Source: Paracoccus sp. TOH
Lineage (GTDB): Bacteria; Pseudomonadota; Alphaproteobacteria; Rhodobacterales; Rhodobacteraceae
Direction of reading: 5' to 3'
DNA: 64,000 nt
NCBI RefSeq assembly: GCF_030388245.1
Contig: NZ_CP098364.1
Span: 62,001 to 126,000, forward strand
In this document: positions 1 to 64,000 of the stretch, piece by piece
Layout of the letters: the number at the start of each line of letters is the position of its first letter
Numbering within the stretch: the first letter of the stretch is position 1
The notes under the pieces: generated by a model
The model's database searches: none
Told to the model about the DNA's origin: nothing
What the model saw: only the letters and a program-made list of their open reading frames with translations
Made by a program: the position numbers and the translations under genes

Positions 1-2
1 AC

Positions 3-206
3 CAGGATCACCTGCGCGCGGTGATCGAGGCGGCGGGGGTCGACAACACCTTCTTCGGCACCGATCTGGGCCAGACCGGCAATCCGAACCCGGTCGAGGG
101 CATGCGGCAGATGATCGCCATGCTGATCGGGCTGGGCTATGGCGATGCCGACATCCGCAAGATGACCACGACCGTCGGGGCCGAGCTGGTCGGGCTGGAA
201 GCATGA
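3..206 (+). CDS. DUF6282-like / amidohydrolase-like protein, C-terminal end only
   Basis: The reading frame is open at the left edge of the window, so only the last 67 residues are visible. The segment with FFGTDLGQTGNP and a C-terminal helix ending VGAELVGLEA resembles the end of TIM-barrel metal-dependent hydrolases (DUF6282 or amidohydrolase-2 type), where an Asp in a 'GTD' or 'GSD' turn is a late metal or catalytic residue. Its TGA overlaps the next ATG (ATGA), so it is translationally coupled to the aldolase gene. The family call rests on one short segment and the substrate is unknown. Confidence 0.55.
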   Translation, partial: QDHLRAVIEAAGVDNTFFGTDLGQTGNPNPVEGMRQMIAMLIGLGYGDADIRKMTTTVGAELVGLEA

Positions 207-952
207 GCGGGCTGAAGGCACGGATCAACGCCGGCGAGACCGTCATCGGCAGCTTCGTCAAGACGCCCTCGCCGCATGTGGTCGAGATCCTGGGTCTTGC
301 CGGGCTGGATTTCGCGGTGCCGGATCAGGAACATGCGCCGCTGGACCTGGGGGTGATGGACCAGCTTGCGCTGGCCTCGCGCGCGGTCGGGCTGCCCCTG
401 GTCGCGCGCTGCTGGGGCCAGTCGCCGGCGCGGATCTCGCCGCTGCTGGACCTGGGCTGCGCGGGGGTGATGGTGCCCCATGTCGCGGATCGCGACACGG
501 CAGAGGCCGTCATGGCCGCGGTCAAGTTCGGGCGGGGGTCGCGCGGCCTGTCGTCTTCGCCGCGCGCGGGGCATTACGGCACCCTTGCCGTCCCGGCCTA
601 TACCGCGAAAAGCGACGCCGAAACCGTGGTGATGCTGCAGATCGAGGACAAGGCGGCGCTGGACCGGCTGGACGACATCGCCGGCGTGCCGGATGCCGAT
701 GTGCTGTTCGTCGGTCCCGCCGATCTGTCGCAATCGCTGGGCTGCGGCTTCCCCTCGGCCGAGCTTGACGCGGCGATCATCCGGGTGATCGCCGCCGCCC
801 GGCGGGCCGGCGTCGCCGCGGGCCTGTTCGTCGGCGACGAAAGCCAGATCGCCCCCTGGCGCGACCGCGGCGTCAGCGTCTTCGTCTGCGGCTCGGACCA
901 GGCGCTGCTGATGAAGGGCGCGCGCCGGATCATCGCGGCGGGCCGCGCCTGA
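203..952 (+). CDS. HpcH/HpaI-family class II aldolase
   Basis: A 249-residue protein of normal length for the HpcH/HpaI family (divalent-metal pyruvate aldolases such as 2-keto-3-deoxy-sugar-acid or 4-hydroxy-2-oxoheptanedioate aldolase). Visible signatures are the DQEHAP segment with His44, Arg69 in VARCWGQ, the metal-ligand Glu in MLQIEDKAAL and the Asp in VGPADLSQSLG. It would cleave a 4-hydroxy-2-oxo acid to pyruvate plus an aldehyde, or run the reverse. The start overlaps the stop of the upstream hydrolase. The cupin gene follows after 28 bp, so the three probably form one operon for an acid-sugar or aromatic-derived acid. The exact substrate cannot be read from the sequence. Confidence 0.85.
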   Translation: MSGLKARINAGETVIGSFVKTPSPHVVEILGLAGLDFAVPDQEHAPLDLGVMDQLALASRAVGLPLVARCWGQSPARISPLLDLGCAGVMVPHVADRDTAEAVMAAVKFGRGSRGLSSSPRAGHYGTLAVPAYTAKSDAETVVMLQIEDKAALDRLDDIAGVPDADVLFVGPADLSQSLGCGFPSAELDAAIIRVIAAARRAGVAAGLFVGDESQIAPWRDRGVSVFVCGSDQALLMKGARRIIAAGRA

Positions 953-980
953 GCCCGCGCTGACAGGAAAGGATTTCCCC

Positions 981-1895
981 ATGTACAAGGACAAGGATCC
1001 CCGCGCGGCCCTGTTCGCCGCCGCCTCGGCCCCGGCCCGCACCGGCCTGATCGCCAAGGAGCAGCTGGCCGAGTTCGACAAGACCCCGCCGCAGGAAGAC
1101 GCCCATGGCCGCAAGGTCTGGTATCAGCGCGGCTGCAATTTCGTGCTGGCCTATGCCGAGGCGCAGCCGGGCGCCGGCTTCGCCCGCGCCGGCCAGCCGG
1201 ACGAATATGTCGTGCTGCTGCCCGACCAGCCGGCGCTGATCGAGGCGAATGGCGACAGCCGCGAGGTCGCCGGCAATTCCATCGCCTTCGTGCCGCCGGG
1301 CGACAGCCGGGTGACGCTGCCGGAAGGGGGCAGGGTGGTCCGGCTGTTCACCGCCGCCGCCGCGGATCTGGTCGCCCTGTGTCCCAATGCCGATGCCTAT
1401 GCGGCCGGGCGCAGCCATATCCCGCCCTTCGAGCCCTGGGCCGAGCCGGCCGGCGGGTTCAGGATCCGCGCCTATGATCTGGACGTGCCGCCGCAGGAGG
1501 GGCGGTTCGGCCGCATCTTCCGCTGCACCACCTTCATGGTGAATTTCCTCGACCTGCAGCAAGGCCCGCGCGACCCCGGGAAGCTGTCGCCCCATCACCA
1601 TGACGATTTCGAGCAATGTTCGCTGGCGCTGGCCGGCAGCTTCACCCACCACTTGCGCTGGCCCTGGACCGTCGACCGCAGCGACTGGCGCGAGGATCGC
1701 CACATCGCCGTCGGCGCGCCTTCGTCGCTGGTGATCCCGCCGCCGGTCATCCACACCACCGAAGCCAGCGGCGCGGGCGGCAATGCGTTGGTGGACATCT
1801 TCTGCCCGCCGCGGCTGGACTTTTCGATGCAGCCGGGCTGGGTGCTGAACGATGCCGATTATCCGGAGATCCCGCAGCAGATCCCGCAGCGCTGA
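981..1895 (+). CDS. Cupin-fold protein of unknown function
   Basis: A 304-residue soluble protein with no signal peptide. A histidine cluster (SPHHHDDFEQCSLALAG, about residues 198-214) followed by a second conserved patch (IPPPVIHTTEASG) looks like the two halves of a cupin metal site. An N-terminal half with VVLLPDQPALIEANG suggests a second degenerate cupin barrel. A purine-rich AGGAAAGG lies about 8 nt before the ATG. It follows the aldolase gene by 28 bp on the same strand, so an isomerase or dioxygenase step in the same pathway is possible. I do not recognise the family and do not assign a reaction. Confidence 0.6.
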   Translation: MYKDKDPRAALFAAASAPARTGLIAKEQLAEFDKTPPQEDAHGRKVWYQRGCNFVLAYAEAQPGAGFARAGQPDEYVVLLPDQPALIEANGDSREVAGNSIAFVPPGDSRVTLPEGGRVVRLFTAAAADLVALCPNADAYAAGRSHIPPFEPWAEPAGGFRIRAYDLDVPPQEGRFGRIFRCTTFMVNFLDLQQGPRDPGKLSPHHHDDFEQCSLALAGSFTHHLRWPWTVDRSDWREDRHIAVGAPSSLVIPPPVIHTTEASGAGGNALVDIFCPPRLDFSMQPGWVLNDADYPEIPQQIPQR

Positions 1896-2008
1896 ACAGG
1901 CGGAAGCGACCGGCCGATGCCCGAACAGCGGGCTGGTCGCCGTCCTGCGCGTTCCATGTCCTTTGCCATGTTCTGCCTCGGCTCTTGTGCGTGGCTGCGT
2001 GCCGGCGC

Positions 2009-2704
2009 TCAGGCCGGGTGGATGTTGTGCTTGCGCTTCATGAAGTCCCTGGCCATCTCGACGGTGACGGCGGCGTCGCGGCAATAGGCGTCGGCGCCGA
2101 CCGCCCGGCCGAAATCCTCGTTCAACGGCGCGCCGCCGACCAGCACCACGCAATCGTCGCGGATGCCCTTTTCCCGCATCGCGTCGATGACCACCTTCAT
2201 GTAGGGCATGGTGGTGGTCAGCAGCGCCGACAGGCCCAGGATGTCGGGCCTGTGTTCCTCGATGGCGGCCAGGTAGGTCTCGACCGGGTTGTTGATGCCG
2301 ATGTCGACCACCTCGAAGCCGGCGCCTTCCATCATCATGCCGACCAGGTTCTTGCCGATGTCGTGGATGTCGCCCTTGACGGTGCCGATCAGCAGCTTGC
2401 CCTGCCGGGGCGCGTCGGTGGCGGCGAGCAGCGGGCGCAGGATGGTCATGCCGGCCTTCATGGCATTGGCCGAGAGCAGCACCTCGGGCACGAACAGGAT
2501 GCCGTCGCGGAAATCCTCGCCGACGATGCGCATGCCCTCGACCAGCGCCCGGGTCAGCACCGCATAGGGCGTCCAGCCGCGGGCCAGCAGGATGCGGGTG
2601 CCTTGGCCGATCTCCTCGGCCAGCCCGTCATAGAGGTCGTCATGCATCTGCTGCACGAGATCCTCGTCGGCAAGCTCGGAAAGGCTGATTTCTGCGTCGG
2701 ACAT
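2009..2704 (-). CDS. Corrinoid-binding protein of a methyltransferase system (MtgC/MtbC-like)
   Basis: A 231-residue protein with an N-terminal helical cap domain and a C-terminal Rossmann B12-binding domain. The cobalamin signature GDIHDIGKN (DxHxxG, with His as lower cobalt ligand) is intact, followed by SALLTTT and VLVGGAPLNEDF, both typical of this fold. Such proteins carry the methyl group between a substrate-specific methyltransferase and tetrahydrofolate in demethylation of methylamines or betaines. The ATG at 2704 was chosen because GGAG lies 7 nt upstream; an ATG at 2710 is only 1 nt from it. No partner methyltransferase or reductive activator is visible next to it, so it is an orphan in this window. 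Confidence 0.85.
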   Translation of the reverse strand: MSDAEISLSELADEDLVQQMHDDLYDGLAEEIGQGTRILLARGWTPYAVLTRALVEGMRIVGEDFRDGILFVPEVLLSANAMKAGMTILRPLLAATDAPRQGKLLIGTVKGDIHDIGKNLVGMMMEGAGFEVVDIGINNPVETYLAAIEEHRPDILGLSALLTTTMPYMKVVIDAMREKGIRDDCVVLVGGAPLNEDFGRAVGADAYCRDAAVTVEMARDFMKRKHNIHPA

Positions 2705-3007
2705 CGTCATGCTCCAGAAAGGGGGCGCGCGGCCGCCCGCACCGCGCCCAGGGGTCATGCCCCTCCATAACCCGCAGAAACACCGGCGCGCTGTCCCCGT
2801 TGCGACACATCAGGACGCACATGGAAAGGTCAAAAAACAGCGGCCTTCACGAAGGGCTGGATGCGATCGGGGCGACGGGCTATGTCGGCCGGTGAAGCGG
2901 CGCGCGATCGCCGGCAGAATCAGCATGGCCGTTCAAGGCCGCTGCCGGGATCAGGGCATTTCTGCAGCGCCTGGCGCTTCAGGATGTCCAGGCCAAGGGG
3001 GCGCTCA
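2705..3007. other. Divergent intergenic region without a supported gene
   Basis: This is the 303-bp spacer between the corrinoid protein (minus) and the MFS transporter (plus). It must hold the promoter of at least one of them. No convincing -35/-10 pair, operator palindrome or cobalamin riboswitch motif was found. A 24-codon ATG frame inside it (from about 2821) has no supporting signal. Confidence 0.5.
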
Positions 3008-4156
3008 TTGACCGAAACAGATTTCCCCCGGCGCGAGCGGATCACCCTGTCGGCGTGCTTTCTGGCCGGCGGCCTCGGCATCGGCGGCTGGGGCGCCAAC
3101 CTGCCGGCGCTGGGGCGGCGGGCGGGGCTGGACGAGGGCGCGCTGGGGTTGGTTCTGCTGTCCTTTGCCGCCGGCGCCATCCTGGCGATGACCAACGCGC
3201 CGGCGGTGATCGCCCGCATCGGGGCCGAGCGGCTTTCGGTGATCGCGGCCGGGTTGTTCGGGCTGGGCATCGTCGGCATCGGCTGGGTGACGCAGATGGC
3301 CGCGGCGATGGTGCTGGCAAGCCTTGCCGGGCTGGTCTTCGGGGCGCTGGATGTGGCGATGAACAGCCAGGCATCCAGCCTTGAACGCCGCGCCAGGCGG
3401 CCGGTCATGTCCTCGTTTCACGCCATGTTCAGCGCCGGCACGCTGATCGGTGCGCTGGCCTATGCGGCGCTGGCGCAGGGCGGCGTCGGGAACGGCGCCA
3501 TCCTGTCGCTGTCGGGCGGCGTGATCCTGGTGATCGCGGCGGCGATGTTTCCCCGCACCACCGCCGCCCCGGCCGGGCCGGCAGAAGCCGCCCCGAGCGC
3601 CAGAAGCCGGGCCAGGCCGGGCGCGGCGGCGCTGGCGCTGGGCGCGCTGGCCTTCGTGATCTTCCTGGCGGAGGGCGCGATCATGGACTGGGCGGCCGTC
3701 TATCTGGTGCGGGTGATCGGCACCTCGGAAAGCATCGGCGCGGCCGGATATGCGATCTTTGCGGGCATGATGCTGGTGGGCCGGCTGCTGGGGGACCGGG
3801 CCAACCGTGCCCTGGGGCCGCCGCGCTTGTTCCGGATCTCGGTGATCGCGGTGGCGGTCTCCATGGCGGCGTTCCTGCTGTCGGGCTCGGTCGATCTGGC
3901 CTTTGCGGCGCTTGCCTGCAGCGGGCTGGCGATGGCGAATGTCATCCCGCTGATCTTCTCGGCCGCGGGCGCGCTGGGGGCCCGGGACGGCGGGCGTTCG
4001 CTGTCCCGGGTGATCTCGATGGGCTATGCCGGGATCCTGCTGGGCCCGGCGCTGATCGGCTTCCTGGCCCAGGCGGTTTCCCTGACGGCGAGCCTTGCGC
4101 TGGTTCTGGCGGGTCTCGTGGCGGTGGCGTTCTTCGGCCGCGCGCTGGAGGGTTAG
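3008..4156 (+). CDS. MFS transporter (YbjJ/FucP-like)
   Basis: A 382-residue integral membrane protein with about 12 hydrophobic segments. It starts just after a short charged N-terminus (TDFPRRERITLS) and has a central charged or proline-rich loop (about residues 190-210). The GGLGIGGWGANLPALGRRAGLDEGALG region resembles the first helices of YbjJ-like major facilitator proteins. I chose the TTG at 3008 because AAGGGGG lies 7 nt upstream and it gives family length. An ATG at 2984 would add eight residues with no good ribosome site. It converges with the GntR gene (21-bp gap). Substrate unknown; sugar or sugar-acid transport would fit the neighbourhood. Confidence 0.75.
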   Translation: MTETDFPRRERITLSACFLAGGLGIGGWGANLPALGRRAGLDEGALGLVLLSFAAGAILAMTNAPAVIARIGAERLSVIAAGLFGLGIVGIGWVTQMAAAMVLASLAGLVFGALDVAMNSQASSLERRARRPVMSSFHAMFSAGTLIGALAYAALAQGGVGNGAILSLSGGVILVIAAAMFPRTTAAPAGPAEAAPSARSRARPGAAALALGALAFVIFLAEGAIMDWAAVYLVRVIGTSESIGAAGYAIFAGMMLVGRLLGDRANRALGPPRLFRISVIAVAVSMAAFLLSGSVDLAFAALACSGLAMANVIPLIFSAAGALGARDGGRSLSRVISMGYAGILLGPALIGFLAQAVSLTASLALVLAGLVAVAFFGRALEG

Positions 4157-4177
4157 GGCCCCCCGGTCCCGGGCGGA

Positions 4178-4909
4178 TCACTGCGCCGCATTCGCATGGC
4201 GGTAAAGCGGGTTCGAGCGGTCCAGATGCGCCTGCATCGCCGCCACCGCGCCGTCGGCATCGCGGGCGGCGATCAGGTCCACGATCTGGTCGTGTTCCTG
4301 CAGCGTGACCTTTTCCTTGCCCGACCAGTGCAGCAAGACGCCGTGATATTGCAGCAGCCAGCGCAGCATCGCCTGGCTGGTCGCGACCAGGATCGGATTC
4401 GCCGAGATCTGCGCGATCCGGCTGTGAAAGGCCATGTCGGCGGTCACGAAAGCCTCGGCATCGCCGATGCGGGCGCGCTGCTCGCCCACCAGTTCGCGCA
4501 GGTCGCGCACGTCCTGCGCGGTGGCGTTTTCCGCCGCCACCCGCACCAGCCCGCATTCGAACATGCGCCGCGCCTGCTTCAGATGCTCAAGCTGCTCGGG
4601 TTCCGAGGACAGCAGCATCCGCGCCACGTCGTCGACGCGCGCCAGCACGCTGCCGGCCGAAAGCTCGTTCACGCGGCTGCGTTCGCCATGGCTGATGGTG
4701 ATCAGGCCCATGGTGTGCATGTGCTGCAGCGCCTCGCGCACGGCGGGGCGGCCGACGCCGAAGCGCTCCATCAGGTCGCGTTCGGACGGCATGGGGGCGC
4801 CGGGGGGCAGTTCGCCGCCGGCGATCATCTCGCGCAGCCGGTCGAAGACCTGGTCGGACAGCTTGCGACGGGTGATCCGGTCGGGGCTGGCAAGCTGGTC
4901 GTGTTTCAT
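4178..4909 (-). CDS. FadR-type GntR transcriptional regulator (FCD domain), probable apiose-locus regulator
   Basis: A 243-residue protein. Residues about 15-75 form the GntR winged helix (KLSDQVFDRLREMIAGGELPPG, then PSERDLMERFGVGRPAVREAL). Residues about 90-225 form the all-helical FCD ligand domain with the spaced Asp/His pattern (FVTADMAFHSRIA, EHDQIVDLIAARD) that binds metal and small acids. It lies directly downstream of apnL on the same strand, so it may be the last gene of the catabolic transcript. Inference: it senses an acid intermediate such as apionate and binds the repeated AT-rich operators at 11989..12025 and near 12900. The ATG at 4909 has a weak AGGA very close by. Confidence 0.85.
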   Translation of the reverse strand: MKHDQLASPDRITRRKLSDQVFDRLREMIAGGELPPGAPMPSERDLMERFGVGRPAVREALQHMHTMGLITISHGERSRVNELSAGSVLARVDDVARMLLSSEPEQLEHLKQARRMFECGLVRVAAENATAQDVRDLRELVGEQRARIGDAEAFVTADMAFHSRIAQISANPILVATSQAMLRWLLQYHGVLLHWSGKEKVTLQEHDQIVDLIAARDADGAVAAMQAHLDRSNPLYRHANAAQ

Positions 4910-4937
4910 GGTCCTGGCTCTTGGCTGCGGTCTTTCG

Positions 4938-6674
4938 TCAAGATTTAGGCGAAGGCGGGCGGCTTTGCCAGCCGAAGGGCTCGGGACCGTCCGGCGTCAG
5001 GCGGGCGGTCAGCGTGACGCCGTCGAAGGCCAGCTCGGCCCGGCCGTCCGCCAGCGCGGCGCCGCGCAGGGGCTGGCCCGCCTGCGCCGCCAGGGCCTGC
5101 ACCACCGCCGCGACCGGGCGCAGCGCGCCATCCGCGCGCACCAGCCCGCGCGGGCCGTAAAGCGCGGCGGGCGTCCAGACCGTCACGCCCGCGGGCGCGA
5201 TGCTGGCCGCCAGTCCCAGGGTCCAGGCGGCGGCGAAGGCGCCGTCCTGGCGGGGGTCGTCATCGGCCATGCAGACCCGGTCGCGGCCGGGATTCGGGAT
5301 GGTGCGGCTGCCATAGGGGTTCTGCCGCATGGCAAGGGTGGACGGTCCCAGCCGATAGTCGCGGCCGCCGATGATGGCGCGGGCCGAGGCGAGGATATGC
5401 GGCACCGCCTCCAGCGTCTCGACCACCGACAGGTCGTCGGCGGCATGGACGATGGGGCACAGGCCGTGGGTCACGAAATCCCAGGCATCGGCGGGCGGGC
5501 GCTTGCGGTTGAGCTCGGGGAAAAAGCTCGCCATGCCGCCGCCCAGGGTCGTGCCCGGAAAGGCGGCACGGGCGGCGGCATGGACGCTTTCCAGCGGCGG
5601 GCAGGGCGGCCAGTCCGATCCCGGCGGCGTCGATTGCCGGTCGACCGAGGGGCAGGTCATGATGGAGGCGGGGCGGAACCCGGAGGCTGCCAGATCGGCG
5701 GCATAGCCGGCAAATTCCGCCGCCAGGTCGCCGTCGGGCGGGCAGGCGGCGATCAGTTCCAGGTCATAGGCCAGATCGGGCAGGGCGGCCTGCAGCGCCG
5801 CGAAGCCGCGCAGTTCGGACAACCCGTGGCCTGCGGCGATGTCCAGATGGCAGAGCAGGCGCTGGGGGCCGATGCGGCGCAGCGCCTCGGGACGGGCCGC
5901 GGCGCGGCGCGCGTCGGCGGCGGTCAGGACAAGCGCGGTTTGCGGGAACCGGGCGCCCGCCACCTCGGCCCGGATCGGCGGCGCGGCATCGGCGGCGGGG
6001 GCGGGGGTCCAGGAAATCCGCACCGCCTGGCGCAGCGTCTCGCCGTCGCGGATCGCATAGGGCCAGGGCAGGGCCAGCGGGCGGTTGTAGGTCTTGAAGG
6101 ACGCATCGCCCCATTGGCGCTGGTCCTCCATCTCGAAGACGTCGCCCTCGAACCGGCAGGCGATGCGCAATCCGCCCGCCTGATGGGTCAGCGAGGCGAT
6201 GTCCGTGAAGGGTTGCCAGGGCGCGATCAGCGCGGGAAAGCGCGTCTCCTCGGTGCTGCCGTCGGAATGGCCGACCCGGACCGGGGCGCCGGCCACGCCC
6301 TGGATGGGATGCAGCACGGTGAAGCCCGCGCGGTTGGTTTCCACGGTGCCGTGGGCCGTCGCCACCACCTCGGCGGTCAGGCTGTCCGGTGTCAGGCTCA
6401 GCGCGATCCGCGCAACGAGGCTGCCGCCGCCCATGTCATAGCGGGCGGCATAGCTGACACGCCCGCCGGCCATGGCCAGTTCGGTGATCGCCGGCGCGAC
6501 CGTGCCCCAGTCGCGGTCGCGGACCAGGAAGGACAGGCCGCGAATGGCCTCGACCCCGCCGACGCGCAGGTGGCGCAACCGCCCGGCCTCCAGCGTCACC
6601 GCGGCGTCGCCCGCGCGCAGCACCTCGCCCCGGTGCGGCGGCTTGTCGGTGCCGTAGAGCAGGGTCAGGTCCAT
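4938..6674 (-). CDS. apnL: Probable D-apionate lactonase
   Basis: A 578-residue soluble protein. I assign it as ApnL from its length and its place between a Gfo/Idh dehydrogenase and an FCD-GntR regulator in a locus that also holds ApnO-like, OiaK-like and RuBisCO-like proteins, the set described for oxidative D-apiose catabolism. ApnL opens D-apionolactone to D-apionate in the cytoplasm. The N-terminal half (LYGTDKPPHRGEVLRAGDAAVTLEAG) looks beta-rich and the middle contains an alpha/beta-barrel-like part. Catalytic residues are not obvious to me. It overlaps the apsD stop by 10 bp, indicating translational coupling. Sequence alone would only support an uncharacterised carbohydrate enzyme; the specific name depends on context. 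Confidence 0.7.
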   Translation of the reverse strand: MDLTLLYGTDKPPHRGEVLRAGDAAVTLEAGRLRHLRVGGVEAIRGLSFLVRDRDWGTVAPAITELAMAGGRVSYAARYDMGGGSLVARIALSLTPDSLTAEVVATAHGTVETNRAGFTVLHPIQGVAGAPVRVGHSDGSTEETRFPALIAPWQPFTDIASLTHQAGGLRIACRFEGDVFEMEDQRQWGDASFKTYNRPLALPWPYAIRDGETLRQAVRISWTPAPAADAAPPIRAEVAGARFPQTALVLTAADARRAAARPEALRRIGPQRLLCHLDIAAGHGLSELRGFAALQAALPDLAYDLELIAACPPDGDLAAEFAGYAADLAASGFRPASIMTCPSVDRQSTPPGSDWPPCPPLESVHAAARAAFPGTTLGGGMASFFPELNRKRPPADAWDFVTHGLCPIVHAADDLSVVETLEAVPHILASARAIIGGRDYRLGPSTLAMRQNPYGSRTIPNPGRDRVCMADDDPRQDGAFAAAWTLGLAASIAPAGVTVWTPAALYGPRGLVRADGALRPVAAVVQALAAQAGQPLRGAALADGRAELAFDGVTLTARLTPDGPEPFGWQSRPPSPKS

Positions 6675-7687
6675 TGCGGCGCCCGCATGTCGATGCGCGA
6701 GCGGTCCGCCGCCGACCGATAGGCGGCTTCCACCAAGGCCAGCGTCTTCAGGTTGTCATGCCCCGAGGTTTCCGGCTGCACCCCCGCCCGCAGGCAATCG
6801 ACGAAATGCTGCTGGATGATCTGCACGCTTTCCTGGATGTTGTGCCAGGGCCGTTCCGCCCAGGGCAGGACCGGGGGCGCCACATCGCGGACCTCCTCGG
6901 CCTTCGTCTGGATCAGCAGCCGATAGCCGGCATCCAGCCGCAGCGTGCCCGTGTCGCCGTCGATCTCCAGCAGCGTTTCCGGGAAGGTCTCGGGCATCCG
7001 CCGGGTGGCATAGGAGCAATCGACGACGCTGGTCGCGCCGCTCTCATGCTCCAGCAGCATGGTCGCCACGTCCTCGCCGCGGATGGCCGGGTTCATCCGC
7101 CGCGTGGTGGCCGAAAGCGTCGCCACGTCGCCGAACAGGGCGCGGGCCACGTCCAGGATATGGATGCCCAGATCCTGGATGATGAAGCGCGGATCGGTCG
7201 CCAGATAGGGCTGGCCCGAGAACACGTCATAGCCCGACCGGAAGCTGACGCGGCCGAAGAACGGCGTGCCGATGGCGCCGGCCCGCACGGCGCCGATGGC
7301 GGCGCGGACGGCCGATTGCCAGCGGAAATTCTCGTGCACCATCAGGATCTTTCCCGCCGCATCGACGGCGGCGACCATGGCGCGGGCATCCGCCATCGTC
7401 TCGGCGAAAGGCTTCTGGCAGATGACATGCAGTCCCGCCCGGGCGGCCAGGTCCACCAGGGACCGGTGCGCGGCGACGGTGGTGGCGATATCCACGAAAT
7501 CCAGCGCTTCCGCCGCCAGCATCGCGGCGGCATCGGCATAGGGGCGGGCGCCGAAGCGGGCCGCGGTCTGCTCGCGCCGGGCGGGGTCGCGGTCGCAGAC
7601 GGCCACGATCCGGACGCCCTCGATCCCGGCCCAGCCATGCATCTGGTTCTGCGCGAAGAACCCGCAGCCGATCAAGGCACCCTTCAT
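6665..7687 (-). CDS. apsD: Gfo/Idh/MocA oxidoreductase, probable D-apiose dehydrogenase
   Basis: A 340-residue NAD(P)-dependent sugar dehydrogenase. The N-terminus has the Rossmann motif (MKGALIGCGFFAQNQ, then VAVCDRDPARR). The family lysine motif appears as CQKPFAETMADA. The C-terminal alpha/beta domain carries the GxDLGIHxLD-type segment (IIQDLGIHILDVA) with the catalytic-site His. The predicted reaction is oxidation of D-apiose (apiofuranose) to D-apionolactone, the first catabolic step. The ATG at 7687 begins the Rossmann strand directly; the longer upstream frame runs into the permease gene. It starts 1 bp after the permease stop and is followed by apnL in the same operon. Confidence 0.78.
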   Translation of the reverse strand: MKGALIGCGFFAQNQMHGWAGIEGVRIVAVCDRDPARREQTAARFGARPYADAAAMLAAEALDFVDIATTVAAHRSLVDLAARAGLHVICQKPFAETMADARAMVAAVDAAGKILMVHENFRWQSAVRAAIGAVRAGAIGTPFFGRVSFRSGYDVFSGQPYLATDPRFIIQDLGIHILDVARALFGDVATLSATTRRMNPAIRGEDVATMLLEHESGATSVVDCSYATRRMPETFPETLLEIDGDTGTLRLDAGYRLLIQTKAEEVRDVAPPVLPWAERPWHNIQESVQIIQQHFVDCLRAGVQPETSGHDNLKTLALVEAAYRSAADRSRIDMRAPQWT

Positions 7688-7688
7688 G

Positions 7689-8747
7689 TCACTTCCCCGC
7701 CTCGGCCTGCAGCGCCACCCGCGCCTGCAGCTTCTGTTGTGCCTGATCGACCACGACGGCGGCGATGATGACAAGCCCCTTGATGACCGTCTGCCAGAAG
7801 GACGACACCCCCATCATCACCAGCCCGTCCGACAGGACGCCGATCACGAAGGCGCCGACGATGGTGCCGCCGATCCGCCCGCGCCCGCCCGACATCGAGG
7901 TGCCGCCCAGCACCGCCGCGGCGATGGCGTTCAGCTCGAAGGCCTGGCCGGTGGCGGGATGCGAGGCGACCAGTTGCGACGAGATGATCAGGCCGACGAT
8001 CGCCGCGCAAAGCCCGCTGAACATGTAGACGAAGAACTTGATGCGGTTGACCCTGACCCCCGACAGCGCCGCGCCGCGCTCGTTGCCGCCGACCGCATAG
8101 ACATAGCGGCCCAAGGGCGTGCGCCGCGCGATATAGGCGGCGATCACCGCCACCGCGATCAGCATCCAGATCGAGACCGGCAGCCCCAGGACGGTCCCCG
8201 CGCCGATCAGCCGGAAGCTGTCCGAGCCGTATTCGGCATTGCCGTTCAGGTTCGGAAAGGTCCGCCCGTCGGAAAACAGCATCGCCGCGCCCCGGCAGAC
8301 ATAAAGCGTGCCCAGCGTGGCGATGAAGGGCGCCACGTTCAGCCTGGTGATCAGGAAGGCGTTCACCGCGCCGATCAGCACGCCGACCGCCATCACGATC
8401 AGGCAGATCTCGATGGTGTTGAACTGGATCGACCAGCCAAGGCCGGGGTCGATGCCGTAAAGCACCAGCCAGCCCGCGACCATGCCGCACAGCCCGACGA
8501 TGGAGCCGACCGACAGGTCGATCCCGCCCGAGATGATGACGAAGGTCATGCCGATCGCCAGGAAGGCGTTCAGCGCGACATGCTTCGACATGATGACCAT
8601 GTTCGCGGTGGACAGGAAGTTCGGCGCGGCAAAGGCGAAGAAGGCGAAGACCAGGATCAGGGCGATGAAGGTCCGGGCCTTCAGCAGCAGAAGCAGCAGG
8701 CTGGCGGACCCCGCTTGCGGCGCGGTGTCGGTGGCGGCATGGGTCAT
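7689..8747 (-). CDS. Ribose-type sugar ABC transporter permease (probable D-apiose importer)
   Basis: A 352-residue inner-membrane permease of the RbsC/AraH family with about ten hydrophobic segments. Characteristic stretches are AIGMTFVIISGGIDLSVGS, IATLGTLYVCRGAA and VLGGTSMSGGRGRIGGTI. The last is the cytoplasmic coupling region that contacts the ATPase. The start overlaps the ATPase stop (ATGA). It belongs to the operon sbp, DUF2291 lipoprotein, ATPase, permease, apsD, apnL. Family membership is certain; D-apiose as substrate is inferred from the downstream enzymes. Confidence 0.93.
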   Translation of the reverse strand: MTHAATDTAPQAGSASLLLLLLKARTFIALILVFAFFAFAAPNFLSTANMVIMSKHVALNAFLAIGMTFVIISGGIDLSVGSIVGLCGMVAGWLVLYGIDPGLGWSIQFNTIEICLIVMAVGVLIGAVNAFLITRLNVAPFIATLGTLYVCRGAAMLFSDGRTFPNLNGNAEYGSDSFRLIGAGTVLGLPVSIWMLIAVAVIAAYIARRTPLGRYVYAVGGNERGAALSGVRVNRIKFFVYMFSGLCAAIVGLIISSQLVASHPATGQAFELNAIAAAVLGGTSMSGGRGRIGGTIVGAFVIGVLSDGLVMMGVSSFWQTVIKGLVIIAAVVVDQAQQKLQARVALQAEAGK

Positions 8748-10282
8748 GCGGCATGCTCCTTGGATGGGGTGGGCGCGTGGCCCTTGGCCGAGGCGGCGAT
8801 GACAAGGGTTTCGGTGGCGTCCTTGCGGTCGAATTCGCCGGTGACGCGGCCGTTCGACATGACCACGATGCGGTCGGACAGCGCCATCAGCTCCTCGATG
8901 TCCGAGGTGACGAAGACGATGCCCAGCCCCTCGGCCGCCAGCTTGCGCATGGTGCGGAAGACCTCGGCCTTGGCGCCGATGTCGATGCCGCGCGACGGCT
9001 CGTCCATCAGCAGCACCTTGGGTTTGGTCATCAGCGCCTTGCCGATCACCACCTTCTGCTGGTTGCCGCCCGACAGGCTGGAGACCGGGTTTTCCATCGA
9101 GGCGATCTTGACCGTCAGGCGACGCACGAAATCGCGCACCGTGCCGCGTTCGGCGGCCAGGTCCATGTGGAAGCCGGTGGTGAATTCGCCCAGCGACGAC
9201 AGCGTCATGTTCTCGCGGATCGACAGGATCTGCACCAACCCGTCGTTCTTGCGATCCTCGGGGATCAGGGCGATGCCCGACCGGATGCGGCCGGCGACGG
9301 TTTTCGCCTTCAGCGGCTTGCCGTCCACGCAGATGCGCCCGCCGGCATGGGGGTGGCGGCCGATCACGCATTCCAGGAACTCGCTGCGGCCGGCGCCCAT
9401 CAGGCCATAGACGCCCAGGATCTCGCCGGCGCGCAGGCTCATGCCGACATGGTCCACCGCCATGCCGCCGCCGGGGCGGGGCAGGGTCACCTCCTCGGCC
9501 CGGAAGATCTCGGGCCCATAGGGGTGGTCGATGTCCTTGGCGAAATCCCTGGACGCCTCGCCGATCATGGCGCGGACGATCCAGTCCACATCGACGCCCT
9601 GCATCGACCGCGCCCCGGTGATCGTGCCGTCGCGCAACACGGTGATGTAGTCGCCGATGCGGATCAGCTCCTCCAGCCGGTGCGAGATATAGACGATGCC
9701 GACGCCCTGCTTCTTCAGGTCGGCAATGACGCGGAACAGGATCTCGACCTCGGCGGCGGAAAGCGCCGAGGTCGGCTCGTCCAGGATCAGGATGCGGGCA
9801 TCCTGGGCCAGGCTTTTTGCGATCTCGATGATCTGCTGCTGGCCGACGCGCAGGTCGCCGACCATCGCGTCGGGGTCGATGTCATGTTCCAGCCGCCGCA
9901 TCAGGGCGCGCGTGGCCTGGCGCTGCGCGGCCCTGTCGATGTCGATGCGGCCGCGGGTGATCTCGCGGTTGATGAAGATGTTTTCCGCGACCGTCATGTT
10001 CGGGAACAGGTTCAGTTCCTGGAACACGATGCCGATGCCGTGGCGGCGGGCATCGTCGGTATCGCTGAAATGCACGGGCTTTCCGTCCATCAGGATCCGG
10101 CCCTCGGTCAATTGCTCGACCCCGGCGATGACCTTCATCATCGTGGACTTGCCGGCACCGTTTTCGCCCACCAGCACGTTGACGGCGCCCATGCGCAGGT
10201 CGAAATCGACGCCCTTCAGCGCCCGGGTGCCGGGATAGACCTTGGTGCCGCCGCGGATCTGCAGGCCGATGCCATGCGTCAT
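8744..10282 (-). CDS. Ribose-type sugar ABC transporter ATPase, two fused nucleotide-binding domains
   Basis: A 512-residue RbsA/XylG-type protein of standard length. The first ABC domain has Walker A GENGAGKST near residue 40, a signature region (LRVGQQQIIEIAKSL) and Walker B ILILDEPTSAL. The second domain has a degenerate P-loop (GLMGAGRSEF), LSGGNQQKV and LLMDEPSRGID, the usual asymmetry in this family. It energises import with the adjacent permease. The ATG at 10282 overlaps the lipoprotein stop (ATGA), and its own stop overlaps the permease start. Confidence 0.95.
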   Translation of the reverse strand: MTHGIGLQIRGGTKVYPGTRALKGVDFDLRMGAVNVLVGENGAGKSTMMKVIAGVEQLTEGRILMDGKPVHFSDTDDARRHGIGIVFQELNLFPNMTVAENIFINREITRGRIDIDRAAQRQATRALMRRLEHDIDPDAMVGDLRVGQQQIIEIAKSLAQDARILILDEPTSALSAAEVEILFRVIADLKKQGVGIVYISHRLEELIRIGDYITVLRDGTITGARSMQGVDVDWIVRAMIGEASRDFAKDIDHPYGPEIFRAEEVTLPRPGGGMAVDHVGMSLRAGEILGVYGLMGAGRSEFLECVIGRHPHAGGRICVDGKPLKAKTVAGRIRSGIALIPEDRKNDGLVQILSIRENMTLSSLGEFTTGFHMDLAAERGTVRDFVRRLTVKIASMENPVSSLSGGNQQKVVIGKALMTKPKVLLMDEPSRGIDIGAKAEVFRTMRKLAAEGLGIVFVTSDIEELMALSDRIVVMSNGRVTGEFDRKDATETLVIAASAKGHAPTPSKEHAA

Positions 10283-10920
10283 GGCGCGGCTACCAGGACG
10301 GTCGGCACCACCAGCAGGGGGTCCGAGGCGCTGCGCAGGGTGGTCGCGCCCTCGAAGCGGAAGCTCTGGCCGGTCAGGTCGCCCTCGGGCAGTTGGATTG
10401 CCTGATGGGCGCGGTCGTTCAACGCGCGGGCTAGCTTCGCGAATTCGATCTGGTCGCGGTAGTCGGTGAAGACGATGAAGTCCGCGGCATCGCGCAGCGC
10501 GGTGCCCTTGACGACCGGGCCAAGCTGGATGGTCACGTCGGCCTGCCCGTCGCCGGTCGTGTCCAGCGCCATGGTGGCGGCGCGGGACTGGCGATCGGCC
10601 CCGACCACGGTGCCCTGGCCCTTGACCAGGAAGTTCCAGGGACTGCCCTCGGCCTGCGGGCGGATGCCATGCGCCCGGCCCGCGGCGTCGAGCCCGCCTT
10701 GCAGGGCGGCAGTCAGCACGGGCAGGTCGATGGCCTTCCGGGCGACATGGGGGACCAGTTGCGCGGCATAGATCTCGCCTGCCTTGGCGGCCATGCGCGC
10801 GTCGTCGGTCTGGGCCGCGGCGCCTTGGCTGCCGGGTTCGGGATTGGGGACGATCTTGCAGGCGCCAAGCGCCGTCATGGCCAGAGACAGGCCAAGGATC
10901 GCGGTCATCGCGCGCATCAT
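10279..10920 (-). CDS. DUF2291-family periplasmic lipoprotein of a sugar ABC operon
   Basis: A 213-residue protein with a lipoprotein signal: hydrophobic segment, then LGAC with the lipid-anchored Cys at about residue 21. The mature part contains WNFLVKGQGTVVGADRQSRAATMALDTTGDGQADVTIQLGPVVKGTALRDA-type sequence, which I recognise as DUF2291, a lipoprotein commonly encoded inside ribose-like ABC operons with an unproven accessory role in uptake. It sits between the solute-binding protein and the ATPase, overlapping the ATPase start by 4 bp. An intergenic hairpin separates it from the binding-protein gene. Confidence 0.8.
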   Translation of the reverse strand: MMRAMTAILGLSLAMTALGACKIVPNPEPGSQGAAAQTDDARMAAKAGEIYAAQLVPHVARKAIDLPVLTAALQGGLDAAGRAHGIRPQAEGSPWNFLVKGQGTVVGADRQSRAATMALDTTGDGQADVTIQLGPVVKGTALRDAADFIVFTDYRDQIEFAKLARALNDRAHQAIQLPEGDLTGQSFRFEGATTLRSASDPLLVVPTVLVAAP

Positions 10921-10947
10921 GCGGGACTCCGGGTCTATCGGGGATGC

Positions 10948-10971
10948 GGCCCGGCGGCCATGCGCCGGGCC
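10948..10971 (-). terminator. Intergenic hairpin after the solute-binding-protein gene
   Basis: A perfect 9-bp GC stem (GGCCCGGCG paired with CGCCGGGCC) closes a 6-nt loop between the binding-protein stop and the lipoprotein start. There is no T-run, so it is more likely a 3'-end stabiliser or partial attenuator that raises binding-protein mRNA over the rest of the operon than a full terminator. Confidence 0.5.
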
Positions 10972-10980
10972 GGTGGTGGA

Positions 10981-11973
<993 letters not shown>

Positions 11974-11988
11974 TCAAGCTGCTGGCGA

Positions 11989-12025
11989 ATCATTATCTTG
12001 TCAACAGGTATGATAAGATAATGAT
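11989..12025. promoter_or_regulatory. AT-rich inverted repeat upstream of the importer operon (candidate GntR operator)
   Basis: Two 15-bp arms (ATCATTATCTTGTCA and TGATAAGATAATGAT) pair with one mismatch around a 7-bp spacer, between the apnO stop and the binding-protein start. The half TGATAAGATAAT recurs as TGATGAGATAAT at about 12903..12914 in the apnO/oiaK divergent region. An AT-rich island in such GC-rich DNA, repeated at both promoters of one pathway, is the expected mark of the pathway regulator, probably the FCD-GntR protein at 4178..4909. Confidence 0.65.
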
Positions 12026-12028
12026 CCC

Positions 12029-12859
12029 TTAGGTAATCCGCTCGATGCTGGCGGCGACCTCGTCCCATTCCAGCACCTTCTTCCAGTCGTCGCGCATCAG
12101 CATGGGCTTGCCGAATTCGATCGCCTTGTTGCAGGCGTCCGAGAACTGGCCCTGGCGTTCCTCGAAGATCACCGCGCCCAGGATGTTCATGTGGCCCAGC
12201 AGGAAGTCGCGGGCGCATTCCTTGCTGACGCCGCTGCGCGCCACGACCTCGTCCATCGCCTCGCGCATGACCATCAGCAGCGAGGCGCAGACGGTTTCCG
12301 ACAGGCCCGGTTCCAGCATGGCCATCTGTTTGACGGTGACTTCATAGCTGCGGGCGACGGGGGCATAGATGGCGCGGGCGATGCGGTCGCCCAGCTCGTA
12401 ATGCGCGCGCGGGCCCTGCATCAGCGCGTTGACCACGCCCTGCTTGGCGGCGACGCCGCCGAAATGGTCGGCCCGGCCTTCCGGCGTGTCCTCGTCATTG
12501 AAGATCGGCGGGTGGCAGGGATGGCTGACGAAATAGGTCACGTCGGCGCGTTCCGGCAGGTGGCCCGCGAAAGGCGCGGCGGCGTCCAGCACCACGATCA
12601 TCGTGCCCGGCGCCACCTGCGGCACCACCGCCGCCGCGACCTTGCGGATCACCGTGTCGGGCACCGCCAGGATCACCACCTCGGCGCCCGAGAGCGCGGC
12701 GGCGGAATCCACGCAGTCAAGGCCCAGTTCCGCCTTCAGCCGAACGCGGCCCTCTGCGCTGACCTCGACATGGGCCACGTCGAAATCGGTCCTGGCAAGG
12801 TTCGTGGACAGGCGCACGCCCATCTTTCCACCTGCCCCGAACAAGGCAACTTTCGTCAT
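12029..12859 (-). CDS. apnO: Probable D-apionate oxidoisomerase
   Basis: A 276-residue protein with an N-terminal NAD(P) Rossmann domain (TKVALFGAGGKMGVRLSTNL, then VVILAVPDTVIRKVAAAVVPQ) and a C-terminal helical domain resembling 6-phosphogluconate-dehydrogenase-like enzymes (VARSYEVTVKQMAMLEPGLSETVCASL). In the oxidative apiose pathway ApnO converts D-apionate to 3-oxo-isoapionate by coupled isomerisation and oxidation. The ATG at 12859 starts the Rossmann strand; the longer frame extends into the divergent promoter. It is divergent from oiaK, and its promoter region shares the repeated AT-rich site. Confidence 0.75.
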   Translation of the reverse strand: MTKVALFGAGGKMGVRLSTNLARTDFDVAHVEVSAEGRVRLKAELGLDCVDSAAALSGAEVVILAVPDTVIRKVAAAVVPQVAPGTMIVVLDAAAPFAGHLPERADVTYFVSHPCHPPIFNDEDTPEGRADHFGGVAAKQGVVNALMQGPRAHYELGDRIARAIYAPVARSYEVTVKQMAMLEPGLSETVCASLLMVMREAMDEVVARSGVSKECARDFLLGHMNILGAVIFEERQGQFSDACNKAIEFGKPMLMRDDWKKVLEWDEVAASIERIT

Positions 12860-12884
12860 TCCGGTTTCCCCTCTTGCAGGAATC

Positions 12885-12918
12885 ATCCTTGCCAAACTGG
12901 TATGATGAGATAATAACA
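12885..12918. promoter_or_regulatory. Second copy of the apiose-locus operator, apnO/oiaK divergent promoter
   Basis: The sequence CTGGTATGATGAGATAATAA lies between the divergent apnO and oiaK starts. It matches the right half of the 11989..12025 site (AGGTATGATAAGATAAT) at all but a few positions; the left half (ATCATCCTTGCCA) is a weaker match. Its position would let one regulator control both flanking genes. Confidence 0.6.
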
Positions 12919-12945
12919 AAGAAAGGCTGTCAAGGGGAGGATTCG

Positions 12946-14295
12946 ATGACCGAGGCGCCGTGGGTGACATGGCTGGGCGACGACTTCACCGGATCGGCGG
13001 CGGTGATGGAGGTGCTGGAATTCGCCGGCCTGCCCGCGGTCCTGTTCACCGGCATCCCGTCGCCCGGCCTGGCCGCGCGCTTTGCGGATTGCCGGGGCGT
13101 GGGCATCGCCACCACCGCGCGCAGCCACGACCCGGCCTGGATGGCGCAGAGCCTGCCGGCGCCGCTTCGCTGGCTTGACGGGCTGAAGGCGCCGATCCTG
13201 CATTACAAGATCTGCTCGACCTTCGATTCCTCGGCCTTGTCGGGGTCGATCGGTGCGGCGATCGAGATCGGCTTGCGCATCCGCCCGGCCAGGGCGGTGC
13301 CGCTGCTGACCGCGGCCCCGCAGATGCGCCGCTATCAGGCCTTCGGGCATCTGTTCGCGGGCACGCTGGACGGCGTGTTCCGGCTGGACCGCCATCCGGT
13401 CATGTCCCGCCATCCGGTGACGCCGATGGCCGAATCCGACCTGCTGCGGCATCTGGCGGCGCAGACCGGGCTGCGCTCGGCGCTGATCGACCTGGAGGGC
13501 CTGGCCGATCCGCAGGCCGTGGAAACCGCCCTGGCCTCGGGCGCCCGCATCCTGTCCCTCGACAGCATGGGGCCGGTCAGCGAAACCGCCGCCGGGCGGC
13601 TGATCTGGGAGAACCGCGCCGCTCTGGGTTTCGTCGCCGGCAGCCAGGGCGTCGAATATGCGCTGGTCCGGCATTGGCAGGCCAGCGGCGCCATCCCGCG
13701 CGTGCGGGCCCCCGGAGCCCTGCCGCCTGCCGACCGGATCGTGGCGGTGTCGGGCTCGGTCTCGCCCATTACGGCGCGGCAACTGGGCTGGGCGGGGCGG
13801 AACGGATTCGCGCTGCTGCCCTTCGACGCCCGGGCCGTGACCGGCGGCGATGCCGACCGGACGGCCGAGGAAACGCGCCTGACCCAGGCCGCCATCGCCG
13901 CCGCGCAGGCCGGCCAAAGCCCGCTGGTCCATTCCGCATCCGGCGAAGGCCCGCAGGTCGACGCCTTTCGCGATGCGCTTTCGCGCAGCGGCATGGACCC
14001 GGCCGCCGCCAACCGCCGCATCGGCGAATCGCTGGGCCGCATCCTGGACGCGACGCTGCGCGCCACCGGCATCCGCCGCGCGGTGATCTCGGGCGGCGAT
14101 ACTTCGGGGCACGGGATGCGGCAGCTTGGCCTGTCGGCGCTTGTCGCCCGCGCGCCGACCATTCCCGGCGCGGCGCTGTGTCAGGCCTTCGGCGACGGCC
14201 CGCATGACGGGTTGGAGATCGCCCTGAAGGGCGGGCAGATGGGGTCCGAGGATTATTTCGGCTGGATCCGCGCCGGCGGCGACAGGAGAGAGTGA
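12946..14295 (+). CDS. oiaK: Four-carbon acid sugar kinase family protein, probable 3-oxo-isoapionate kinase
   Basis: A 449-residue protein of the former DUF1537 family. The N-terminal domain begins WVTWLGDDFTGSAAVMEVL, with the conserved DDxTG substrate-site motif. The C-terminal domain has the nucleotide-site glycines in AVISGGDTSGHGMRQLG and near the end GLEIALKGGQMGSEDYF. It would phosphorylate 3-oxo-isoapionate at C4 with ATP. The ATG at 12946 has GGGGAGG 5 nt upstream. The stop codon lies 5 bp before the RuBisCO-like gene start, so the two are co-transcribed. Family assignment is firm; the exact substrate comes from the locus. Confidence 0.82.
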   Translation: MTEAPWVTWLGDDFTGSAAVMEVLEFAGLPAVLFTGIPSPGLAARFADCRGVGIATTARSHDPAWMAQSLPAPLRWLDGLKAPILHYKICSTFDSSALSGSIGAAIEIGLRIRPARAVPLLTAAPQMRRYQAFGHLFAGTLDGVFRLDRHPVMSRHPVTPMAESDLLRHLAAQTGLRSALIDLEGLADPQAVETALASGARILSLDSMGPVSETAAGRLIWENRAALGFVAGSQGVEYALVRHWQASGAIPRVRAPGALPPADRIVAVSGSVSPITARQLGWAGRNGFALLPFDARAVTGGDADRTAEETRLTQAAIAAAQAGQSPLVHSASGEGPQVDAFRDALSRSGMDPAAANRRIGESLGRILDATLRATGIRRAVISGGDTSGHGMRQLGLSALVARAPTIPGAALCQAFGDGPHDGLEIALKGGQMGSEDYFGWIRAGGDRRE

Positions 14296-14300
14296 GAGCC

Positions 14301-15554
14301 ATGACCGACCCTATCCGCGTCACCTATCGCATCGAGACGCCGGGCAGCATCGAGGCGATGGCCGCCAGGATTGCCGCCGACCAGTCCACCGGCACCTTCA
14401 CCGAGCTGCCGGGCGAGACCGAGGCGCTGAAAGCCCGTCATGCCGCCCGCGTCGAGCGGATCGTGCCGCTGCCCGACGCGGACCGCCCCGGCTTCCCGTC
14501 CGAGGCGCCCGGCCCGTTCCACCGCGCCGATGTGACGATCGCCTGGCCGCTGGACGCCGTCGGCACCGATATCGCCGCGCTGATGACCATCGCCGTGGGC
14601 GGGGTCTATGCCGCGCGCGGGCTGACCGGCGTGCGGGTGATGGATTTCGACCTGCCGCCCGCCTTTGCCTGCCATCCCGGCCCGCAATTCGGCATCGCCG
14701 GGTCGCGCCGGCTGATGGGCGTGGCCGAGGGGCCGATGATCGCCTCGATCATCAAGCCTTCGCTGGGCCTCTCGCCCGAGGATACCGCCCGGGTCGTCCG
14801 GACCCTGTGCGAGGCGGGCGTCGATTTCATCAAGGACGATGAAAAGCTGATGTCGCCCGGCTATTCGCCGCTGGCCGCCCGCGTCGAGGCGATCATGCCG
14901 GAGATCGAACGCCATGCCGACAGGACCGGCAAAAGGGTGATGTATGCCTTTGGCATCTCCTCGGCCGATCCGGACCAGATGATGCGCAACCACGACCATG
15001 TGGCGGCGTGGGGTGGCAATGCGGCGGTGGTCAATATCAACTCTGTCGGCCATGGTGGCATGGCCTTCCTGCGCAAGCGCTCGCAACTGTGCCTGCACGC
15101 GCATCGGAACGGCTGGGACATCCTGACCCGCCACCCGGCCCTGGGGATGGAATTCCGCGCCTATCAGAAGATCTGGCGCCTACTGGGCGTCGATCAGTTC
15201 CAGATCAACGGGATAGGCGCCAAATACTGGGAACCGGACGACAGTTTCGTGCGGTCCTTCGGCGACGTGATGACGCCGATCTTCTCCGAGGCCGACCGGC
15301 CGCTGCCGGTGGTCTGTTCCGGGCAATGGGGCGGGCAGGCGGTCGAGACCTATCAGCGCACGGGGCGCACGCTGGACCTGATGTATCTGGGCGGCGGCGG
15401 CATCCACGGCCATCCGAACGGCCCGGCGGCCGGCGTGCGGGCGATCCGGCGCGCCTGGGCGGCGGCGGCGGCGGGCGAGTCGCTGCAGGACGCCGCCCGC
15501 GACCATCCCGACCTGGCGGCGTCGCTGGCGAAATGGTCCGGGCAAGAGCTGTAG
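14301..15554 (+). CDS. RuBisCO-like protein, OiaX (decarboxylase) or OiaT (transcarboxylase/hydrolase) type
   Basis: A 417-residue RuBisCO large-chain family protein lacking the true CO2-fixing context. The active-site Lys152 is in IIKPSLGL (equivalent to Lys175 of RuBisCO). The carbamylated-lysine and metal motif is intact as Lys178-Asp-Asp180-Glu181 (FIKDDEK). Further motifs are INSVGHGGMAFL and LHAHRNGWD. It follows the kinase and should act on 3-oxo-isoapionate 4-phosphate. OiaX would release CO2 and give L-erythrulose 1-phosphate. OiaT would give 3-phosphoglycerate and glycolate. No erythrulose-phosphate isomerase is visible nearby, which mildly favours OiaT. The ATG at 14301 has AGGAGAG upstream; a GTG at 14292 overlaps the kinase stop. 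Confidence 0.85.
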   Translation: MTDPIRVTYRIETPGSIEAMAARIAADQSTGTFTELPGETEALKARHAARVERIVPLPDADRPGFPSEAPGPFHRADVTIAWPLDAVGTDIAALMTIAVGGVYAARGLTGVRVMDFDLPPAFACHPGPQFGIAGSRRLMGVAEGPMIASIIKPSLGLSPEDTARVVRTLCEAGVDFIKDDEKLMSPGYSPLAARVEAIMPEIERHADRTGKRVMYAFGISSADPDQMMRNHDHVAAWGGNAAVVNINSVGHGGMAFLRKRSQLCLHAHRNGWDILTRHPALGMEFRAYQKIWRLLGVDQFQINGIGAKYWEPDDSFVRSFGDVMTPIFSEADRPLPVVCSGQWGGQAVETYQRTGRTLDLMYLGGGGIHGHPNGPAAGVRAIRRAWAAAAAGESLQDAARDHPDLAASLAKWSGQEL

Positions 15555-15642
15555 GGCAGAAGGACGGCGGGCTTTCGTCGCCGCTGGCGCGTCGCTGCCC
15601 GGCTTGGAGCCGTTGCAGGCGCGGGAAGCCGCGCGGGATTTT

Positions 15643-15676
<34 letters not shown>

Positions 15677-15709
15677 CGGCCCGCTTCGGCCGGGTTGGGC
15701 TGAGGCGGG

Positions 15710-15726
15710 ACCGCCGGCCAAAGGCC
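15710..15726. terminator. Hairpin in the convergent RLP / TetR spacer
   Basis: GCCGGCC and GGCCGGC pair around an AAA loop, a perfect 7-bp GC stem between two converging genes. There is no T-run. Its position suggests a bidirectional 3'-end structure. Confidence 0.35.
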
Positions 15727-15798
15727 GGCCTGCCAGACCGCCAATGCCCGTCCGCAGCGGGCCGAGCCCGGCATCGCCGGTGCCGCGGCCCCGGGGCG

Positions 15799-16389
15799 TC
15801 ACTCGGCCCCGGCGCGGATGGCGGCGATCATGCGCTCGACCGCCGCATGCGCCAGGACCATGGGCTTTTGCCGGGTGATCAGGTCCAGCCGGTCGATGGC
15901 CGCCAGCGCCACGATGCCATGCACCGAAAGCAGCAGTTGTTCGGCCAGCAGGCGCGGGTCGCCCTTGGGCCGCAGCGCCGCCACCGGCTGGGTGATGCGG
16001 CCGATCAGCCCGTCGATCTGCGCCAGATACCAGTCGGGAAAACTGTTCGACAGGCGCGGCCCCTCGAACAGCGCGCGCCAGACCGCGCGGCGATCCAGCA
16101 TGAAGGTCACATAGACCTCGGCCAGCGCCAGCAGCCGCGCGCGCGGATCGGTCTCGTGCACCGCATCCACGGCAATGGCCAGATCGACCAGCGCCTGCCG
16201 GTTCACCTCCTGCAGCACGGCGCTCATGCTGTCGAACAGGTTGTAGATGGTGCCGGGGGTGGTCTTGACCGCGCTTGCCAGGGCGCGGGCGGTCAGCGCC
16301 GTCGGCCCGCCCTCCTCCAGAAGCAGCTTGGCCGCTTCGATCGTACGGCTGCGCAGGGCGTCATGATCGTATTGCCTGGGTCTGGCCAT
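15799..16389 (-). CDS. TetR/AcrR-family transcriptional regulator
   Basis: A 196-residue protein. Residues about 8-55 form the TetR helix-turn-helix (TIEAAKLLLEEGGPTALTARALASAVKTTPGTIYNLF); the rest is a helical ligand domain with AVWRALFEGPRLS. It is divergent from the FabH-like gene across 91 bp. That spacer contains two copies of a palindromic site, one only 9 bp upstream of its own start, so it probably represses itself and the neighbour. The ligand may be an acyl-CoA, given the partner, but this is a guess. Confidence 0.9.
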   Translation of the reverse strand: MARPRQYDHDALRSRTIEAAKLLLEEGGPTALTARALASAVKTTPGTIYNLFDSMSAVLQEVNRQALVDLAIAVDAVHETDPRARLLALAEVYVTFMLDRRAVWRALFEGPRLSNSFPDWYLAQIDGLIGRITQPVAALRPKGDPRLLAEQLLLSVHGIVALAAIDRLDLITRQKPMVLAHAAVERMIAAIRAGAE

Positions 16390-16397
16390 GATGTTCC

Positions 16398-16410
16398 TGA
16401 ACTGTGTTCA
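16398..16410. promoter_or_regulatory. TetR operator candidate, copy A
   Basis: TGAACTGTGTTCA, a 13-bp near-palindrome (TGAAC-N3-GTTCA), lies 9 bp upstream of the tetR start. It shares both half sites with copy B at 16452..16464. The paired sites bracket a TTGACA hexamer at 16420..16425. Confidence 0.7.
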
Positions 16411-16451
16411 AAAATAGACTTGACAGAAATCGGCGCGGTTGTCAACGTTAG

Positions 16452-16464
16452 TGAACATTGTTCA
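16452..16464. promoter_or_regulatory. TetR operator candidate, copy B
   Basis: TGAACATTGTTCA, the second copy of the TGAAC-N3-GTTCA palindrome, lies 17 bp upstream of the FabH-like start. Its position fits blocking of a promoter whose -35 is the TTGACA at 16420..16425. Confidence 0.7.
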
Positions 16465-16480
16465 TTAATGGTGCCCGAAG

Positions 16481-17467
16481 ATGCCTCAGATCAACCTCAC
16501 GATTACCGGGACCGGCAGTTACCTGCCCGCGACGGTCCTGCTTTCGACCGATATCGACGACCGCATGGGCTGGGAGCGGGGCGAATGCGAAGCCCGTTGC
16601 GGCATCGCCGCCCGCCATGTCGCCATGCCGGACGAGACGACCGCGTTCATGGGCGCCGAGGCGGCGCGGCGGGCGATGGAGATGGCGGGCTGCAAGCCGG
16701 CGGATCTGGACATGATCCTGGGCGCCTGCGGGGTGTCGGGCCAGCCGGGGCCCCCGACCGCGGCGCTGGTGCAGGAACGGCTGGGGCTGGCCGGGTCCGG
16801 CATTCCGGCCTTCGACGTGAATGCCACCTGCCTGGGCTTCCTGCAGGCGCTGGACCTTGCGGCGACGCATGTCCAATGCGGCCGGGTGCGGCGGGTTCTG
16901 GTGTTTTCCTCGGACACGGCCTCGGTCGGGCTGGACTGGAACCGGCCCGAGGCGGCGGCGATCTACGGCGACGGCGCCGCGGCGGTGGTGGTCGAGGCGG
17001 GGGGACGGGGCGCGGTGCTGGCGCATGATTTCCAGACCTATGCCCATGGCCATGAAACCGGCATGCGGGCGGCCGGAGACGCGCGGAACGATCCGATCCG
17101 CGGCATCGCGCCGGGCGAGGGCCGTTTCCACATGGAAGGATGCAAGGCCTTCAAGCTCGCCTCGCGCTACCTGCCGCGCTTTCTGCAAAGGCTGCTGAAA
17201 AAGGCCGATGTCGGGCTGAACGGCATCGGCTGCGTCATTCCGCATCAGGCCAGCGCGCAGGCCCTGCAGCACGCGACCCGCAACCTGTGGCTGCCACCCG
17301 AGCGGGTGGTGGACATCTTTTCTCGTGCCGGCAACCAGCTTGCCGCCTCGATCCCCACGGCGCTGGATCATGCGGTGCGCACCCGGCGGCTGGGGCGCGG
17401 GGACACCGCGCTGCTGATGGGGACTTCCGCCGGGATCTCGCTTGGCGGCACGCTGGTGCGGTTCTGA
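16481..17467 (+). CDS. 3-oxoacyl-ACP synthase III-like (FabH-type) thiolase-fold protein
   Basis: A 328-residue protein with the complete FabH catalytic triad: Cys117 in DVNATCLGFLQAL, His255 in PHQASAQAL and Asn285 in GNQLAASIPTAL. Housekeeping FabH usually has GNTSAASIP, so the divergent Asn loop and the lack of other fatty-acid genes suggest a specialised condensing enzyme, for example for a beta-keto acid, lactone signal or modified fatty acid. It is divergent from a TetR gene with paired operators, so it is probably inducible. Only GAAG lies before the ATG. It converges with hpbD, 34 bp apart. Confidence 0.8.
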   Translation: MPQINLTITGTGSYLPATVLLSTDIDDRMGWERGECEARCGIAARHVAMPDETTAFMGAEAARRAMEMAGCKPADLDMILGACGVSGQPGPPTAALVQERLGLAGSGIPAFDVNATCLGFLQALDLAATHVQCGRVRRVLVFSSDTASVGLDWNRPEAAAIYGDGAAAVVVEAGGRGAVLAHDFQTYAHGHETGMRAAGDARNDPIRGIAPGEGRFHMEGCKAFKLASRYLPRFLQRLLKKADVGLNGIGCVIPHQASAQALQHATRNLWLPPERVVDIFSRAGNQLAASIPTALDHAVRTRRLGRGDTALLMGTSAGISLGGTLVRF

Positions 17468-17501
17468 TGCGGGGCTGCAGCGTCTTTCTGAAGCGAACCC
17501 G

Positions 17502-18611
17502 CTAGGAATACGAGGCCACGGCCGGGCCGATGCGGCTTTCGTCGGGGACGATGCCAAGGCCCGGGCCCTTGGGCAGGTCGATATGGCCGCCCGTGATGCG
17601 GATGCCGTTCTCCTCGTCGTAATTCTGCGCGATATAGGGCTGGGCCACCCAGACGCCCTCGTTCAGCCGCGGCTGGATGGTGGCGCCGATATGGGTGCAG
17701 GCGGCGGCGATGATGTCGCCGCCCCAGGCATCGTCGCAGGTATGGGGCAGGGCGCGCGCCTCGCAGATGTCGCGGAACGTCGCCATGGCCGGCAAGCCGC
17801 CGATGCGGGTCAGCTTCATGCCGAACCCCTCGCAAAGCCCCTGGCCGGCGGCGCGGATCACCGTGGACAGGTCCTCGCCGTTCTCGTCCAGATAGATGCC
17901 GTGCTGCACCCGGCCCCGGATGGCGGCGATCTCCTCCAGCGTGTTGCAGGGCTGTTCCAGCACGAAGGGGATCTCGGGACATTCGCGGCTGAGCCGCAGC
18001 ACATCGCGGGTGGGCAGGCTGCGGTTGCCGTCCACCGCCAGCCGGGTGCCGGTGCCGCGGATGCGCTCCCAGACCTTGCGCACGGTTTCGATGTCGCGTT
18101 CGACCGGGCGGCCGCCGATCTTGATCTGCAGGCGCGGAAAGCCCTCGGCCACCTTCTCGGCGGCGATGCGGGCGATCTCGTCCGGCTCGCCGATGCCGGT
18201 GGCGTAATAGGAGGGCACGCGCTCGGCCGCGACGCCGCCCAGCAGCTCGGCGACGCGGATGCCGTAATGCTTGCCCATCAGGTCATGGGCGGCGATGTCG
18301 ACGGCCGCCTTGGCGTAGTTGTGGCCGCAAAGCAGCCCGTCCATCCGGCGGCGCAGCAGCAGCGGTTGCAGCGGGTTCGCGCCGATCAGGCCCGGCGCCA
18401 TCTCGGCCAGCGCGGCGCGGGCGCCGGCCGCGTGGCTGGGCGCATAGGTCGGGCCGACCGGGCAGGTCTCGCCCCAGCCGACCAGACCGTTATCGGCGAC
18501 GATCTTGACCAGCGTGCTCGACAGCGACCAGACCGTCGAGCTGGCGATGGTATAGGGACCGTCTTTGACCGGCAGGTCTTGGGCGTGGATGTGGATTTCG
18601 GCGATCTTCAT
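17502..18611 (-). CDS. hpbD: Enolase-superfamily epimerase, probable 4-hydroxyproline betaine 2-epimerase
   Basis: A 369-residue member of the muconate-lactonizing subgroup of the enolase superfamily. The acid/base pair is visible as Lys164 (LQIKIGG) and Lys266 (GMKLTRIGG), matching in position the pair known for HpbD. Metal ligands are Asp194 (AVDGNR), Glu219 (VLEQP) and Asp242 (LDEN). HpbD interconverts trans- and cis-4-hydroxy-proline betaine, allowing use of the osmolyte as a carbon and nitrogen source. The Rieske oxygenase and LysR gene upstream are the partners expected in this locus. The start directly abuts the decayed reductase gene. Confidence 0.8.
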
Positions 18612-18629
18612 GGGCTGTCCCTGTCTTGT

Positions 18630-18885
18630 GATTGGCGATCGGCGTCACCGTCAGCGCGGTCGGCCGCGACGGCGAGGACGAGATCGCAGAGGTGCGATGC
18701 GCCGTCCCGCCGGGCCGGGGCAGCTCCAGCGTCAGGATCTGCCCCGGCTCATGGCTGAACAGCGCGCCGGACCGGCTGCGGAAGCAGAAGGTCTTCACAT
18801 CCGGCGCCTCCGGCAGGCACGAGGCGCATTCCAGCGCCTCGGCATCGGTCCGGAAGGCCAGCCGGGGCCTGGCAGGCGGGTTCAT
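18630..18885 (-). pseudogene. Truncated Rieske-system ferredoxin reductase (hpbC1-like remnant)
   Basis: Reading from the ATG at 18885, about 86 codons match the N-terminal FAD domain of a Rieske-partner reductase: LECASCLPEAPDVKTFCF, HEPGQILTLELP, then RTSAISSSPSRP, the flavin-binding RxYS/T-type motif. The match stops at about 18630. The frame continues as non-homologous sequence into hpbD (to 18490). About 270 residues (the NAD-binding half and 2Fe-2S domain) are missing, consistent with an internal deletion. The start is 2 bp from the Rieske stop, preserving the original operon order. The oxygenase would need another reductase in trans. Confidence 0.75.
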
Positions 18886-18887
18886 CG

Positions 18888-20213
<1,326 letters not shown>

Positions 20214-20226
20214 TTAGATCAGCTAA
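20214..20226. promoter_or_regulatory. Candidate LysR box, betaine locus
   Basis: TTAG-ATCAG-CTAA is a T-N11-A-type inverted repeat in the divergent region between the Rieske gene and its LysR gene, 25 bp upstream of the regulator start. Confidence 0.5.
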
Positions 20227-20250
20227 TCTGAAGAACGGCTGGGGCATCTG

Positions 20251-21126
20251 ATGCGCAATCGCTATGATTTCTCGTCGATGACCGCGCTGATCTGCTTCGA
20301 GGCCGCGGCCCGCACCGGCGGCTTCAAGACGGCCGCGCGCGAGATGAACGTGACCCCCGCCGCGATCAGCCACCAGATCAAGGCGCTGGAGCGGGATCTG
20401 GGCTGCGCGCTGTTCATCCGCCGGCATCGCGGGGTGGAGCTGACCGAGAAGGGCGCCTTCCTGCTGGTCGCCCTGCAGCGCGGCTTCGAGACGATCTCGG
20501 ACACGGTCGGCCAGCTGCGCGAACGCCCCGAGACGGTCGATGTCACCATCCGCGCCTCGACCGCGGTCAGCGCGCTGTGGCTGACCCCCAAGATCGGCGC
20601 GTTCTGGAGACACCATCCCGGCGTCACCGTCTCGCAGATCGTCAGCGATGTGCCGGGCTCGGCCGGACGGCACGATCTGTGCATCCGCTATGCCATTCCC
20701 CAGGACAATGGCGAGGAATGGCGGCCGCTGTTTCACGACCGCATCCTGGCCTTGGGGACCGAACGTTTCCGGCAGGAGCATGGCATTCGCAGCGCCGCCG
20801 ATCTGCTGTCGGCGCCGCTGATCCATATGCGCAGCGAGGACAACGACTGGACCGGCTGGACGGAATGGTTCGCCGCGCTGGAGCTTCCGGTGCCCAGGGG
20901 GCGCAGCCTGCATGTGAACAACCACATGATCGCGCTGCAGGCGGCCCAGGACGATGTCGGCGCGGTGCTGGGTTGGGGCGGGCTTCTTGGCCATCTGCTG
21001 GACCAGGGCGGGCTGGTCCGGCTGGTGCCGGAAAGCATCCCTTCCCCCGCCGGCTTCTATCTGACCACCCATCCCCGCGCCTCTGCAAAGGCCCGGCTGT
21101 TCGCGGACTGGCTGGTGGGCGGCTGA
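20251..21126 (+). CDS. LysR-family regulator (GcvA-like)
   Basis: A 291-residue protein. The N-terminal helix-turn-helix (MTALICFEAAARTGGFKTAAREMNVTPAAISHQIKALERDLG) is typical of GcvA-like LysR regulators. The C-terminal effector domain includes WLTPKIGAFWRHHPGV and the closing GFYLTTHP. It is divergent from the Rieske gene, so it should control the hydroxyproline-betaine genes, with a betaine or its product as co-inducer. GGGG about 6 nt upstream of the ATG supports the start. Confidence 0.9.
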   Translation: MRNRYDFSSMTALICFEAAARTGGFKTAAREMNVTPAAISHQIKALERDLGCALFIRRHRGVELTEKGAFLLVALQRGFETISDTVGQLRERPETVDVTIRASTAVSALWLTPKIGAFWRHHPGVTVSQIVSDVPGSAGRHDLCIRYAIPQDNGEEWRPLFHDRILALGTERFRQEHGIRSAADLLSAPLIHMRSEDNDWTGWTEWFAALELPVPRGRSLHVNNHMIALQAAQDDVGAVLGWGGLLGHLLDQGGLVRLVPESIPSPAGFYLTTHPRASAKARLFADWLVGG

Positions 21127-21525
21127 GCCGGCCGGGCCAGCCGGGGCCGGGGCAGCGCGACGGCTTCCCGGCCCCGTCGGCAGGCGCCGGCGATCAGCTC
21201 CGCAAGGCGCAGCATGGTCCGGCGCCGCCAATGCCTGCGCCGCGGCTTTCTGGCGCCGGAAGGGGTCCGGCGGCGGCGCGTGCCGCGGCGTTTCTGGAAG
21301 CCGGTCGCGCGCTCATCCGGCGCCGGACCCGCCACGGTGGGGCCGTCCCGGTGGGCCCCGCCACGGTGGGGTCCGTCGCCGCAGGCTGCGTCATGTCGGC
21401 GGTTTCTTTCCACGACTGCGTCGATGGGGCGACCCGCTCCGGACCATGGCGCTTTGCGCATGGCCCTTTCCGGGTCTCGCGTGTAAGAGCACCGGCACAA
21501 TCGAAACGAACATGAGGCACAGATC
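21127..21525. other. 399-bp spacer without a supported gene; contains a 15-bp direct repeat
   Basis: It lies between the LysR gene and the small lipoprotein gene. CCCGCCACGGTGGGG occurs at 21328..21342 and 21357..21371 (29-bp period), each with the hyphenated palindrome CCAC-G-GTGG. Frames on both strands are shadow-like. The promoter of the lipoprotein gene must lie near its right end. Confidence 0.6.
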
Positions 21526-21744
21526 ATGCGCAAGTTCACTGCAGCACTCCTCTTTGCGACCGTCACCCTGGCCGGTTGCGCCGGCTATGAGCAATCGATG
21601 AACAGCGCCGCGGTTCGGACCGTGGGCGGTGCGGCGGCGGGTGCTGTCGTCGCCGACGCGACCGGCGGCTCGAAAACCAAGGGTGCGCTGATCGGCGCCC
21701 TGGCAGGCGGCGGCTCTTGCGCGGTCACCGGCAACTGCCGCTGA
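21526..21744 (+). CDS. Small glycine-zipper lipoprotein
   Basis: A 72-residue protein with a lipoprotein signal (MRKFTAALLFATVTLAGC, lipidated Cys at 18) and a glycine/alanine-rich mature part (TVGGAAAGAVVADATGG, GALIGALAGGG) resembling glycine-zipper segments of the YMGG or OmpA-like type. Probably anchored in the outer membrane, perhaps a membrane-inserting or stabilising peptide. It is monocistronic, followed by a strong terminator. Confidence 0.75.
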   Translation: MRKFTAALLFATVTLAGCAGYEQSMNSAAVRTVGGAAAGAVVADATGGSKTKGALIGALAGGGSCAVTGNCR

Positions 21745-21781
21745 ACTGAGCGGCCCGCCGGATCTTCCGACGCCGCATTCC

Positions 21782-21814
21782 AAGGCCCCGGCGCTTGCCG
21801 GGGCCTTGTTTCTT
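21782..21814 (+). terminator. Rho-independent terminator of the small lipoprotein gene
   Basis: A perfect 11-bp stem (AAGGCCCCGGC with GCCGGGGCCTT) closes a GCTT tetraloop and is followed by GTTTCTT, 38 bp after the lipoprotein stop. Confidence 0.85.
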
Positions 21815-22023
21815 CCCCTGGCCGCAGTCCGCGCGACCCCGACAGACCGCCTGGGATTCTGAAAATGGTCGGCGGCCGCCCCGGTCAAGCCTGGCGCCGG
21901 CCGCAGGAACGGCGTTCCCGCCGCCGGCGAGCGGCCCCAGCGCCGTCGCAAACCCGTGTCAGGCATTCCGTGTTTCGCTCTGCTGGCCGAACCGCTGCGC
22001 GGCGGGGCGCATCCCGCGCGGCC

Positions 22024-22317
22024 TTACCGGTTGCAGTCGATCCAGCGCGAGAGCAATTGCCGGTCCCGGAAACACTCGTCCGGAACCGCGCGGCGCTTGA
22101 TGCGGGCCAACCGCTCGGCGAAAGCCACCTGTTTCGAGGTCGGCAGGCTGTCCGACATCGACGGCGTCATCCTGGCCTGGGCGTCGATCCAGGCGCTGAG
22201 CGCCCGCCTGTCCTGCAACGCTTCCCATGGCAGAAGCGCGTGGTTCCTGACTGCCAGGGAACGGGCATAGGCGATCTGGCGCGGCGTGGCAGGCAGCGCG
22301 AAGCTGGTGGATTCCAT
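22024..22317 (-). CDS. 97-residue protein with an internally duplicated motif, function unknown
   Basis: The protein consists of two copies of one motif of about 35 residues: TPRQIAYARSLA...RRALSAWID (about residues 11-45) and TSKQVAFAERLA...RQLLSRWID (about 60-94). No signal peptide or membrane segment is present; it is basic and helical. The ATG at 22317 is chosen because GGAGG lies 6 nt upstream; the upstream ATG at 22341 is almost touching its only purine run. I do not recognise the family. The repeated QxAxAxxLA...LSxWID pattern suggests a small binding or helical-hairpin module. Confidence 0.65.
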   Translation of the reverse strand: MESTSFALPATPRQIAYARSLAVRNHALLPWEALQDRRALSAWIDAQARMTPSMSDSLPTSKQVAFAERLARIKRRAVPDECFRDRQLLSRWIDCNR

Positions 22318-22458
22318 ATCGGGCCTCCGGTAGCTGTCCATGCCTCGAATCTAGAACATAACGAGAACAAAATCAACCCCGGGGCCGGCGCAGGGCCGAG
22401 CGCCGCTTGGCCCCGCGCCGGCCTGCCTTGGCCTGTCGTCGCGGTCCGAACAGCGCAA

Positions 22459-23190
22459 TCAGCCGTTGCTGCCGTCGCTCTCCGAACCGCCGCCGGAATC
22501 AGAACCGCTGCCGGAATCAGAACCGCTATCGGAACCCGAGCTGCCGGAATCGCTGCCAGCGTCGCCGCTTCCCGTATCGCCGCTGCCGGTATCGCCGCCG
22601 GTCGTTCCCCCATCGGTATCGCCGCCGGTCGTTCCGCCATCCGTGCTTCCGTCATCGCCGCTGTCCGAGCCGGGGTCGCTGCCGGTATCGCCGCCCGTAT
22701 CGCCGCTGCCGGTATCACCGCTGCCGGTATCACCGCCGGTGGCCCCGTCGTCGCCCGTCCCGTCCTCGGTCGCGGCGGGCGAAGCCCCGCCGTTGGAGCT
22801 GTCCAGCGCCCGTTCCGCCTCGCTCAGCACACGCTCGCCGTTAAGCTCGATCAGCCGGCCTTCGACAAGATTGTAGACCAGATTGACGTCGTTGTTGTCC
22901 CGGGTCGCGGTGATCGTCATCAACGAACCCTCGCGTAGGATGTGGATATCCTTGAAGCCCTGCGCCAGCAGCGTGCTCGCGATGGTGTCGTTGTTCATTT
23001 GCTGGTTGAAGGCCGGATATGCCGACTCCACCTGCGTGGCGACCGGGGAGACGCCTTTCGATTCCGTCGCCGCCTCGGGCACCACGGCGGTCTGACCGTT
23101 GCCGGTCACCATTTCCGTGGTCTGGGCCAGAACATGGCCGCTTATCCCCGCGGTCAGAAGCGCCGCGGTCATCATCCGTTTCGCAAACAT
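22459..23190 (-). CDS. Secreted protein with PepSY-like N-terminal region and long Asp/Gly/Ser/Thr-rich tail
   Basis: A 243-residue protein. A signal peptide (cleavage near VLAQ, residue 23) is followed by a short folded domain (about residues 50-125) with FKDIHILREGSLMTITATRD and VYNLVEGRLIELNGE, which looks like a PepSY-type element. From about residue 130 to the end it is almost only D, G, S and T in units such as GDTGSGDTGS. The tail is strongly acidic and disordered, with a plausible role in Ca2+ or metal binding, or as a spacer. The DNA under it is a degenerate tandem repeat prone to length change. Confidence 0.75.
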   Translation of the reverse strand: MFAKRMMTAALLTAGISGHVLAQTTEMVTGNGQTAVVPEAATESKGVSPVATQVESAYPAFNQQMNNDTIASTLLAQGFKDIHILREGSLMTITATRDNNDVNLVYNLVEGRLIELNGERVLSEAERALDSSNGGASPAATEDGTGDDGATGGDTGSGDTGSGDTGGDTGSDPGSDSGDDGSTDGGTTGGDTDGGTTGGDTGSGDTGSGDAGSDSGSSGSDSGSDSGSGSDSGGGSESDGSNG

Positions 23191-23334
23191 CTCGTCATCT
23201 CCATCAACTGTCTGACAGGCTAACGCTCCGGTCGGAACACTGGTTCTGGACTGTCACGGGAACGTCAATGACGGGTCAGGTCGGCCATGACGCGCGGCCG
23301 GACGATGTGCCGGGGCACTTGGTCACGGCGTCGC

Positions 23335-24843
23335 TCAGCCCTCCTCTTCCTGGAACGCCTCTTCGCGGGACTTGCGGAAGGCGGGGAAGATCATCAGCGC
23401 CAGCAGCACCACCGTGGCGATCAGCATGGTCAGGCTGATCGGGCGTTCGACGAAGATCGACGGGTCGCCCTGCTCGATCAGCAGCGTCCGGCGCAGGTTC
23501 GATTCCAGCAGCGGACCCAGCACGAAGCCCAGCAGCAGCGGCCCCGGTTCGCATTTCGCCTTGCGGAAGATGTAGCCCACCAGACCGAAGCCCCCCGCCA
23601 GCATCACGTCGAAGATGCGGTTGTTAATCGAATAGACGCCGATGCAGCAAAACAGCAGGATCGCCGGATAGAGCAGCCGATAGGGCACGGTCAGCAGCTT
23701 CACCCACAGCCCGATCATCGGCAGGTTGATGATGACCAGCAGCGCATTGCCGATCCACATGCTGGCGACCAGGCCCCAGAAGATCTCGGGCTGGTTGGCC
23801 AGCACGGTGGGCCCCGGGGTGATGCCGTGGATCATGAAGGCCGACAGCATCATCGCCATCATGTTGTTCGACGGGATGCCCAGCGTCAGCAGCGGAATGA
23901 ACGAGCTTTGCGCGGCGGCGTTGTTGGCGGCCTCGGGGGCGGCCACGCCCTCGACCACGCCGGTGCCGAAATCCTGCGGGCGCTTCGACATCTTCTTTTC
24001 GAAGGAATAGGCGCTGAAGGACGCCAGCGTCGCGCCGCCGCCCGGCAGCAGGCCCAGGAAGGTGCCGACGCCGGTGCCGCGCAGCACCGCGGCCCAGGAT
24101 CGGCGGAAATCCTCGCGCGTGGGCCACAGCCGGCTGATCGGCGCCAGGGTCACGCCCTCGGACCCCGAGCGTTCGAGGTTGGCGATGATCTCGGAAAAGC
24201 CGAACAGGCCGATGGCGATGACGATGAAGTCGATGCCGTCGAACAGTTCGATGGCGCCGAAGGTCAGCCGGTCCTGGCCGGTGGACTGGTCGGTGCCGAC
24301 CATGCCCAAGAGCAGCCCGATCAGGATCATGCCGATCGCCTTCAGGACCGGGCCGCTGGCCAGGATCGTCGCCGCCAGCAGGCCGAAGACCATCAGCGAG
24401 ACATATTCCGCCGGCCCGAAGGACAGCGCGAAGCTGGAGAGCGTCGGCCCGGCCACGGCGATGGCAAAGGTCGCCACCGTGCCGGCGAAGAACGACCCCA
24501 GCGCCGCGACCGCCAGCGCCGCCCCGGCGCGGCCCTGCTGGGCCATCTGATAGCCGTCCAGCGTGGTGACGACGCTTGACGCCTCGCCCGGCAGGTTCAC
24601 CAGCACCGCGGTGGTCGTGCCGCCATATTGCGCGCCGTAATAGATGCCGGCCAGCATGATGATCCCGGCCAGCGGCGGCAGGAAGAAGGTGATGGGCAGC
24701 AAGACGGCGATGGTCGCGGTCGGGCCGATGCCCGGCAGCACGCCGATCAGCGTGCCCAGCAGCGCCCCCAGCAGGCAGAAGCTGAGGTTCTGCAGGGTCA
24801 TCGCCTCGCTGAAGCCCAGCATAAGCAGGTCGATAAAGCTCAT
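23335..24843 (-). CDS. tctA: Tripartite tricarboxylate transporter large permease (TctA family)
   Basis: A 502-residue inner-membrane protein with about 12 hydrophobic segments. Family signatures are GVLPGIGPTATIAVLLP near the start, the YYGAQYGGTTTAVLVNLPGE loop and LLPGGGATLASFSAYSFEKK in the second half. It imports an organic acid bound by the TctC protein using an ion gradient. The ATG at 24843 was chosen because GGGGAGGATCC lies directly upstream on the coding strand and the family starts MSFIDLL-like. Operon order is LDH-like, RraA-like, tctC, tctB, tctA. Confidence 0.93.
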   Translation of the reverse strand: MSFIDLLMLGFSEAMTLQNLSFCLLGALLGTLIGVLPGIGPTATIAVLLPITFFLPPLAGIIMLAGIYYGAQYGGTTTAVLVNLPGEASSVVTTLDGYQMAQQGRAGAALAVAALGSFFAGTVATFAIAVAGPTLSSFALSFGPAEYVSLMVFGLLAATILASGPVLKAIGMILIGLLLGMVGTDQSTGQDRLTFGAIELFDGIDFIVIAIGLFGFSEIIANLERSGSEGVTLAPISRLWPTREDFRRSWAAVLRGTGVGTFLGLLPGGGATLASFSAYSFEKKMSKRPQDFGTGVVEGVAAPEAANNAAAQSSFIPLLTLGIPSNNMMAMMLSAFMIHGITPGPTVLANQPEIFWGLVASMWIGNALLVIINLPMIGLWVKLLTVPYRLLYPAILLFCCIGVYSINNRIFDVMLAGGFGLVGYIFRKAKCEPGPLLLGFVLGPLLESNLRRTLLIEQGDPSIFVERPISLTMLIATVVLLALMIFPAFRKSREEAFQEEEG

Positions 24844-24865
24844 TGGATCCTCCCCAGGACGCCCG

Positions 24866-25327
24866 TCAGACGGGCCACAGCGGCACCTGGACGCCCAGGC
24901 CATAGACGAAGACCAGCGCGCCGAAAACGGTCAGCCCCACCGCAAGCAGCAGCGTGTGGGTCCACTTGCCGCCCGGATCGGCCAGCGAGCCGGCGACGAT
25001 CAGCCACAGCGAGGCCAGCACGAAGCCCAGATGCGTCGCCGCATAGGCGAAGACGACGATGGCCAAGGTGATGACCAGCACCGGGCGCAGCCTGACGGAT
25101 TCGATGGCCTGGGCCGGGCGGCGCAGCGCCGGGATGCCCACCCCAAGCCCCACGGCGATCAGCAGGATACAGACGACGCGGGGCAGGAAGCCCGGCCCCA
25201 TCTGCGCCAGCGAGCCGGGGTCGAGCCCCCAGCCCATGACCAGCCCGAGCGCGCCGAGACCGACGAAGATCGCCGCCGTCAGCAGGTCGGGCTTGTCGCC
25301 CTTGTCGGGCACGCTCGGGCCAGCCAT
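24866..25327 (-). CDS. tctB: Tripartite tricarboxylate transporter small permease (TctB family)
   Basis: A 153-residue protein with four hydrophobic segments; LDPGSLAQMGPGFLPRVV is the conserved TctB N-terminal stretch. It pairs with TctA in the membrane. The ATG at 25327 shares one base with the tctC stop (TGATG), so I prefer it to the GTG at 25330. Confidence 0.9.
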   Translation of the reverse strand: MAGPSVPDKGDKPDLLTAAIFVGLGALGLVMGWGLDPGSLAQMGPGFLPRVVCILLIAVGLGVGIPALRRPAQAIESVRLRPVLVITLAIVVFAYAATHLGFVLASLWLIVAGSLADPGGKWTHTLLLAVGLTVFGALVFVYGLGVQVPLWPV

Positions 25328-26283
25328 CACTGCTCCTGCTTGATCAGTTGGAAGATCTGGGTGTAGCGCTCCAGCCGCGCCGGCATGGCCGCGGACCAGT
25401 CGGCGCCCGACTGATAGGACAGCGGGATGCCCTGCTGCTTGGCCTTTTCCTGGAATGCGGGATCGGCGATGGCGGCATCGACGGCTTCGGACAGGCGGGC
25501 GCGGATCTCCTCGGGGACATCGCAGCGGGCGGCAAGGCCGCGTTCCGAGGACATGATCACGTCATAGCCCAGCTCTTTCGCCGTCGGCAGGTCGGGCGCC
25601 AGGGTCGAGCGTTCTTCCGAGAACTGCGCCAGCGCCCGGAAGGAATCCTGGTCGCTGGTGGCATATTCGCCGACATTCAGGCCGATCATGGTGACATGGC
25701 CGCCCAGCAGCGCGGTCTTGGCCTCGTTCGCGCCGCCGAAGGGCACCGCGGTCAGGTCGATGCCGGCCGCCTGTTCCAGTTGCAGCATCGCCAGATGCTC
25801 GTCCGTGCCCATGCCGGTGGTCGCCACCGAGACGGCGCCGGGATGTTCCTTGGCGAAGGCCACGACATCCTCCAGCGACTGGAATTTCGAATCCGGCTGG
25901 ACGATGAAGGTGCCCGGATCCTCGACGATGCGGGCGATCGGGCAGATCTCGGCCGGGTCGAAACGCAGCTTGCGGTCGATGCGCATGGTCAGGAAGCCCG
26001 GCGTGTTCAGCGACGACACGGTATGGCCGTCCGGCCGGGCCTGCGACAGCGCGGTATAGGCGATCTCGCCCGAGGCGCCGGGGCGGTTCAGCACCGGGAA
26101 CTGGGTGTCCAGCTCGGTCTCGAGAAAGGGCGCCAGGGTGCGCAGCATGATGTCGGTGCCGCCGCCGGGGGCGAAGGCCACGATCATCTCGATCGGGCGG
26201 TCGGTCGGCCAGTCCGCCAGCGCGGCGCTGGCCATGCCTGCGGTCAGGGCCGCCGCCAGGGGCAGCGAAATAAGGGCTTTCAT
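25327..26283 (-). CDS. tctC: Tripartite tricarboxylate transporter substrate-binding protein (TctC/Bug family)
   Basis: A 318-residue periplasmic protein with signal peptide MKALISLPLAAALTAGMASAALA. Mature sequence starts WPTDRPIEMIVAFAPGGGTDIMLR, the Bug-family signature that binds carboxylate ligands, and contains NRPGASGEIAY. The ligand is presumably a hydroxy or keto carboxylic acid, given the 2-hydroxyacid dehydrogenase and RraA-like protein upstream. The exact acid is unknown. Confidence 0.92.
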   Translation of the reverse strand: MKALISLPLAAALTAGMASAALADWPTDRPIEMIVAFAPGGGTDIMLRTLAPFLETELDTQFPVLNRPGASGEIAYTALSQARPDGHTVSSLNTPGFLTMRIDRKLRFDPAEICPIARIVEDPGTFIVQPDSKFQSLEDVVAFAKEHPGAVSVATTGMGTDEHLAMLQLEQAAGIDLTAVPFGGANEAKTALLGGHVTMIGLNVGEYATSDQDSFRALAQFSEERSTLAPDLPTAKELGYDVIMSSERGLAARCDVPEEIRARLSEAVDAAIADPAFQEKAKQQGIPLSYQSGADWSAAMPARLERYTQIFQLIKQEQ

Positions 26284-26343
26284 CTGATCTATCCTCCCAG
26301 AAAGCGGGCCACGGTCCCATCCGTGGCCCAAGTCATGCCGGAC

Positions 26344-27021
26344 TCAGGCCGGAAACTCGCATCCAAGCCGCTTCAGGGCCGCATCGACCCAGGAGCGATC
26401 GTTCGTGCCCGCCTCGATGGCGGCCATCTGCTTCACCTCGGCATCCTGCTTGGCGACGGTCTTCTCATAGACCTCCTGCGCCACCGCGCGGGGCACCGCC
26501 AGCACGCCGTCGCTGTCGCCCAGCACCAGATCGCCCGGATGGATCACCATGCCGTCGATGGCGATGGGCACGTTGATCTCGCCCGGGCCGTCCTTGTAGG
26601 GGCCGCGATGGGTGATGCCGGCGGCAAAGACCGGCAGGTTCATGGCAAGGAACTGGTCCGCGTCGCGGATCGCGCCGTTCAGCACGAAGCCCGCCACGCC
26701 GCGCCGGATCGCATAGGCCAGCATCAGCTCGCCCATCAGCGCATTGGTCAGCTCGCCCCCGGCATCGACCACGATCACGTCGCCCGGCTGCGCCAGGTCG
26801 ATGGCCTTGTGCAGCATCAGGTTGTCGCCGGGCCGGGTCTTGACCGTCACCGCCACGCCCGCCAGCACGCCGTCGCGGTGCATCTTGCGCAGCCGGTCGC
26901 CGCCCGCGGTCATGCGGTGCATGCTGTCGCTGACATTGGCGACCGGAAGCCGGGCGAAGCGGGCGACCAGATCCGCCGGAACGGCACGGTCGCGGTTGAG
27001 AATGCGGAAACCAACGCTCAT
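26344..27021 (-). CDS. RraA-like / 4-hydroxy-4-methyl-2-oxoglutarate aldolase-family protein
   Basis: A 225-residue protein of the RraA fold. Signatures are VANVSDSMHRM at the N-terminus, GDVIVVDAGGELTNALMGELM and GFVLNGAIRDADQF, the last supplying the Arg-Asp metal site of class II HMG/CHA aldolases. Such enzymes cleave 4-carboxy-4-hydroxy-2-oxo acids to pyruvate and a keto acid. It lies between the Tct binding protein and a 2-hydroxyacid dehydrogenase, so all probably handle one imported acid. Confidence 0.85.
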   Translation of the reverse strand: MSVGFRILNRDRAVPADLVARFARLPVANVSDSMHRMTAGGDRLRKMHRDGVLAGVAVTVKTRPGDNLMLHKAIDLAQPGDVIVVDAGGELTNALMGELMLAYAIRRGVAGFVLNGAIRDADQFLAMNLPVFAAGITHRGPYKDGPGEINVPIAIDGMVIHPGDLVLGDSDGVLAVPRAVAQEVYEKTVAKQDAEVKQMAAIEAGTNDRSWVDAALKRLGCEFPA

Positions 27022-27030
27022 GGGCGCTCC

Positions 27031-28026
27031 TTAGACTTTCGCCCCGGCCGGGACGAGTTCCTGATGATTGACGATGCGGCCGGGCGGGATGTCGCGGCCG
27101 GCCAGGCAATCGACGATGCCCTGCGCGGCCTCGATGCCGACGCGGGTGTTGGCGGCCGCGGTCACGCCGCCGATATGCGGGGTCAGGACCAGCCGCATGT
27201 CGGCCCAGAACGGATGGTCCGCCGCCGGCGGCTCGGTGGCGAAGGTGTCCAGGCCGGCGCCGCCGATGCGGTTTTCCCGCAGCGCGGCCAGCAGCGCGGT
27301 CTCGTCGATCAGCCCGCCGCGCGCGGTGTTGACGATGATCGCGTCCGGGCGCATCAGCGCCAGCCGCTCGGCATTGATCAGGTGGCGCGTCCGGGGCGTC
27401 AGCGGGCTGTGCAGGCTGACGATGTCGCTGCCGGCGACCAGCCTGTCCAGGTCGTCGATGAGGGTGACGCCCTCGGCCTCGAAGACCTCGGCCGGGCAGA
27501 AGGGATCATAGGCCGAGACCGCGATGCCGAAGGCGCGGGCGAAGCGTGCCGTCTGCCGGGCGATGGCGCCGAAGGCCACCAGCCCCATGGTCGAACCGGC
27601 CAGTTCCCGGCCCTGGAAACCCGGCTTTTCCCAGCGCCCCTCGCGCAGGCCGCGGTCCAGCGGCACGATCTTCTTGGCCACCGCGAACAACAGCGCCATG
27701 GCATGTTCCGCGACCGAGACGGCGTTGGCGCCCGCGGCGACCAGGACCGGGATGCGGCGCGCGCTGGCGGCGGCGATGTCGATATTGTCGACGCCGGCCC
27801 CGTGCTTGGACAGCACCCGCACCCGCGGCGAGGCGGCAAGAAACGCCTCGTCCAGCCGGCCCATCCGCACCAGCACCCCGACCGGGTCGTTCTCGGCCGA
27901 GAAGCGCCGCAGCGCCTCGCCCTCGGTATAGGGCGGCACATAGACGGGCCGGTAGCCGGCGCCGGTCAGGACGGCTTCGGCGGCCGGGGCCAGGCTCGGG
28001 CCGGTGATCAGAACGTTTTTCGACAT
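27031..28026 (-). CDS. D-isomer-specific 2-hydroxyacid dehydrogenase (SerA-like)
   Basis: A 331-residue NAD-dependent dehydrogenase. The catalytic Arg is in NTARGGLIDE, the Glu in TFATEPP and the His in LTPHIGG. The nucleotide loop reads GLVAFGAIARQTA, a departure from the usual GxGxxG because two glycines are alanines, so cofactor affinity may differ. It would oxidise or reduce a D-2-hydroxy acid. The ATG at 28026 follows GAGGGGGG. It is the first gene of the Tct operon, divergent from a LysR regulator across an AT-rich promoter region. Confidence 0.87.
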   Translation of the reverse strand: MSKNVLITGPSLAPAAEAVLTGAGYRPVYVPPYTEGEALRRFSAENDPVGVLVRMGRLDEAFLAASPRVRVLSKHGAGVDNIDIAAASARRIPVLVAAGANAVSVAEHAMALLFAVAKKIVPLDRGLREGRWEKPGFQGRELAGSTMGLVAFGAIARQTARFARAFGIAVSAYDPFCPAEVFEAEGVTLIDDLDRLVAGSDIVSLHSPLTPRTRHLINAERLALMRPDAIIVNTARGGLIDETALLAALRENRIGGAGLDTFATEPPAADHPFWADMRLVLTPHIGGVTAAANTRVGIEAAQGIVDCLAGRDIPPGRIVNHQELVPAGAKV

Positions 28027-28136
28027 ATCCCCCCTCGGATCCGACATGGGTCAGATGACTGATCTTCCGAATAAGGATTGTTTTGCTAAATGAAAGCGGA
28101 TAATTCTGTCTTATAAATTCAGAAAAACTTAATCAT

Positions 28137-29039
28137 ATGGATACGCGACAGCTCAAGACCCTGCTGGCCATCGCCGAAACCGGCAGCTTCGCGCGGGCGG
28201 CGCAGCAGGTTGCGCTGACGCCCTCGGCGGTCAGCCAGCAGATTCAAGCCCTTGAATCGGAAATCGGCGTCAGCCTGTTCAACCGGCAAAGCCGCCCGCC
28301 GATGCTGACCTCGGCCGGGCAGCAGATGGTCAGGGCCGCCGCCGATCTGGTCCGGGCGGCCGAAAACGCCATAGACGCGGTGTCGGGGCGGCGGATCATC
28401 GGCACCTTCTCGATCGGATCGGTCCGAACCAGCGCCATCGGGCTGTTGCCGCAGGCGATCTCGCGGCTGGTGGCGAATCACCCGGGGCTGCGGATCAAGC
28501 TGCATGTCGGCAGCTCGGACTCCCTGATGCAGGACGTCAGCGCCGGGCGGCTGGACACGGCGATGATCGCCGAACACAGCGTCATCGCGCGGGAATTGCG
28601 CTGGAGCCCGTTCATCCGCGAGCCGCTGTTCCTGATCGCCCCGCCCGGCACGCCGGTCAGCGACCTGCGGACGATGCTGGTGTCGCATCCCTATGTCCGC
28701 TTCCGCTCTGCCGTGCCGCTGGCCCGGCTGATCGAGGCCGAGCTGGGCCGGCTGAACCTGCCGCTGGTCGATATCGCCGAGATGGATGCCATCTCCTCGA
28801 TCACCGCCTGCGTGGCGCATGGCCTGGGGGTGTCGGTGGTGCCGCGGGTGGCGCTTCTGGACACGCGCGAGGCGGTGGTGGCGATCCCCTTCGGCGAGCC
28901 GGTGATCCATCGGTCCATCGGACTGATCCAGATCCAGAACAGCCCGCGCGCCAGCCTGATCGCCAAACTGCACGGGAAACTGGCCGAGGTCAGCGGCGAA
29001 TACGGCATCGCGCGGGACGCCCAGGCCGCGGCGCCCTGA
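28137..29039 (+). CDS. LysR-family regulator of the Tct / hydroxyacid locus
   Basis: A 300-residue LysR protein. MDTRQLKTLLAIAETGSFARAAQQVALTPSAVSQQIQALESEIG is the winged-helix DNA-binding end. The effector domain includes TAMIAEHSVIARELRW and a conserved GLGVSVVPRV. It is divergent from the 2-hydroxyacid dehydrogenase with a 110-bp spacer that is unusually AT-rich for this genome, consistent with promoters and operator there. The co-inducer is presumably the imported acid. Confidence 0.9.
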   Translation: MDTRQLKTLLAIAETGSFARAAQQVALTPSAVSQQIQALESEIGVSLFNRQSRPPMLTSAGQQMVRAAADLVRAAENAIDAVSGRRIIGTFSIGSVRTSAIGLLPQAISRLVANHPGLRIKLHVGSSDSLMQDVSAGRLDTAMIAEHSVIARELRWSPFIREPLFLIAPPGTPVSDLRTMLVSHPYVRFRSAVPLARLIEAELGRLNLPLVDIAEMDAISSITACVAHGLGVSVVPRVALLDTREAVVAIPFGEPVIHRSIGLIQIQNSPRASLIAKLHGKLAEVSGEYGIARDAQAAAP

Positions 29040-29088
29040 CGGCCGCCCCTCTCTGGCGCCGGGCGGGCCGGGCGGTCGGCAGTCTTTC

Positions 29089-29529
29089 TCAGCGATAGCC
29101 GATGTTCATGACATAATCGTGCAGCAGGTTCTCCTCCTCCCGGACCTCCTGCAGCAGCATCTGCAGGACGTCGCGGGCGTTCAGCACCCCCAGCGGCAGG
29201 CCGGCCGCATCGACCAGCGGGATGTTCCTGAAGCCGCGCGCCTTCATGATGTCCCAGACATCCTGCAGCCAGCCGTCGGCGGTCACGGTGGTGACGTCGC
29301 GCGTCATCGCCTCGACCACGGGTGCGGTGCAACCGGCGCCGGCGCAACGGCCGGTCTGGCGCACCACGTCGGTCTTGGTCAGCACGCCCTCCAGCCGGCC
29401 GGCGGCGTCGCAGACCACCAGCATGTCGCAATCCGTGCCAAGCCGCCGGGCGGCCTGCAGCAGCGCGGCGCCCAGGTCGATGGTCTGCAGGCGGCGGCGC
29501 GCGACGGGCAGAAGTTTGCGGATCAGCAT
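29089..29529 (-). CDS. Tandem CBS-domain protein
   Basis: A 146-residue protein made of two CBS repeats: residues about 10-65 (DMLVVCDAAGRLEGVLTKTDVVRQ) and about 75-135 (GFRNIPLVDAAGLPLGVLNARDVLQ). CBS pairs bind adenine nucleotides and sense energy state. It contains Cys residues in GRCAGAGC between the repeats. Located downstream of the DUF6522-like and NsrR-like genes on the same strand with an 81-bp gap; function in that group unknown. Confidence 0.88.
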   Translation of the reverse strand: MLIRKLLPVARRRLQTIDLGAALLQAARRLGTDCDMLVVCDAAGRLEGVLTKTDVVRQTGRCAGAGCTAPVVEAMTRDVTTVTADGWLQDVWDIMKARGFRNIPLVDAAGLPLGVLNARDVLQMLLQEVREEENLLHDYVMNIGYR

Positions 29530-29610
29530 GTGACCCCCCTTTGTGCGATCAGGGAATGCGCGCCGATGTCCCGGCCAGGCCCCCGCAATCCCGGCCCGGA
29601 CGTGCGGCGG

Positions 29611-30054
29611 TCATGGTCTCGTTTCCCGCGGCAAGACGGGCGGGGCAGGGGCGTCGATGCCGATGGCGACGGGATCGCTGGCGGGGAAGGTTCCCTGCAG
29701 CGCCAGGTCGAGAAGCGTTTCGATATGCGCCTGTTGACCATCCGGGTCCGCGAAGCCCCGGCCGGTGCCGGTCGCCGCCGGCCGGCTTGCGGAACCGGGC
29801 GGGCCGGCGAAATCCGCCGCGCCGCAGCTCAGCACATGGCCGCCGGCATCGGCCGTTATCCTGACGCGCCGGCTGGCGGAGAAGAAGATCAGCCGCACGG
29901 TTCCGGCGTCCTTGCCCTCGCCGCGCTCGAACCGGCTGGTGATCGTGCCGTCGCGCATGTCCCGTTTCAGATCGTCGGCGCTGATCCCGAAGGCGCGGGC
30001 CAGCAGCGCCGCCTCGACCCTGACGCCGTCCTTGCCGAATTCGACCGCACCCAT
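29611..30054 (-). CDS. DUF6522-like small protein, function unknown
   Basis: A 147-residue soluble protein. The N-terminal part (VEFGKDGVRVEAALLARAFGISADDLKRDMRDGTITSRFERGEG followed by RLIFFSASRRVRI) resembles DUF6522 proteins often found beside respiratory or NO-related genes; this is from memory. The C-terminal 50 residues are Pro/Ala/Gly-rich and probably disordered. The ATG at 30054 follows GAGAGG. It lies 20 bp after the NsrR-like gene, likely in one transcript. Confidence 0.6.
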   Translation of the reverse strand: MGAVEFGKDGVRVEAALLARAFGISADDLKRDMRDGTITSRFERGEGKDAGTVRLIFFSASRRVRITADAGGHVLSCGAADFAGPPGSASRPAATGTGRGFADPDGQQAHIETLLDLALQGTFPASDPVAIGIDAPAPPVLPRETRP

Positions 30055-30074
30055 CGCTGCCTCTCTTTCCCGGC

Positions 30075-30512
30075 CTATTCGGCCGCCACCATCCGCCCGC
30101 CCGGGCCTGCCCCGGGCCAGGCGCAATCCTTGATCGTCGTGCGGTCAAGCTCGGTCATGAACGCCTCGCGCGCCGCGGAAAGCTGGGGCCGCAGGCGACA
30201 ACCCGGCCGCAGGACGCATTCGCCGCCATCGGCGCGGAAACATTCGACGATGGCGAATTTGCGTTCCAGATGGCGCACCACCTGTCCCAGCGTGATCTCG
30301 TCCGCCGGCCGCATCAGCCGCAGCCCGCCGGACCTGCCGCGCTCGGACCGCACGAAGCCGCCCGTTCCAAGATCGCTGACCACCTTGGCCAGATGATGTT
30401 GCGAGATCCCGAATTCCCGGGCGATCCGCCCGGTCGAGACCGCCTCTCCCTGCGCCCCCGCCAGGCGCATCAGCACCCGCAACCCGTAATCCGTGAAGGT
30501 GGCAAGCCGCAT
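30075..30512 (-). CDS. nsrR: Rrf2-family regulator, NsrR-like
   Basis: A 145-residue protein starting MRLATFTDYGLRVLMRLA, with recognition region SQHHLAKVVSDLGTGGFV. Three cysteines, Cys91, Cys99 and Cys105 in ECFRADGGECVLRPGC, match the Fe-S ligand set of NsrR apart from a slightly longer first spacing. The C-terminal LDRTTIKD motif also matches NsrR. It would sense nitric oxide through its cluster and de-repress NO-defence or respiratory genes. It is the first gene of its transcript, below an inverted repeat at 30536..30567. Confidence 0.82.
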   Translation of the reverse strand: MRLATFTDYGLRVLMRLAGAQGEAVSTGRIAREFGISQHHLAKVVSDLGTGGFVRSERGRSGGLRLMRPADEITLGQVVRHLERKFAIVECFRADGGECVLRPGCRLRPQLSAAREAFMTELDRTTIKDCAWPGAGPGGRMVAAE

Positions 30513-30880
30513 CGACCCTCCTAATTGGTATTGACAATGCCGATTATGTGTGAGGATATTCGGCATTGCAAGTACCGAATAAAAGGGCTTCGCGCATTCT
30601 CCTGCCCCGCGGCCCGACCCACCGTCAAAGACAACCGCTTACGGAGACGGCCATGTCCCAAGGACGCATCCCTTGCCCGACCGCACGGCTGGCGAGATCG
30701 CGGCAGGTCTGCCCGGCGGCTCGGCATCGGTTCCTGCCGTCGCGGGGATGCGCCGCGGGCGCGGACCCGATGGGGCATCCATCTGGAAAATAACCTGCTG
30801 TCTCCGCGCTTTGCGGCGGGGGCGCGCGTCTGACCAAGGGGCTGCAACCCCTTTCGTGACCAGTTCAAGAGGGTGATCCG
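30513..30880. other. 368-bp divergent region without a supported gene
   Basis: It holds the nsrR promoter side (AT-rich, with the inverted repeat at 30536..30567) and the promoter of the small secreted protein. A 46-codon frame from the ATG at 30653 has GGAGA upstream, but its composition is not protein-like. Confidence 0.5.
30536..30567. promoter_or_regulatory. Inverted repeat upstream of nsrR
   Basis: AATGCCGA and TCGGCATT pair perfectly across a 16-bp AT-rich spacer, just upstream of the nsrR start. A TTGACA hexamer adjoins the left arm (30531..30536). Probably an operator, possibly for NsrR itself or a related regulator. Confidence 0.5.
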
Positions 30881-31192
30881 ATGCTTAGACAGATCTGCAT
30901 TCTGGCCGCGCTGGCGCTGCCGCCGACCGGGGGTCTTGCCCAGACCGCCGCCACGCCGGCGCCGGCAGAGACCTGGCTGCCGACCCTGCAGGTCGATACG
31001 CCGCAGCAGGGCTTCGACCTGGCCATCGTCATGGCCCGGCGGGCGGTCAAGACGACCCAGCCCGATGTGGCGGTGCTGAAGGCGCAGCGGCCGCACTATG
31101 CCGGGGATGCGGCCCGCCTGATCGACGTCTCGGGCGTGGCGGCGGCCTGGTTCGCCACCATCGCCGCGGCGAACGGCTATTGGCGCGACTGA
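30881..31192 (+). CDS. Small secreted protein, function unknown
   Basis: A 103-residue protein with signal peptide MLRQICILAALALPPTGGLAQ. The mature part of about 82 residues has TPQQGFDLAIVMARRAVKTTQPDVAVLKAQRP and a closing GVAAAWFATIAAANGYWRD. No Cys in the mature part and no membrane helix beyond the signal. It lies 31 bp before the AhpD-like gene on the same strand, so probably co-transcribed. No family recognised. Confidence 0.7.
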   Translation: MLRQICILAALALPPTGGLAQTAATPAPAETWLPTLQVDTPQQGFDLAIVMARRAVKTTQPDVAVLKAQRPHYAGDAARLIDVSGVAAAWFATIAAANGYWRD

Positions 31193-31223
31193 CCGCGCCC
31201 GGGGAAAGGGGAAGGGGAAGCCC

Positions 31224-31562
31224 ATGACCGATATCACCATGCCCAAGGCCAGCCCCGAACTGGGCGCGAAACGCCACGCGCTGGCCCCCGCCATCGACGA
31301 TGCCTTTCTGGCGCTGTCGAAGGCGGTCTTCGCCGAGGGGGCGCTGGACAAGCGCACCAAGCAGTTGATCGCGGTCGCGGTGGCGCATGTGACGCAATGC
31401 CCCTGGTGCATCGAGGGCCATGTGCGGGGCGCGAAGCGCGCCGGCGCCAGCAACGAGCAGATCATGGAGGCGATCTGGGTCGCGGCCGAGATGCGCGCCG
31501 GCGCGGCCTATGGCCATGCGAACAAGGCGCTGGCGGTGCTGGACGAAATTGATGGCGCGTGA
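31224..31562 (+). CDS. AhpD-like / carboxymuconolactone decarboxylase-family protein
   Basis: A 112-residue helical protein. The redox motif QCPWCIEGH gives Cys59-x2-Cys62-x3-His66, the AhpD-type peroxidase-reductant site. Flanking AHVTQ and ASNEQIMEAIWVAAEMRAGAAYGHA match the CMD fold. Likely an alkylhydroperoxidase- or thiol-redox-type enzyme rather than a true decarboxylase. GGGGAAGGGGAAG precedes the ATG. It follows the small secreted protein and precedes ctaD. Confidence 0.88.
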   Translation: MTDITMPKASPELGAKRHALAPAIDDAFLALSKAVFAEGALDKRTKQLIAVAVAHVTQCPWCIEGHVRGAKRAGASNEQIMEAIWVAAEMRAGAAYGHANKALAVLDEIDGA

Positions 31563-33437
<1,875 letters not shown>

Positions 33438-33551
33438 CGGTCAGCCTCCGGCGCAGGACCAGCGATGGATTGCGGCGGCGCGCGCCGATGGTCTTGCGCG
33501 CCGCGCCGGCAGCGGCGGCGATCCGCGGCGCCGCGCCGGTCGGGCCAGCCC

Positions 33552-34697
33552 TTACATGCAGCTTTCGAACAGGGCGCGGGTGTTTTCGCGGGTCATCTGG
33601 ACGGGATTGCCGCCGCAGCTCGGGTCTTCCAGCGCCATCTCGGTCAGCTCGTCCAGGCGCTCGGGCTGAACGCCAAGCCGGGTCAGGGTCTCGGGGATGG
33701 CGAAGATGCTGCGCAGCTCCATCACCCGGGCGCGGAAGCCGTCGAAGCCGCCGGCGATGCCCAGATAATCGGCGGCGCGGGCCAGGTGGTCCTGGATGGC
33801 GGAGCGGTTGAAGTCCAGCACCATCGGCATCACCACCGCATTGGTGGTGCCGTGATGGGTGCCGTAGACCGCGCCGACCGGGTGGGACAGCGAATGGATC
33901 GCGCCCAGCCCTTTCTGAAACGCCACCGCGCCCATGGCGGCGGCGGCCATCATCTGCGCCCGCGCCTCGATGTCGTCGGGGCTGGCATAGGCGCGCGGCA
34001 GGTATTCGTTGACCAGCCGCAGCCCCTCCAGCGCGATGCCCTGGCTCATCGGGTGAAAGAACGGGCTGCAATAGGCCTCCAGGCAATGGGCAAAGGCGTC
34101 CATGCCGGTGCCGGCGGTGATGAATTTCGGCATTCCCACCGTCAGCTCGGGGTCGCAGATGGTCACGGCCGGCATCAGCCGGGGGTGGAAGATGATCTTC
34201 TTCTTGTGGGTTTCGGAATTGGTCAGAACGCCGGCGCGCCCGACCTCGGACCCGGTGCCGGCGGTGGTGGGCACGGCGATGATCGGGGCGATCCGGCTTG
34301 CATCGGCGCGGGTCCACCAGTCGCCGATATCCTCAAGATCCCAGACCGAGACGGTCTGATCCGCCATCAGCGCGATCATCTTGCCCAGATCCAGCGCCGA
34401 GCCGCCGCCGAAACACACCACCCCGTCATGGCCGCCGGCCTTATAGACGGCGATGCCGGTCGCCATATTGTGTTCGTTCGGGTTCGGATCGACATCGGAA
34501 AACACCGCGCGACCAAGGCCCGCGGCCTCCAGAATATCCAGCGCCTGCGCGGTGATCGGCAAGGCGGCAAGCGCCTTGTCGGTCACCAGAAGCGGGCGGT
34601 CGATGCCCACGGCGCGGCAATGCTCGGCCAGTTCGGCGATGCGGCCGGCCCCAAACTTGATCGCGGTCGGATAGGACCAGTTTGCGCGCAGGTTCAT
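33552..34697 (-). CDS. Iron-containing alcohol dehydrogenase
   Basis: A 381-residue group III alcohol dehydrogenase. The NAD site is the GGGSALDLGK segment, and PTTAGTGSE follows it. Iron ligands are supplied by the Asp/His segments GTGMDAFAHCLEAY, SLSHPVGAVYGTHHG. The start overlaps the ALDH stop (ATGA) and GAAGG lies 7 nt upstream. It is the last gene of the transcript N-formylglutamate-hydrolase-like, dctQ, dctM, dctP, glnA-like, ALDH. Inference: it oxidises an alcohol group, perhaps of a gamma-glutamylated amino alcohol, ahead of the ALDH. Confidence 0.92.
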   Translation of the reverse strand: MNLRANWSYPTAIKFGAGRIAELAEHCRAVGIDRPLLVTDKALAALPITAQALDILEAAGLGRAVFSDVDPNPNEHNMATGIAVYKAGGHDGVVCFGGGSALDLGKMIALMADQTVSVWDLEDIGDWWTRADASRIAPIIAVPTTAGTGSEVGRAGVLTNSETHKKKIIFHPRLMPAVTICDPELTVGMPKFITAGTGMDAFAHCLEAYCSPFFHPMSQGIALEGLRLVNEYLPRAYASPDDIEARAQMMAAAAMGAVAFQKGLGAIHSLSHPVGAVYGTHHGTTNAVVMPMVLDFNRSAIQDHLARAADYLGIAGGFDGFRARVMELRSIFAIPETLTRLGVQPERLDELTEMALEDPSCGGNPVQMTRENTRALFESCM

Positions 34698-36082
34698 TTC
34701 GTCACCTTCTTGAGATGGTAGGATTTGGGCCGGGTCACGGCCATATAGCCAAGGCTGGAAAGCGCCGCCCCCCGCCCGGTATCCTTGCAGCCGGTCCAGC
34801 ACAAAGCCGGGTCCAGATAGTCGCAGCGGTTCAGAAACACCGTGCCGGTTTCCAGCCGCGCACCCAGTTCCGCCGCCGCATCCGCATCCGCCGTCCAGAC
34901 CGAAACCGTCAGCCCGTAATCGCAATCATTCATCAGCGCGACGGCCTCGTCGTCGTCCTTGACCGGCATGATGCCGACGACCGGGCCAAAGCTTTCCTCG
35001 CGCATCACCCGCATGTCGTGATTGACATCGACAAGAATCTGCGGCGCCAGATAGGCACCGCCGTCATCGGCCGGGAAGGCGGCCGGGTCGATCAGCGCGC
35101 GTGCGCCCTGGGCCACCGCATCCGCGATCTGGCCGCGCACCACCTCGGCAAAGCGGGTATTGGCCATCGGCCCCATGGTGGTCTCGGGGTCATAGGGATT
35201 GCCCAGACGCTGGCCCATCACCCATGCCACCGCCTTTTCGACAAAGGCGTCATACAGGCTTTCATGGACATAGATCCGTTCGATCCCACAGCAGCACTGG
35301 CCGGAATTGAACATCGCCCCATCCATCAGCCCGTCGACGGCGGCATCCAGATCGGCATCCGCGCGCACATAGCCCGGGTCCTTGCCGCCCAGTTCCAGCC
35401 CGGTTGCGGTGAAGGTGCCCGCCGCCGCGCGCTCGATCGCCTGTCCGCCCCGGACCGAGCCGGTGAAGTTCACGAAGCCGAAACTGCGCTCGGCGATCAG
35501 GTCCTCGGTGGTCTGATGGTCAAGAACGACGTTCTGGAACACATCCGCCGGCACGCCACCCTGCGCCATGGCCTGGGCCAGGCGTTCGCCAGCCACAAGC
35601 GTCTGACTTGCATGTTTCAACACCACGGCATTGCCGGCGATCAGCGCCGGCACGATGGTGTTGACGGCGGTCAGGAACGGATAGTTCCAGGGCGCGATGA
35701 CAAAGACCACGCCGACCGGCTCGCGCCGGATCTCGCGGCGGAAACGGTCGCTGTCCTCGGCCACCATGGGGGCCAAAGCCTCGGCGGCGATGTCGGACAT
35801 ATAGGCCGTGCGCTCGTTCACGCCGCCGAATTCGCCGCCATAGCGGGTCGGGCGGCCCATCTGGCCGGCAAGTTCCTGCACCACCTCGTCCTTCATCGCG
35901 TTCAACGCCGCGATGCCGGCCCGAACCCGGGCGATGCGTTCCGCAAGCGGCAGCGCGGCCCATGCACCTTGCGCCGCGCGGGCGCGGGCGACGGCGGCGC
36001 GCGCCTCAGTACCGGTCAGGGGGGTGCGCTCGGCGTAGACCGAGCCATCGACCGGGGAAATCAGCTTGATCGTCTTGGTCAT
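34694..36082 (-). CDS. NAD(P)-dependent aldehyde dehydrogenase
   Basis: A 462-residue ALDH. Substrate-channel Asn in APWNYPF, general-base Glu in LELGGKDPGYV and catalytic Cys in NSGQCCCGIER, with two neighbouring cysteines. The C-terminus has TVFLNRCDYLDPALCWTGCKDTGRG. GAGG lies 5 nt before the ATG. It lies 39 bp after the glutamine-synthetase-like gene. By analogy with PuuC in putrescine catabolism it may oxidise a gamma-glutamyl-amino aldehyde to the acid. Confidence 0.93.
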   Translation of the reverse strand: MTKTIKLISPVDGSVYAERTPLTGTEARAAVARARAAQGAWAALPLAERIARVRAGIAALNAMKDEVVQELAGQMGRPTRYGGEFGGVNERTAYMSDIAAEALAPMVAEDSDRFRREIRREPVGVVFVIAPWNYPFLTAVNTIVPALIAGNAVVLKHASQTLVAGERLAQAMAQGGVPADVFQNVVLDHQTTEDLIAERSFGFVNFTGSVRGGQAIERAAAGTFTATGLELGGKDPGYVRADADLDAAVDGLMDGAMFNSGQCCCGIERIYVHESLYDAFVEKAVAWVMGQRLGNPYDPETTMGPMANTRFAEVVRGQIADAVAQGARALIDPAAFPADDGGAYLAPQILVDVNHDMRVMREESFGPVVGIMPVKDDDEAVALMNDCDYGLTVSVWTADADAAAELGARLETGTVFLNRCDYLDPALCWTGCKDTGRGAALSSLGYMAVTRPKSYHLKKVTK

Positions 36083-36121
36083 TTCATCCTCATCTGGCCG
36101 GGCCTAGCCGGCGAAATCCGT

Positions 36122-37483
36122 TCAGGCGCGTTCATAGCCGCGGGCAAGTTCCCAGTCGGTGACGACGCGGTTCTGTTCCTCGAGTTCCCATTCGGCGGCG
36201 CGGACATAGTGGTCGATCACCGCATCCCCGAAAGCGGCGCGCAGCATGGCGGATGCGTCCAGCGCCCGCGCCGCATCGCCCAGCGTTTTCGGGATCTGGC
36301 GCGCGGCCTCGGCTGCATAGGCATCGCCCGAGAATTGCGGCTCAAGCTCCAGCTTGCGTTCCACCCCGTCGAGGCCGGCGGCCAGAAGCGCCGCGCAGGC
36401 CAGATAGGGGTTCAGGTCGGCGCCGCCGATGCGGCATTCGACACGCACGCCCCGCGTGCCGTCGCCACAGACGCGAAAGCCGGCAGTGCGGTTGTCGATC
36501 GACCAGATCGACTTGGTCGGTGCGAAAAGCCCGGTCACGAAACGCTTGTAGCTGTTGACATAGGGCGCAAGGAAATAGGTCAGCGCCTCGGCATGGGCCA
36601 GCTGCCCGGCCAGATAATGCCGCATCAGGTCCGACATGCCATGTTCGGCATTCGGGTCGTGGAACGCGTTCGCGCCGTCCCGGAACAGCGACTGGTGGAC
36701 ATGGCTGGACGATCCCGCGCGGCCATGGCGGTATTTCGCCATGAAGGTCGCGGACTGGCCATGCGCCTGGGCGATCTCCTTGGTCGCCGCCTTGACCAGC
36801 ACATGCATGTCGGCGGTGTCCAGCGCGTCGGAATATCTCACGTTGATCTCGTGCTGGCCGGCCTCGGCCTCGCCCTTGGAGTTCTCGACCGGGATGCCGG
36901 CGCCGTAAAGCCCGTTGCGCAGGGCGCGCATCACCGGCTCGTCGGCGAAGGTGCCGGTCAGGGCGTAATCGACATTGTGCCGCGCCGTGGGCGTCAGGCC
37001 GCGATAGCCGGCATCGAAAAGCTCTTTGTAGCCCTGTGCGAACAGGTAGAATTCCAGCTCGGTCGCCATCATCGGCTCATGGCCCAGGGCGCGGGCGCGC
37101 TCGATCTGGCGGCGCAGCACGCTGCGCGGGGCATGGGGGACAAGCTCATGCGTGTGGTGGTCGTAAAGATCGACCATGCAGAAGGCGGTGCCCGGCGCCC
37201 AGGGCAGCCGGCGCAGCGTGGTCAGGTCGGGCTTCATCACGTAATCGCCATAGCCGGCCGCCCAGCCCGTCGCCTGATAGCCGGGCACGGTCACCATCTC
37301 GATATCCGTGGCCAGAAGGTAATTGCAGCAATGCGTCTCGTCGGGGTTGTCCAGGAAATGCGCGGCGTGGAAGCGCTTGCCCATCAGGCGGCCCTGCATG
37401 TCGACAAGGGCGACCATGACGGTGTCGATCTCGCCGGCATCCACGGCGGCTGGCAGGGCCTCGAAACTCAGGTTGGCGGGCAT
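36122..37483 (-). CDS. Glutamine synthetase-family gamma-glutamyl ligase (PuuA/IpuC-like)
   Basis: A 453-residue GSIII-like/PuuA-type ligase, shorter at the C-terminus than housekeeping GlnA and without the adenylylation tyrosine loop. Recognisable motifs are ENSKGEAEAGQHEINVRYSDALDTAD, the metal Glu/His region, then KYRHGRAGSSSHVHQSL for ATP binding and SIDNRTAGFRVCGDGTRGVRVECRIGGADLNPYL. It should couple ATP hydrolysis to joining glutamate and an amine. Co-transcription with ALDH, ADH and a TRAP transporter points to catabolism of an imported amine or amino alcohol. The exact amine is not readable. Confidence 0.87.
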   Translation of the reverse strand: MPANLSFEALPAAVDAGEIDTVMVALVDMQGRLMGKRFHAAHFLDNPDETHCCNYLLATDIEMVTVPGYQATGWAAGYGDYVMKPDLTTLRRLPWAPGTAFCMVDLYDHHTHELVPHAPRSVLRRQIERARALGHEPMMATELEFYLFAQGYKELFDAGYRGLTPTARHNVDYALTGTFADEPVMRALRNGLYGAGIPVENSKGEAEAGQHEINVRYSDALDTADMHVLVKAATKEIAQAHGQSATFMAKYRHGRAGSSSHVHQSLFRDGANAFHDPNAEHGMSDLMRHYLAGQLAHAEALTYFLAPYVNSYKRFVTGLFAPTKSIWSIDNRTAGFRVCGDGTRGVRVECRIGGADLNPYLACAALLAAGLDGVERKLELEPQFSGDAYAAEAARQIPKTLGDAARALDASAMLRAAFGDAVIDHYVRAAEWELEEQNRVVTDWELARGYERA

Positions 37484-37501
37484 CGCGGACTCCGGATGAA
37501 A

Positions 37502-37528
37502 GGGGACGCGCCGGGACTGGCGCGCCCC
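37502..37528 (-). terminator. Intergenic hairpin after dctP
   Basis: GGGGaCGCGCC pairs with GGCGCGCCCC around a 6-nt loop, with one bulged A. It lies between the binding-protein stop and the next gene, in the same position as the hairpin after the apiose binding-protein gene. It probably protects the binding-protein mRNA end and lowers read-through. Confidence 0.5.
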
Positions 37529-37542
37529 GGGGGCGCGGCGGA

Positions 37543-38580
37543 TCAGGAATAGCGATAGGGCGGGCCGGCCTTTTCCATCGCCTCGTTATATTCCTTGATC
37601 TTGGCGACGACCTTGGCCTTGACCTCGGATTCGGCGGCGATCTCGTCCCAGAATTCCTTGGCGGCGGTCTCGACGGTCGCCCATTCCTCGGCCGGGATGG
37701 TGGTCAGCTTCATCTTGTCGCCGGTGACGCGCAGCTTGGCTTCGCCCGACCAATACCAGTGCTGGCGATAGTAATGCGACTGGTCGAAGACCGCCTTCAT
37801 CAATTCCTTCAGGTGCTCGGGCACCTCGTCCCAGCGTTTCTGGTTGGCGAAGAAATGCCCGATCCAGGCGCCCGAGATGCTGTTGGTCAGGAAATGCCCG
37901 GTCGCCCCGGCCCAACCGACGGTGTAATCCTCGGTGATGCCCGACCAGGCGACCCCGTCCAGCTCGCCGGTCTGCAGGGCGACCTCGATATCCTCCCAGG
38001 GCAGGGTGACGGGGACGACGCCGAATTTCGCCAGGAACCGGCCGGCCGTGGGGAAGGTGAAGACGCGCTTGCCCTTCAGATCCGCAAGGCTGTTGATCGG
38101 TTGCTTGGTGGCGAAGTTGCAGGGATCCCAGGACCCGGCCGAGATGTGCTGGATGCCCTGCTTGGCGTATTCCTCCTTCCAGATCTCATCCAGGCCGTAG
38201 TGGTTGAACAGCGCCGGCACATCCAGCGAATAGCGCAGCGCGAAGGGGAAATAGCCGCCGAAGACGGTGACCTCGGTCGGGCTGGCCATGCTGTCGTCGT
38301 CGGATTGCACCGCGTCGATGGTGCCGTTCTGCATGGCGCGGAACAGTTCCGCCGTGGGCACCAGCTGGTCGGCGAAGAACAGCTCGATCTCCATCTGGCC
38401 GTTGGCGATCTTGTTGAAGGCCTCGACGGCGGGCTTGCAGACATGCTCGCCAAGGGCGGCGCCGGCATAGGTCTGCATGCGCCATTTCAGCGCCGCGCCC
38501 TGGGCGATGGCCGGCGCGGCCAGCGCCGAGGCGCCGGCGGCAAGGGCGCCCTGGGTCAGGAACTTGCGTCTGGTGGTCAT
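37543..38580 (-). CDS. dctP: TRAP transporter substrate-binding protein (DctP family)
   Basis: A 345-residue periplasmic protein with a twin-arginine signal (TTRRKFLTQGALAAGASALAAPAIAQ), suggesting export after folding. The mature protein follows the DctP pattern: LKWRMQTYAGAALGEHVCKPAVEAFNKI, ELFRAMQNGTIDAVQSDDDS and DLKGKRVFTFPTAGRFLAKFG. The ATG at 38580 is 7 nt from GGGAG; the ATG at 38586 almost touches it. It supplies a solute to the DctQM permease encoded just upstream. Confidence 0.92.
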   Translation of the reverse strand: MTTRRKFLTQGALAAGASALAAPAIAQGAALKWRMQTYAGAALGEHVCKPAVEAFNKIANGQMEIELFFADQLVPTAELFRAMQNGTIDAVQSDDDSMASPTEVTVFGGYFPFALRYSLDVPALFNHYGLDEIWKEEYAKQGIQHISAGSWDPCNFATKQPINSLADLKGKRVFTFPTAGRFLAKFGVVPVTLPWEDIEVALQTGELDGVAWSGITEDYTVGWAGATGHFLTNSISGAWIGHFFANQKRWDEVPEHLKELMKAVFDQSHYYRQHWYWSGEAKLRVTGDKMKLTTIPAEEWATVETAAKEFWDEIAAESEVKAKVVAKIKEYNEAMEKAGPPYRYS

Positions 38581-38598
38581 CTTCATTCTCCCTGTTGG

Positions 38599-39924
38599 TT
38601 ATTGTCCATAGATCGAATGCGGCAGCCACATGGCGATCTGGGGAAAGGCGATCACCAGCGACAGCGTCAGAATCATGATCAGCACGAAAGGCAGGGCCGA
38701 GCGGTAGATCAGGCCCAGCGTGAAATCCCGCGGCGCCATGGCGCGCATCAGGAACAGGTTGTAGCCGAAGGGCGGCGTCAGATAGGCGATCTGGCAGGTG
38801 ATCGTGTAAAGGATGCCGTACCAGACCAGATCGAAGCCCAGGCTGCGGGCCAGCCCGACATAGATCGGCGCCACGATGACCAGCATCGCGGTGTCGTCCA
38901 GGAACATGCCCATGAGGATGAAGCTGGCCTGCATCATCAGCAGCACCTGCAGGGGCGTCAGATGCAGCTGGCCCAGAAACAGATCCTCGATGGCGCGGCC
39001 GGCGCCCAGCCCGTCGAAAACCGCGCCGAAGCTCAGCGCCGCCATGATGATCAGCATGAACATGCAGGTGATGGCCAGGGTCTGGCGGGTCGCCACCTCG
39101 AACACCTGCCGGGTGAAGCGCCCCTTGACCACCGCCGCCGCGACCGAGGCCAAGGCCCCGATCACGCTGCTTTCCGTCAGCGAGGTCCAGCCCCGGACGA
39201 AGGGGATCATCATCGCCGCGAAGATCACCAGCGGCAGGATGCCCGCCCGCAGCAGCCGCAGCCGCTCGGCCCAGGTGATCCGGGCGCGCTCCTCGGCCGG
39301 CATGGGCGGGGCCAGCGCCGGGTTCAGCCAGGTGCGGATCAGGATATAGGCGATGAACAGCGCCGCCATCAGCAGGCCCGGCCCGATCCCGGCCAGCCAA
39401 AGCTGGCTGACCGGCTGGCGCGCGATCAGCGAATACAGCACCAGCACCACCGAGGGCGGGATCAGGATGCCCAGGCTGGACCCGGCCTGGATCACCCCCG
39501 AGATCATCCGCTTGTCATAGCGGTGCTTGACCAGTTCCGGCAGCGCGATGGTGGCGCCGATGGCCATGCCGGCGACCGACAGCCCGTTCATCGCCGAGAT
39601 CAGCACCATCAGCAGCACCGTGCCGATCGCCAGCCCGCCCGGCATCGGCCCGAACCAGACATGGAACATGCGGTAGAGATCCTCGGCCAGCCGGGATTCC
39701 GACATGACATAGCCCATGAAGACGAACATCGGCAGGGTCAGCAGCGCGTTCCACTTCATCAGCTTCATCACCGATGAAAAGCCCATGTCGGTGCCGCCCG
39801 GACCCCACAGCGCCAGCGCCGCCACCACGGCGACGAAGCCGATGGCGCCGAAGACCCGCTGCCCGGTGATCATCATCAGCAGCATGGTCGAGAACATCAG
39901 GGCCGCGATCCATTCGTAGCTCAT
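38599..39924 (-). CDS. dctM: TRAP transporter large permease (DctM family)
   Basis: A 441-residue membrane protein with about 12 segments. Typical stretches are FVFMGYVMSESRLAEDLYRM, GTVLLMVLISAMNGLSVAGMAIGA, SSLGILIPPSVVLVLYSLIA and TPPFGYNLFLMRAMAP. The ATG at 39924 overlaps the DctQ stop (ATGA). It performs Na+-driven uptake with DctQ and the DctP protein. The rest of the longer reading frame upstream lies across dctQ and is not coding. Confidence 0.93.
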   Translation of the reverse strand: MSYEWIAALMFSTMLLMMITGQRVFGAIGFVAVVAALALWGPGGTDMGFSSVMKLMKWNALLTLPMFVFMGYVMSESRLAEDLYRMFHVWFGPMPGGLAIGTVLLMVLISAMNGLSVAGMAIGATIALPELVKHRYDKRMISGVIQAGSSLGILIPPSVVLVLYSLIARQPVSQLWLAGIGPGLLMAALFIAYILIRTWLNPALAPPMPAEERARITWAERLRLLRAGILPLVIFAAMMIPFVRGWTSLTESSVIGALASVAAAVVKGRFTRQVFEVATRQTLAITCMFMLIIMAALSFGAVFDGLGAGRAIEDLFLGQLHLTPLQVLLMMQASFILMGMFLDDTAMLVIVAPIYVGLARSLGFDLVWYGILYTITCQIAYLTPPFGYNLFLMRAMAPRDFTLGLIYRSALPFVLIMILTLSLVIAFPQIAMWLPHSIYGQ

Positions 39925-40457
39925 CGGTCGGCCTCTCCGGCGAAGGGCCGCGCGATCTCGACCCCGCGCAGGATGGCGATGTCGCGGATCAGATGCGCCA
40001 GCGCCTGCAGGATCATCAGCAGGAAGGCCAGGGTGATGATCACCTTGATCGGCCACAGCACCGGGCGCCAGGCGCTTGGCGCGCGTTCCCCGATCTGGAA
40101 GCTGTAGAGGGTGGAATCCACCGCGCCCCACAGCATCACCCCCAGATAGAACAGCAGGCAGAACACGGTGAAGATGTCCCAGCCCGCCTGCTGGCGGATC
40201 GGCAGCCGCGCATAGATCAGGTCCATGCGCACATTCGCGCCAAGCTGGATCGAATAGGGCGCCCCCAGAAGGTAATAGGCGACCAGGGTGAACTGCGCCA
40301 TTTCCAGCGTCCAGAGCGAGGGCACCTTCAGCACCTTCGTGACCGAGGACCACAGCAGGATGCCCATGATGACGAACAGCAGATACATGCTGGCCCGGCC
40401 GATGCGGTAGTTCAGCGCCTCGACCCGGCGGACATAGGCGATGGTCCAGTTCGGCAT
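39921..40457 (-). CDS. dctQ: TRAP transporter small permease (DctQ family)
   Basis: A 178-residue protein with four hydrophobic segments (SMYLLFVIMGILLWSSVTKV, LVAYYLLGAPYSIQLG with the DctQ NVRMDLIY motif, a central and a final helix). The ATG at 40457 shares one base with the upstream stop (TGATG), preferred to the GTG at 40460. Confidence 0.9.
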   Translation of the reverse strand: MPNWTIAYVRRVEALNYRIGRASMYLLFVIMGILLWSSVTKVLKVPSLWTLEMAQFTLVAYYLLGAPYSIQLGANVRMDLIYARLPIRQQAGWDIFTVFCLLFYLGVMLWGAVDSTLYSFQIGERAPSAWRPVLWPIKVIITLAFLLMILQALAHLIRDIAILRGVEIARPFAGEADR

Positions 40458-41197
40458 CACAGGGCCTCCCTCAGGGCGTCGCGGATCGTCGGCGCCAGCC
40501 GGTCGGCCATCGCCTGCTGCGCCCGCGGCGTCGCGATCAGGTCGTTGCGGATCTCCAGCATGGCATGGGCCAGGCCCAGCGGCGTCGCATGCAGCGCCAG
40601 GGTATGGGCCACGCCGTCGGCGGCGCTGTAGGGATCGTTCAGCCGGGTGACCAGCCCGGTCCTGCGCGCCAGGATCGCCCGCGCCAGCCGGTCGTCGGCA
40701 TCGTGGATGATGCCGAACTCGACCTCGCGCCGGACGCCGAAATAAAGCGGGCTGAAGCTGTGGACGGTGATGAGCGCCGTCGGCCTGCCCCTGGCCAGCC
40801 GGCGCGACAGCAGCGCGAACAGCGCCGCGTGGAACGGGATGTAATGCGTCTCGGTCCGGGCCAGCCGCTGCGCGACCGGCAGGTCGCAGTTGCCGGGGAT
40901 GTCATGCAGCTCGCTGCGCGCCGCCATGGCGCCGGCGGCATCGGGGGGCCGGTTCAGGTCATAGATCAGCCGCGACGCCGTGGCGTGGATCAGCGTGGCG
41001 TCCAGCAGCGCCGACAGCCCCTTTGCCACCCCCAGCGCGCCGGGATCCCAGGCGATATGGGCCAGGCATTGTTCGGCGCTCAGCCCCAGCGCCCCGGGCA
41101 TCGTCCCCAGGTCGTTCGAGGCGTGTTCGCAGACGATGACCGCTGCGCCGCCGCCTTCCGCGTTCTCGATCTGGAAGAAAGATGCTGAACCAGACAT
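40457..41197 (-). CDS. N-formylglutamate amidohydrolase-family protein
   Basis: A 246-residue protein. The family zinc-peptidase-like pattern is visible in VIVCEHASNDLG at the N-terminus, IAWDPGALGVAKGLS, SRLIYDLNRPP and VHSFSPLYFG. HutG-like members hydrolyse N-formylglutamate. Here it is the first gene of the TRAP / gamma-glutamyl-ligase operon, so it may instead remove the glutamyl group or another N-acyl group at the end of that route. The ATG at 41197 has GGGAG 8 nt upstream. Divergent from the RpiR gene. Confidence 0.85.
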   Translation of the reverse strand: MSGSASFFQIENAEGGGAAVIVCEHASNDLGTMPGALGLSAEQCLAHIAWDPGALGVAKGLSALLDATLIHATASRLIYDLNRPPDAAGAMAARSELHDIPGNCDLPVAQRLARTETHYIPFHAALFALLSRRLARGRPTALITVHSFSPLYFGVRREVEFGIIHDADDRLARAILARRTGLVTRLNDPYSAADGVAHTLALHATPLGLAHAMLEIRNDLIATPRAQQAMADRLAPTIRDALREAL

Positions 41198-41316
41198 ACG
41201 CTCACTCCCGTCGCGATCAGGTTGGAACGGCAAGGCCAAGTCTGTCAATTATTTTTCAGGATATGTTTTTGCTGTTAAGATCGTTACGAACGCGGCGTCA
41301 CCGAAAGGAAGGGCCG

Positions 41317-42201
41317 ATGTCACAGGAACCGGAAGCCGCGGGCACCATCGAGGACCGCCTGACGCAGCGATTTGACGCCCTGACCCCGGCCGAGCGCCTG
41401 CTGGCCGGTCACCTGATGCGGAATTTCCCGGTGGCGGGGCTGGCCTCGATGACGCATCTGGCCAAGGAGGCCGGGGTCTCCACCCCCACGGTGCTGCGCC
41501 TGGTGCAGAAGCTGGGCTTCCGCGGCTATCCCGATTTTCAGACCCAGCTGCGCGGCGAGCTGGAGGCGCGGCTGGAATCGCCGCTGTCCAAACATGCCCG
41601 CTGGGCCGGCGGCGTGCCCCAGACCCATATCCTGAACCGGTTCGCCGATGCGGTGCTGGACAATCTGACAAGGACGCTTGGCCGCATCGACCATGCCGAT
41701 TTCGACGCCTGCGCGGCAATGCTGGCCGATCCGCAGCGCCGGGTGCTGGTGACCGGCGGGCGGATCACCCAGGCGCTGGCGGATTACCTGGTGACGCAGC
41801 TGGGCATCGTGCGGCCCGGGGTGGTTGCGCTGCCCAGCCAGTCCCGGGCCTGGCCCTCGGCGCTGCTCGAGCTGCGGCCCGGCGACGTGCTGGTGGCGTT
41901 CGACATCCGCCGCTATGAAAGCACGACGCTGCAACTGGCCGAGATGGCCGCCGAACAGGGCGCCGAGGTGGTGCTGATCACCGATCCCTGGATCAGCCCG
42001 ATTTCCGCCCATGCCCGGTTCCGCTTCGCCGCGCAGATCGAGGTGCCCTCGGCCTGGGACAGCACCACGGCGCTGCTGGTGCTGATCGAAACCCTGCTGG
42101 CGGCGGTGCAGGAACTGAACTGGCCGCAGGCGCAAGAGCGCATGACGCGGCTTGAGGCGCTGTATGAACGCGCCAGCCTGTTCCGGCGCGGAAAGGGGTG
42201 A
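41317..42201 (+). CDS. RpiR-family transcriptional regulator with SIS domain
   Basis: A 294-residue protein. The N-terminal RpiR helix-turn-helix is FDALTPAERLLAGHLMRNFPVAGLASMTHLAKEAGVSTPTVLRLVQKLGFRGYPDFQ. The C-terminal SIS domain (about residues 135-265) has VLVTGGRITQALADYL and VLVAFDIRRYESTTLQLAEMAAEQGAEVVLITD. SIS domains bind phosphosugars or other small ligands. It is divergent from the TRAP operon across 119 bp that is AT-rich (41240-41300), so it probably controls that operon. GGAAGGG precedes the ATG. Confidence 0.92.
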   Translation: MSQEPEAAGTIEDRLTQRFDALTPAERLLAGHLMRNFPVAGLASMTHLAKEAGVSTPTVLRLVQKLGFRGYPDFQTQLRGELEARLESPLSKHARWAGGVPQTHILNRFADAVLDNLTRTLGRIDHADFDACAAMLADPQRRVLVTGGRITQALADYLVTQLGIVRPGVVALPSQSRAWPSALLELRPGDVLVAFDIRRYESTTLQLAEMAAEQGAEVVLITDPWISPISAHARFRFAAQIEVPSAWDSTTALLVLIETLLAAVQELNWPQAQERMTRLEALYERASLFRRGKG

Positions 42202-42276
42202 AGCGCCGCGCCCGGCCGGCGCAGCCGGGATCGGCCAGCCGCGCCGGGCGTTGCCGCTGCCGGCTTTGCCTGCGGC

Positions 42277-43227
42277 CTAGGCCAGGTGGCAGGCGACCGC
42301 CTGTCCGGGGCCAAGCTGGCGCAGGGCCGGCATCCGCTGGCGGCAATCCTCGACCGCGATCGGGCAGCGCGAGGCGAAGCGGCAGCCTTTCGGCAGGTTG
42401 ACCGGGCTGGGCGGGTCGCCCTGCAGCCGCGCGCCGCCGCCGCGCCGCCGATGTTCGGGCGCCAGCGAAGGCGCCGCGGCGATCAGCGCCTGGGTATAGG
42501 GATGGCGCGGCGCGGCGAAGATCTGCGCCGCCGGCGCCTTTTCCACGATCTGCCCCAGATACATCACCGCGATCTCGTCGCAGATGTGGCGCACGACGCC
42601 CAGGTCGTGGCTGATGAACAGATAGGTCAGCCCGGTCTCGCGCTGCAGGCGGCGGATCAGGTTCAGGACCTGCGCCTGCACCGCCACGTCCAGCGCCGAG
42701 ACCGGCTCGTCGAAGACGATCAGGTCGGGCTTGGTCGCCAAGGCCCGCGCCAAGCCGATGCGCTGCCGCTGCCCGCCGGAAAACTGGTGCGGGTAAAGCG
42801 ACTTCAGCTCGGGGCGCAAGCCGACCTGGGTCAGCAATTCCTCGACCCGCGCGTCGCGGCCCCCGGGCTCGCCCAGGCCCAGCAGGTCCATGGGCTGGCG
42901 GATGATCCGCCCCACCCGTTCACGCGGGTTCAGCGACGAGAACGGGTCCTGGAACACCATCTGGAAGCGCGGCCGGGCGCGGCGCAGCTCCTCGCCCTCG
43001 ATGCGGCTGATGGGCGTGCCGTCCAGGTCGATCGTGCCGCCGGTGATCGGGGCAAGGCGCATCACCGCCAGCGCCGTGGTGGTCTTGCCCGAACCGGATT
43101 CGCCGACGATGCCCAGCGTCTGGCCGCGCTGGATGCCGAAATCGACGCCATCGACCGCATGGACGGTGCCGCCGTTCGCGGTGGGGAAATGCACCTTGAG
43201 GTCGCGGACGGAAAGAAGCTGGGTCAT
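42277..43227 (-). CDS. Oligopeptide/dipeptide-type ABC transporter ATPase (DppF-like)
   Basis: A 316-residue ATPase. Walker A is GESGSGKTT, signature [19 protein letters not shown] (FSGGQRQR), Walker [13 protein letters not shown]. The C-terminal extension ends in the Opp/Dpp-specific cysteine-rich stretch ([17 protein letters not shown]), which can hold an Fe-S cluster. It is the last gene of the five-gene transporter and overlaps DppD by 4 bp. Confidence 0.94.
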
Positions 43228-44216
43228 GCCGGGACCTCGCGGGGTTCAAGCTGGATGCAGGCGGCCGAATGCGCGCCGGACAGGGCGACGTGGCGGGGCT
43301 GGGCGGCGCGGCAGGCCTCGACGGCCAGCGGGCAGCGCGGCGCGAAGGCGCAACCGCGGCCCAAATCGGTCAGCGCCGGCACGATGCCGGGGATTTCCGG
43401 CAGATCGGCATCCGGGTCGGCATCGACGCGCGGGATGCTGGCCAGCAGGCCGCGGGTATAGGGATGGCCGGGATTGTCCAGCACCGCATCGGCCGGGCCG
43501 CGTTCGATGATGCGGCCGGCATACATGACCGCCACCTTGTCGGCCATTTCCGCCACCGCGCCCATGTCATGGGTGATCAGGATGATGGCGGTGCCGGTCT
43601 TTTGCCGCAACTCGTCCAGCAGGCCGAAGATCTGCGCCTGCACGGTCACGTCCAGCGCCGTCGTCGGCTCGTCCGCGATCAACAGCTTCGGCTCGCAGGA
43701 CAGCGCCATGGCGATCATCACCCGCTGGCGCATCCCGCCGGAAAGCTGGTGCGGATAGGCGCGGGCGCGCAGTTCCGTCTCGGGGATGCCGACGGCGCGC
43801 AGCATGTCGACGGCGCGGGCGAAGGCGGCCTTCGGGCTGACCTTCTGGTGCAGGCGCACCGCCTCGGCGATCTGCTCGCCGCAGGTAAAGACCGGGTTCA
43901 GCGAGGTCATCGGCTCTTGGAAGATCATGGCGATGTCGCCGCCGCGGATTTTGCGCATCTCGGATTGGCGCAGCTTGGTCAGGTCGCGGCCCTGGAACAG
44001 GATGCTGCCGCCGACCACCTTGCCCGGGGGCGAGGGGATCAGGCCCAGCACCGACAGCGCCGTCATGCTTTTGCCGCAGCCTGATTCGCCGACGATGGCC
44101 AGAAGCTCGCCCGGGGCGACGCTGAAGGACACGTCGTCCAGCACATGGGCCACGCCGCGCCGGGTCGTGAAATCGACCTTGAGGTTGCGGATGTCCAGAA
44201 CGGGTTCGGTCACCAT
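43224..44216 (-). CDS. Oligopeptide/dipeptide-type ABC transporter ATPase (DppD-like)
   Basis: A 330-residue ATPase. Walker [11 protein letters not shown], signature [15 protein letters not shown], Walker [15 protein letters not shown] and the C-terminal [16 protein letters not shown] cysteine motif. Works with the DppF-like partner. It starts 3 bp after the DppC-like stop. Confidence 0.94.
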
Positions 44217-44219
44217 GGC

Positions 44220-45098
44220 TCAGCGCTCCCTCATCCGGGGGTTGAAGGCGTCGTTCAGCCCGTCGCCGACCAGGCTGACGCCCAGCACGGTCAGGAAGAT
44301 CATCGCCCCGGGCAGCGTCACCACCCACCAGGCATCCAGCAGGTATTCCCGGCCCGAGCCGATCATCAGCCCCCAGGACATGACGTTCGGGTCCGACAGG
44401 CCCAGGAAGCTGAGCCCGGCCTCGAACAGGATGGCCATGCCGATGGTCAGCGTGGCCGAGACGATCAGCGGCGGCAGGGCATTGGGCAGGATGACGCGCC
44501 AGATGATGTTGCCGTCGCCGGCGCCGATGGCGCGCATGGCGCTGACATATTCCAGCGTGCGGATGCGGCGGAACTCGGACCGGGTCAGGCGCGCGGTCTG
44601 CGGCCAGCTGACGATGCCGATGGCCAGCGCCACGTTGACCAGCGTCGGCTGGAACAGCGTCACCACGACCATGGCGAACAGCAGCGGCGGCAGCACCTGG
44701 AAGAATTCGGTGACGCGCATCAGCATGTCGTCGACGATGCCGCCGTAGAAGCCGGCATAGGCGCCGATCACCACCCCGATCAGCATGGTGATCAGCGCTG
44801 CGGCGAAGCCCACGGCCAGCGTGGCGCTGCCGCCCGCGATCAGCCCGGCCAGGATGTCGCGGCCCAGGTTGTCGGTGCCCAGCGGAATGGTCGCCTCCTC
44901 GCCCGGCGGCGTCAGCGGCGCCCAGACGATCTCGAACGGATCGACCGGGTAGAGATGGGGTCCGGCGAAGGTCATTGCCATGACCAGGATCAGCAGCGCC
45001 AGGCCCAGCATGGCCGAGGGGCTGCGGCGGAAGATGTCCCAGGCTTCGGCCATGGGACCGCGGGCGGCTGGAACCGTGGTTCTGGCGGGCGCGGTCAT
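44220..45098 (-). CDS. Oligopeptide/dipeptide-type ABC transporter permease (DppC-like)
   Basis: A 292-residue membrane protein with about six segments. [20 protein letters not shown] is the short external loop typical of DppC after helix 1. [19 protein letters not shown] and the EAA loop near [26 protein letters not shown] are both typical. Pairs with the DppB-like permease; 3-bp gap. Confidence 0.93.
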
Positions 45099-45101
45099 GT
45101 C

Positions 45102-46073
45102 TCAGCGTCCTCCGGCAAGGCGCGGGTCCAGCAGGCGCGACACGAAGTCGGTCAGCAGGTTCGCGATGATGACGATCAGGGTGGAGAAGAACAGGATGCC
45201 CAGCACGGTCGGATAGTCGCGCGCCAGGATCGACTGGAAGGCCAGCGTGCCAAGGCCCGGCCAGCTGAACACCGTCTCGACCAGCACCGCGCCCGAGATG
45301 ATGGCGCCGAACTGCATGCCCGCGACGGTCACCACCGGCAAGAGCGCGTTGCGGAAGGCGTGGCGGCCGAAAACCTGCCGCTCGCTGACGCCCTTGGCGC
45401 GGGCGGTGCGGATGTAGTCGGCGCCCAGCACCTCGAGCATCGAGGCGCGGGTCAGCCGGCTGTATTGCGCCAGATAGACCAGCCCCAGCGTCAGCGCCGG
45501 CAGCACCAGATGGTGGGCGATGTCCAGGATCCGGCTCAGGAAGCCGCCCTGTTTCACCACGTCGATCATGCCGGCGATGGGGAACAACGGGATGGTAGCG
45601 CCGAACAGGATCACCAGCATCAGCCCGGTCCAGAACACCGGCGCCGAATAGCCGACCAGCGACAGCACCGTGACCACCGCCGAGGCGATGCCGCGCGGAT
45701 TGCGCGAGGCGAGCATCCCCAGCCGCGTGCCGACGACCAGCGCGAAACCCAACGCGGTCGCCACCAGCAGCATGGTCGGCCCCAGCCGCGACAGGATCAG
45801 ATCGACCACCGGGCGGTTGTAGAAATAGGACATGCCCAGGTCGCCCTGCAGCGCGCGGCCCAGATACAGCCCCAGCTGGGTCAGCAGCGGCTTGTCGAGG
45901 CCGTATTGCTGGCGGATCGCGGCCATGACCTCGGCGCTGGCGCCGCCCATCTCGCCGGCGATGACCTCGGCCGGGTCGCCGGGGGCAAGCTGGATCAGCA
46001 GGAAGTTCAGGACAAGGACAGCGAGGATCAGGGCAGCCGCATAAAGCAGCTGCCGCAGGATACGTCGAAACAT
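45102..46073 (-). CDS. Oligopeptide/dipeptide-type ABC transporter permease (DppB-like)
   Basis: A 323-residue membrane protein with six segments. N-terminal RRILRQLLYAAALILAVLVLNFLLIQLAPGDPAEVIAG is the DppB signature. The EAA-like loop is YIRTARAKGVSERQVFGRHAFRNALLPVV. It lies 18 bp after the binding-protein gene. Confidence 0.93.
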   Translation of the reverse strand: MFRRILRQLLYAAALILAVLVLNFLLIQLAPGDPAEVIAGEMGGASAEVMAAIRQQYGLDKPLLTQLGLYLGRALQGDLGMSYFYNRPVVDLILSRLGPTMLLVATALGFALVVGTRLGMLASRNPRGIASAVVTVLSLVGYSAPVFWTGLMLVILFGATIPLFPIAGMIDVVKQGGFLSRILDIAHHLVLPALTLGLVYLAQYSRLTRASMLEVLGADYIRTARAKGVSERQVFGRHAFRNALLPVVTVAGMQFGAIISGAVLVETVFSWPGLGTLAFQSILARDYPTVLGILFFSTLIVIIANLLTDFVSRLLDPRLAGGR

Positions 46074-46091
46074 CGGGATTGCCTCCGCCGG

Positions 46092-47684
46092 TTACTGCTT
46101 CAGCCAGACCTCATCCATCGGCCCCATCGTGCCCCAGATCGAGACGGGCGGGTTCTGCACGGCCTGCGAATAGACCGTGTGATAGGGCACTTCGTTGATG
46201 AAATGGATCGGGATGTCGGTGGTGATCTGCTTGAAGGCCTGGGCGTAAAGCTGCTGGCGCTTGGCCAGGTCCGGCTCGACCCCGGCGGCGTTCATCAGCT
46301 TGTCCACCTCTTCGTTGCAATATTGCTGGGTGTTGGACCAGATGATCCCCTGACGGATGTTCGAGCACAGATAGGTCCGGTTCACCCCGATCACCGGGTC
46401 GCCCCAGTTGAAGACCTGGTCCATGGTCATGTCGAAGTCATAGGACGACACGCGCTGCGACCAGGTCGGGAAGTCGGGCGCGGAACGCACGGTGACCGCG
46501 ATCCCGACCTTGGCCAGCGCCGCCTTGACATATTCGGCGACGGCGCGCTGCTGTTCCTCGATGTCGGGCATGTAGTCGATGCGCAGTTCCAGCTTTTTCC
46601 CGCCCTCGCCATAGCCCGCCTCGGCCAGCAGCGCCTTGGACTTGTCAAGATCGAAGTCGTAGCGCTCGACATCCTCGGTATAGAAGGGGCTGCCCTGCAC
46701 CACCGGCTCGATCGCGGGCTTGGACAGGCCGGAATGCAGCGCCTTGGTGACGAAATCGCGGTCGATGGCATAGGCGATGGCCTGGCGGACCCGCAGGTCC
46801 GACAGCGCCGGATGCTTGGTGTTGAAGGCCAGCCAGTTCAGCGGGCCGATGCCGGCATAGCCCTTGTCGGTCACGGTCAGGTTGCCGGATTTCTCCAGCC
46901 GCCGGATCAGGCGGGTGCCGTCGAGCAGCGGGAACATCTGCGCCTCGCCCGATTCCAGCGCCAGCACGCCCGAATTGGCGTCCTGGTACTGCCGGATCAC
47001 GATGCGGTCCAGATAGGGCTTTCCTTCCAGGAAGAAGCCGTCATAGCGTTCCAGGATGATGTGCTGGCCCAGTTCGAAGGCGGTCACCTTGAACGGGCCC
47101 GAGCCGATGGGCAGGTTGTTCTTGGGGTTCGACTTGATGTCCTGGCCGTCGTCGAAGACGTGCTTGGGCAGGATCGGCGTCAACGAGGCGGACAGCACCA
47201 GCAGGATCGCCGGATGCGGCTGCGTCATGCGGATGACCACGGTCTGCGGATCGGGCGCCTCGAAGGCCTCGACCGGCGCGAGCATGCTGGAGAACGGGTG
47301 GTTGTCCTTGACCACGCCCAGCGACCAGATCACGTCCTCGGCGGTGATGGGCGAGCCGTCGTGGAAGGTCGCGCCCTGGCGCAGCTTCAGGGTCAGCACC
47401 TTGCTGTCGTCGCTGAACGCCCAGCTTTCGGCCAGGTAGGGCTGCGGGGTGAAATCCTCGCCATAGCGCAGCAGCGTGGCGAAGATCTGCGCCGCCGGCA
47501 CGGCGGTCGCGACCCCCGACTGCACGGCCGAGTTCAGGTGGCGCGGCTTGTGCACGGACGCCAGCACCAGTGTCCCGCCCTTTTGCGCCTCTTGGGCGGA
47601 AAGCGCGGGAGCGGTGGCCAAGGCGGTCAGCGCGACTGCACCGGCCAGCAGGAAACGACGCGAGAAGGCGGGGGGAAGGGTCAT
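46092..47684 (-). CDS. Periplasmic solute-binding protein of an Opp/Dpp-type ABC transporter (SBP family 5)
   Basis: A 530-residue protein with a twin-arginine signal (FSRRFLLAGAVALTALATAPALSAQ). The mature fold is the large family-5 type: LAESWAFSDDSKVLTLKLRQGATFHDGSPITAEDV is the family signature. The C-terminal domain has AIAYAIDRDFVTKALHSG. GGAG lies 7 nt before the ATG. The ligand could be a peptide, a nickel chelate or another amide compound; the amidohydrolase nearby suggests an amide. Confidence 0.93.
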   Translation of the reverse strand: MTLPPAFSRRFLLAGAVALTALATAPALSAQEAQKGGTLVLASVHKPRHLNSAVQSGVATAVPAAQIFATLLRYGEDFTPQPYLAESWAFSDDSKVLTLKLRQGATFHDGSPITAEDVIWSLGVVKDNHPFSSMLAPVEAFEAPDPQTVVIRMTQPHPAILLVLSASLTPILPKHVFDDGQDIKSNPKNNLPIGSGPFKVTAFELGQHIILERYDGFFLEGKPYLDRIVIRQYQDANSGVLALESGEAQMFPLLDGTRLIRRLEKSGNLTVTDKGYAGIGPLNWLAFNTKHPALSDLRVRQAIAYAIDRDFVTKALHSGLSKPAIEPVVQGSPFYTEDVERYDFDLDKSKALLAEAGYGEGGKKLELRIDYMPDIEEQQRAVAEYVKAALAKVGIAVTVRSAPDFPTWSQRVSSYDFDMTMDQVFNWGDPVIGVNRTYLCSNIRQGIIWSNTQQYCNEEVDKLMNAAGVEPDLAKRQQLYAQAFKQITTDIPIHFINEVPYHTVYSQAVQNPPVSIWGTMGPMDEVWLKQ

Positions 47685-47791
47685 CTGGTTCTCCGTGTTG
47701 GATGCGCGACAAATTCTGGGCGTTGACGCTGCGTCCTAGAGATCGGGCATGGGGGGGCTTTTCGGCAAATGCATTTTTGCGCCAGAATTCC

Positions 47792-48736
47792 TCAGAAATC
47801 CTGTGGAAGATAGGGCCGCACGAAGGCGCGGTCGAATTCGCCGCGCATCGCCTGCATCTCGCAGGTGGCGATGATCGCTTCGCAAACCGGGGTCAGCTTC
47901 ACGTCGCGCCGGGTCAGCACCCCGGCGCGCGGCGCGTCGTGCTCGCCGGCCAGCGGCAGTCGCACCAGATCGCCGCGGGCATAGGTCTGCTTGCTCATCG
48001 GGCGGATGTTGAAGATGCCATAGCACATGCCGGCGGCGATCAGCGCCCGCATCATGTCGGTCGAGCGCGCCGAATAGACCACGTTCGGCTTGAGCCCGCG
48101 CGTCGCGAACAGGTCCATCAGGTAGCGCCGCGACAGTTCCAGATCCAGCACCACCAGCGGCTCGGGCGCCAGCTGTTCCAGCGTGACGAAGCGGCCGCTG
48201 GCCAGCGGATGCGTCGCCGGCAGCGCGGCATGGGGATGGCCGACGAAAAGCGGAAGGAAGCGATAGACCAGCTCATTGATCAGCCCGTAGCAGAAGGCGA
48301 AATCGGCATCGCCCGTATCGACGGCGCGGACCACCTCCTCCCAGTTGCCCTCCATCACCTCGATCATCAGGTTCGGATAGCGCTCGCGCACCTCGCACAG
48401 GATCGTGGGCAGCAGGATCGGCGCCAGCGGCGTGAAGCAGGCGATGCGGGCGGTGCCGTCGATGCGCTGCTCAAGATCGGCGATCTTGCCGTCGAAGCGC
48501 GCCTGCGCCGCCAGCAGCAGCCGGATCTCGTCGATGATCTTGCGCCCGAAGCTGGTGGCCGCGATGCCGCGCGACGGCACGCGGGCAAAAAGCGGCTGGC
48601 CCAACTGCGCCTCGATATGGTCGATGGCCGCGGCGATGGACGAGGGCGAGACCGCCAACCCCTCGGCCGCGGCGGTGATCGACTGGTGGCGCTCGGCCGC
48701 CTCGATATAGCGCAGGTGCTTCAGGGTGTAATGCAT
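47792..48736 (-). CDS. LysR-family regulator of the ABC transporter / amidohydrolase locus
   Basis: A 314-residue LysR protein. The winged helix is HYTLKHLRYIEAAERHQSITAAAEGLAVSPSSIAAAIDHIEAQLG. The effector domain contains GDADFAFCYGLINELVYRFLPLF. The ATG at 48736 has GAGG 5 nt upstream and starts the canonical helix; the longer frame is in the promoter. It lies between the transporter (same strand, downstream) and the divergent amidohydrolase, so it can control both. Confidence 0.9.
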   Translation of the reverse strand: MHYTLKHLRYIEAAERHQSITAAAEGLAVSPSSIAAAIDHIEAQLGQPLFARVPSRGIAATSFGRKIIDEIRLLLAAQARFDGKIADLEQRIDGTARIACFTPLAPILLPTILCEVRERYPNLMIEVMEGNWEEVVRAVDTGDADFAFCYGLINELVYRFLPLFVGHPHAALPATHPLASGRFVTLEQLAPEPLVVLDLELSRRYLMDLFATRGLKPNVVYSARSTDMMRALIAAGMCYGIFNIRPMSKQTYARGDLVRLPLAGEHDAPRAGVLTRRDVKLTPVCEAIIATCEMQAMRGEFDRAFVRPYLPQDF

Positions 48737-48841
48737 CCGTCCCTCAGGAAAATAGCGGAAATCCCGCGCAACTATGCATTTCACGCAGGATGTTTGTCAC
48801 AGCTAATCTGCCCGCGACGCCGCATCCGACGGAGAAATTGC

Positions 48842-50476
48842 ATGATCCCGACCGTTTTTTCAGCACGCCGCATCATCACCATGGACCCGTCGCGGCCCGA
48901 GGCGACGCATGTGATGGTGTCCCACGATGGGCGCATCCTTGCCGTCGGCGGCCCCGAGGAGATGCAGGGCCGGGGCGATCTGCACCATGACGACCGTTTC
49001 GCGGGCAAAGTGCTGATGCCCGGCTTCGTCGAGGGCCACGCCCATATGATGGAGGGTTCGGTCTGGCGCTTCACCTATCTGGGCCATTACGACCGCGTAG
49101 CCCCGGACGGCCGGCTGTGGCAGGGTGTCACCAGCACCCATGCGCTGGTCGAGCGCCTGCGCGACCGCGCCGCGGAACTGGGCGACGGGCCTGTCGTCGG
49201 CTGGGGTTTCGATCCGCTGTTCGTGCCGGGCGACCGGCTGTCGCGGCTGGATCTCGACCGGGTCTCGACCACCCGGCCGGTGGTGGTGCTGCATTCCAAC
49301 ATGCACCTGCTGACCGCCAACAGCGTGGCGCTGGACCTGGCCGGCTATGACGAGCACACCGACGTCCCCGGCGTCATCCACACCGAGGACGGCGGGCTGC
49401 ATGGCGAGCTGCACGAGATGGGCGCCATGTTCCCGGTCACGCGCCGGGTCGGGGCCAGCTTCCGCGCCATGGGCGGCGACCCCGAGGCGATCTGGAACTT
49501 CGCGCGCTCGGCCTGCCGGGCGGGGGTGACGACCTCGACCGACCTGCTGAACGAGCTGGGCGACGAGGTGCTGGCCGACCTGTTCGCCACCACGGCCGAG
49601 GCCGGCTATCCGCTGCGGCTGGTGCCGATGCTCTCGGCCATGGCGCTGCCGCCCGAGGCGGTGGGCGCGCGCGCCAAGGAGCTGCGGGCGCAGTCCACCG
49701 ACCGGGTGCGGCTGGGCGGGGTGAAGATCGTCACCGACGGCTCGATCCAGGGCTTCACCGCGCAGCTAAGCGCGCCGGGCTATCATCGCGGCATCGACAA
49801 CGGCATCTGGAACATCGCCCCCGAGGCGCTGAACCTGCTGGTGGACGACCTGAACCGGCAGGGCATCCAGATGCATATCCATGTCAACGGCGACGGCGCC
49901 AGCCTTGCCGCCATCGAGGCGCTGGAAGCGGCGCTTGCCGGGCATTTCCGCCCCGACCATCGCCATGTCCTGCAACATTGCCAGATGGCCGACCGGGCGC
50001 AACTGCGCCGCATCGCCGCGCTGCAATGCTGCGTGAACCTGTTCGCCAACCATCTGTATTACTTCGGCGACAAGCATTACGAGGTCACCATCGGCCCCGA
50101 GCGCGCCTGCCGCATGAACCCCTGCGCCAGCGCGCTGGAGATGGGCATTCCGCTGGCCATCCACTCCGACGCGCCGATCACGCCGCTGGCGCCGCTGGTC
50201 ACCGCCTGGTGCGCGGTCAATCGCCGGACCGACAGCGGCCGGCAGCTGGGCACCTCGGAACGCATCCCGCTGGACGCGGCGCTTTACGCCATCACCCTGG
50301 GCGCGGCCCATACGCTGAAGCTCGACGCCGAGCTGGGCTCGGTCGAGGTCGGCAAGCGCGCGGATTTCGCCGTGCTCGAGGACGATCCGCACGCCCTTGG
50401 CCCCGAGCGGCTGCGCGAGGTCCGGGTCTGGGGCACCGTCTTCGGCGGCACCCCGGTCGCGGCCGGATCGTTCTGA
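48842..50476 (+). CDS. YtcJ-type metal-dependent amidohydrolase
   Basis: A 544-residue amidohydrolase-superfamily protein of the length typical for YtcJ/AepA-like enzymes (N-substituted formamide deformylase relatives). His66-x-His68 in GFVEGHAHMM is the first metal motif. Later metal ligands fit GIQMHIHVNGDGA and HVLQHCQMAD, and the terminal Asp IAIHSDAPITPL. The closing GSVEVGKRADFAVLEDDP is the usual composite beta-sandwich end. The ATG has GGAGA 7 nt upstream. The COG0523 GTPase gene begins 2 bp after its stop, suggesting metal supply. Substrate unknown; perhaps an imported N-acyl or cyclic amide. Confidence 0.9.
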   Translation: MIPTVFSARRIITMDPSRPEATHVMVSHDGRILAVGGPEEMQGRGDLHHDDRFAGKVLMPGFVEGHAHMMEGSVWRFTYLGHYDRVAPDGRLWQGVTSTHALVERLRDRAAELGDGPVVGWGFDPLFVPGDRLSRLDLDRVSTTRPVVVLHSNMHLLTANSVALDLAGYDEHTDVPGVIHTEDGGLHGELHEMGAMFPVTRRVGASFRAMGGDPEAIWNFARSACRAGVTTSTDLLNELGDEVLADLFATTAEAGYPLRLVPMLSAMALPPEAVGARAKELRAQSTDRVRLGGVKIVTDGSIQGFTAQLSAPGYHRGIDNGIWNIAPEALNLLVDDLNRQGIQMHIHVNGDGASLAAIEALEAALAGHFRPDHRHVLQHCQMADRAQLRRIAALQCCVNLFANHLYYFGDKHYEVTIGPERACRMNPCASALEMGIPLAIHSDAPITPLAPLVTAWCAVNRRTDSGRQLGTSERIPLDAALYAITLGAAHTLKLDAELGSVEVGKRADFAVLEDDPHALGPERLREVRVWGTVFGGTPVAAGSF

Positions 50477-50478
50477 CC

Positions 50479-51399
50479 ATGGCCGCGCCGCTGCCGGTCA
50501 ACCTGCTTTGCGGCTATCTGGGCGCGGGCAAGACCACGCTGCTGAACCGGCTGCTGGACCGGCAGGGCGAGCGCATCCTGGTCATGGTCAACGATTTCGG
50601 CGACATCGCGGTCGATGCGGCGCTGATCGCCGGCCGCTCGGCCGACACGATCCAGCTCAGCAACGGCTGCATCTGCTGCTCGATGGGCGGCGGGCTGTTC
50701 GACGCCTTCGAGCGGGCGCTGAGCCTGCGCGACCGGGTGGACCGGCTGGTCATCGAGGCCAGCGGCGTCGCCGAGCCGCGGCGGCTGGCCAGCTTCGCCC
50801 TGGCCGAGCCCGAGCTGGACTGCCGGGCGGTGGTGGCGGTGGTCGATCCGCAAAGCCTGGCCGAGCGGCTGGCCGACCCCCGGATCGGCAGGGTGGCGGA
50901 AAGCCAGATCCGCGGCGCCGATGCGGTCTTCCTGTCGCGCGCCGATATCGCCGGCCGCCCGGCCTTGCGCCACGCCGCCAGGCTGGTGGCGCGGCTCAAC
51001 CCGCTGGCCAGCCCGCATCTGGCGCCGGACGACGGCTTTCTTGCGGCACTGGCGGCGCGCCATGACCGCCGCAGCCTGGCCGCTTCTGCCGGCCTTGCCG
51101 CGGATCGCGACCATGGCCGCCTGTTCGCCAGCCGCACCATCGCATGTGCCCCGCCGGCTCGCGGCCAGCTTGCCACGATCATCGACCGGCACCGCCGCGC
51201 CGTCCACCGGCTCAAGGGCTATGTGCTGCTGCCCGGCTCGGACGGCCCGCACCTGCTGCAACTGGCCGGGGGGGCGCTGACGCTGGAACCGGCCGATCTG
51301 CCCGAGGGCATGGTCATGAACCGGCTGGTCGCCATCGCGCCGGATGCCGAGGCGCTGGCGCAACTGGCCGCCGACCTGGAACAGCTCTCGGCCCTGTAG
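50479..51399 (+). CDS. COG0523 (CobW/ZigA-like) metal-chaperone GTPase
   Basis: A 306-residue G3E-family GTPase. Walker A is GYLGAGKTTLLN at residues 12-23. The metal-binding GCICC motif has Cys64, Cys66 and Cys67. EASGVAEPRR follows as switch region. The C-terminal CobW_C domain includes HRLKGYVLLPG. COG0523 proteins load Zn, Co or Fe into client enzymes. Its placement 2 bp behind the amidohydrolase makes that enzyme the obvious client. There is no His-rich stretch, unlike many Zn-storage members. Confidence 0.9.
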   Translation: MAAPLPVNLLCGYLGAGKTTLLNRLLDRQGERILVMVNDFGDIAVDAALIAGRSADTIQLSNGCICCSMGGGLFDAFERALSLRDRVDRLVIEASGVAEPRRLASFALAEPELDCRAVVAVVDPQSLAERLADPRIGRVAESQIRGADAVFLSRADIAGRPALRHAARLVARLNPLASPHLAPDDGFLAALAARHDRRSLAASAGLAADRDHGRLFASRTIACAPPARGQLATIIDRHRRAVHRLKGYVLLPGSDGPHLLQLAGGALTLEPADLPEGMVMNRLVAIAPDAEALAQLAADLEQLSAL

Positions 51400-51439
51400 C
51401 GCCGCGGTTCCCGGGCCGCGTCACCGGCCCAGACGCCCG

Positions 51440-51835
51440 TCAGCCGGCATAATCCGCATCCGAGACCTGTTCCATCCAGGTGACCGCCGATCCGTCGATG
51501 GTTTCCTGGATGGCGATATGGCTCATCGCGGTGTCGGGCGCGGCGCCGTGCCAGTGCTTTTCGCCGGCGGGGAACCAGACCACGTCGCCCTGGCGGATCT
51601 CCTCGACCGGGCCGGCTTCGCGCTGGACGCGGCCGCGGCCGAAGGTGACGATCAGGGTCTGGCCGGCGGGATGGGTGTGCCAGGCCGTGCGCGCGCCCGG
51701 CTCGAAGGTGACATGGGCGCCGACGGCACGGCCGGGCGCCTCGGCCGCGAACAGCGGGTCGATGCGGACGCGGCCGGTGAACCAGTCGGCCGGCCCGGCG
51801 GTCGAGGGCGTCTGCCCTGCGCGGGTGATCTTCAT
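51440..51835 (-). CDS. Small cupin-domain protein
   Basis: A 131-residue single cupin barrel. Motif 1 [21 protein letters not shown] carries the two His and following Glu-like position; motif 2 is [26 protein letters not shown]. This form (about 130 residues, ending [11 protein letters not shown]) is common in carboxymuconolactone-decarboxylase or quercetinase-like small cupins beside alcohol dehydrogenases. It lies 12 bp after the zinc ADH stop, so probably one transcript. Reaction unknown. Confidence 0.85.
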
Positions 51836-51847
51836 CTGCGGCTTCCT

Positions 51848-52897
51848 TCAGTTGCCCATGGTGGCGATGTCCATGACGAAGCGGTATTTCACATCGCCCT
51901 TCAGCATCCGTTCATAGGCGGGTTCGATCTGATCGGCGCGAATCATCTCGATATCGGCCACGATGCCGTGCTCGGCGCAGAAATCCAGCATTTCCTGGGT
52001 CTCGGGGATGCCGCCGATCATCGAGCCGGCCAGGCTGCGGCGGCGCATGATCAGGTTGAACACGTTGGGCGAAGGATGCGGCGTCGCCGGCGCCCCGACC
52101 AGCGCCATGGTGCCGTCGCGCTTCAGCAGCGCCAGGAAGGCATCGAGGTCATGCGGCGCGGCCACGGTGTTCAGGATGAAGTCGAAACTTTTGCCATGCG
52201 CCGCCATCTCGTCGGGGTTGCGCGAGACCACCACCTCATCGGCACCAAGCGCCAGAGCATCGGCGCGCTTGCTTTCCGAGGTGGTGAAGGCCACGACATG
52301 TGCCCCCATGGCATGGGCGAGCTTCACCCCCATATGCCCAAGGCCGCCGATGCCCACGACGCCGACCTTCTTGCCCGGCCCGACGCCCCAATGGCGCAGC
52401 GGCGAATATGTGGTGATCCCGGCGCAGAGCAGCGGCGCCACGGCGGCAAGCTGATCCTCGGGATGGGTGATCTTCAGGACATAGCGCTCGTGCACCACGA
52501 CCGCTTGGGAATAGCCGCCCAGCGTGTGGCCGGGCGCGTCGGCGGTCGGGCCGTTATAGGTGCCGACCATGCCGTCGCAGTAGTTTTCCAGCCCCTCGTC
52601 GCAATCGGCGCAACGCCGGCAGCTGTCCACGATGCAGCCGACGCCGACCAGATCGCCGGGCTTGTGGCTGCGGACATGTTCGCCGACGGCGGCGACGCGG
52701 CCGACGATCTCGTGCCCCGGCACGCAGGGATAATGCGTGCCGGCCCATTCGCTGCGCACCTGGTGCAGGTCGGAATGGCAGATGCCGCAATACAGGATCT
52801 CGATCCGCACGTCATGCGGGCCGGGCCTGCGGCGGGTGATCTCCATGCGCGACAACGGCTGATCGGCGGCGGGGGCGCCATAGGCGAGAACGGTCAT
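51848..52897 (-). CDS. Zinc-dependent alcohol/aldehyde dehydrogenase (CAD/YahK-like)
   Basis: A 349-residue medium-chain dehydrogenase. Catalytic zinc ligands are in CGICHSDLHQ, GHEIVGRV; structural zinc cysteines are CRRCADCDEGLENYC. The NADP fold motif is VGVVGIGGLGHMGVKLA. It resembles YahK/AdhA-type enzymes that reduce aldehydes with NADPH. The ATG at 52897 starts TVLAYGAPA; AGGAGCATGAC lies upstream. It is co-oriented with the cupin and the decayed cyclophilin-like gene. Confidence 0.92.
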   Translation of the reverse strand: MTVLAYGAPAADQPLSRMEITRRRPGPHDVRIEILYCGICHSDLHQVRSEWAGTHYPCVPGHEIVGRVAAVGEHVRSHKPGDLVGVGCIVDSCRRCADCDEGLENYCDGMVGTYNGPTADAPGHTLGGYSQAVVVHERYVLKITHPEDQLAAVAPLLCAGITTYSPLRHWGVGPGKKVGVVGIGGLGHMGVKLAHAMGAHVVAFTTSESKRADALALGADEVVVSRNPDEMAAHGKSFDFILNTVAAPHDLDAFLALLKRDGTMALVGAPATPHPSPNVFNLIMRRRSLAGSMIGGIPETQEMLDFCAEHGIVADIEMIRADQIEPAYERMLKGDVKYRFVMDIATMGN

Positions 52898-52941
52898 GTC
52901 ATGCTCCTTTGTCTGCATTCATTTGCTGGCGGGTCCGCGCG

Positions 52942-53320
52942 TCATGCAAGGCTTTCGACGCGCAGCAGCAGGGGCGCGGCGCCGCCATCCAGCCGGCCCA
53001 GCCCGCGCGGCCGGCGACAGGGGGCGTAATAGCACAGATCGCCCGGCGCCACATTCCCGAAGCGGATGCTGCCTGCCCCGGTCAGCTTGCGCGGCAGGTG
53101 GGCGATCTTCTGGTTGGTGGAACAATCCTTGCTGGTCAGGCCCAACGGCAGGATTGCCCTCCGGCGTCGCGGTGAAGTCCTGATCGGCGCAGGTCGGGCG
53201 GATCGGCATCGCGGCTCCTGCGCGGGCGTTGGCGGGACGGGCGAGGCTGGCGGCTGCAGCCAGCAGGAAACGCCGGGACAGGCCGGCGGGTTCATCGGAC
53301 ATCCGCGGATTCTCCATCAT
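52942..53320 (-). pseudogene. Frameshifted Tat-exported cyclophilin-like protein
   Basis: The first part, from an ATG at 53320 (or 53302), reads a Tat-like signal SRRFLLAAAASLARP and then DQDFTATPEGNPA. The homologous continuation LPLGLTSKDCSTNQKIAHLPRKLT and GDLCYYAP is in another frame, closing at 52942. Joined, these match small cyclophilin-like proteins (FTATLxDNPxAR...LPLxLTxxDY...KIAxLPRKL). A short deletion and frameshift near 53160 therefore disrupts it. The usual WGNLALFY end is also degraded. It sits 44 bp upstream of the ADH start in the same orientation. Confidence 0.7.
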
Positions 53321-53640
53321 GGCACGCCTCGCCCAGCCCAGGCGGCAAGATGCCGAAGACCGCCGCCTGGGCGAGAGCGTGGAACAGGACATGATCGCCG
53401 GGCGCATCGGTCCCGACTGGCGGCTGGTGGCAGCGGGCTTGCCCGGTTTAGCCCTCTGCGCTTGCGCAGCGGTTCCCTCGGTCCCTCCGAAGGTGCGCCG
53501 GGAACGCCTCACGTCGATCGGATTGAGTGCATCCGGCGCCTCGGCCGGGTTTCGGCTGAAACCCGCCGATGCCGGATCCGGAGTCGGCCATTGGCTGCCG
53601 GCGTGCTACCCTTGCCCCGATCAGTCAGATGGGGGGAGAG
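53321..53640. other. 320-bp region with a long imperfect hairpin, no supported gene
   Basis: Between the decayed gene and the 52-residue protein. ATCCGGC...GCCGGAT (53531..53577) encloses a perfect 8-bp stem CGGGTTTC/GAAACCCG with a GGCT loop (53546..53565). The frames here are not protein-like. The promoter of the next small gene must lie in its last 60 bp. Confidence 0.5.
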
Positions 53641-53799
53641 ATGGGACAAAAATTCGTACCCGAGCTTCACGATCCGAATTACCGGACGACTGAGGGACAG
53701 AAGGACGAGGCGCTGACGGAGGATGAAGCCAAGCGCCTGTTCGATGCGATGATCGCCAGGCTGGATGCCGAGCAGCGGGGCGTCCGGCGCCCTGACTGA
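53641..53799 (+). CDS. 52-residue hydrophilic protein, function unknown
   Basis: A short protein, MGQKFVPELHDPNYRTTEGQ then a charged helical part DEALTEDEAKRLFDAMIARLDAEQRG. GGGGGGAGAG directly upstream of the ATG is a strong ribosome site, and the codon pattern fits the genome. No signal peptide or Cys. The acidic helix looks like a small dimer or partner-binding protein. No family recognised. Confidence 0.6.
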   Translation: MGQKFVPELHDPNYRTTEGQKDEALTEDEAKRLFDAMIARLDAEQRGVRRPD

Positions 53800-54276
53800 G
53801 CGACGCCGCCGGAAGGCGCGGTGTTTCCCGCTGTTCTGCGGGGTGGTTCGGGCTGGCCTGCCGATCCGGCTGGTTCGCCCCCGCGCCGCCTATGCTGCCC
53901 GGCCAGGGACAATCGGGCAGGCTGTGCCATCAACCTGCCCGATCCAGTCGGGGCCACCACGAACCAATTACCACCACGAAACCGGCTACCCACCACCGAC
54001 ATCCGCAGTCTGCCCTTGCCGGAGCGTTGCGGGAAGCTGACCATTGGGACATGTCCCGCGGAGTTCCGGCCCCCGGATGCCGCTTCGCCGCCCTGCAGGC
54101 GGCCCGGAATTTCGGAAGCCCGGCCTGAAGGCGATCAGGGCGATCGGGGCGGAAGCCGGGCAGATCGGCACCGGCTGGAACGCCAAGCGGCCGGGCGTGG
54201 CGCCGGTCCCCCGCGGAACCCCGGCCGAAGCGCGGCGTTGACGACCATCGCCGTTTTGCGTGAAGGAACCCGCGCC
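53800..54276. other. 477-bp region without a supported gene, upstream of the first Ku gene
   Basis: The Ku reading frame is open far upstream, but the added sequence is Arg/Pro-rich and lacks homology. The middle (53946..54005) is locally less GC-rich. No promoter or operator can be named. Confidence 0.5.
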
Positions 54277-55107
54277 ATGGCCCCAAGGGCGATCTGGAAA
54301 GGCCTGCTGACCATCGCGGAAGTCAGCTGCCCGGTGACGCTGCATGCCGCGGCCTCGACCTCGGAGCGGATTGCCTTTCATACCCTGAACCGCGCCACCG
54401 GCCATCGCGTGCGGCGGCAGTTCATCGACGCCGACACCGGCAAGCCCGTGGACAGGGACGACCAGGTCAAGGGTTACGAGCTGGCCGAGGGCGATTACGT
54501 GATGCTCGACCCCGAGGAGATCGCCGCCGCGGTGCCGGAAAGCGACAAGGCGCTGGCGGTCGCGCAGTTCATCGACTGCCAGGACATCGACGATGTCTAT
54601 TTCGACCGCCCGTATTATCTGCGGCCGGCAAGCCCCACGGCCGAGGAAGCCTTCGCCCTGATCCGCGAAGGGATGCGCCGCAAGAAGGTGGCGGCCCTGG
54701 CCCGGGCGGTGCTGTTCCGGCGGGTGCGCACGGTGCTGATCCGCGCGCATGGCCCGGGCATGATCGCGACGACGCTGAATTTCGACTACGAGGTGCGCTC
54801 GGCGCGCGAGGCGTTCAGCGATATCCCCGCCACCAGGGTCAAGGGCGAGATGCTGGACCTGGCCAAGCATATCATCGCCACCAAGATGGGCACCTTCGAC
54901 GTCACCGCCTTCGACGACCGCTACGAGGCGGCGCTGGCCGATCTGGTCAAGGCCAAGCTCGAAGGCCGCCGCATCGAGCCCGGGAAGCCGGCCCGGCGCG
55001 AGAATGTCGTGGATCTGATGCAGGCCTTGCGCCAAAGCGCCGGGCTGGGGGCGAAGAAGACCCCGGCCCGGAAGAAACCCGCGCCGCGGCAGCGCAAAAG
55101 CGGCTGA
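54277..55107 (+). CDS. ku: Ku-family DNA end-binding protein, paralogue 1
   Basis: A 276-residue bacterial Ku. It begins APRAIWKGLLTIAEVSCPVTL and has FHTLNRATGHRVRRQFIDADTGKPVDRDDQVKGYE, DVYFDRPYYLRP and the core RTVLIRAHGPGM. The basic C-terminus (KKTPARKKPAPRQRKSG) is the LigD-recruiting, DNA-contacting tail. It would form a ring on double-strand ends for end joining. The ATG was chosen at the start of the conserved region. A second Ku follows 174 bp later. Weak ribosome site (GAAGGAA, 10 nt away). Confidence 0.95.
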   Translation: MAPRAIWKGLLTIAEVSCPVTLHAAASTSERIAFHTLNRATGHRVRRQFIDADTGKPVDRDDQVKGYELAEGDYVMLDPEEIAAAVPESDKALAVAQFIDCQDIDDVYFDRPYYLRPASPTAEEAFALIREGMRRKKVAALARAVLFRRVRTVLIRAHGPGMIATTLNFDYEVRSAREAFSDIPATRVKGEMLDLAKHIIATKMGTFDVTAFDDRYEAALADLVKAKLEGRRIEPGKPARRENVVDLMQALRQSAGLGAKKTPARKKPAPRQRKSG

Positions 55108-55281
55108 CACCCGGCCCGGGCGACCCGCGCCCGATCCGGGCCGGGTGCTGGCGGGGAACATTGCCCGGCGGCCAGCGGTTGGGTTGCATCGGGGTCCGGC
55201 AGGGAAGGAAACGAGCATGGCCGATGCAGGCGGCAGGCGATCCGGGGCAGGGCCTCTGCCCCCGGCCGGGGGGCGGATCTG

Positions 55282-56088
55282 ATGGCGCCGCGGCCATTCT
55301 GGAAGGGCTATCTGAAACTGTCGCTGGTCACTTGCCCGGTGTCGATGATGCCGGCCACCGGCGAGGGCGAGAAGGTCCGGTTCCACACCCTGAACGCGCA
55401 AACCGGCAACCGCGTCGTCAGCCGCTATGTCGATGCCGAAACCGGCAAGCCGGTGGCCGAGGAGGACGAGGCCAAGGGCTATCCCACCGGCGAGGCGGAT
55501 CACGTCATCCTGGAGGAGGACGAGATCGATTCGGTGACGCTGGAAAGCACCCGCACCATCGACATCGACATGTTCGTGCCGGCGGATTCGATCGGCTGGA
55601 CCTGGTATGACAAGCCGCATTACCTGACGCCCGACGACCCGATCGGCGAGGAAGCCTATTGCGTGATCCGCGACGCCATGCGTTCGACCGGCACCGTGGG
55701 CATCTCGCGCCTGGTGCTCTATCGCCGGGAACGGGCGGTGATGCTGGAACCGCGCGACCGGGGCATCGTGCTCTGGACCCTGCGCTATGGCGACGAGGTG
55801 CGGGCCGAGGCGGATTACTTCGACGATATCGGTCAGGAAAAGGTCGATGCCAAGCTGCTGAAACTGGTCACCCGGCTGATCGAGGAACGCAGCGCCCCCT
55901 GGGATCCGGCCATGGTCGCCGATCCGGTGCAGGACAAGCTGCTGGAGATCATCGCCGCCAAGACCAAGGGCCGCAAACGGGCCGCGAAGCCCCGGGCCGA
56001 GAAGCCCGCCGCGCCCGGCAATGTCGTCAACATCATGGACGCGCTGAAAAACAGCATCGCCGCCGAAAGCAAGGGCCGGCGGCGCTAG
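55282..56088 (+). CDS. ku: Ku-family DNA end-binding protein, paralogue 2
   Basis: A 268-residue Ku. It opens APRPFWKGYLKLSLVTCPVSMMPA, with FHTLNAQTGNRVVSRYVDAETGKPV, then WTWYDKPHYLTPDDP and RAVMLEPRDRGIVLWTLRYGDEV. The tail is lysine-rich. It is clearly diverged from the first Ku, so the pair may form a heterodimer as reported for tandem Ku genes in rhizobia. The stop overlaps the convergent ligD stop by 4 bp. The 174-bp gap before it holds no gene. Confidence 0.96.
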   Translation: MAPRPFWKGYLKLSLVTCPVSMMPATGEGEKVRFHTLNAQTGNRVVSRYVDAETGKPVAEEDEAKGYPTGEADHVILEEDEIDSVTLESTRTIDIDMFVPADSIGWTWYDKPHYLTPDDPIGEEAYCVIRDAMRSTGTVGISRLVLYRRERAVMLEPRDRGIVLWTLRYGDEVRAEADYFDDIGQEKVDAKLLKLVTRLIEERSAPWDPAMVADPVQDKLLEIIAAKTKGRKRAAKPRAEKPAAPGNVVNIMDALKNSIAAESKGRRR

Positions 56089-58637
56089 CCGGCCTTGCCG
56101 CGCCGGGCGCCCGGCGCCTCCAGCGGGACGGCGGCGGCGCGAAAGCCGTCCCAGGGATCGGCCGCCAGCGTGGCAAGCCGGGTCGGCATGTTCCGGATGG
56201 TGAACCAGGCCGGGCCGATGCCACCGTCCAGTTCGTCCCAGCGCAGCGGCGCCGAGACGGCGGCGCCGGGCCGGGCGCGGGTGGAATAGGCGGCAACCGC
56301 GGTGGCGCCGCGCTGGTTGCGCAGATAGTCGATCAGGATCCGGCCGCGCCGCTTGGCCTTGCTGATGGTCGAGACATAGCGGTCGGGGTCGTCGGCCGCC
56401 ATGGCATCGGCCATCGCCTTGGCGAAGGCCTTGACCGCCGGCCATTCCGCCCGCGGCTGCAGCGGCGCCACGACATGCAGCCCCTTGCCGCCCGAGGTCT
56501 TGACGAAGCCGGCCAGCCCGTGATCCTGCAGCCGCTGGCGCAGCTCGCGGGCGGCCGCCACCACCGCCGGCCATTCCACCGCCTCGCCCGGGTCGAGGTC
56601 CATGGTGATCAGGTCCGGCCGTTCCCAGTCTGCGATGGTCGAGCCCCAGGGGTGGATCTCCAGCGCCGCGGATTGCACCAGCCCCATCAGCCCGTCCAGA
56701 TCCTCGATGGCGATCAGCGGCTCGCCCTTGGGATCCCTGGGATCCTGCACCTGGACGATATGCCGGCCAAGGCCCTTCCAGGCGTGTTTCTGGAAGAACC
56801 GCTCGCCGGCGATGCCGTTCGGGCAGCGCAGCAGCGCCAGCGGCCGGCCGGTGATCCAGGGCGCGATCTGGCGCCAGACCTCGGCATAGTAATCGGCGAG
56901 CCCCTCTTTGGTGACGCCGTCCTCGGGCCAGTAAAGCCGGTCGGGATGGGTCAGCCGCACCCGGCGGCGCTGCGGGGCAGGGGGCTTGGCGGCGGGTCTG
57001 GCGGTTTCGCGCACGATCTCGGTCGCCGGCTTGTCCTCGCGCAGGCCGCGGAACGCGGCGTGGCGCAGATGGCCGTCGGCCGTCCAGGCCCGGAACTCGA
57101 CCTCGGCCACCAGCTCGGGGCGGACGAAGCGGGCCTGCCGCGCCTCCTCCGCCGTCAGGCGGGCGGCGAAGGGGCTTTCGGGGATGCGCAGCCGTTCCAG
57201 CCGGCGGAACAGATCCTCGGCCACGGCGCCGGAAAACCCGGTGCCGACCCGGCCGACATGCTGCAATGCGCCGTCCTCGTAGACGCCCATGATCAGCGAG
57301 CCGATGGCCTTGCGCGACACCGACGAGGGCACATAGCCGCCGATGACGAATTCCTGCCGGGCCGAGCATTTCGACTTGACCCAGGCCTTGCCGCGCCCGG
57401 TGCGATAGGGGCTGTCGGCCAGTTTCGAGACGATCCCCTCGAGGCTCAGCCGGCAGGCATGGCGCAGGACCAGGGCGCCGCTTTCCCGGAAATGATCGCT
57501 GAGGCGCAGGATGCCGTCGCCGCGGCCGAGAAGCTGCGCCAGCAGCGCCTTGCGCTCGACCAGCGGAACGGCGCGCAGGTCGTAGCCGTCCAGATACATC
57601 AGGTCGAAGGCGTAGAAGGCGAAGCGGTCGTCGCGGCCGGCGCTGAGATCGGCCTGAAGCGCCGAGAAATCCGAGGCGCCGGCCGCGGTTTCGACCACCA
57701 TCTCGCCATCCAGGATGGCCGACCCGGCCGGCAGGCCGCGCAGCGCCGCCGGCACCGCCTTGCCGAAGCGCGCGGTCCAGTCCAGCCCGCTGCGGGTCAG
57801 CAGCTTGACCCGGCCCGCCTCGAGCCGGGCCTGCAGACGGTAGCCGTCGAACTTGATCTCGTGCAGCCAGCGCGCGCCAGTCGGTGCGGCCGAAACCAGC
57901 GTGGCCAGCATCGGCTCGACAAAGCCCGGCATCGCCGCCTTGCGGGCGCCCTTGACCTGTGCCGGCTCGGGCGGGTCGGGGCTTGGGCGGGGATCGGGCG
58001 GCGATGCGGCCGGTTTCGTCGCACCGCCCGCCGATCTGCGGATCCGGCCGGTCTTCGACGACCATCCCGGCGCCTCGCCCGCGACATCGGCGATCAGCCG
58101 GCCGGTCTTGACCGATTCCGGCCGCTCGGCGAGGATGTCGGGCGCGTCCTCGCCGCGGGCGAAATCGTCCTCGCCCTTGATGAGCAGCCAGTTCTCGCTC
58201 TTGTCGCGCGGTTTGCCGCGCATCCGGACCAGATGCCAGCGCCCGCCCAGCTTTTCGCCGTGCAGCGTGAATTCCAGGTGGCCCTTGGCATATGCCTGAT
58301 GCGCATCGCCCTCGGGGGTCCAGGTGCCGCGGTCCCACAGGATGACGGTGCCGCCGCCATATTCGCCCTTGGGGATGGTGCCCTCGAAATCGCCATAGTC
58401 CAGCGGGTGGTCCTCGACATGCACGGCCAGGCGCTTTTCGCCGGGCACCAGGCTGGGGCCCCGGGCGACGGCCCAGCTTTTCAGCACCCCGTCCAGTTCC
58501 AGGCGGAAATCGTAATGCAACCGGGTCGCGGCATGTTTCTGGATGACGAAGGCATGGCCGCCTTTGCGCCGCCGGCCGCCGCGCGGCTCGGGCGTGGCCG
58601 AGAAATCGCGTTTCCTGCGATAGGCCTCTAGCGCCAT
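56085..58637 (-). CDS. ligD: Multifunctional NHEJ DNA ligase D
   Basis: An 850-residue LigD in the order phosphoesterase, ligase, polymerase. The 3'-phosphoesterase part (about 1-160) has HAATRLHYDFRLELDG and EDHPLDYGDFEGTIP. The ATP-dependent ligase core has the adenylation Lys252 in EIKFDGYR and the later motif DGEMVVE. The archaeo-eukaryotic primase-type polymerase (about 560-850) has LYWPEDGVTK, DLDPGE for the catalytic Asp pair and KTSGGKGLHV. With Ku it processes and seals double-strand breaks. It converges with the second Ku gene. Full length and intact. Confidence 0.96.
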   Translation of the reverse strand: MALEAYRRKRDFSATPEPRGGRRRKGGHAFVIQKHAATRLHYDFRLELDGVLKSWAVARGPSLVPGEKRLAVHVEDHPLDYGDFEGTIPKGEYGGGTVILWDRGTWTPEGDAHQAYAKGHLEFTLHGEKLGGRWHLVRMRGKPRDKSENWLLIKGEDDFARGEDAPDILAERPESVKTGRLIADVAGEAPGWSSKTGRIRRSAGGATKPAASPPDPRPSPDPPEPAQVKGARKAAMPGFVEPMLATLVSAAPTGARWLHEIKFDGYRLQARLEAGRVKLLTRSGLDWTARFGKAVPAALRGLPAGSAILDGEMVVETAAGASDFSALQADLSAGRDDRFAFYAFDLMYLDGYDLRAVPLVERKALLAQLLGRGDGILRLSDHFRESGALVLRHACRLSLEGIVSKLADSPYRTGRGKAWVKSKCSARQEFVIGGYVPSSVSRKAIGSLIMGVYEDGALQHVGRVGTGFSGAVAEDLFRRLERLRIPESPFAARLTAEEARQARFVRPELVAEVEFRAWTADGHLRHAAFRGLREDKPATEIVRETARPAAKPPAPQRRRVRLTHPDRLYWPEDGVTKEGLADYYAEVWRQIAPWITGRPLALLRCPNGIAGERFFQKHAWKGLGRHIVQVQDPRDPKGEPLIAIEDLDGLMGLVQSAALEIHPWGSTIADWERPDLITMDLDPGEAVEWPAVVAAARELRQRLQDHGLAGFVKTSGGKGLHVVAPLQPRAEWPAVKAFAKAMADAMAADDPDRYVSTISKAKRRGRILIDYLRNQRGATAVAAYSTRARPGAAVSAPLRWDELDGGIGPAWFTIRNMPTRLATLAADPWDGFRAAAVPLEAPGARRGKAG

Positions 58638-58983
58638 GGCCGGGCCGCGGGATCATGGTGGTCGCCGGCAATACCGGCAGGGTGCCGTTTTCTGCTCTGG
58701 AGCCTTGCCAGCGGTAATGTCATGTCCGGTCCTCTCCTGGTCTCCGGATGCATGGGTGAAACCGACCGTGCGGGGATTTGTTCCCCTTGGGCAGATGGCG
58801 TTCATGAAGGCGACATAATCCGGATTATTGGTCCATTCCCCGGATGCGGGCGGGTTCTGGTCTGAACCGCGACACGCCATGCTCTCCAGGCGGTTGCCAT
58901 TCGAGAGCCCCCGCATGCCGGAGGATTTTTCCGCCTCGGCCGCGGCGGCGGACGGCTGGCACCGGGCGGCGCTTTTCCGAAGC
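58638..58983. other. 346-bp divergent region between ligD and the metal ATPase
   Basis: It contains the perfect palindrome at 58815..58828. An open frame runs back from the ATPase through part of it, so the true start of that gene could be earlier (58918 or a GTG at 58828). Confidence 0.5.
58815..58828. promoter_or_regulatory. Perfect 14-bp palindrome upstream of the metal ATPase
   Basis: ATAATCCGGATTAT is an AT-flanked perfect palindrome 155 bp before the chosen ATPase ATG. It is a candidate operator for a metalloregulator or stress regulator controlling the ATPase. Confidence 0.5.
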
Positions 58984-60975
58984 ATGACCCCTGCCCCGCA
59001 TTCAGGCTGTTGTCAGCAATCTGGCCTAAGGCTGCATGCAGCCGCGGCCGGTCTGCGGCACAGCCAGGATGGGGAATTGACCGCCACGTTTTCTTCCGAC
59101 CGCATGATGGCGGTCCTGTCGGCCCTGACCATGGCCGGGCTCGGCCTTGCGGCGATCGCGGCATTCGTCCTTCCCGGCCCCTGGGGAGCCGCCGGGCTGG
59201 GCCTGGCCTTTCTGGCCGGCGGCCTGCCCGCCGCGATGCGGGCGCTGATGCTGCTGGGCCGCGAACATGCGCTTGACGTCGACCTGCTGATGGTGATCGC
59301 GGCCCTGGCCGCGGCGGCCGTGGGCGCGGCGCTGGAGGGGGCGGTCCTGCTGACGCTGTTCAGCCTGTCCACGACGCTGGAGCGCCGCGCCATGACCAAG
59401 GCCCGCCACGCGGTCGAAGCGCTGATGCTGCTCCGTCCCGACAGCGCCCTGCTGCAGGGCGCCGATGGCGCGGTGATCGAGGTCCGGGCCGCGGATCTTC
59501 GCCCCGGCGATGTCGTGGTCCTGCGCCCGGGCGCGCGGGTGCCGGCGGACGGCATCGTGCTGGACGGCGAGGGGGCGCTGGACGAGGCGACGATCACCGG
59601 GGAATCCATGCCGGTCCGCAAGGGCCCCGGCGGCAAGGTGTTCGAGGCGACGGTGAACCTGAATGCGGTGCTGCGCGTCACCGTGTCGCGCCCGGTGGCG
59701 GAAAGCACCGTCGCCCGCATGATCGCGCTGGTGACGCGGGCGCAGGCCGCCCGCGCCCCGTCCCAGCGCTTCAGCGCATGGTTCGGCCGCCGCTATACCG
59801 TGCTGGTGCTGGCGGGCGCCGTGCTGGCCTTTGCCGTCTTCCTGGGGCTGGGCCGGACTGCCGAGGACGCGCTGTACCGCGCCGCCACGCTGCTGGTCGC
59901 GGCCAGCCCCTGCGCCATCGTCATCTCGGTGCCGGCGGCGATCCTGTCGGCGCTGGCGGCGGCGGCGCGGGGCGGCGTGCTGTTCAAGGGCGGCAGCGCG
60001 CTTGAGAGCCTGGCCGAGGTCGAGACCTTCGCCTTCGACAAGACCGGCACCCTGACCACCGGCCGGGCCGAGGTCACCGGCCTTGCCTCGGTCATTCCCG
60101 AGGGCGCGCTTCTTGCCCTGCTTGCCGGGCTGGAGGACCAGTCCGAGCATCCGCTGGCCGAGGCGATCCGCCGCCGCGCCGCCGCCGAGGGCATCGCCGC
60201 CCGGCCCATGCGGGATGTCGTGAACGCGCCCAGCGAAGGCATCAGCGGCCGGGAAGCCGGCAGCGGCCGGCGGTTCTGGGCCGGCAATGCCCGGATGGCC
60301 GAGCGCATGGGCGCGCGCATCGCGGATGCGGGGGTGCGGACCCTGGCGAAGACCGCCGAGACCGTGGTCTATGCCGGAGAGGGCGACAGCCTGCTGGGCG
60401 CCGTCACCGTGGCGGACCGGCCGCGCGCCACATCGGCCCGGGCCCTGACCGCGCTGCGCGGCGCCGGGGTCGGGCGGCTGGTGATGATGACCGGCGACCG
60501 CCGCGCGGTGGGATTGCGCATCGGCGCCGAGCTGGGCTTCGCGCCGCAGGATATCCATGCCGACCTGCTGCCCGAGGACAAGGTGGCGCTGGTCGGAACC
60601 CTGGCCGCCGGCGGGCGCGTCGCCTTCGTCGGCGACGGGGTGAACGATGCCGCCGCCCTGGCGCGGTCGGATGTCGGCATCGCCATGGGCGTCGCCGGCA
60701 GCGAGGTGGCGCTGCAGGCCGCCGATGTCGCGCTGCTGTCCGAGGATCTGGCCCGCCTTGCCGCCGCGCATCGCCTGGCCCGCCGCACCCGGGGGGTGAT
60801 CCGGCAGAACCTGGGTTTCGCGATGGCGGCCATGGCGGTCATGGTGCTGTCCGGGCTGTTCCTGTCGCTGCCGCTGCCGCTGGCGGTGCTGGGGCACGAG
60901 GGCGGGACATTGCTGGTGGTGCTGAACGGCCTGCGGCTGCTGGCCGATCCGATCCGGGGCGGCAAGGCACCGTGA
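58984..60975 (+). CDS. P1B-4-type heavy-metal transporting P-type ATPase
   Basis: About 663 residues with six to eight membrane segments and no N-terminal metal-binding domain. TGESMPVRKG is the actuator motif. Phosphorylation Asp352 is in DKTGTLT. The membrane metal site is Ser308-Pro-Cys310 rather than CPC, and the last helices carry HEGGT (His638). SPC plus HEGGT defines the P1B-4 class exporting Co2+, Fe2+ or Zn2+. GDGVNDAAALA is the P-domain hinge. The start is uncertain: 58984 gives a short Cys-containing leader (SGCC); 59077 (TTG) or 58918 are alternatives. No chaperone is adjacent. Confidence 0.88.
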   Translation: MTPAPHSGCCQQSGLRLHAAAAGLRHSQDGELTATFSSDRMMAVLSALTMAGLGLAAIAAFVLPGPWGAAGLGLAFLAGGLPAAMRALMLLGREHALDVDLLMVIAALAAAAVGAALEGAVLLTLFSLSTTLERRAMTKARHAVEALMLLRPDSALLQGADGAVIEVRAADLRPGDVVVLRPGARVPADGIVLDGEGALDEATITGESMPVRKGPGGKVFEATVNLNAVLRVTVSRPVAESTVARMIALVTRAQAARAPSQRFSAWFGRRYTVLVLAGAVLAFAVFLGLGRTAEDALYRAATLLVAASPCAIVISVPAAILSALAAAARGGVLFKGGSALESLAEVETFAFDKTGTLTTGRAEVTGLASVIPEGALLALLAGLEDQSEHPLAEAIRRRAAAEGIAARPMRDVVNAPSEGISGREAGSGRRFWAGNARMAERMGARIADAGVRTLAKTAETVVYAGEGDSLLGAVTVADRPRATSARALTALRGAGVGRLVMMTGDRRAVGLRIGAELGFAPQDIHADLLPEDKVALVGTLAAGGRVAFVGDGVNDAAALARSDVGIAMGVAGSEVALQAADVALLSEDLARLAAAHRLARRTRGVIRQNLGFAMAAMAVMVLSGLFLSLPLPLAVLGHEGGTLLVVLNGLRLLADPIRGGKAP

Positions 60976-61002
60976 CGGTGCCGCGAGGACAGGCCGGCGC
61001 GG

Positions 61003-62325
61003 CTATGCCGGCGGCCAGAACACCGCGCGAAACCCGTCGGCCCGGCCGGGGATGGGCGAGATCAGTTCCAGCCGCCCCTTGGCCGCCCGCGCGATGCTTT
61101 CGGCGATGGCGAGGCCAAGGCCCGAGCCGGGGCGGTCGCTGCCGGCCCGCGCGAACCGCCGCACCAGATCGGCCAGCCGGTCCGGCGGGATCGGCGCCGC
61201 CGCGTTCGAGACCGTGAACCGGCCCGACGGCAGCAGCTCGACCCCGACCGGGGTGCCGGCGGGGGAATGGGTCAGCGCGTTCTCGATCAGGTTCCTGGCC
61301 AGGATCGCGAAGGCGTCGGGGTCGAGCGGCGACGGCGCCCGCTCGGGCAGGACCACCTGCAGCCGCGGCCCGGCGCCTTCGCGCCGGAAATCGTCCAGGG
61401 TCAGCGCCAGAACCGGAACCAGGTCGCTGGGCGTGTCGCGCAGCACGCCGGCCCCCTCGGCCCGCGCCAGTTGCAGCAGCTTTTCGGCCAGCCGCGCCAG
61501 CCGCTTCAGCTCGGCCTCCAGCGCCGCGGCGCGCGGCTGTTCCGGCCGCTGCGCCAGTTCGCGCACCAGCCGCTGCGCCTGGGCCAGCGCGGCGGCGATG
61601 GGGGTGCGAAGCTCATGCGCGGCCGATGAGGTGAAGGCCCGCTCCGCCTCCAGCGCCCGGGCCATGCGCGCCATCAGCCGGTTGACGGCGTCGGCCAGCG
61701 GCAGGAACTCGGCCTGCAATCCGCCGGTCGGCGCGGCGGAAAGCTCGTGTTCGTTGCGGTGGCGGATGGCATCCGACAGCCGGGTCATCGGCCGCAGCCG
61801 CGCCCGGGTCAGCCACAGCACCCAAAGCACGCTGAGCGGCAGCAGCGCCGCCGCCGGCAGGGCCAGCGCCTGCAGGCTGGCCAGCAGCGTCTCGCGGCGA
61901 TGCGCCAGGGGTTCCGCCACCGCGATCCGGTAGGCGCCCGAGACCGCGTCCAGGCCGAAAAGCCGATAGCCGTGCCGGTTCCAGAACCCGGTATGCGGCG
62001 GACCCGAGAACAGCCGGCGATGCGCCTCGTGGGAATAAAGCAGCACCCCGCCGTCGCGGTCATAGACGGCATAGGTCAGGTATTCGTCATGCGGCCCGAT
62101 GGGCGAGATGCGGCGGGCGGACTGATCCTCGTCGGTGTTGGTCAGCTCCACCACCGCGATGGAGAGGATGCGCTCGGCCGCCTCCTGCAGGGCGCTGTCC
62201 GAGACCTCGTTGAGCTGGCGTTGCAGGACGCCGCCGGCCAGCAGCAGCGCCAGCACCCACAGCACCGCCACGCCAAGCGCGATGCCCAGCGACAGGTCGC
62301 GCCGCAGGCTTTGCGGGCGGCTCAT
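61003..62325 (-). CDS. Two-component sensor histidine kinase (QseC/PmrB-like)
   Basis: A 440-residue membrane kinase: helix 1 (about 12-33), a periplasmic domain of about 110 residues, helix 2 (about 152-172), a HAMP-like linker, then the dimerisation box with phospho-acceptor His237 (SSAAHELRTP). ATP-binding N-box is NLIENALTHSPAG and the G-box GSGLGLAIAES. The periplasmic part has many His and acidic residues (HEAHRRLF, PHTGFWNRHGY), possibly a metal sensor. Overlaps the response regulator by 4 bp (ATGA). Likely controls the PepSY/DUF2271 genes. Confidence 0.93.
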   Translation of the reverse strand: MSRPQSLRRDLSLGIALGVAVLWVLALLLAGGVLQRQLNEVSDSALQEAAERILSIAVVELTNTDEDQSARRISPIGPHDEYLTYAVYDRDGGVLLYSHEAHRRLFSGPPHTGFWNRHGYRLFGLDAVSGAYRIAVAEPLAHRRETLLASLQALALPAAALLPLSVLWVLWLTRARLRPMTRLSDAIRHRNEHELSAAPTGGLQAEFLPLADAVNRLMARMARALEAERAFTSSAAHELRTPIAAALAQAQRLVRELAQRPEQPRAAALEAELKRLARLAEKLLQLARAEGAGVLRDTPSDLVPVLALTLDDFRREGAGPRLQVVLPERAPSPLDPDAFAILARNLIENALTHSPAGTPVGVELLPSGRFTVSNAAAPIPPDRLADLVRRFARAGSDRPGSGLGLAIAESIARAAKGRLELISPIPGRADGFRAVFWPPA

Positions 62326-62993
62326 GCGCCGCCTGCCGGATGGCCCAGGCGATAGCCCAGGCCGCGCAGGGTCTCGATGCAGTCCCGGCCCAGCTTCTTG
62401 CGCAGGCGGCTGACATAGACCTCGATGGTGTTGCTTTCGACCTCGCTGTCGAAATCATACAGGCGCTCCTCGAGCTGTCCCTTGGTCACGATCGAGCCGG
62501 GGCGCTGAAGCAGCGCCTCGAAGATCGCCCATTCCCGCTGCGACAGGTCGACCCGGCCGCCGGGGCCGTAGATCCCGCGCGAGGCCAGGTCGATCTCCAG
62601 CGGCCCCAGCCGGATCAGCGGGTTGGGATTGCCGGCATAGCGGCGCGCCACCGCGCCGATGCGGGCGGAAAGCTCGTCAAGGTCGAAGGGCTTGACCAGA
62701 TAGTCGTCCGCCCCGGCGTTCAGCCCCTCGATCCGTTCGGTGATGCGGTCCCTGGCGGTCAGGATGATCACCGGCGTCACCATGCCGCGCGCGCGCAGGC
62801 CGCGCAGGAAATCCAGCCCGTTCCCGTCCGGCAGCATCAGGTCCAGCAGGATCAGGTCATAGGCCACGCTGTCCAGGCAGGCCCGGGCATCGGCGATCCG
62901 CGCCACCCGGTCGGCGCAATGCCCTTCGCCCAGGATCTGGTCATGCACGGCCCGACCCAGCCCCGGGTCGTCTTCCACCAGCAGAATGCGCAT
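62322..62993 (-). CDS. OmpR/PhoB-family response regulator (QseB/PmrA-like)
   Basis: A 223-residue regulator. Receiver domain with acidic pocket in VEDDPG, phosphorylation Asp51 (LILLDLMLPDG) and Lys in VKPFDLDEL. The C-terminal winged helix has LSQREWAIFEALLQRPGSIVTKGQLEERLYDF and IEVYVSRLRKKLG. The ATG at 62993 begins the receiver strand. It is divergent from the PepSY gene across 131 bp containing a perfect 20-bp inverted repeat. This layout suggests autoregulation and control of both directions. Confidence 0.95.
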   Translation of the reverse strand: MRILLVEDDPGLGRAVHDQILGEGHCADRVARIADARACLDSVAYDLILLDLMLPDGNGLDFLRGLRARGMVTPVIILTARDRITERIEGLNAGADDYLVKPFDLDELSARIGAVARRYAGNPNPLIRLGPLEIDLASRGIYGPGGRVDLSQREWAIFEALLQRPGSIVTKGQLEERLYDFDSEVESNTIEVYVSRLRKKLGRDCIETLRGLGYRLGHPAGGA

Positions 62994-63029
62994 ACCGGCC
63001 TCCATGAGTCCCGCCCATGATGCCGCAAA

Positions 63030-63078
63030 CTGACAGGGGGCTGAACGCGGCTTGTCGTCGCGTTCAGCCCCCTGTCAG
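63030..63078. promoter_or_regulatory. Perfect 20-bp inverted repeat between response regulator and PepSY gene
   Basis: CTGACAGGGGGCTGAACGCG and its exact reverse complement lie 9 bp apart. Each arm contains two CTGA-type half sites (TTCAG and GTCAG when read on the right arm) 11 bp apart, close to one DNA turn. That is the expected tandem half-site arrangement for an OmpR-type dimer. As RNA it would form a very stable hairpin. Confidence 0.75.
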
Positions 63079-63124
63079 CCGGCGCGGGCAGAACGGGGGC
63101 GGTTCAAGGCAGAAGGGAACCGCC

Positions 63125-63532
63125 ATGCGCAGAATGCTGATGCTGCTGATGCTGGGGACCGGCCTTGCCGCCGGGACCGCGGCGCTGGCCGATGACGATT
63201 GCGACCGCCCGATGCGGGACTGGCAACCGCGCGAGGCGGTGGCCCGGAAGGCCCGCGACATAGGCGTCACGGTGCGCCGCATCCGCACCGACGACGGCTG
63301 CTACAAGGTCTATGGCCGCGCCGCCGACGGCCGCGCCGTCGAGATCGAGATGGATCCGGTCACGCTGGAGATCCTCGAGACCGAATACCGCCACGACAAG
63401 GACCGCCGCCATCCCGACAGCGACGAGGACGACCGGCCGCGCGGCGAGGACGGCGGCGGGCCGGTCCCGGCCCCGCCCGCCGCTCAGCCGGCCAATCCGC
63501 TGATCGGGCCGGCGACCGGCCGCACCAACTGA
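63125..63532 (+). CDS. Secreted PepSY-domain protein
   Basis: A 135-residue protein with signal peptide (RRMLMLLMLGTGLAAGTAALA, cleavage before DDDCDRP). One PepSY domain (about residues 33-85): WQPREAVARKARDIGVTVRRIRTDDGCYKVYGRAADGRAVEIEMDPVTLEIL. The C-terminal tail is charged (HDKDRRHPDSDEDDRPRGEDGG) then Pro/Ala-rich. PepSY proteins of this kind often accompany two-component systems and periplasmic redox modules. Two Cys may form a disulfide. The ATG at 63125 is 8 nt from GGGAA. Confidence 0.9.
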   Translation: MRRMLMLLMLGTGLAAGTAALADDDCDRPMRDWQPREAVARKARDIGVTVRRIRTDDGCYKVYGRAADGRAVEIEMDPVTLEILETEYRHDKDRRHPDSDEDDRPRGEDGGGPVPAPPAAQPANPLIGPATGRTN

Positions 63533-63553
63533 CAGACAACCCGGAGAACCCCG

Positions 63554-64000
63554 ATGAACACCACCACGACCGCCCTGTGCCTGTCCCTGGCGATGCTGGC
63601 CGCGCCCGCGACGGCGCGCGAGGTGACGATCACCGCCGCGATGAAACCCTATGCCGGCGACGGCGCCTATCTGGCGCTTTACCTGACCGATGCGCAGGGG
63701 GCCTATCAGGGCACCCTGTGGGTGGCGGGGCCGAAGACGAAATACTGGAAGCATCTGTCCGACTGGTACCGCGCGACCGGCGGCGCCCCCGCCGGCATCG
63801 ACGCGATCACCGGCGCCAGCGTCGGTGCGGGCCGGACCCTGACGGTCAGCGTGGACCTGGCCGAGGCGCTGCTTGATGCCGGCTACCAGATCCGCCTGGA
63901 CAGCGCGGTCGAGGAGGTCGCCGACCGCCCGGCCGAGGTGGTGGCGCCGCTGACCACCGCCGGCAAGGGCCAGCCCGTGGCCGGCAAGGGCTTCGTCCGA
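63554..64000 (+). CDS. DUF2271-family periplasmic protein, N-terminal part (runs off window)
   Basis: The visible 149 residues begin with a signal peptide (MNTTTTALCLSLAMLAAPATA, cleavage before REVTI). Then ITAAMKPYAGDGAYLALYLTDAQGAYQGTLWVAGPKTKYWKHLSDWYRATGG, the DUF2271 signature. DUF2271 proteins are usually encoded with PepSY-TM reductases and ApbE-type flavin transferases in extracytoplasmic electron transfer or iron and haem-related loci. 21 bp after the PepSY gene, so same operon. The end lies beyond the window. Confidence 0.85.
   Translation, partial: MNTTTTALCLSLAMLAAPATAREVTITAAMKPYAGDGAYLALYLTDAQGAYQGTLWVAGPKTKYWKHLSDWYRATGGAPAGIDAITGASVGAGRTLTVSVDLAEALLDAGYQIRLDSAVEEVADRPAEVVAPLTTAGKGQPVAGKGFVR

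Follow-up and report, generated by a model that had tools for sequence, protein, structure and literature searches.

A likely oxidative D-apiose locus on a probable plasmid of Paracoccus sp. TOH, with its last two steps apparently dependent on an erythritol module

The window analyzed here is a 64,000-nucleotide stretch of contig NZ_CP098364.1 from Paracoccus sp. TOH. Using the open reading frame list and family searches, we identified a ten-gene block at window positions 4,178–15,554, carried on a 163-kb contig that is probably a plasmid. Encoded on the minus strand are a NanR-subfamily GntR/FCD protein that is probably the regulator of the locus (4,178–4,909), a 578-amino acid protein of the D-apionolactonase (ApnL) type (4,938–6,674) and an ApsD-type D-apiose dehydrogenase of the Gfo/Idh/MocA family (6,665–7,687). 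The same strand encodes an ABC importer that comprises a permease (7,689–8,747; Pfam BPD_transp_2), an ATPase with two ABC domains (8,744–10,282; two stretches matching Pfam ABC_tran) and a periplasmic sugar-binding protein (10,981–11,922), with a predicted periplasmic lipoprotein of the DUF2291 family in the importer operon (10,279–10,920; PF10054, 168.6 bits). Also on the minus strand is the gene for a 6PGDH-like protein of the D-apionate oxidoisomerase (ApnO) type (12,029–12,859). Encoded on the plus strand are a 449-amino acid DUF1537 family protein of the 3-oxo-isoapionate kinase (OiaK) type (12,946–14,295) and a RuBisCO-like protein assigned as 3-oxo-isoapionate-4-phosphate decarboxylase, OiaX (14,292–15,554). 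The first-pass annotation had named these gene types at this place, and all were recovered as long open reading frames with family matches; the DUF2291 lipoprotein was absent from its list.

All ten frames are open and GC3 is mostly high. Most adjacent genes overlap or lie no more than 28 bp apart; the binding-protein gene is flanked by gaps of 60 and 106 bp, and the divergent apnO and oiaK genes are 86 bp apart. Stretches conserved in relatives are retained in the block proteins. A scan for promoters and terminators gave counts that match those in shuffled sequences.

All ten gene types are shared with plasmid p42f of Rhizobium etli CFN 42 (38–77% identity), whose locus we take to be one of the oxidative D-apiose loci of Carter et al. 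2018. The R. etli cluster includes TIM and RpiB genes between those for OiaK and ApnO and is adjoined by DhaK/DhaL genes, whereas the window has none of these, and the divergent arrangement of apnO and oiaK in the window is unlike that of R. etli. The ten gene types are also plasmid-borne in Martelella mediterranea (pMM593) and Salipiger profundus (pTPRO1), at 50–85% identity; in both, gene order differs from that of the window and the gene for OiaK does not adjoin that for OiaX. Because the gene set recurs, rearranged, on Martelella, Salipiger and Rhizobium plasmids, the block is far beyond chance. According to the available excerpt of its description, Rhodobacteraceae strain LCG007, of a marine genus, has a D-apiose cluster encoding five enzymes and grows on D-apiose; likened by named activities, its cluster and the window hold the same five enzyme activities, and the excerpt mentions neither an importer nor isomerases (PMC11747546). 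Neither an apiose locus in Paracoccus nor co-occurrence with DerI was found in the available parts of the literature on apiose catabolism, RuBisCO-like proteins and LerI/DerI, although other papers may report them; where an apiose paper names Paracoccus, it does so in a supporting list.

Among the catabolic enzymes, the RuBisCO-like protein is the most confidently placed by model score. It reaches 777 bits on the curated OiaX equivalog model (NCBIfam NF042437, cut-off 700) and is 67–68% identical to R. etli OiaX. Residue K155 and the KDDE stretch at 181–184, presumably with the role that they have in RuBisCO, are invariant in five aligned rows. Judged from its sequence, the protein is thus predicted to be a decarboxylase of 3-oxo-isoapionate 4-phosphate. 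Where the first-pass annotation had written "OiaX/OiaT", the former name stands and the latter does not.

The ApnL-type protein falls short of the cut-off of its model (NCBIfam NF049900; 672 bits against 750, model positions 3–569 of 595), on which the comparison proteins of Martelella and R. etli score 624 and 1050. It matched no Pfam domain, and a sequence search returned no solved relative. Its placement as ApnL-like is argued from the locus and from 47% identity to R. etli ApnL rather than from the model. Similarly, the kinase is below the cut-off of the best of the three models that it matched (NCBIfam NF042436; 442 bits against 700), as is the OiaK of the R. etli locus (473). Its DDFTG, HPVTPM, GGDTS and KGGQ stretches are invariant in six aligned rows, and locus and 46% identity to the R. 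etli protein point to an OiaK-like enzyme. ApnO has a 6PGDH-type C-terminal domain (Pfam PGDH_C, PF16896, 229 bits), matches PDB 5t57 at 429 bits and is 70% identical to the R. etli apiose-locus protein; no NCBIfam model matched it over cut-off. The Gfo/Idh/MocA dehydrogenase is nearest to the apiose-locus enzyme, its nearest solved relative is an Agrobacterium radiobacter oxidoreductase, and the NCBIfam search returned no ApsD model. The equation of these proteins with characterized types, as first proposed, is therefore borne out by score for OiaX and by identity to the R. etli locus, but not by the models for ApnL and OiaK.

The permease, ATPase and DUF2291 lipoprotein of the importer are 70%, 64% and 38% identical to their R. 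etli counterparts. The binding protein matches PDB 5ibq and 4ry0 at 492 bits and is 77% identical to R. etli RHE_PF00037, the protein named in the title of 4ry0. We take 5ibq to hold apiose as ligand; when a PDB title with an apiose ligand was sought by structure searches, 4ry0 but not 5ibq was among the matches listed. In the available excerpt of one paper, 5IBQ is described as no more than a probable protein of ribose transport (PMC8112048). Apiose is a candidate ligand of the window protein. The binding protein beside the erythritol operon on contig C3 of the same genome is only 51% identical to that of the window, in contrast to 77% for the R. etli apiose-locus protein, and therefore erythritol is probably served by an importer of its own.

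The regulator exceeds the cut-off of NCBIfam NF003011 (311 bits, cut-off 260), has Pfam GntR and FCD domains, and shares 58% identity with its R. etli counterpart. An operator-like element, CTGGTATGATNAGATRATAA, lies in the divergent apnO/oiaK promoter region (12,897–12,916). Of 30 loci scanned, 26 are shown; left out were L041, L056 and L057, in which the stretch has no ApnO match, and L011, which is on the same plasmid as L047. CTGGTATGAT was found in all 26 and the full 20-letter form in 19. These rows were picked by a 14-letter pattern with at most two mismatches, but the CTGGTA that precedes the pattern, and is thus outside it, is present in 26 of 26, and the exact second half in 19. The element is located before oiaK, divergent from apnO, in 24 loci and just before apnO in two Rhizobium loci; in R. 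etli CFN 42, CTGGTATGAT, shared with the window, is upstream of apnO. There were no exact matches to the element in 1.83 Mb of other loci, stretches that are biased to coding DNA. Between the genes for the binding protein and ApnO (11,989–12,025) is a second, related element, GGTATGATAAGATAAT, set within a palindrome whose arms are 15 nt long, and the pattern matches at this place in four of the 30 loci, the window included. The conserved element is a candidate operator for the NanR-type regulator, which probably acts at the apnO/oiaK site and at the related site before the importer genes.

Lacking from the block are genes for TIM-type and RpiB-type isomerases. A search of the genome placed TIM on contigs C1 and C3 and RpiB on C3 only; LerI and DerI candidates are thus present in the genome but not in the same cluster. 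The C3 pair lies within an erythritol operon, on a contig other than that of the block, beside EryA-, EryB- and EryC-like genes and genes for a sugar-binding regulator, transketolase, FBPase and FBP aldolase. C3 TIM and RpiB are 74% and 63% identical to the pair in the R. etli cluster, whereas the housekeeping TIM is only 34% identical. The C3 RpiB is over the DerI cut-off (249 bits, cut-off 240). The C3 TIM passes the curated triose-phosphate isomerase model (439 bits, cut-off 293) and its search returned no LerI model, so a LerI role is assigned from identity and place. Because LerI and DerI are the isomerases required to process the product of OiaX, which we take to be L-erythrulose 1-phosphate, and both are found on C3, the block is not the complete and self-contained unit first described. 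The claim that the cell fully oxidizes apiose also goes too far: OiaX, by its name, releases one carbon as CO2, and the C4 phosphate that remains depends on LerI and DerI. The last two apiose steps seem to depend on the C3 genes of the erythritol module.

We identified OiaX in 23 of 113 genomes of the genus. DerI is over cut-off in all 23 and in 24 of the 90 others (26 of 90 if G001 and G016, at 239 bits, are counted as positive). DerI was not seen beside OiaX in any of the 23, several genus assemblies being drafts, and the R. etli TIM/RpiB pair was unmatched in all 23 other genus stretches. In the family outside the genus, 11 of 392 genomes encode OiaX, and DerI occurs at E ≤ 1e-60 in 11 of 11, as against 25 of the 381 others; seven of the 11 matches exceed the formal cut-off of 240 bits and the remaining four score 232.7–239.1. 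Together, the surveys find DerI in 34 of 34 OiaX genomes. Among genomes with only another RuBisCO-like type, DerI is over cut-off in none of 12 in the genus and reaches E ≤ 1e-60 in three of 50 in the family (background 22 of 331). On an rpoB tree of 113 rows (one gene, quick search, rows for G076 and G093 partial), the OiaX trait changes state 14 times, and the independent pairs are mostly six with DerI and none against (median p 0.031, range 0.016–0.125), so tree-corrected support is modest. RuBisCO, used as a control trait, is present in 15 of 23 OiaX genomes and 37 of 90 others, with mostly two to four independent pairs for and zero to one against (median p 0.5). DerI co-occurrence offers a simple genomic sign that separates the OiaX decarboxylase type from other RuBisCO-like types. 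In two other genomes of the genus, G105 and G080, the apiose-like locus encodes a RuBisCO-like protein of a different kind, and neither genome has a DerI match that reaches cut-off. The locus of G069 appears to be truncated.

On the basis of the genes present and their order, together with homology, co-occurrence and conservation of the sites, we put at about 0.88 the probability that the block is an oxidative D-apiose locus on a probable plasmid, in which the chain ends at OiaX and the C3 isomerases finish the route. The assignment to D-apiose, already made in the first-pass annotation, is well supported by the gene-by-gene match to R. etli, the OiaX score, the solved relatives from R. etli and A. 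radiobacter, and the growth of LCG007 given in the excerpt noted above; the pathway itself is already known. Were the RuBisCO-like protein instead of the OiaT type (transcarboxylase/hydrolase), tetrulose-phosphate isomerases would be unneeded and the block complete. The available part of PMC6302742 describes both reactions among apiose RuBisCO-like proteins, and the G105 and G080 loci fit such a route, but we consider it very unlikely here. Other full-length matches to the OiaX model score only 371–433 in the genus (G080 428) and no more than 469 across the family, and DerI tracks OiaX rather than the other type. Within the sequences aligned, the window protein is 48% identical to the G080 type, far below its identity to the OiaX of R. 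etli, whose cluster includes TIM and RpiB. The characterized transcarboxylase is that of Xanthobacter; Xanthobacter autotrophicus was not named among the matches listed (at least 80 loci) in the genome-contig scan.

Marginally less probable again is a block for another branched or C4 sugar or sugar acid, such as erythritol or tetronate, with an importer for erythritol or ribose. The kinase weakly matches a 3-oxo-tetronate kinase model (145 of 350 bits), four of 120 listed binding-protein homologues bear the source name "erythritol transport system substrate-binding protein", and the NCBI annotation reads "D-ribose". Nevertheless, for the two proteins concerned no model scores better than ApnL and OiaK, respectively, even if neither cut-off is reached, and the OiaX score, the identity of ApnO to its R. 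etli counterpart and the binding-protein identities given above all argue for apiose. We give the least credence to a decayed or silent remnant acquired by the plasmid, which would accord with the 163-kb contig, with the lack of OiaX in the closest rpoB relatives and with the appearance of the G069 locus; ten open frames, retained conserved stretches and a conserved promoter element stand against it.

Under the favored oxidative D-apiose route, the ABC importer would take up free apiose, ApsD would convert it to apionolactone, and ApnL would open the ring to give D-apionate. ApnO would then oxidize D-apionate and shift its hydroxymethyl group, forming 3-oxo-isoapionate, which OiaK would phosphorylate and OiaX decarboxylate, and there the chain encoded by the block stops. 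Via LerI and DerI, the C4 phosphate should reach the pentose phosphate pathway. The substrate and reactions in this organism, and growth on apiose, are expected on this basis. Because a C4-phosphate sink can be encoded at another site in the genome, side-by-side apiose enzymes and an importer are insufficient to predict growth on apiose.

For the genus as a whole, we lean toward the block being an obligate plug-in, with LerI and DerI of the erythritol module as a shared C4-phosphate sink and the importer interchangeable. If so, the block travels from genome to genome lacking the last two enzymes, and it functions only where the cell already has an erythritol module elsewhere; TRAP loci, and a locus lacking ApsD and ApnL, would use D-apionate. 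A plasmid of Paracoccus liaowanqingii (NZ_CP040761.1) encodes the regulator, ApnL, ApsD, ApnO, OiaK and OiaX at 59–85% identity, and has a TRAP transporter where the window has the ABC importer.

Ten genes make up the apiose block (4178-15554), which has two arms. The minus-strand arm encodes eight proteins (regulator, ApnL, Gfo/Idh dehydrogenase, permease, ATPase, DUF2291 protein, binding protein and ApnO), and the plus-strand arm encodes OiaK and OiaX. Adjacent genes mostly overlap or lie no more than 28 bp apart. Gaps of 60 and 106 bp flank the binding-protein gene, and apnO and oiaK are separated by 86 bp. The block belongs to a pathway reportedly described by Carter and colleagues in 2018. 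According to excerpts of one study, the RuBisCO-like proteins that A. radiobacter and Xanthobacter use for apiose act on 3-oxo-isoapionate-4-phosphate, which is either decarboxylated, or transcarboxylated and hydrolysed (PMC6302742). Excerpts of another report that D-apiose supports growth of a strain of the Rhodobacteraceae that carries the same five enzymes (PMC11747546). Given that growth and the described pathway, the main inference of the first-pass annotation, that the cell would import and oxidise apiose, stands: the locus is real, was mainly recognised correctly and is of a known kind. The accompanying claim that the block is self-contained is wrong, and in a regular, testable way, as the block lacks genes for both a TIM-type and an RpiB-type isomerase.

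The product of OiaX is a C4 ketose phosphate, L-erythrulose 1-phosphate. LerI (TIM type) and DerI (RpiB type) convert it to erythrose 4-phosphate (PMC10733421). Unlike the window block, the apiose cluster of Rhizobium etli CFN 42 carries TIM and RpiB genes between its OiaK and ApnO genes. We identified two TIM genes and one RpiB gene in the Paracoccus sp. TOH genome (4.5 Mb, five contigs). The second TIM gene adjoins the RpiB gene at 37,351-38,558 of another contig, C3 (653,516 bp). These proteins are 74% (TIM) and 63% (RpiB) identical to the R. etli pair, compared with 34% for the housekeeping TIM. The C3 RpiB scores 249 bits, above the DerI cut-off of 240. The C3 TIM scores 439 bits on the triose-phosphate isomerase model (cut-off 293); no LerI model was among the models it matched.

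The genes around this pair appear to form an erythritol operon. Transketolase, FBPase and FBP aldolase are encoded nearby, together with a DeoR regulator and a sugar-binding regulator. Three further products resemble Ery enzymes: an AP-endonuclease-type barrel (EryC-like), a GlpD-like dehydrogenase (EryB-like) and an FGGY kinase with 74% identity to a protein annotated as the erythritol kinase EryA. Next come genes for a DUF2291 protein and for an ABC importer whose binding protein is 51% identical to that of the window.

Among 113 genomes of the genus, OiaX exceeds its cut-off in 23 and DerI in 47. DerI is present in 23/23 genomes with OiaX versus 24/90 others (Fisher p 3e-11). OiaX changes 14 times on the rpoB tree of these genomes, and independent pairs mostly gave six with DerI, none against and five showing no difference (median p 0.031, range 0.016-0.125). 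RuBisCO, used as a control trait on the same tree, showed no link with OiaX (median p 0.5). DerI was seen beside OiaX in 0/23 genus genomes (different contigs in 18, 183 kb to 1.67 Mb apart in five); in several draft assemblies where OiaX sits close to the end of a contig, the two could still be adjacent. The R. etli TIM and RpiB had no match in 23 stretches (up to 20 kb) from the 22 other OiaX genomes. For the family, 395 genomes were drawn and three same-genus rows removed, leaving 392. OiaX occurs in 11 of these, with DerI at E <= 1e-60 in 11/11 (seven over the formal cut-off) versus 25/381 others. DerI lies 7-9.5 kb from OiaX in three of the 11, so a linked arrangement exists too. In genomes with only another RuBisCO-like type, DerI exceeds the cut-off in 0/12 (genus) and is found at E <= 1e-60 in 3/50 (family; background 22/331). 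This genomic co-occurrence supports assignment of the window protein to the decarboxylase type and a need for DerI.

The contig that carries the window is 162,909 bp long (the window is its bases 62,001-126,000) and is probably, though not surely, a plasmid. A RepA/ParA-like partition protein is encoded at 53,596-54,705 of the contig (272 bits, curated cut-off 348), with a model that also gives weak matches in 14/14 control genomes. In a megablast of window 3800-16200 against plasmids, 154 records matched, none of them over as much as 80% of the query; in 12, the best place reached at least 95% identity, and these near-identical pieces are short. In some genomes of the genus (G086, G062, G047 and one copy in G040) the locus is on 3-4 Mb contigs, and is thus not always plasmid-borne. 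OiaX is absent from the rpoB-nearest relatives G020, G073, G075 and G058 (93.8-94.8% DNA identity). Compared with G029, identities are 93-95% for the permease, ATPase, binding protein and ApnO, 90-91% for the regulator, dehydrogenase and OiaX, and 82-86% for ApnL, OiaK and DUF2291; the RpoB proteins are 92.5% identical. As RpoB is usually much more conserved than such locus proteins, these identities make horizontal spread of the locus likely.

An operator-like element, CTGGTATGAT followed by NAGATRATAA, precedes oiaK, divergent from apnO; in two Rhizobium loci it lies just before apnO. Thirty loci were scanned, and four were left out (three whose stretch held no ApnO match, one duplicate). 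CTGGTATGAT occurs in 26/26 of those shown and the full form in 19/26. A related copy is found within a palindrome (11989-12025) between the binding-protein and apnO genes, a site with a pattern match in 4/30 loci. E. coli NanR recognises GGTATA repeats, and the obvious candidate to act at the element is the block's NanR-type regulator.

Importers vary among 24 genus loci, window included. ABC genes alone occur in 14 (as in the window), TRAP genes alone in five (G086, the G040 plasmid copy, G053, G066, G047) and both in two (G035, G098); the three with no importer seen are all cut or truncated. Acids are the usual cargo of TRAP systems, and our guess is that TRAP-bearing apiose loci take up D-apionate. 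The loci of G086 (L037) and Marivivens sp. LCG002 (L012) encode ApnO, OiaK, NanR and OiaX, with ApsD and ApnL absent from the stretch seen, and may use D-apionate rather than apiose; that of G086 also carries a TRAP transporter. Apiose-like loci in two genomes of the same genus, G105 (L058) and G080 (L060), encode a different RuBisCO-like protein (44-47% identity to that of the window), and neither genome has DerI over the cut-off. Among the matches listed, relatives of the G080 protein come from Ancylobacter and from a strain of the Xanthobacteraceae. Both loci are candidates for the OiaT (transcarboxylase/hydrolase) branch. The G069 locus (L041) looks truncated or rearranged, with OiaX at 90% identity, an OiaK match of only 121 residues, and no match to ApnO, ApnL, ApsD or the binding protein in the 20-kb stretch. 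Another RuBisCO-like pathway is encoded on a Paracoccus alcaliphilus plasmid (L034, 11998-14491) by a LacI-TRAP-VOC protein-RuBisCO-like protein-DUF1537 kinase operon. No ApnO- or ApnL-type gene is annotated nearby, and the kinase matched no NCBIfam model at E <= 1e-60.

A RuBisCO-type match at C3:636109-637059 lies in a 540-aa frame, scores 123 bits on the OiaX model and is probably a true RuBisCO. Adjoining the block, at 16481-20207, are genes for a KAS III-like protein, a mandelate-racemase-family enzyme and a Rieske oxygenase, possibly for betaine catabolism. The gene for a B12-binding corrinoid-type protein (2009-2758) is flanked by an ORF with no Pfam match (981-1895) and by an MFS gene; an HpcH/HpaI aldolase is also encoded (203-952). 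The probable plasmid also carries genes for Ku (53821-55107) and a full LigD with ligase, primase-polymerase and phosphoesterase domains (56085-58637), which together make up a pair for end-joining repair.
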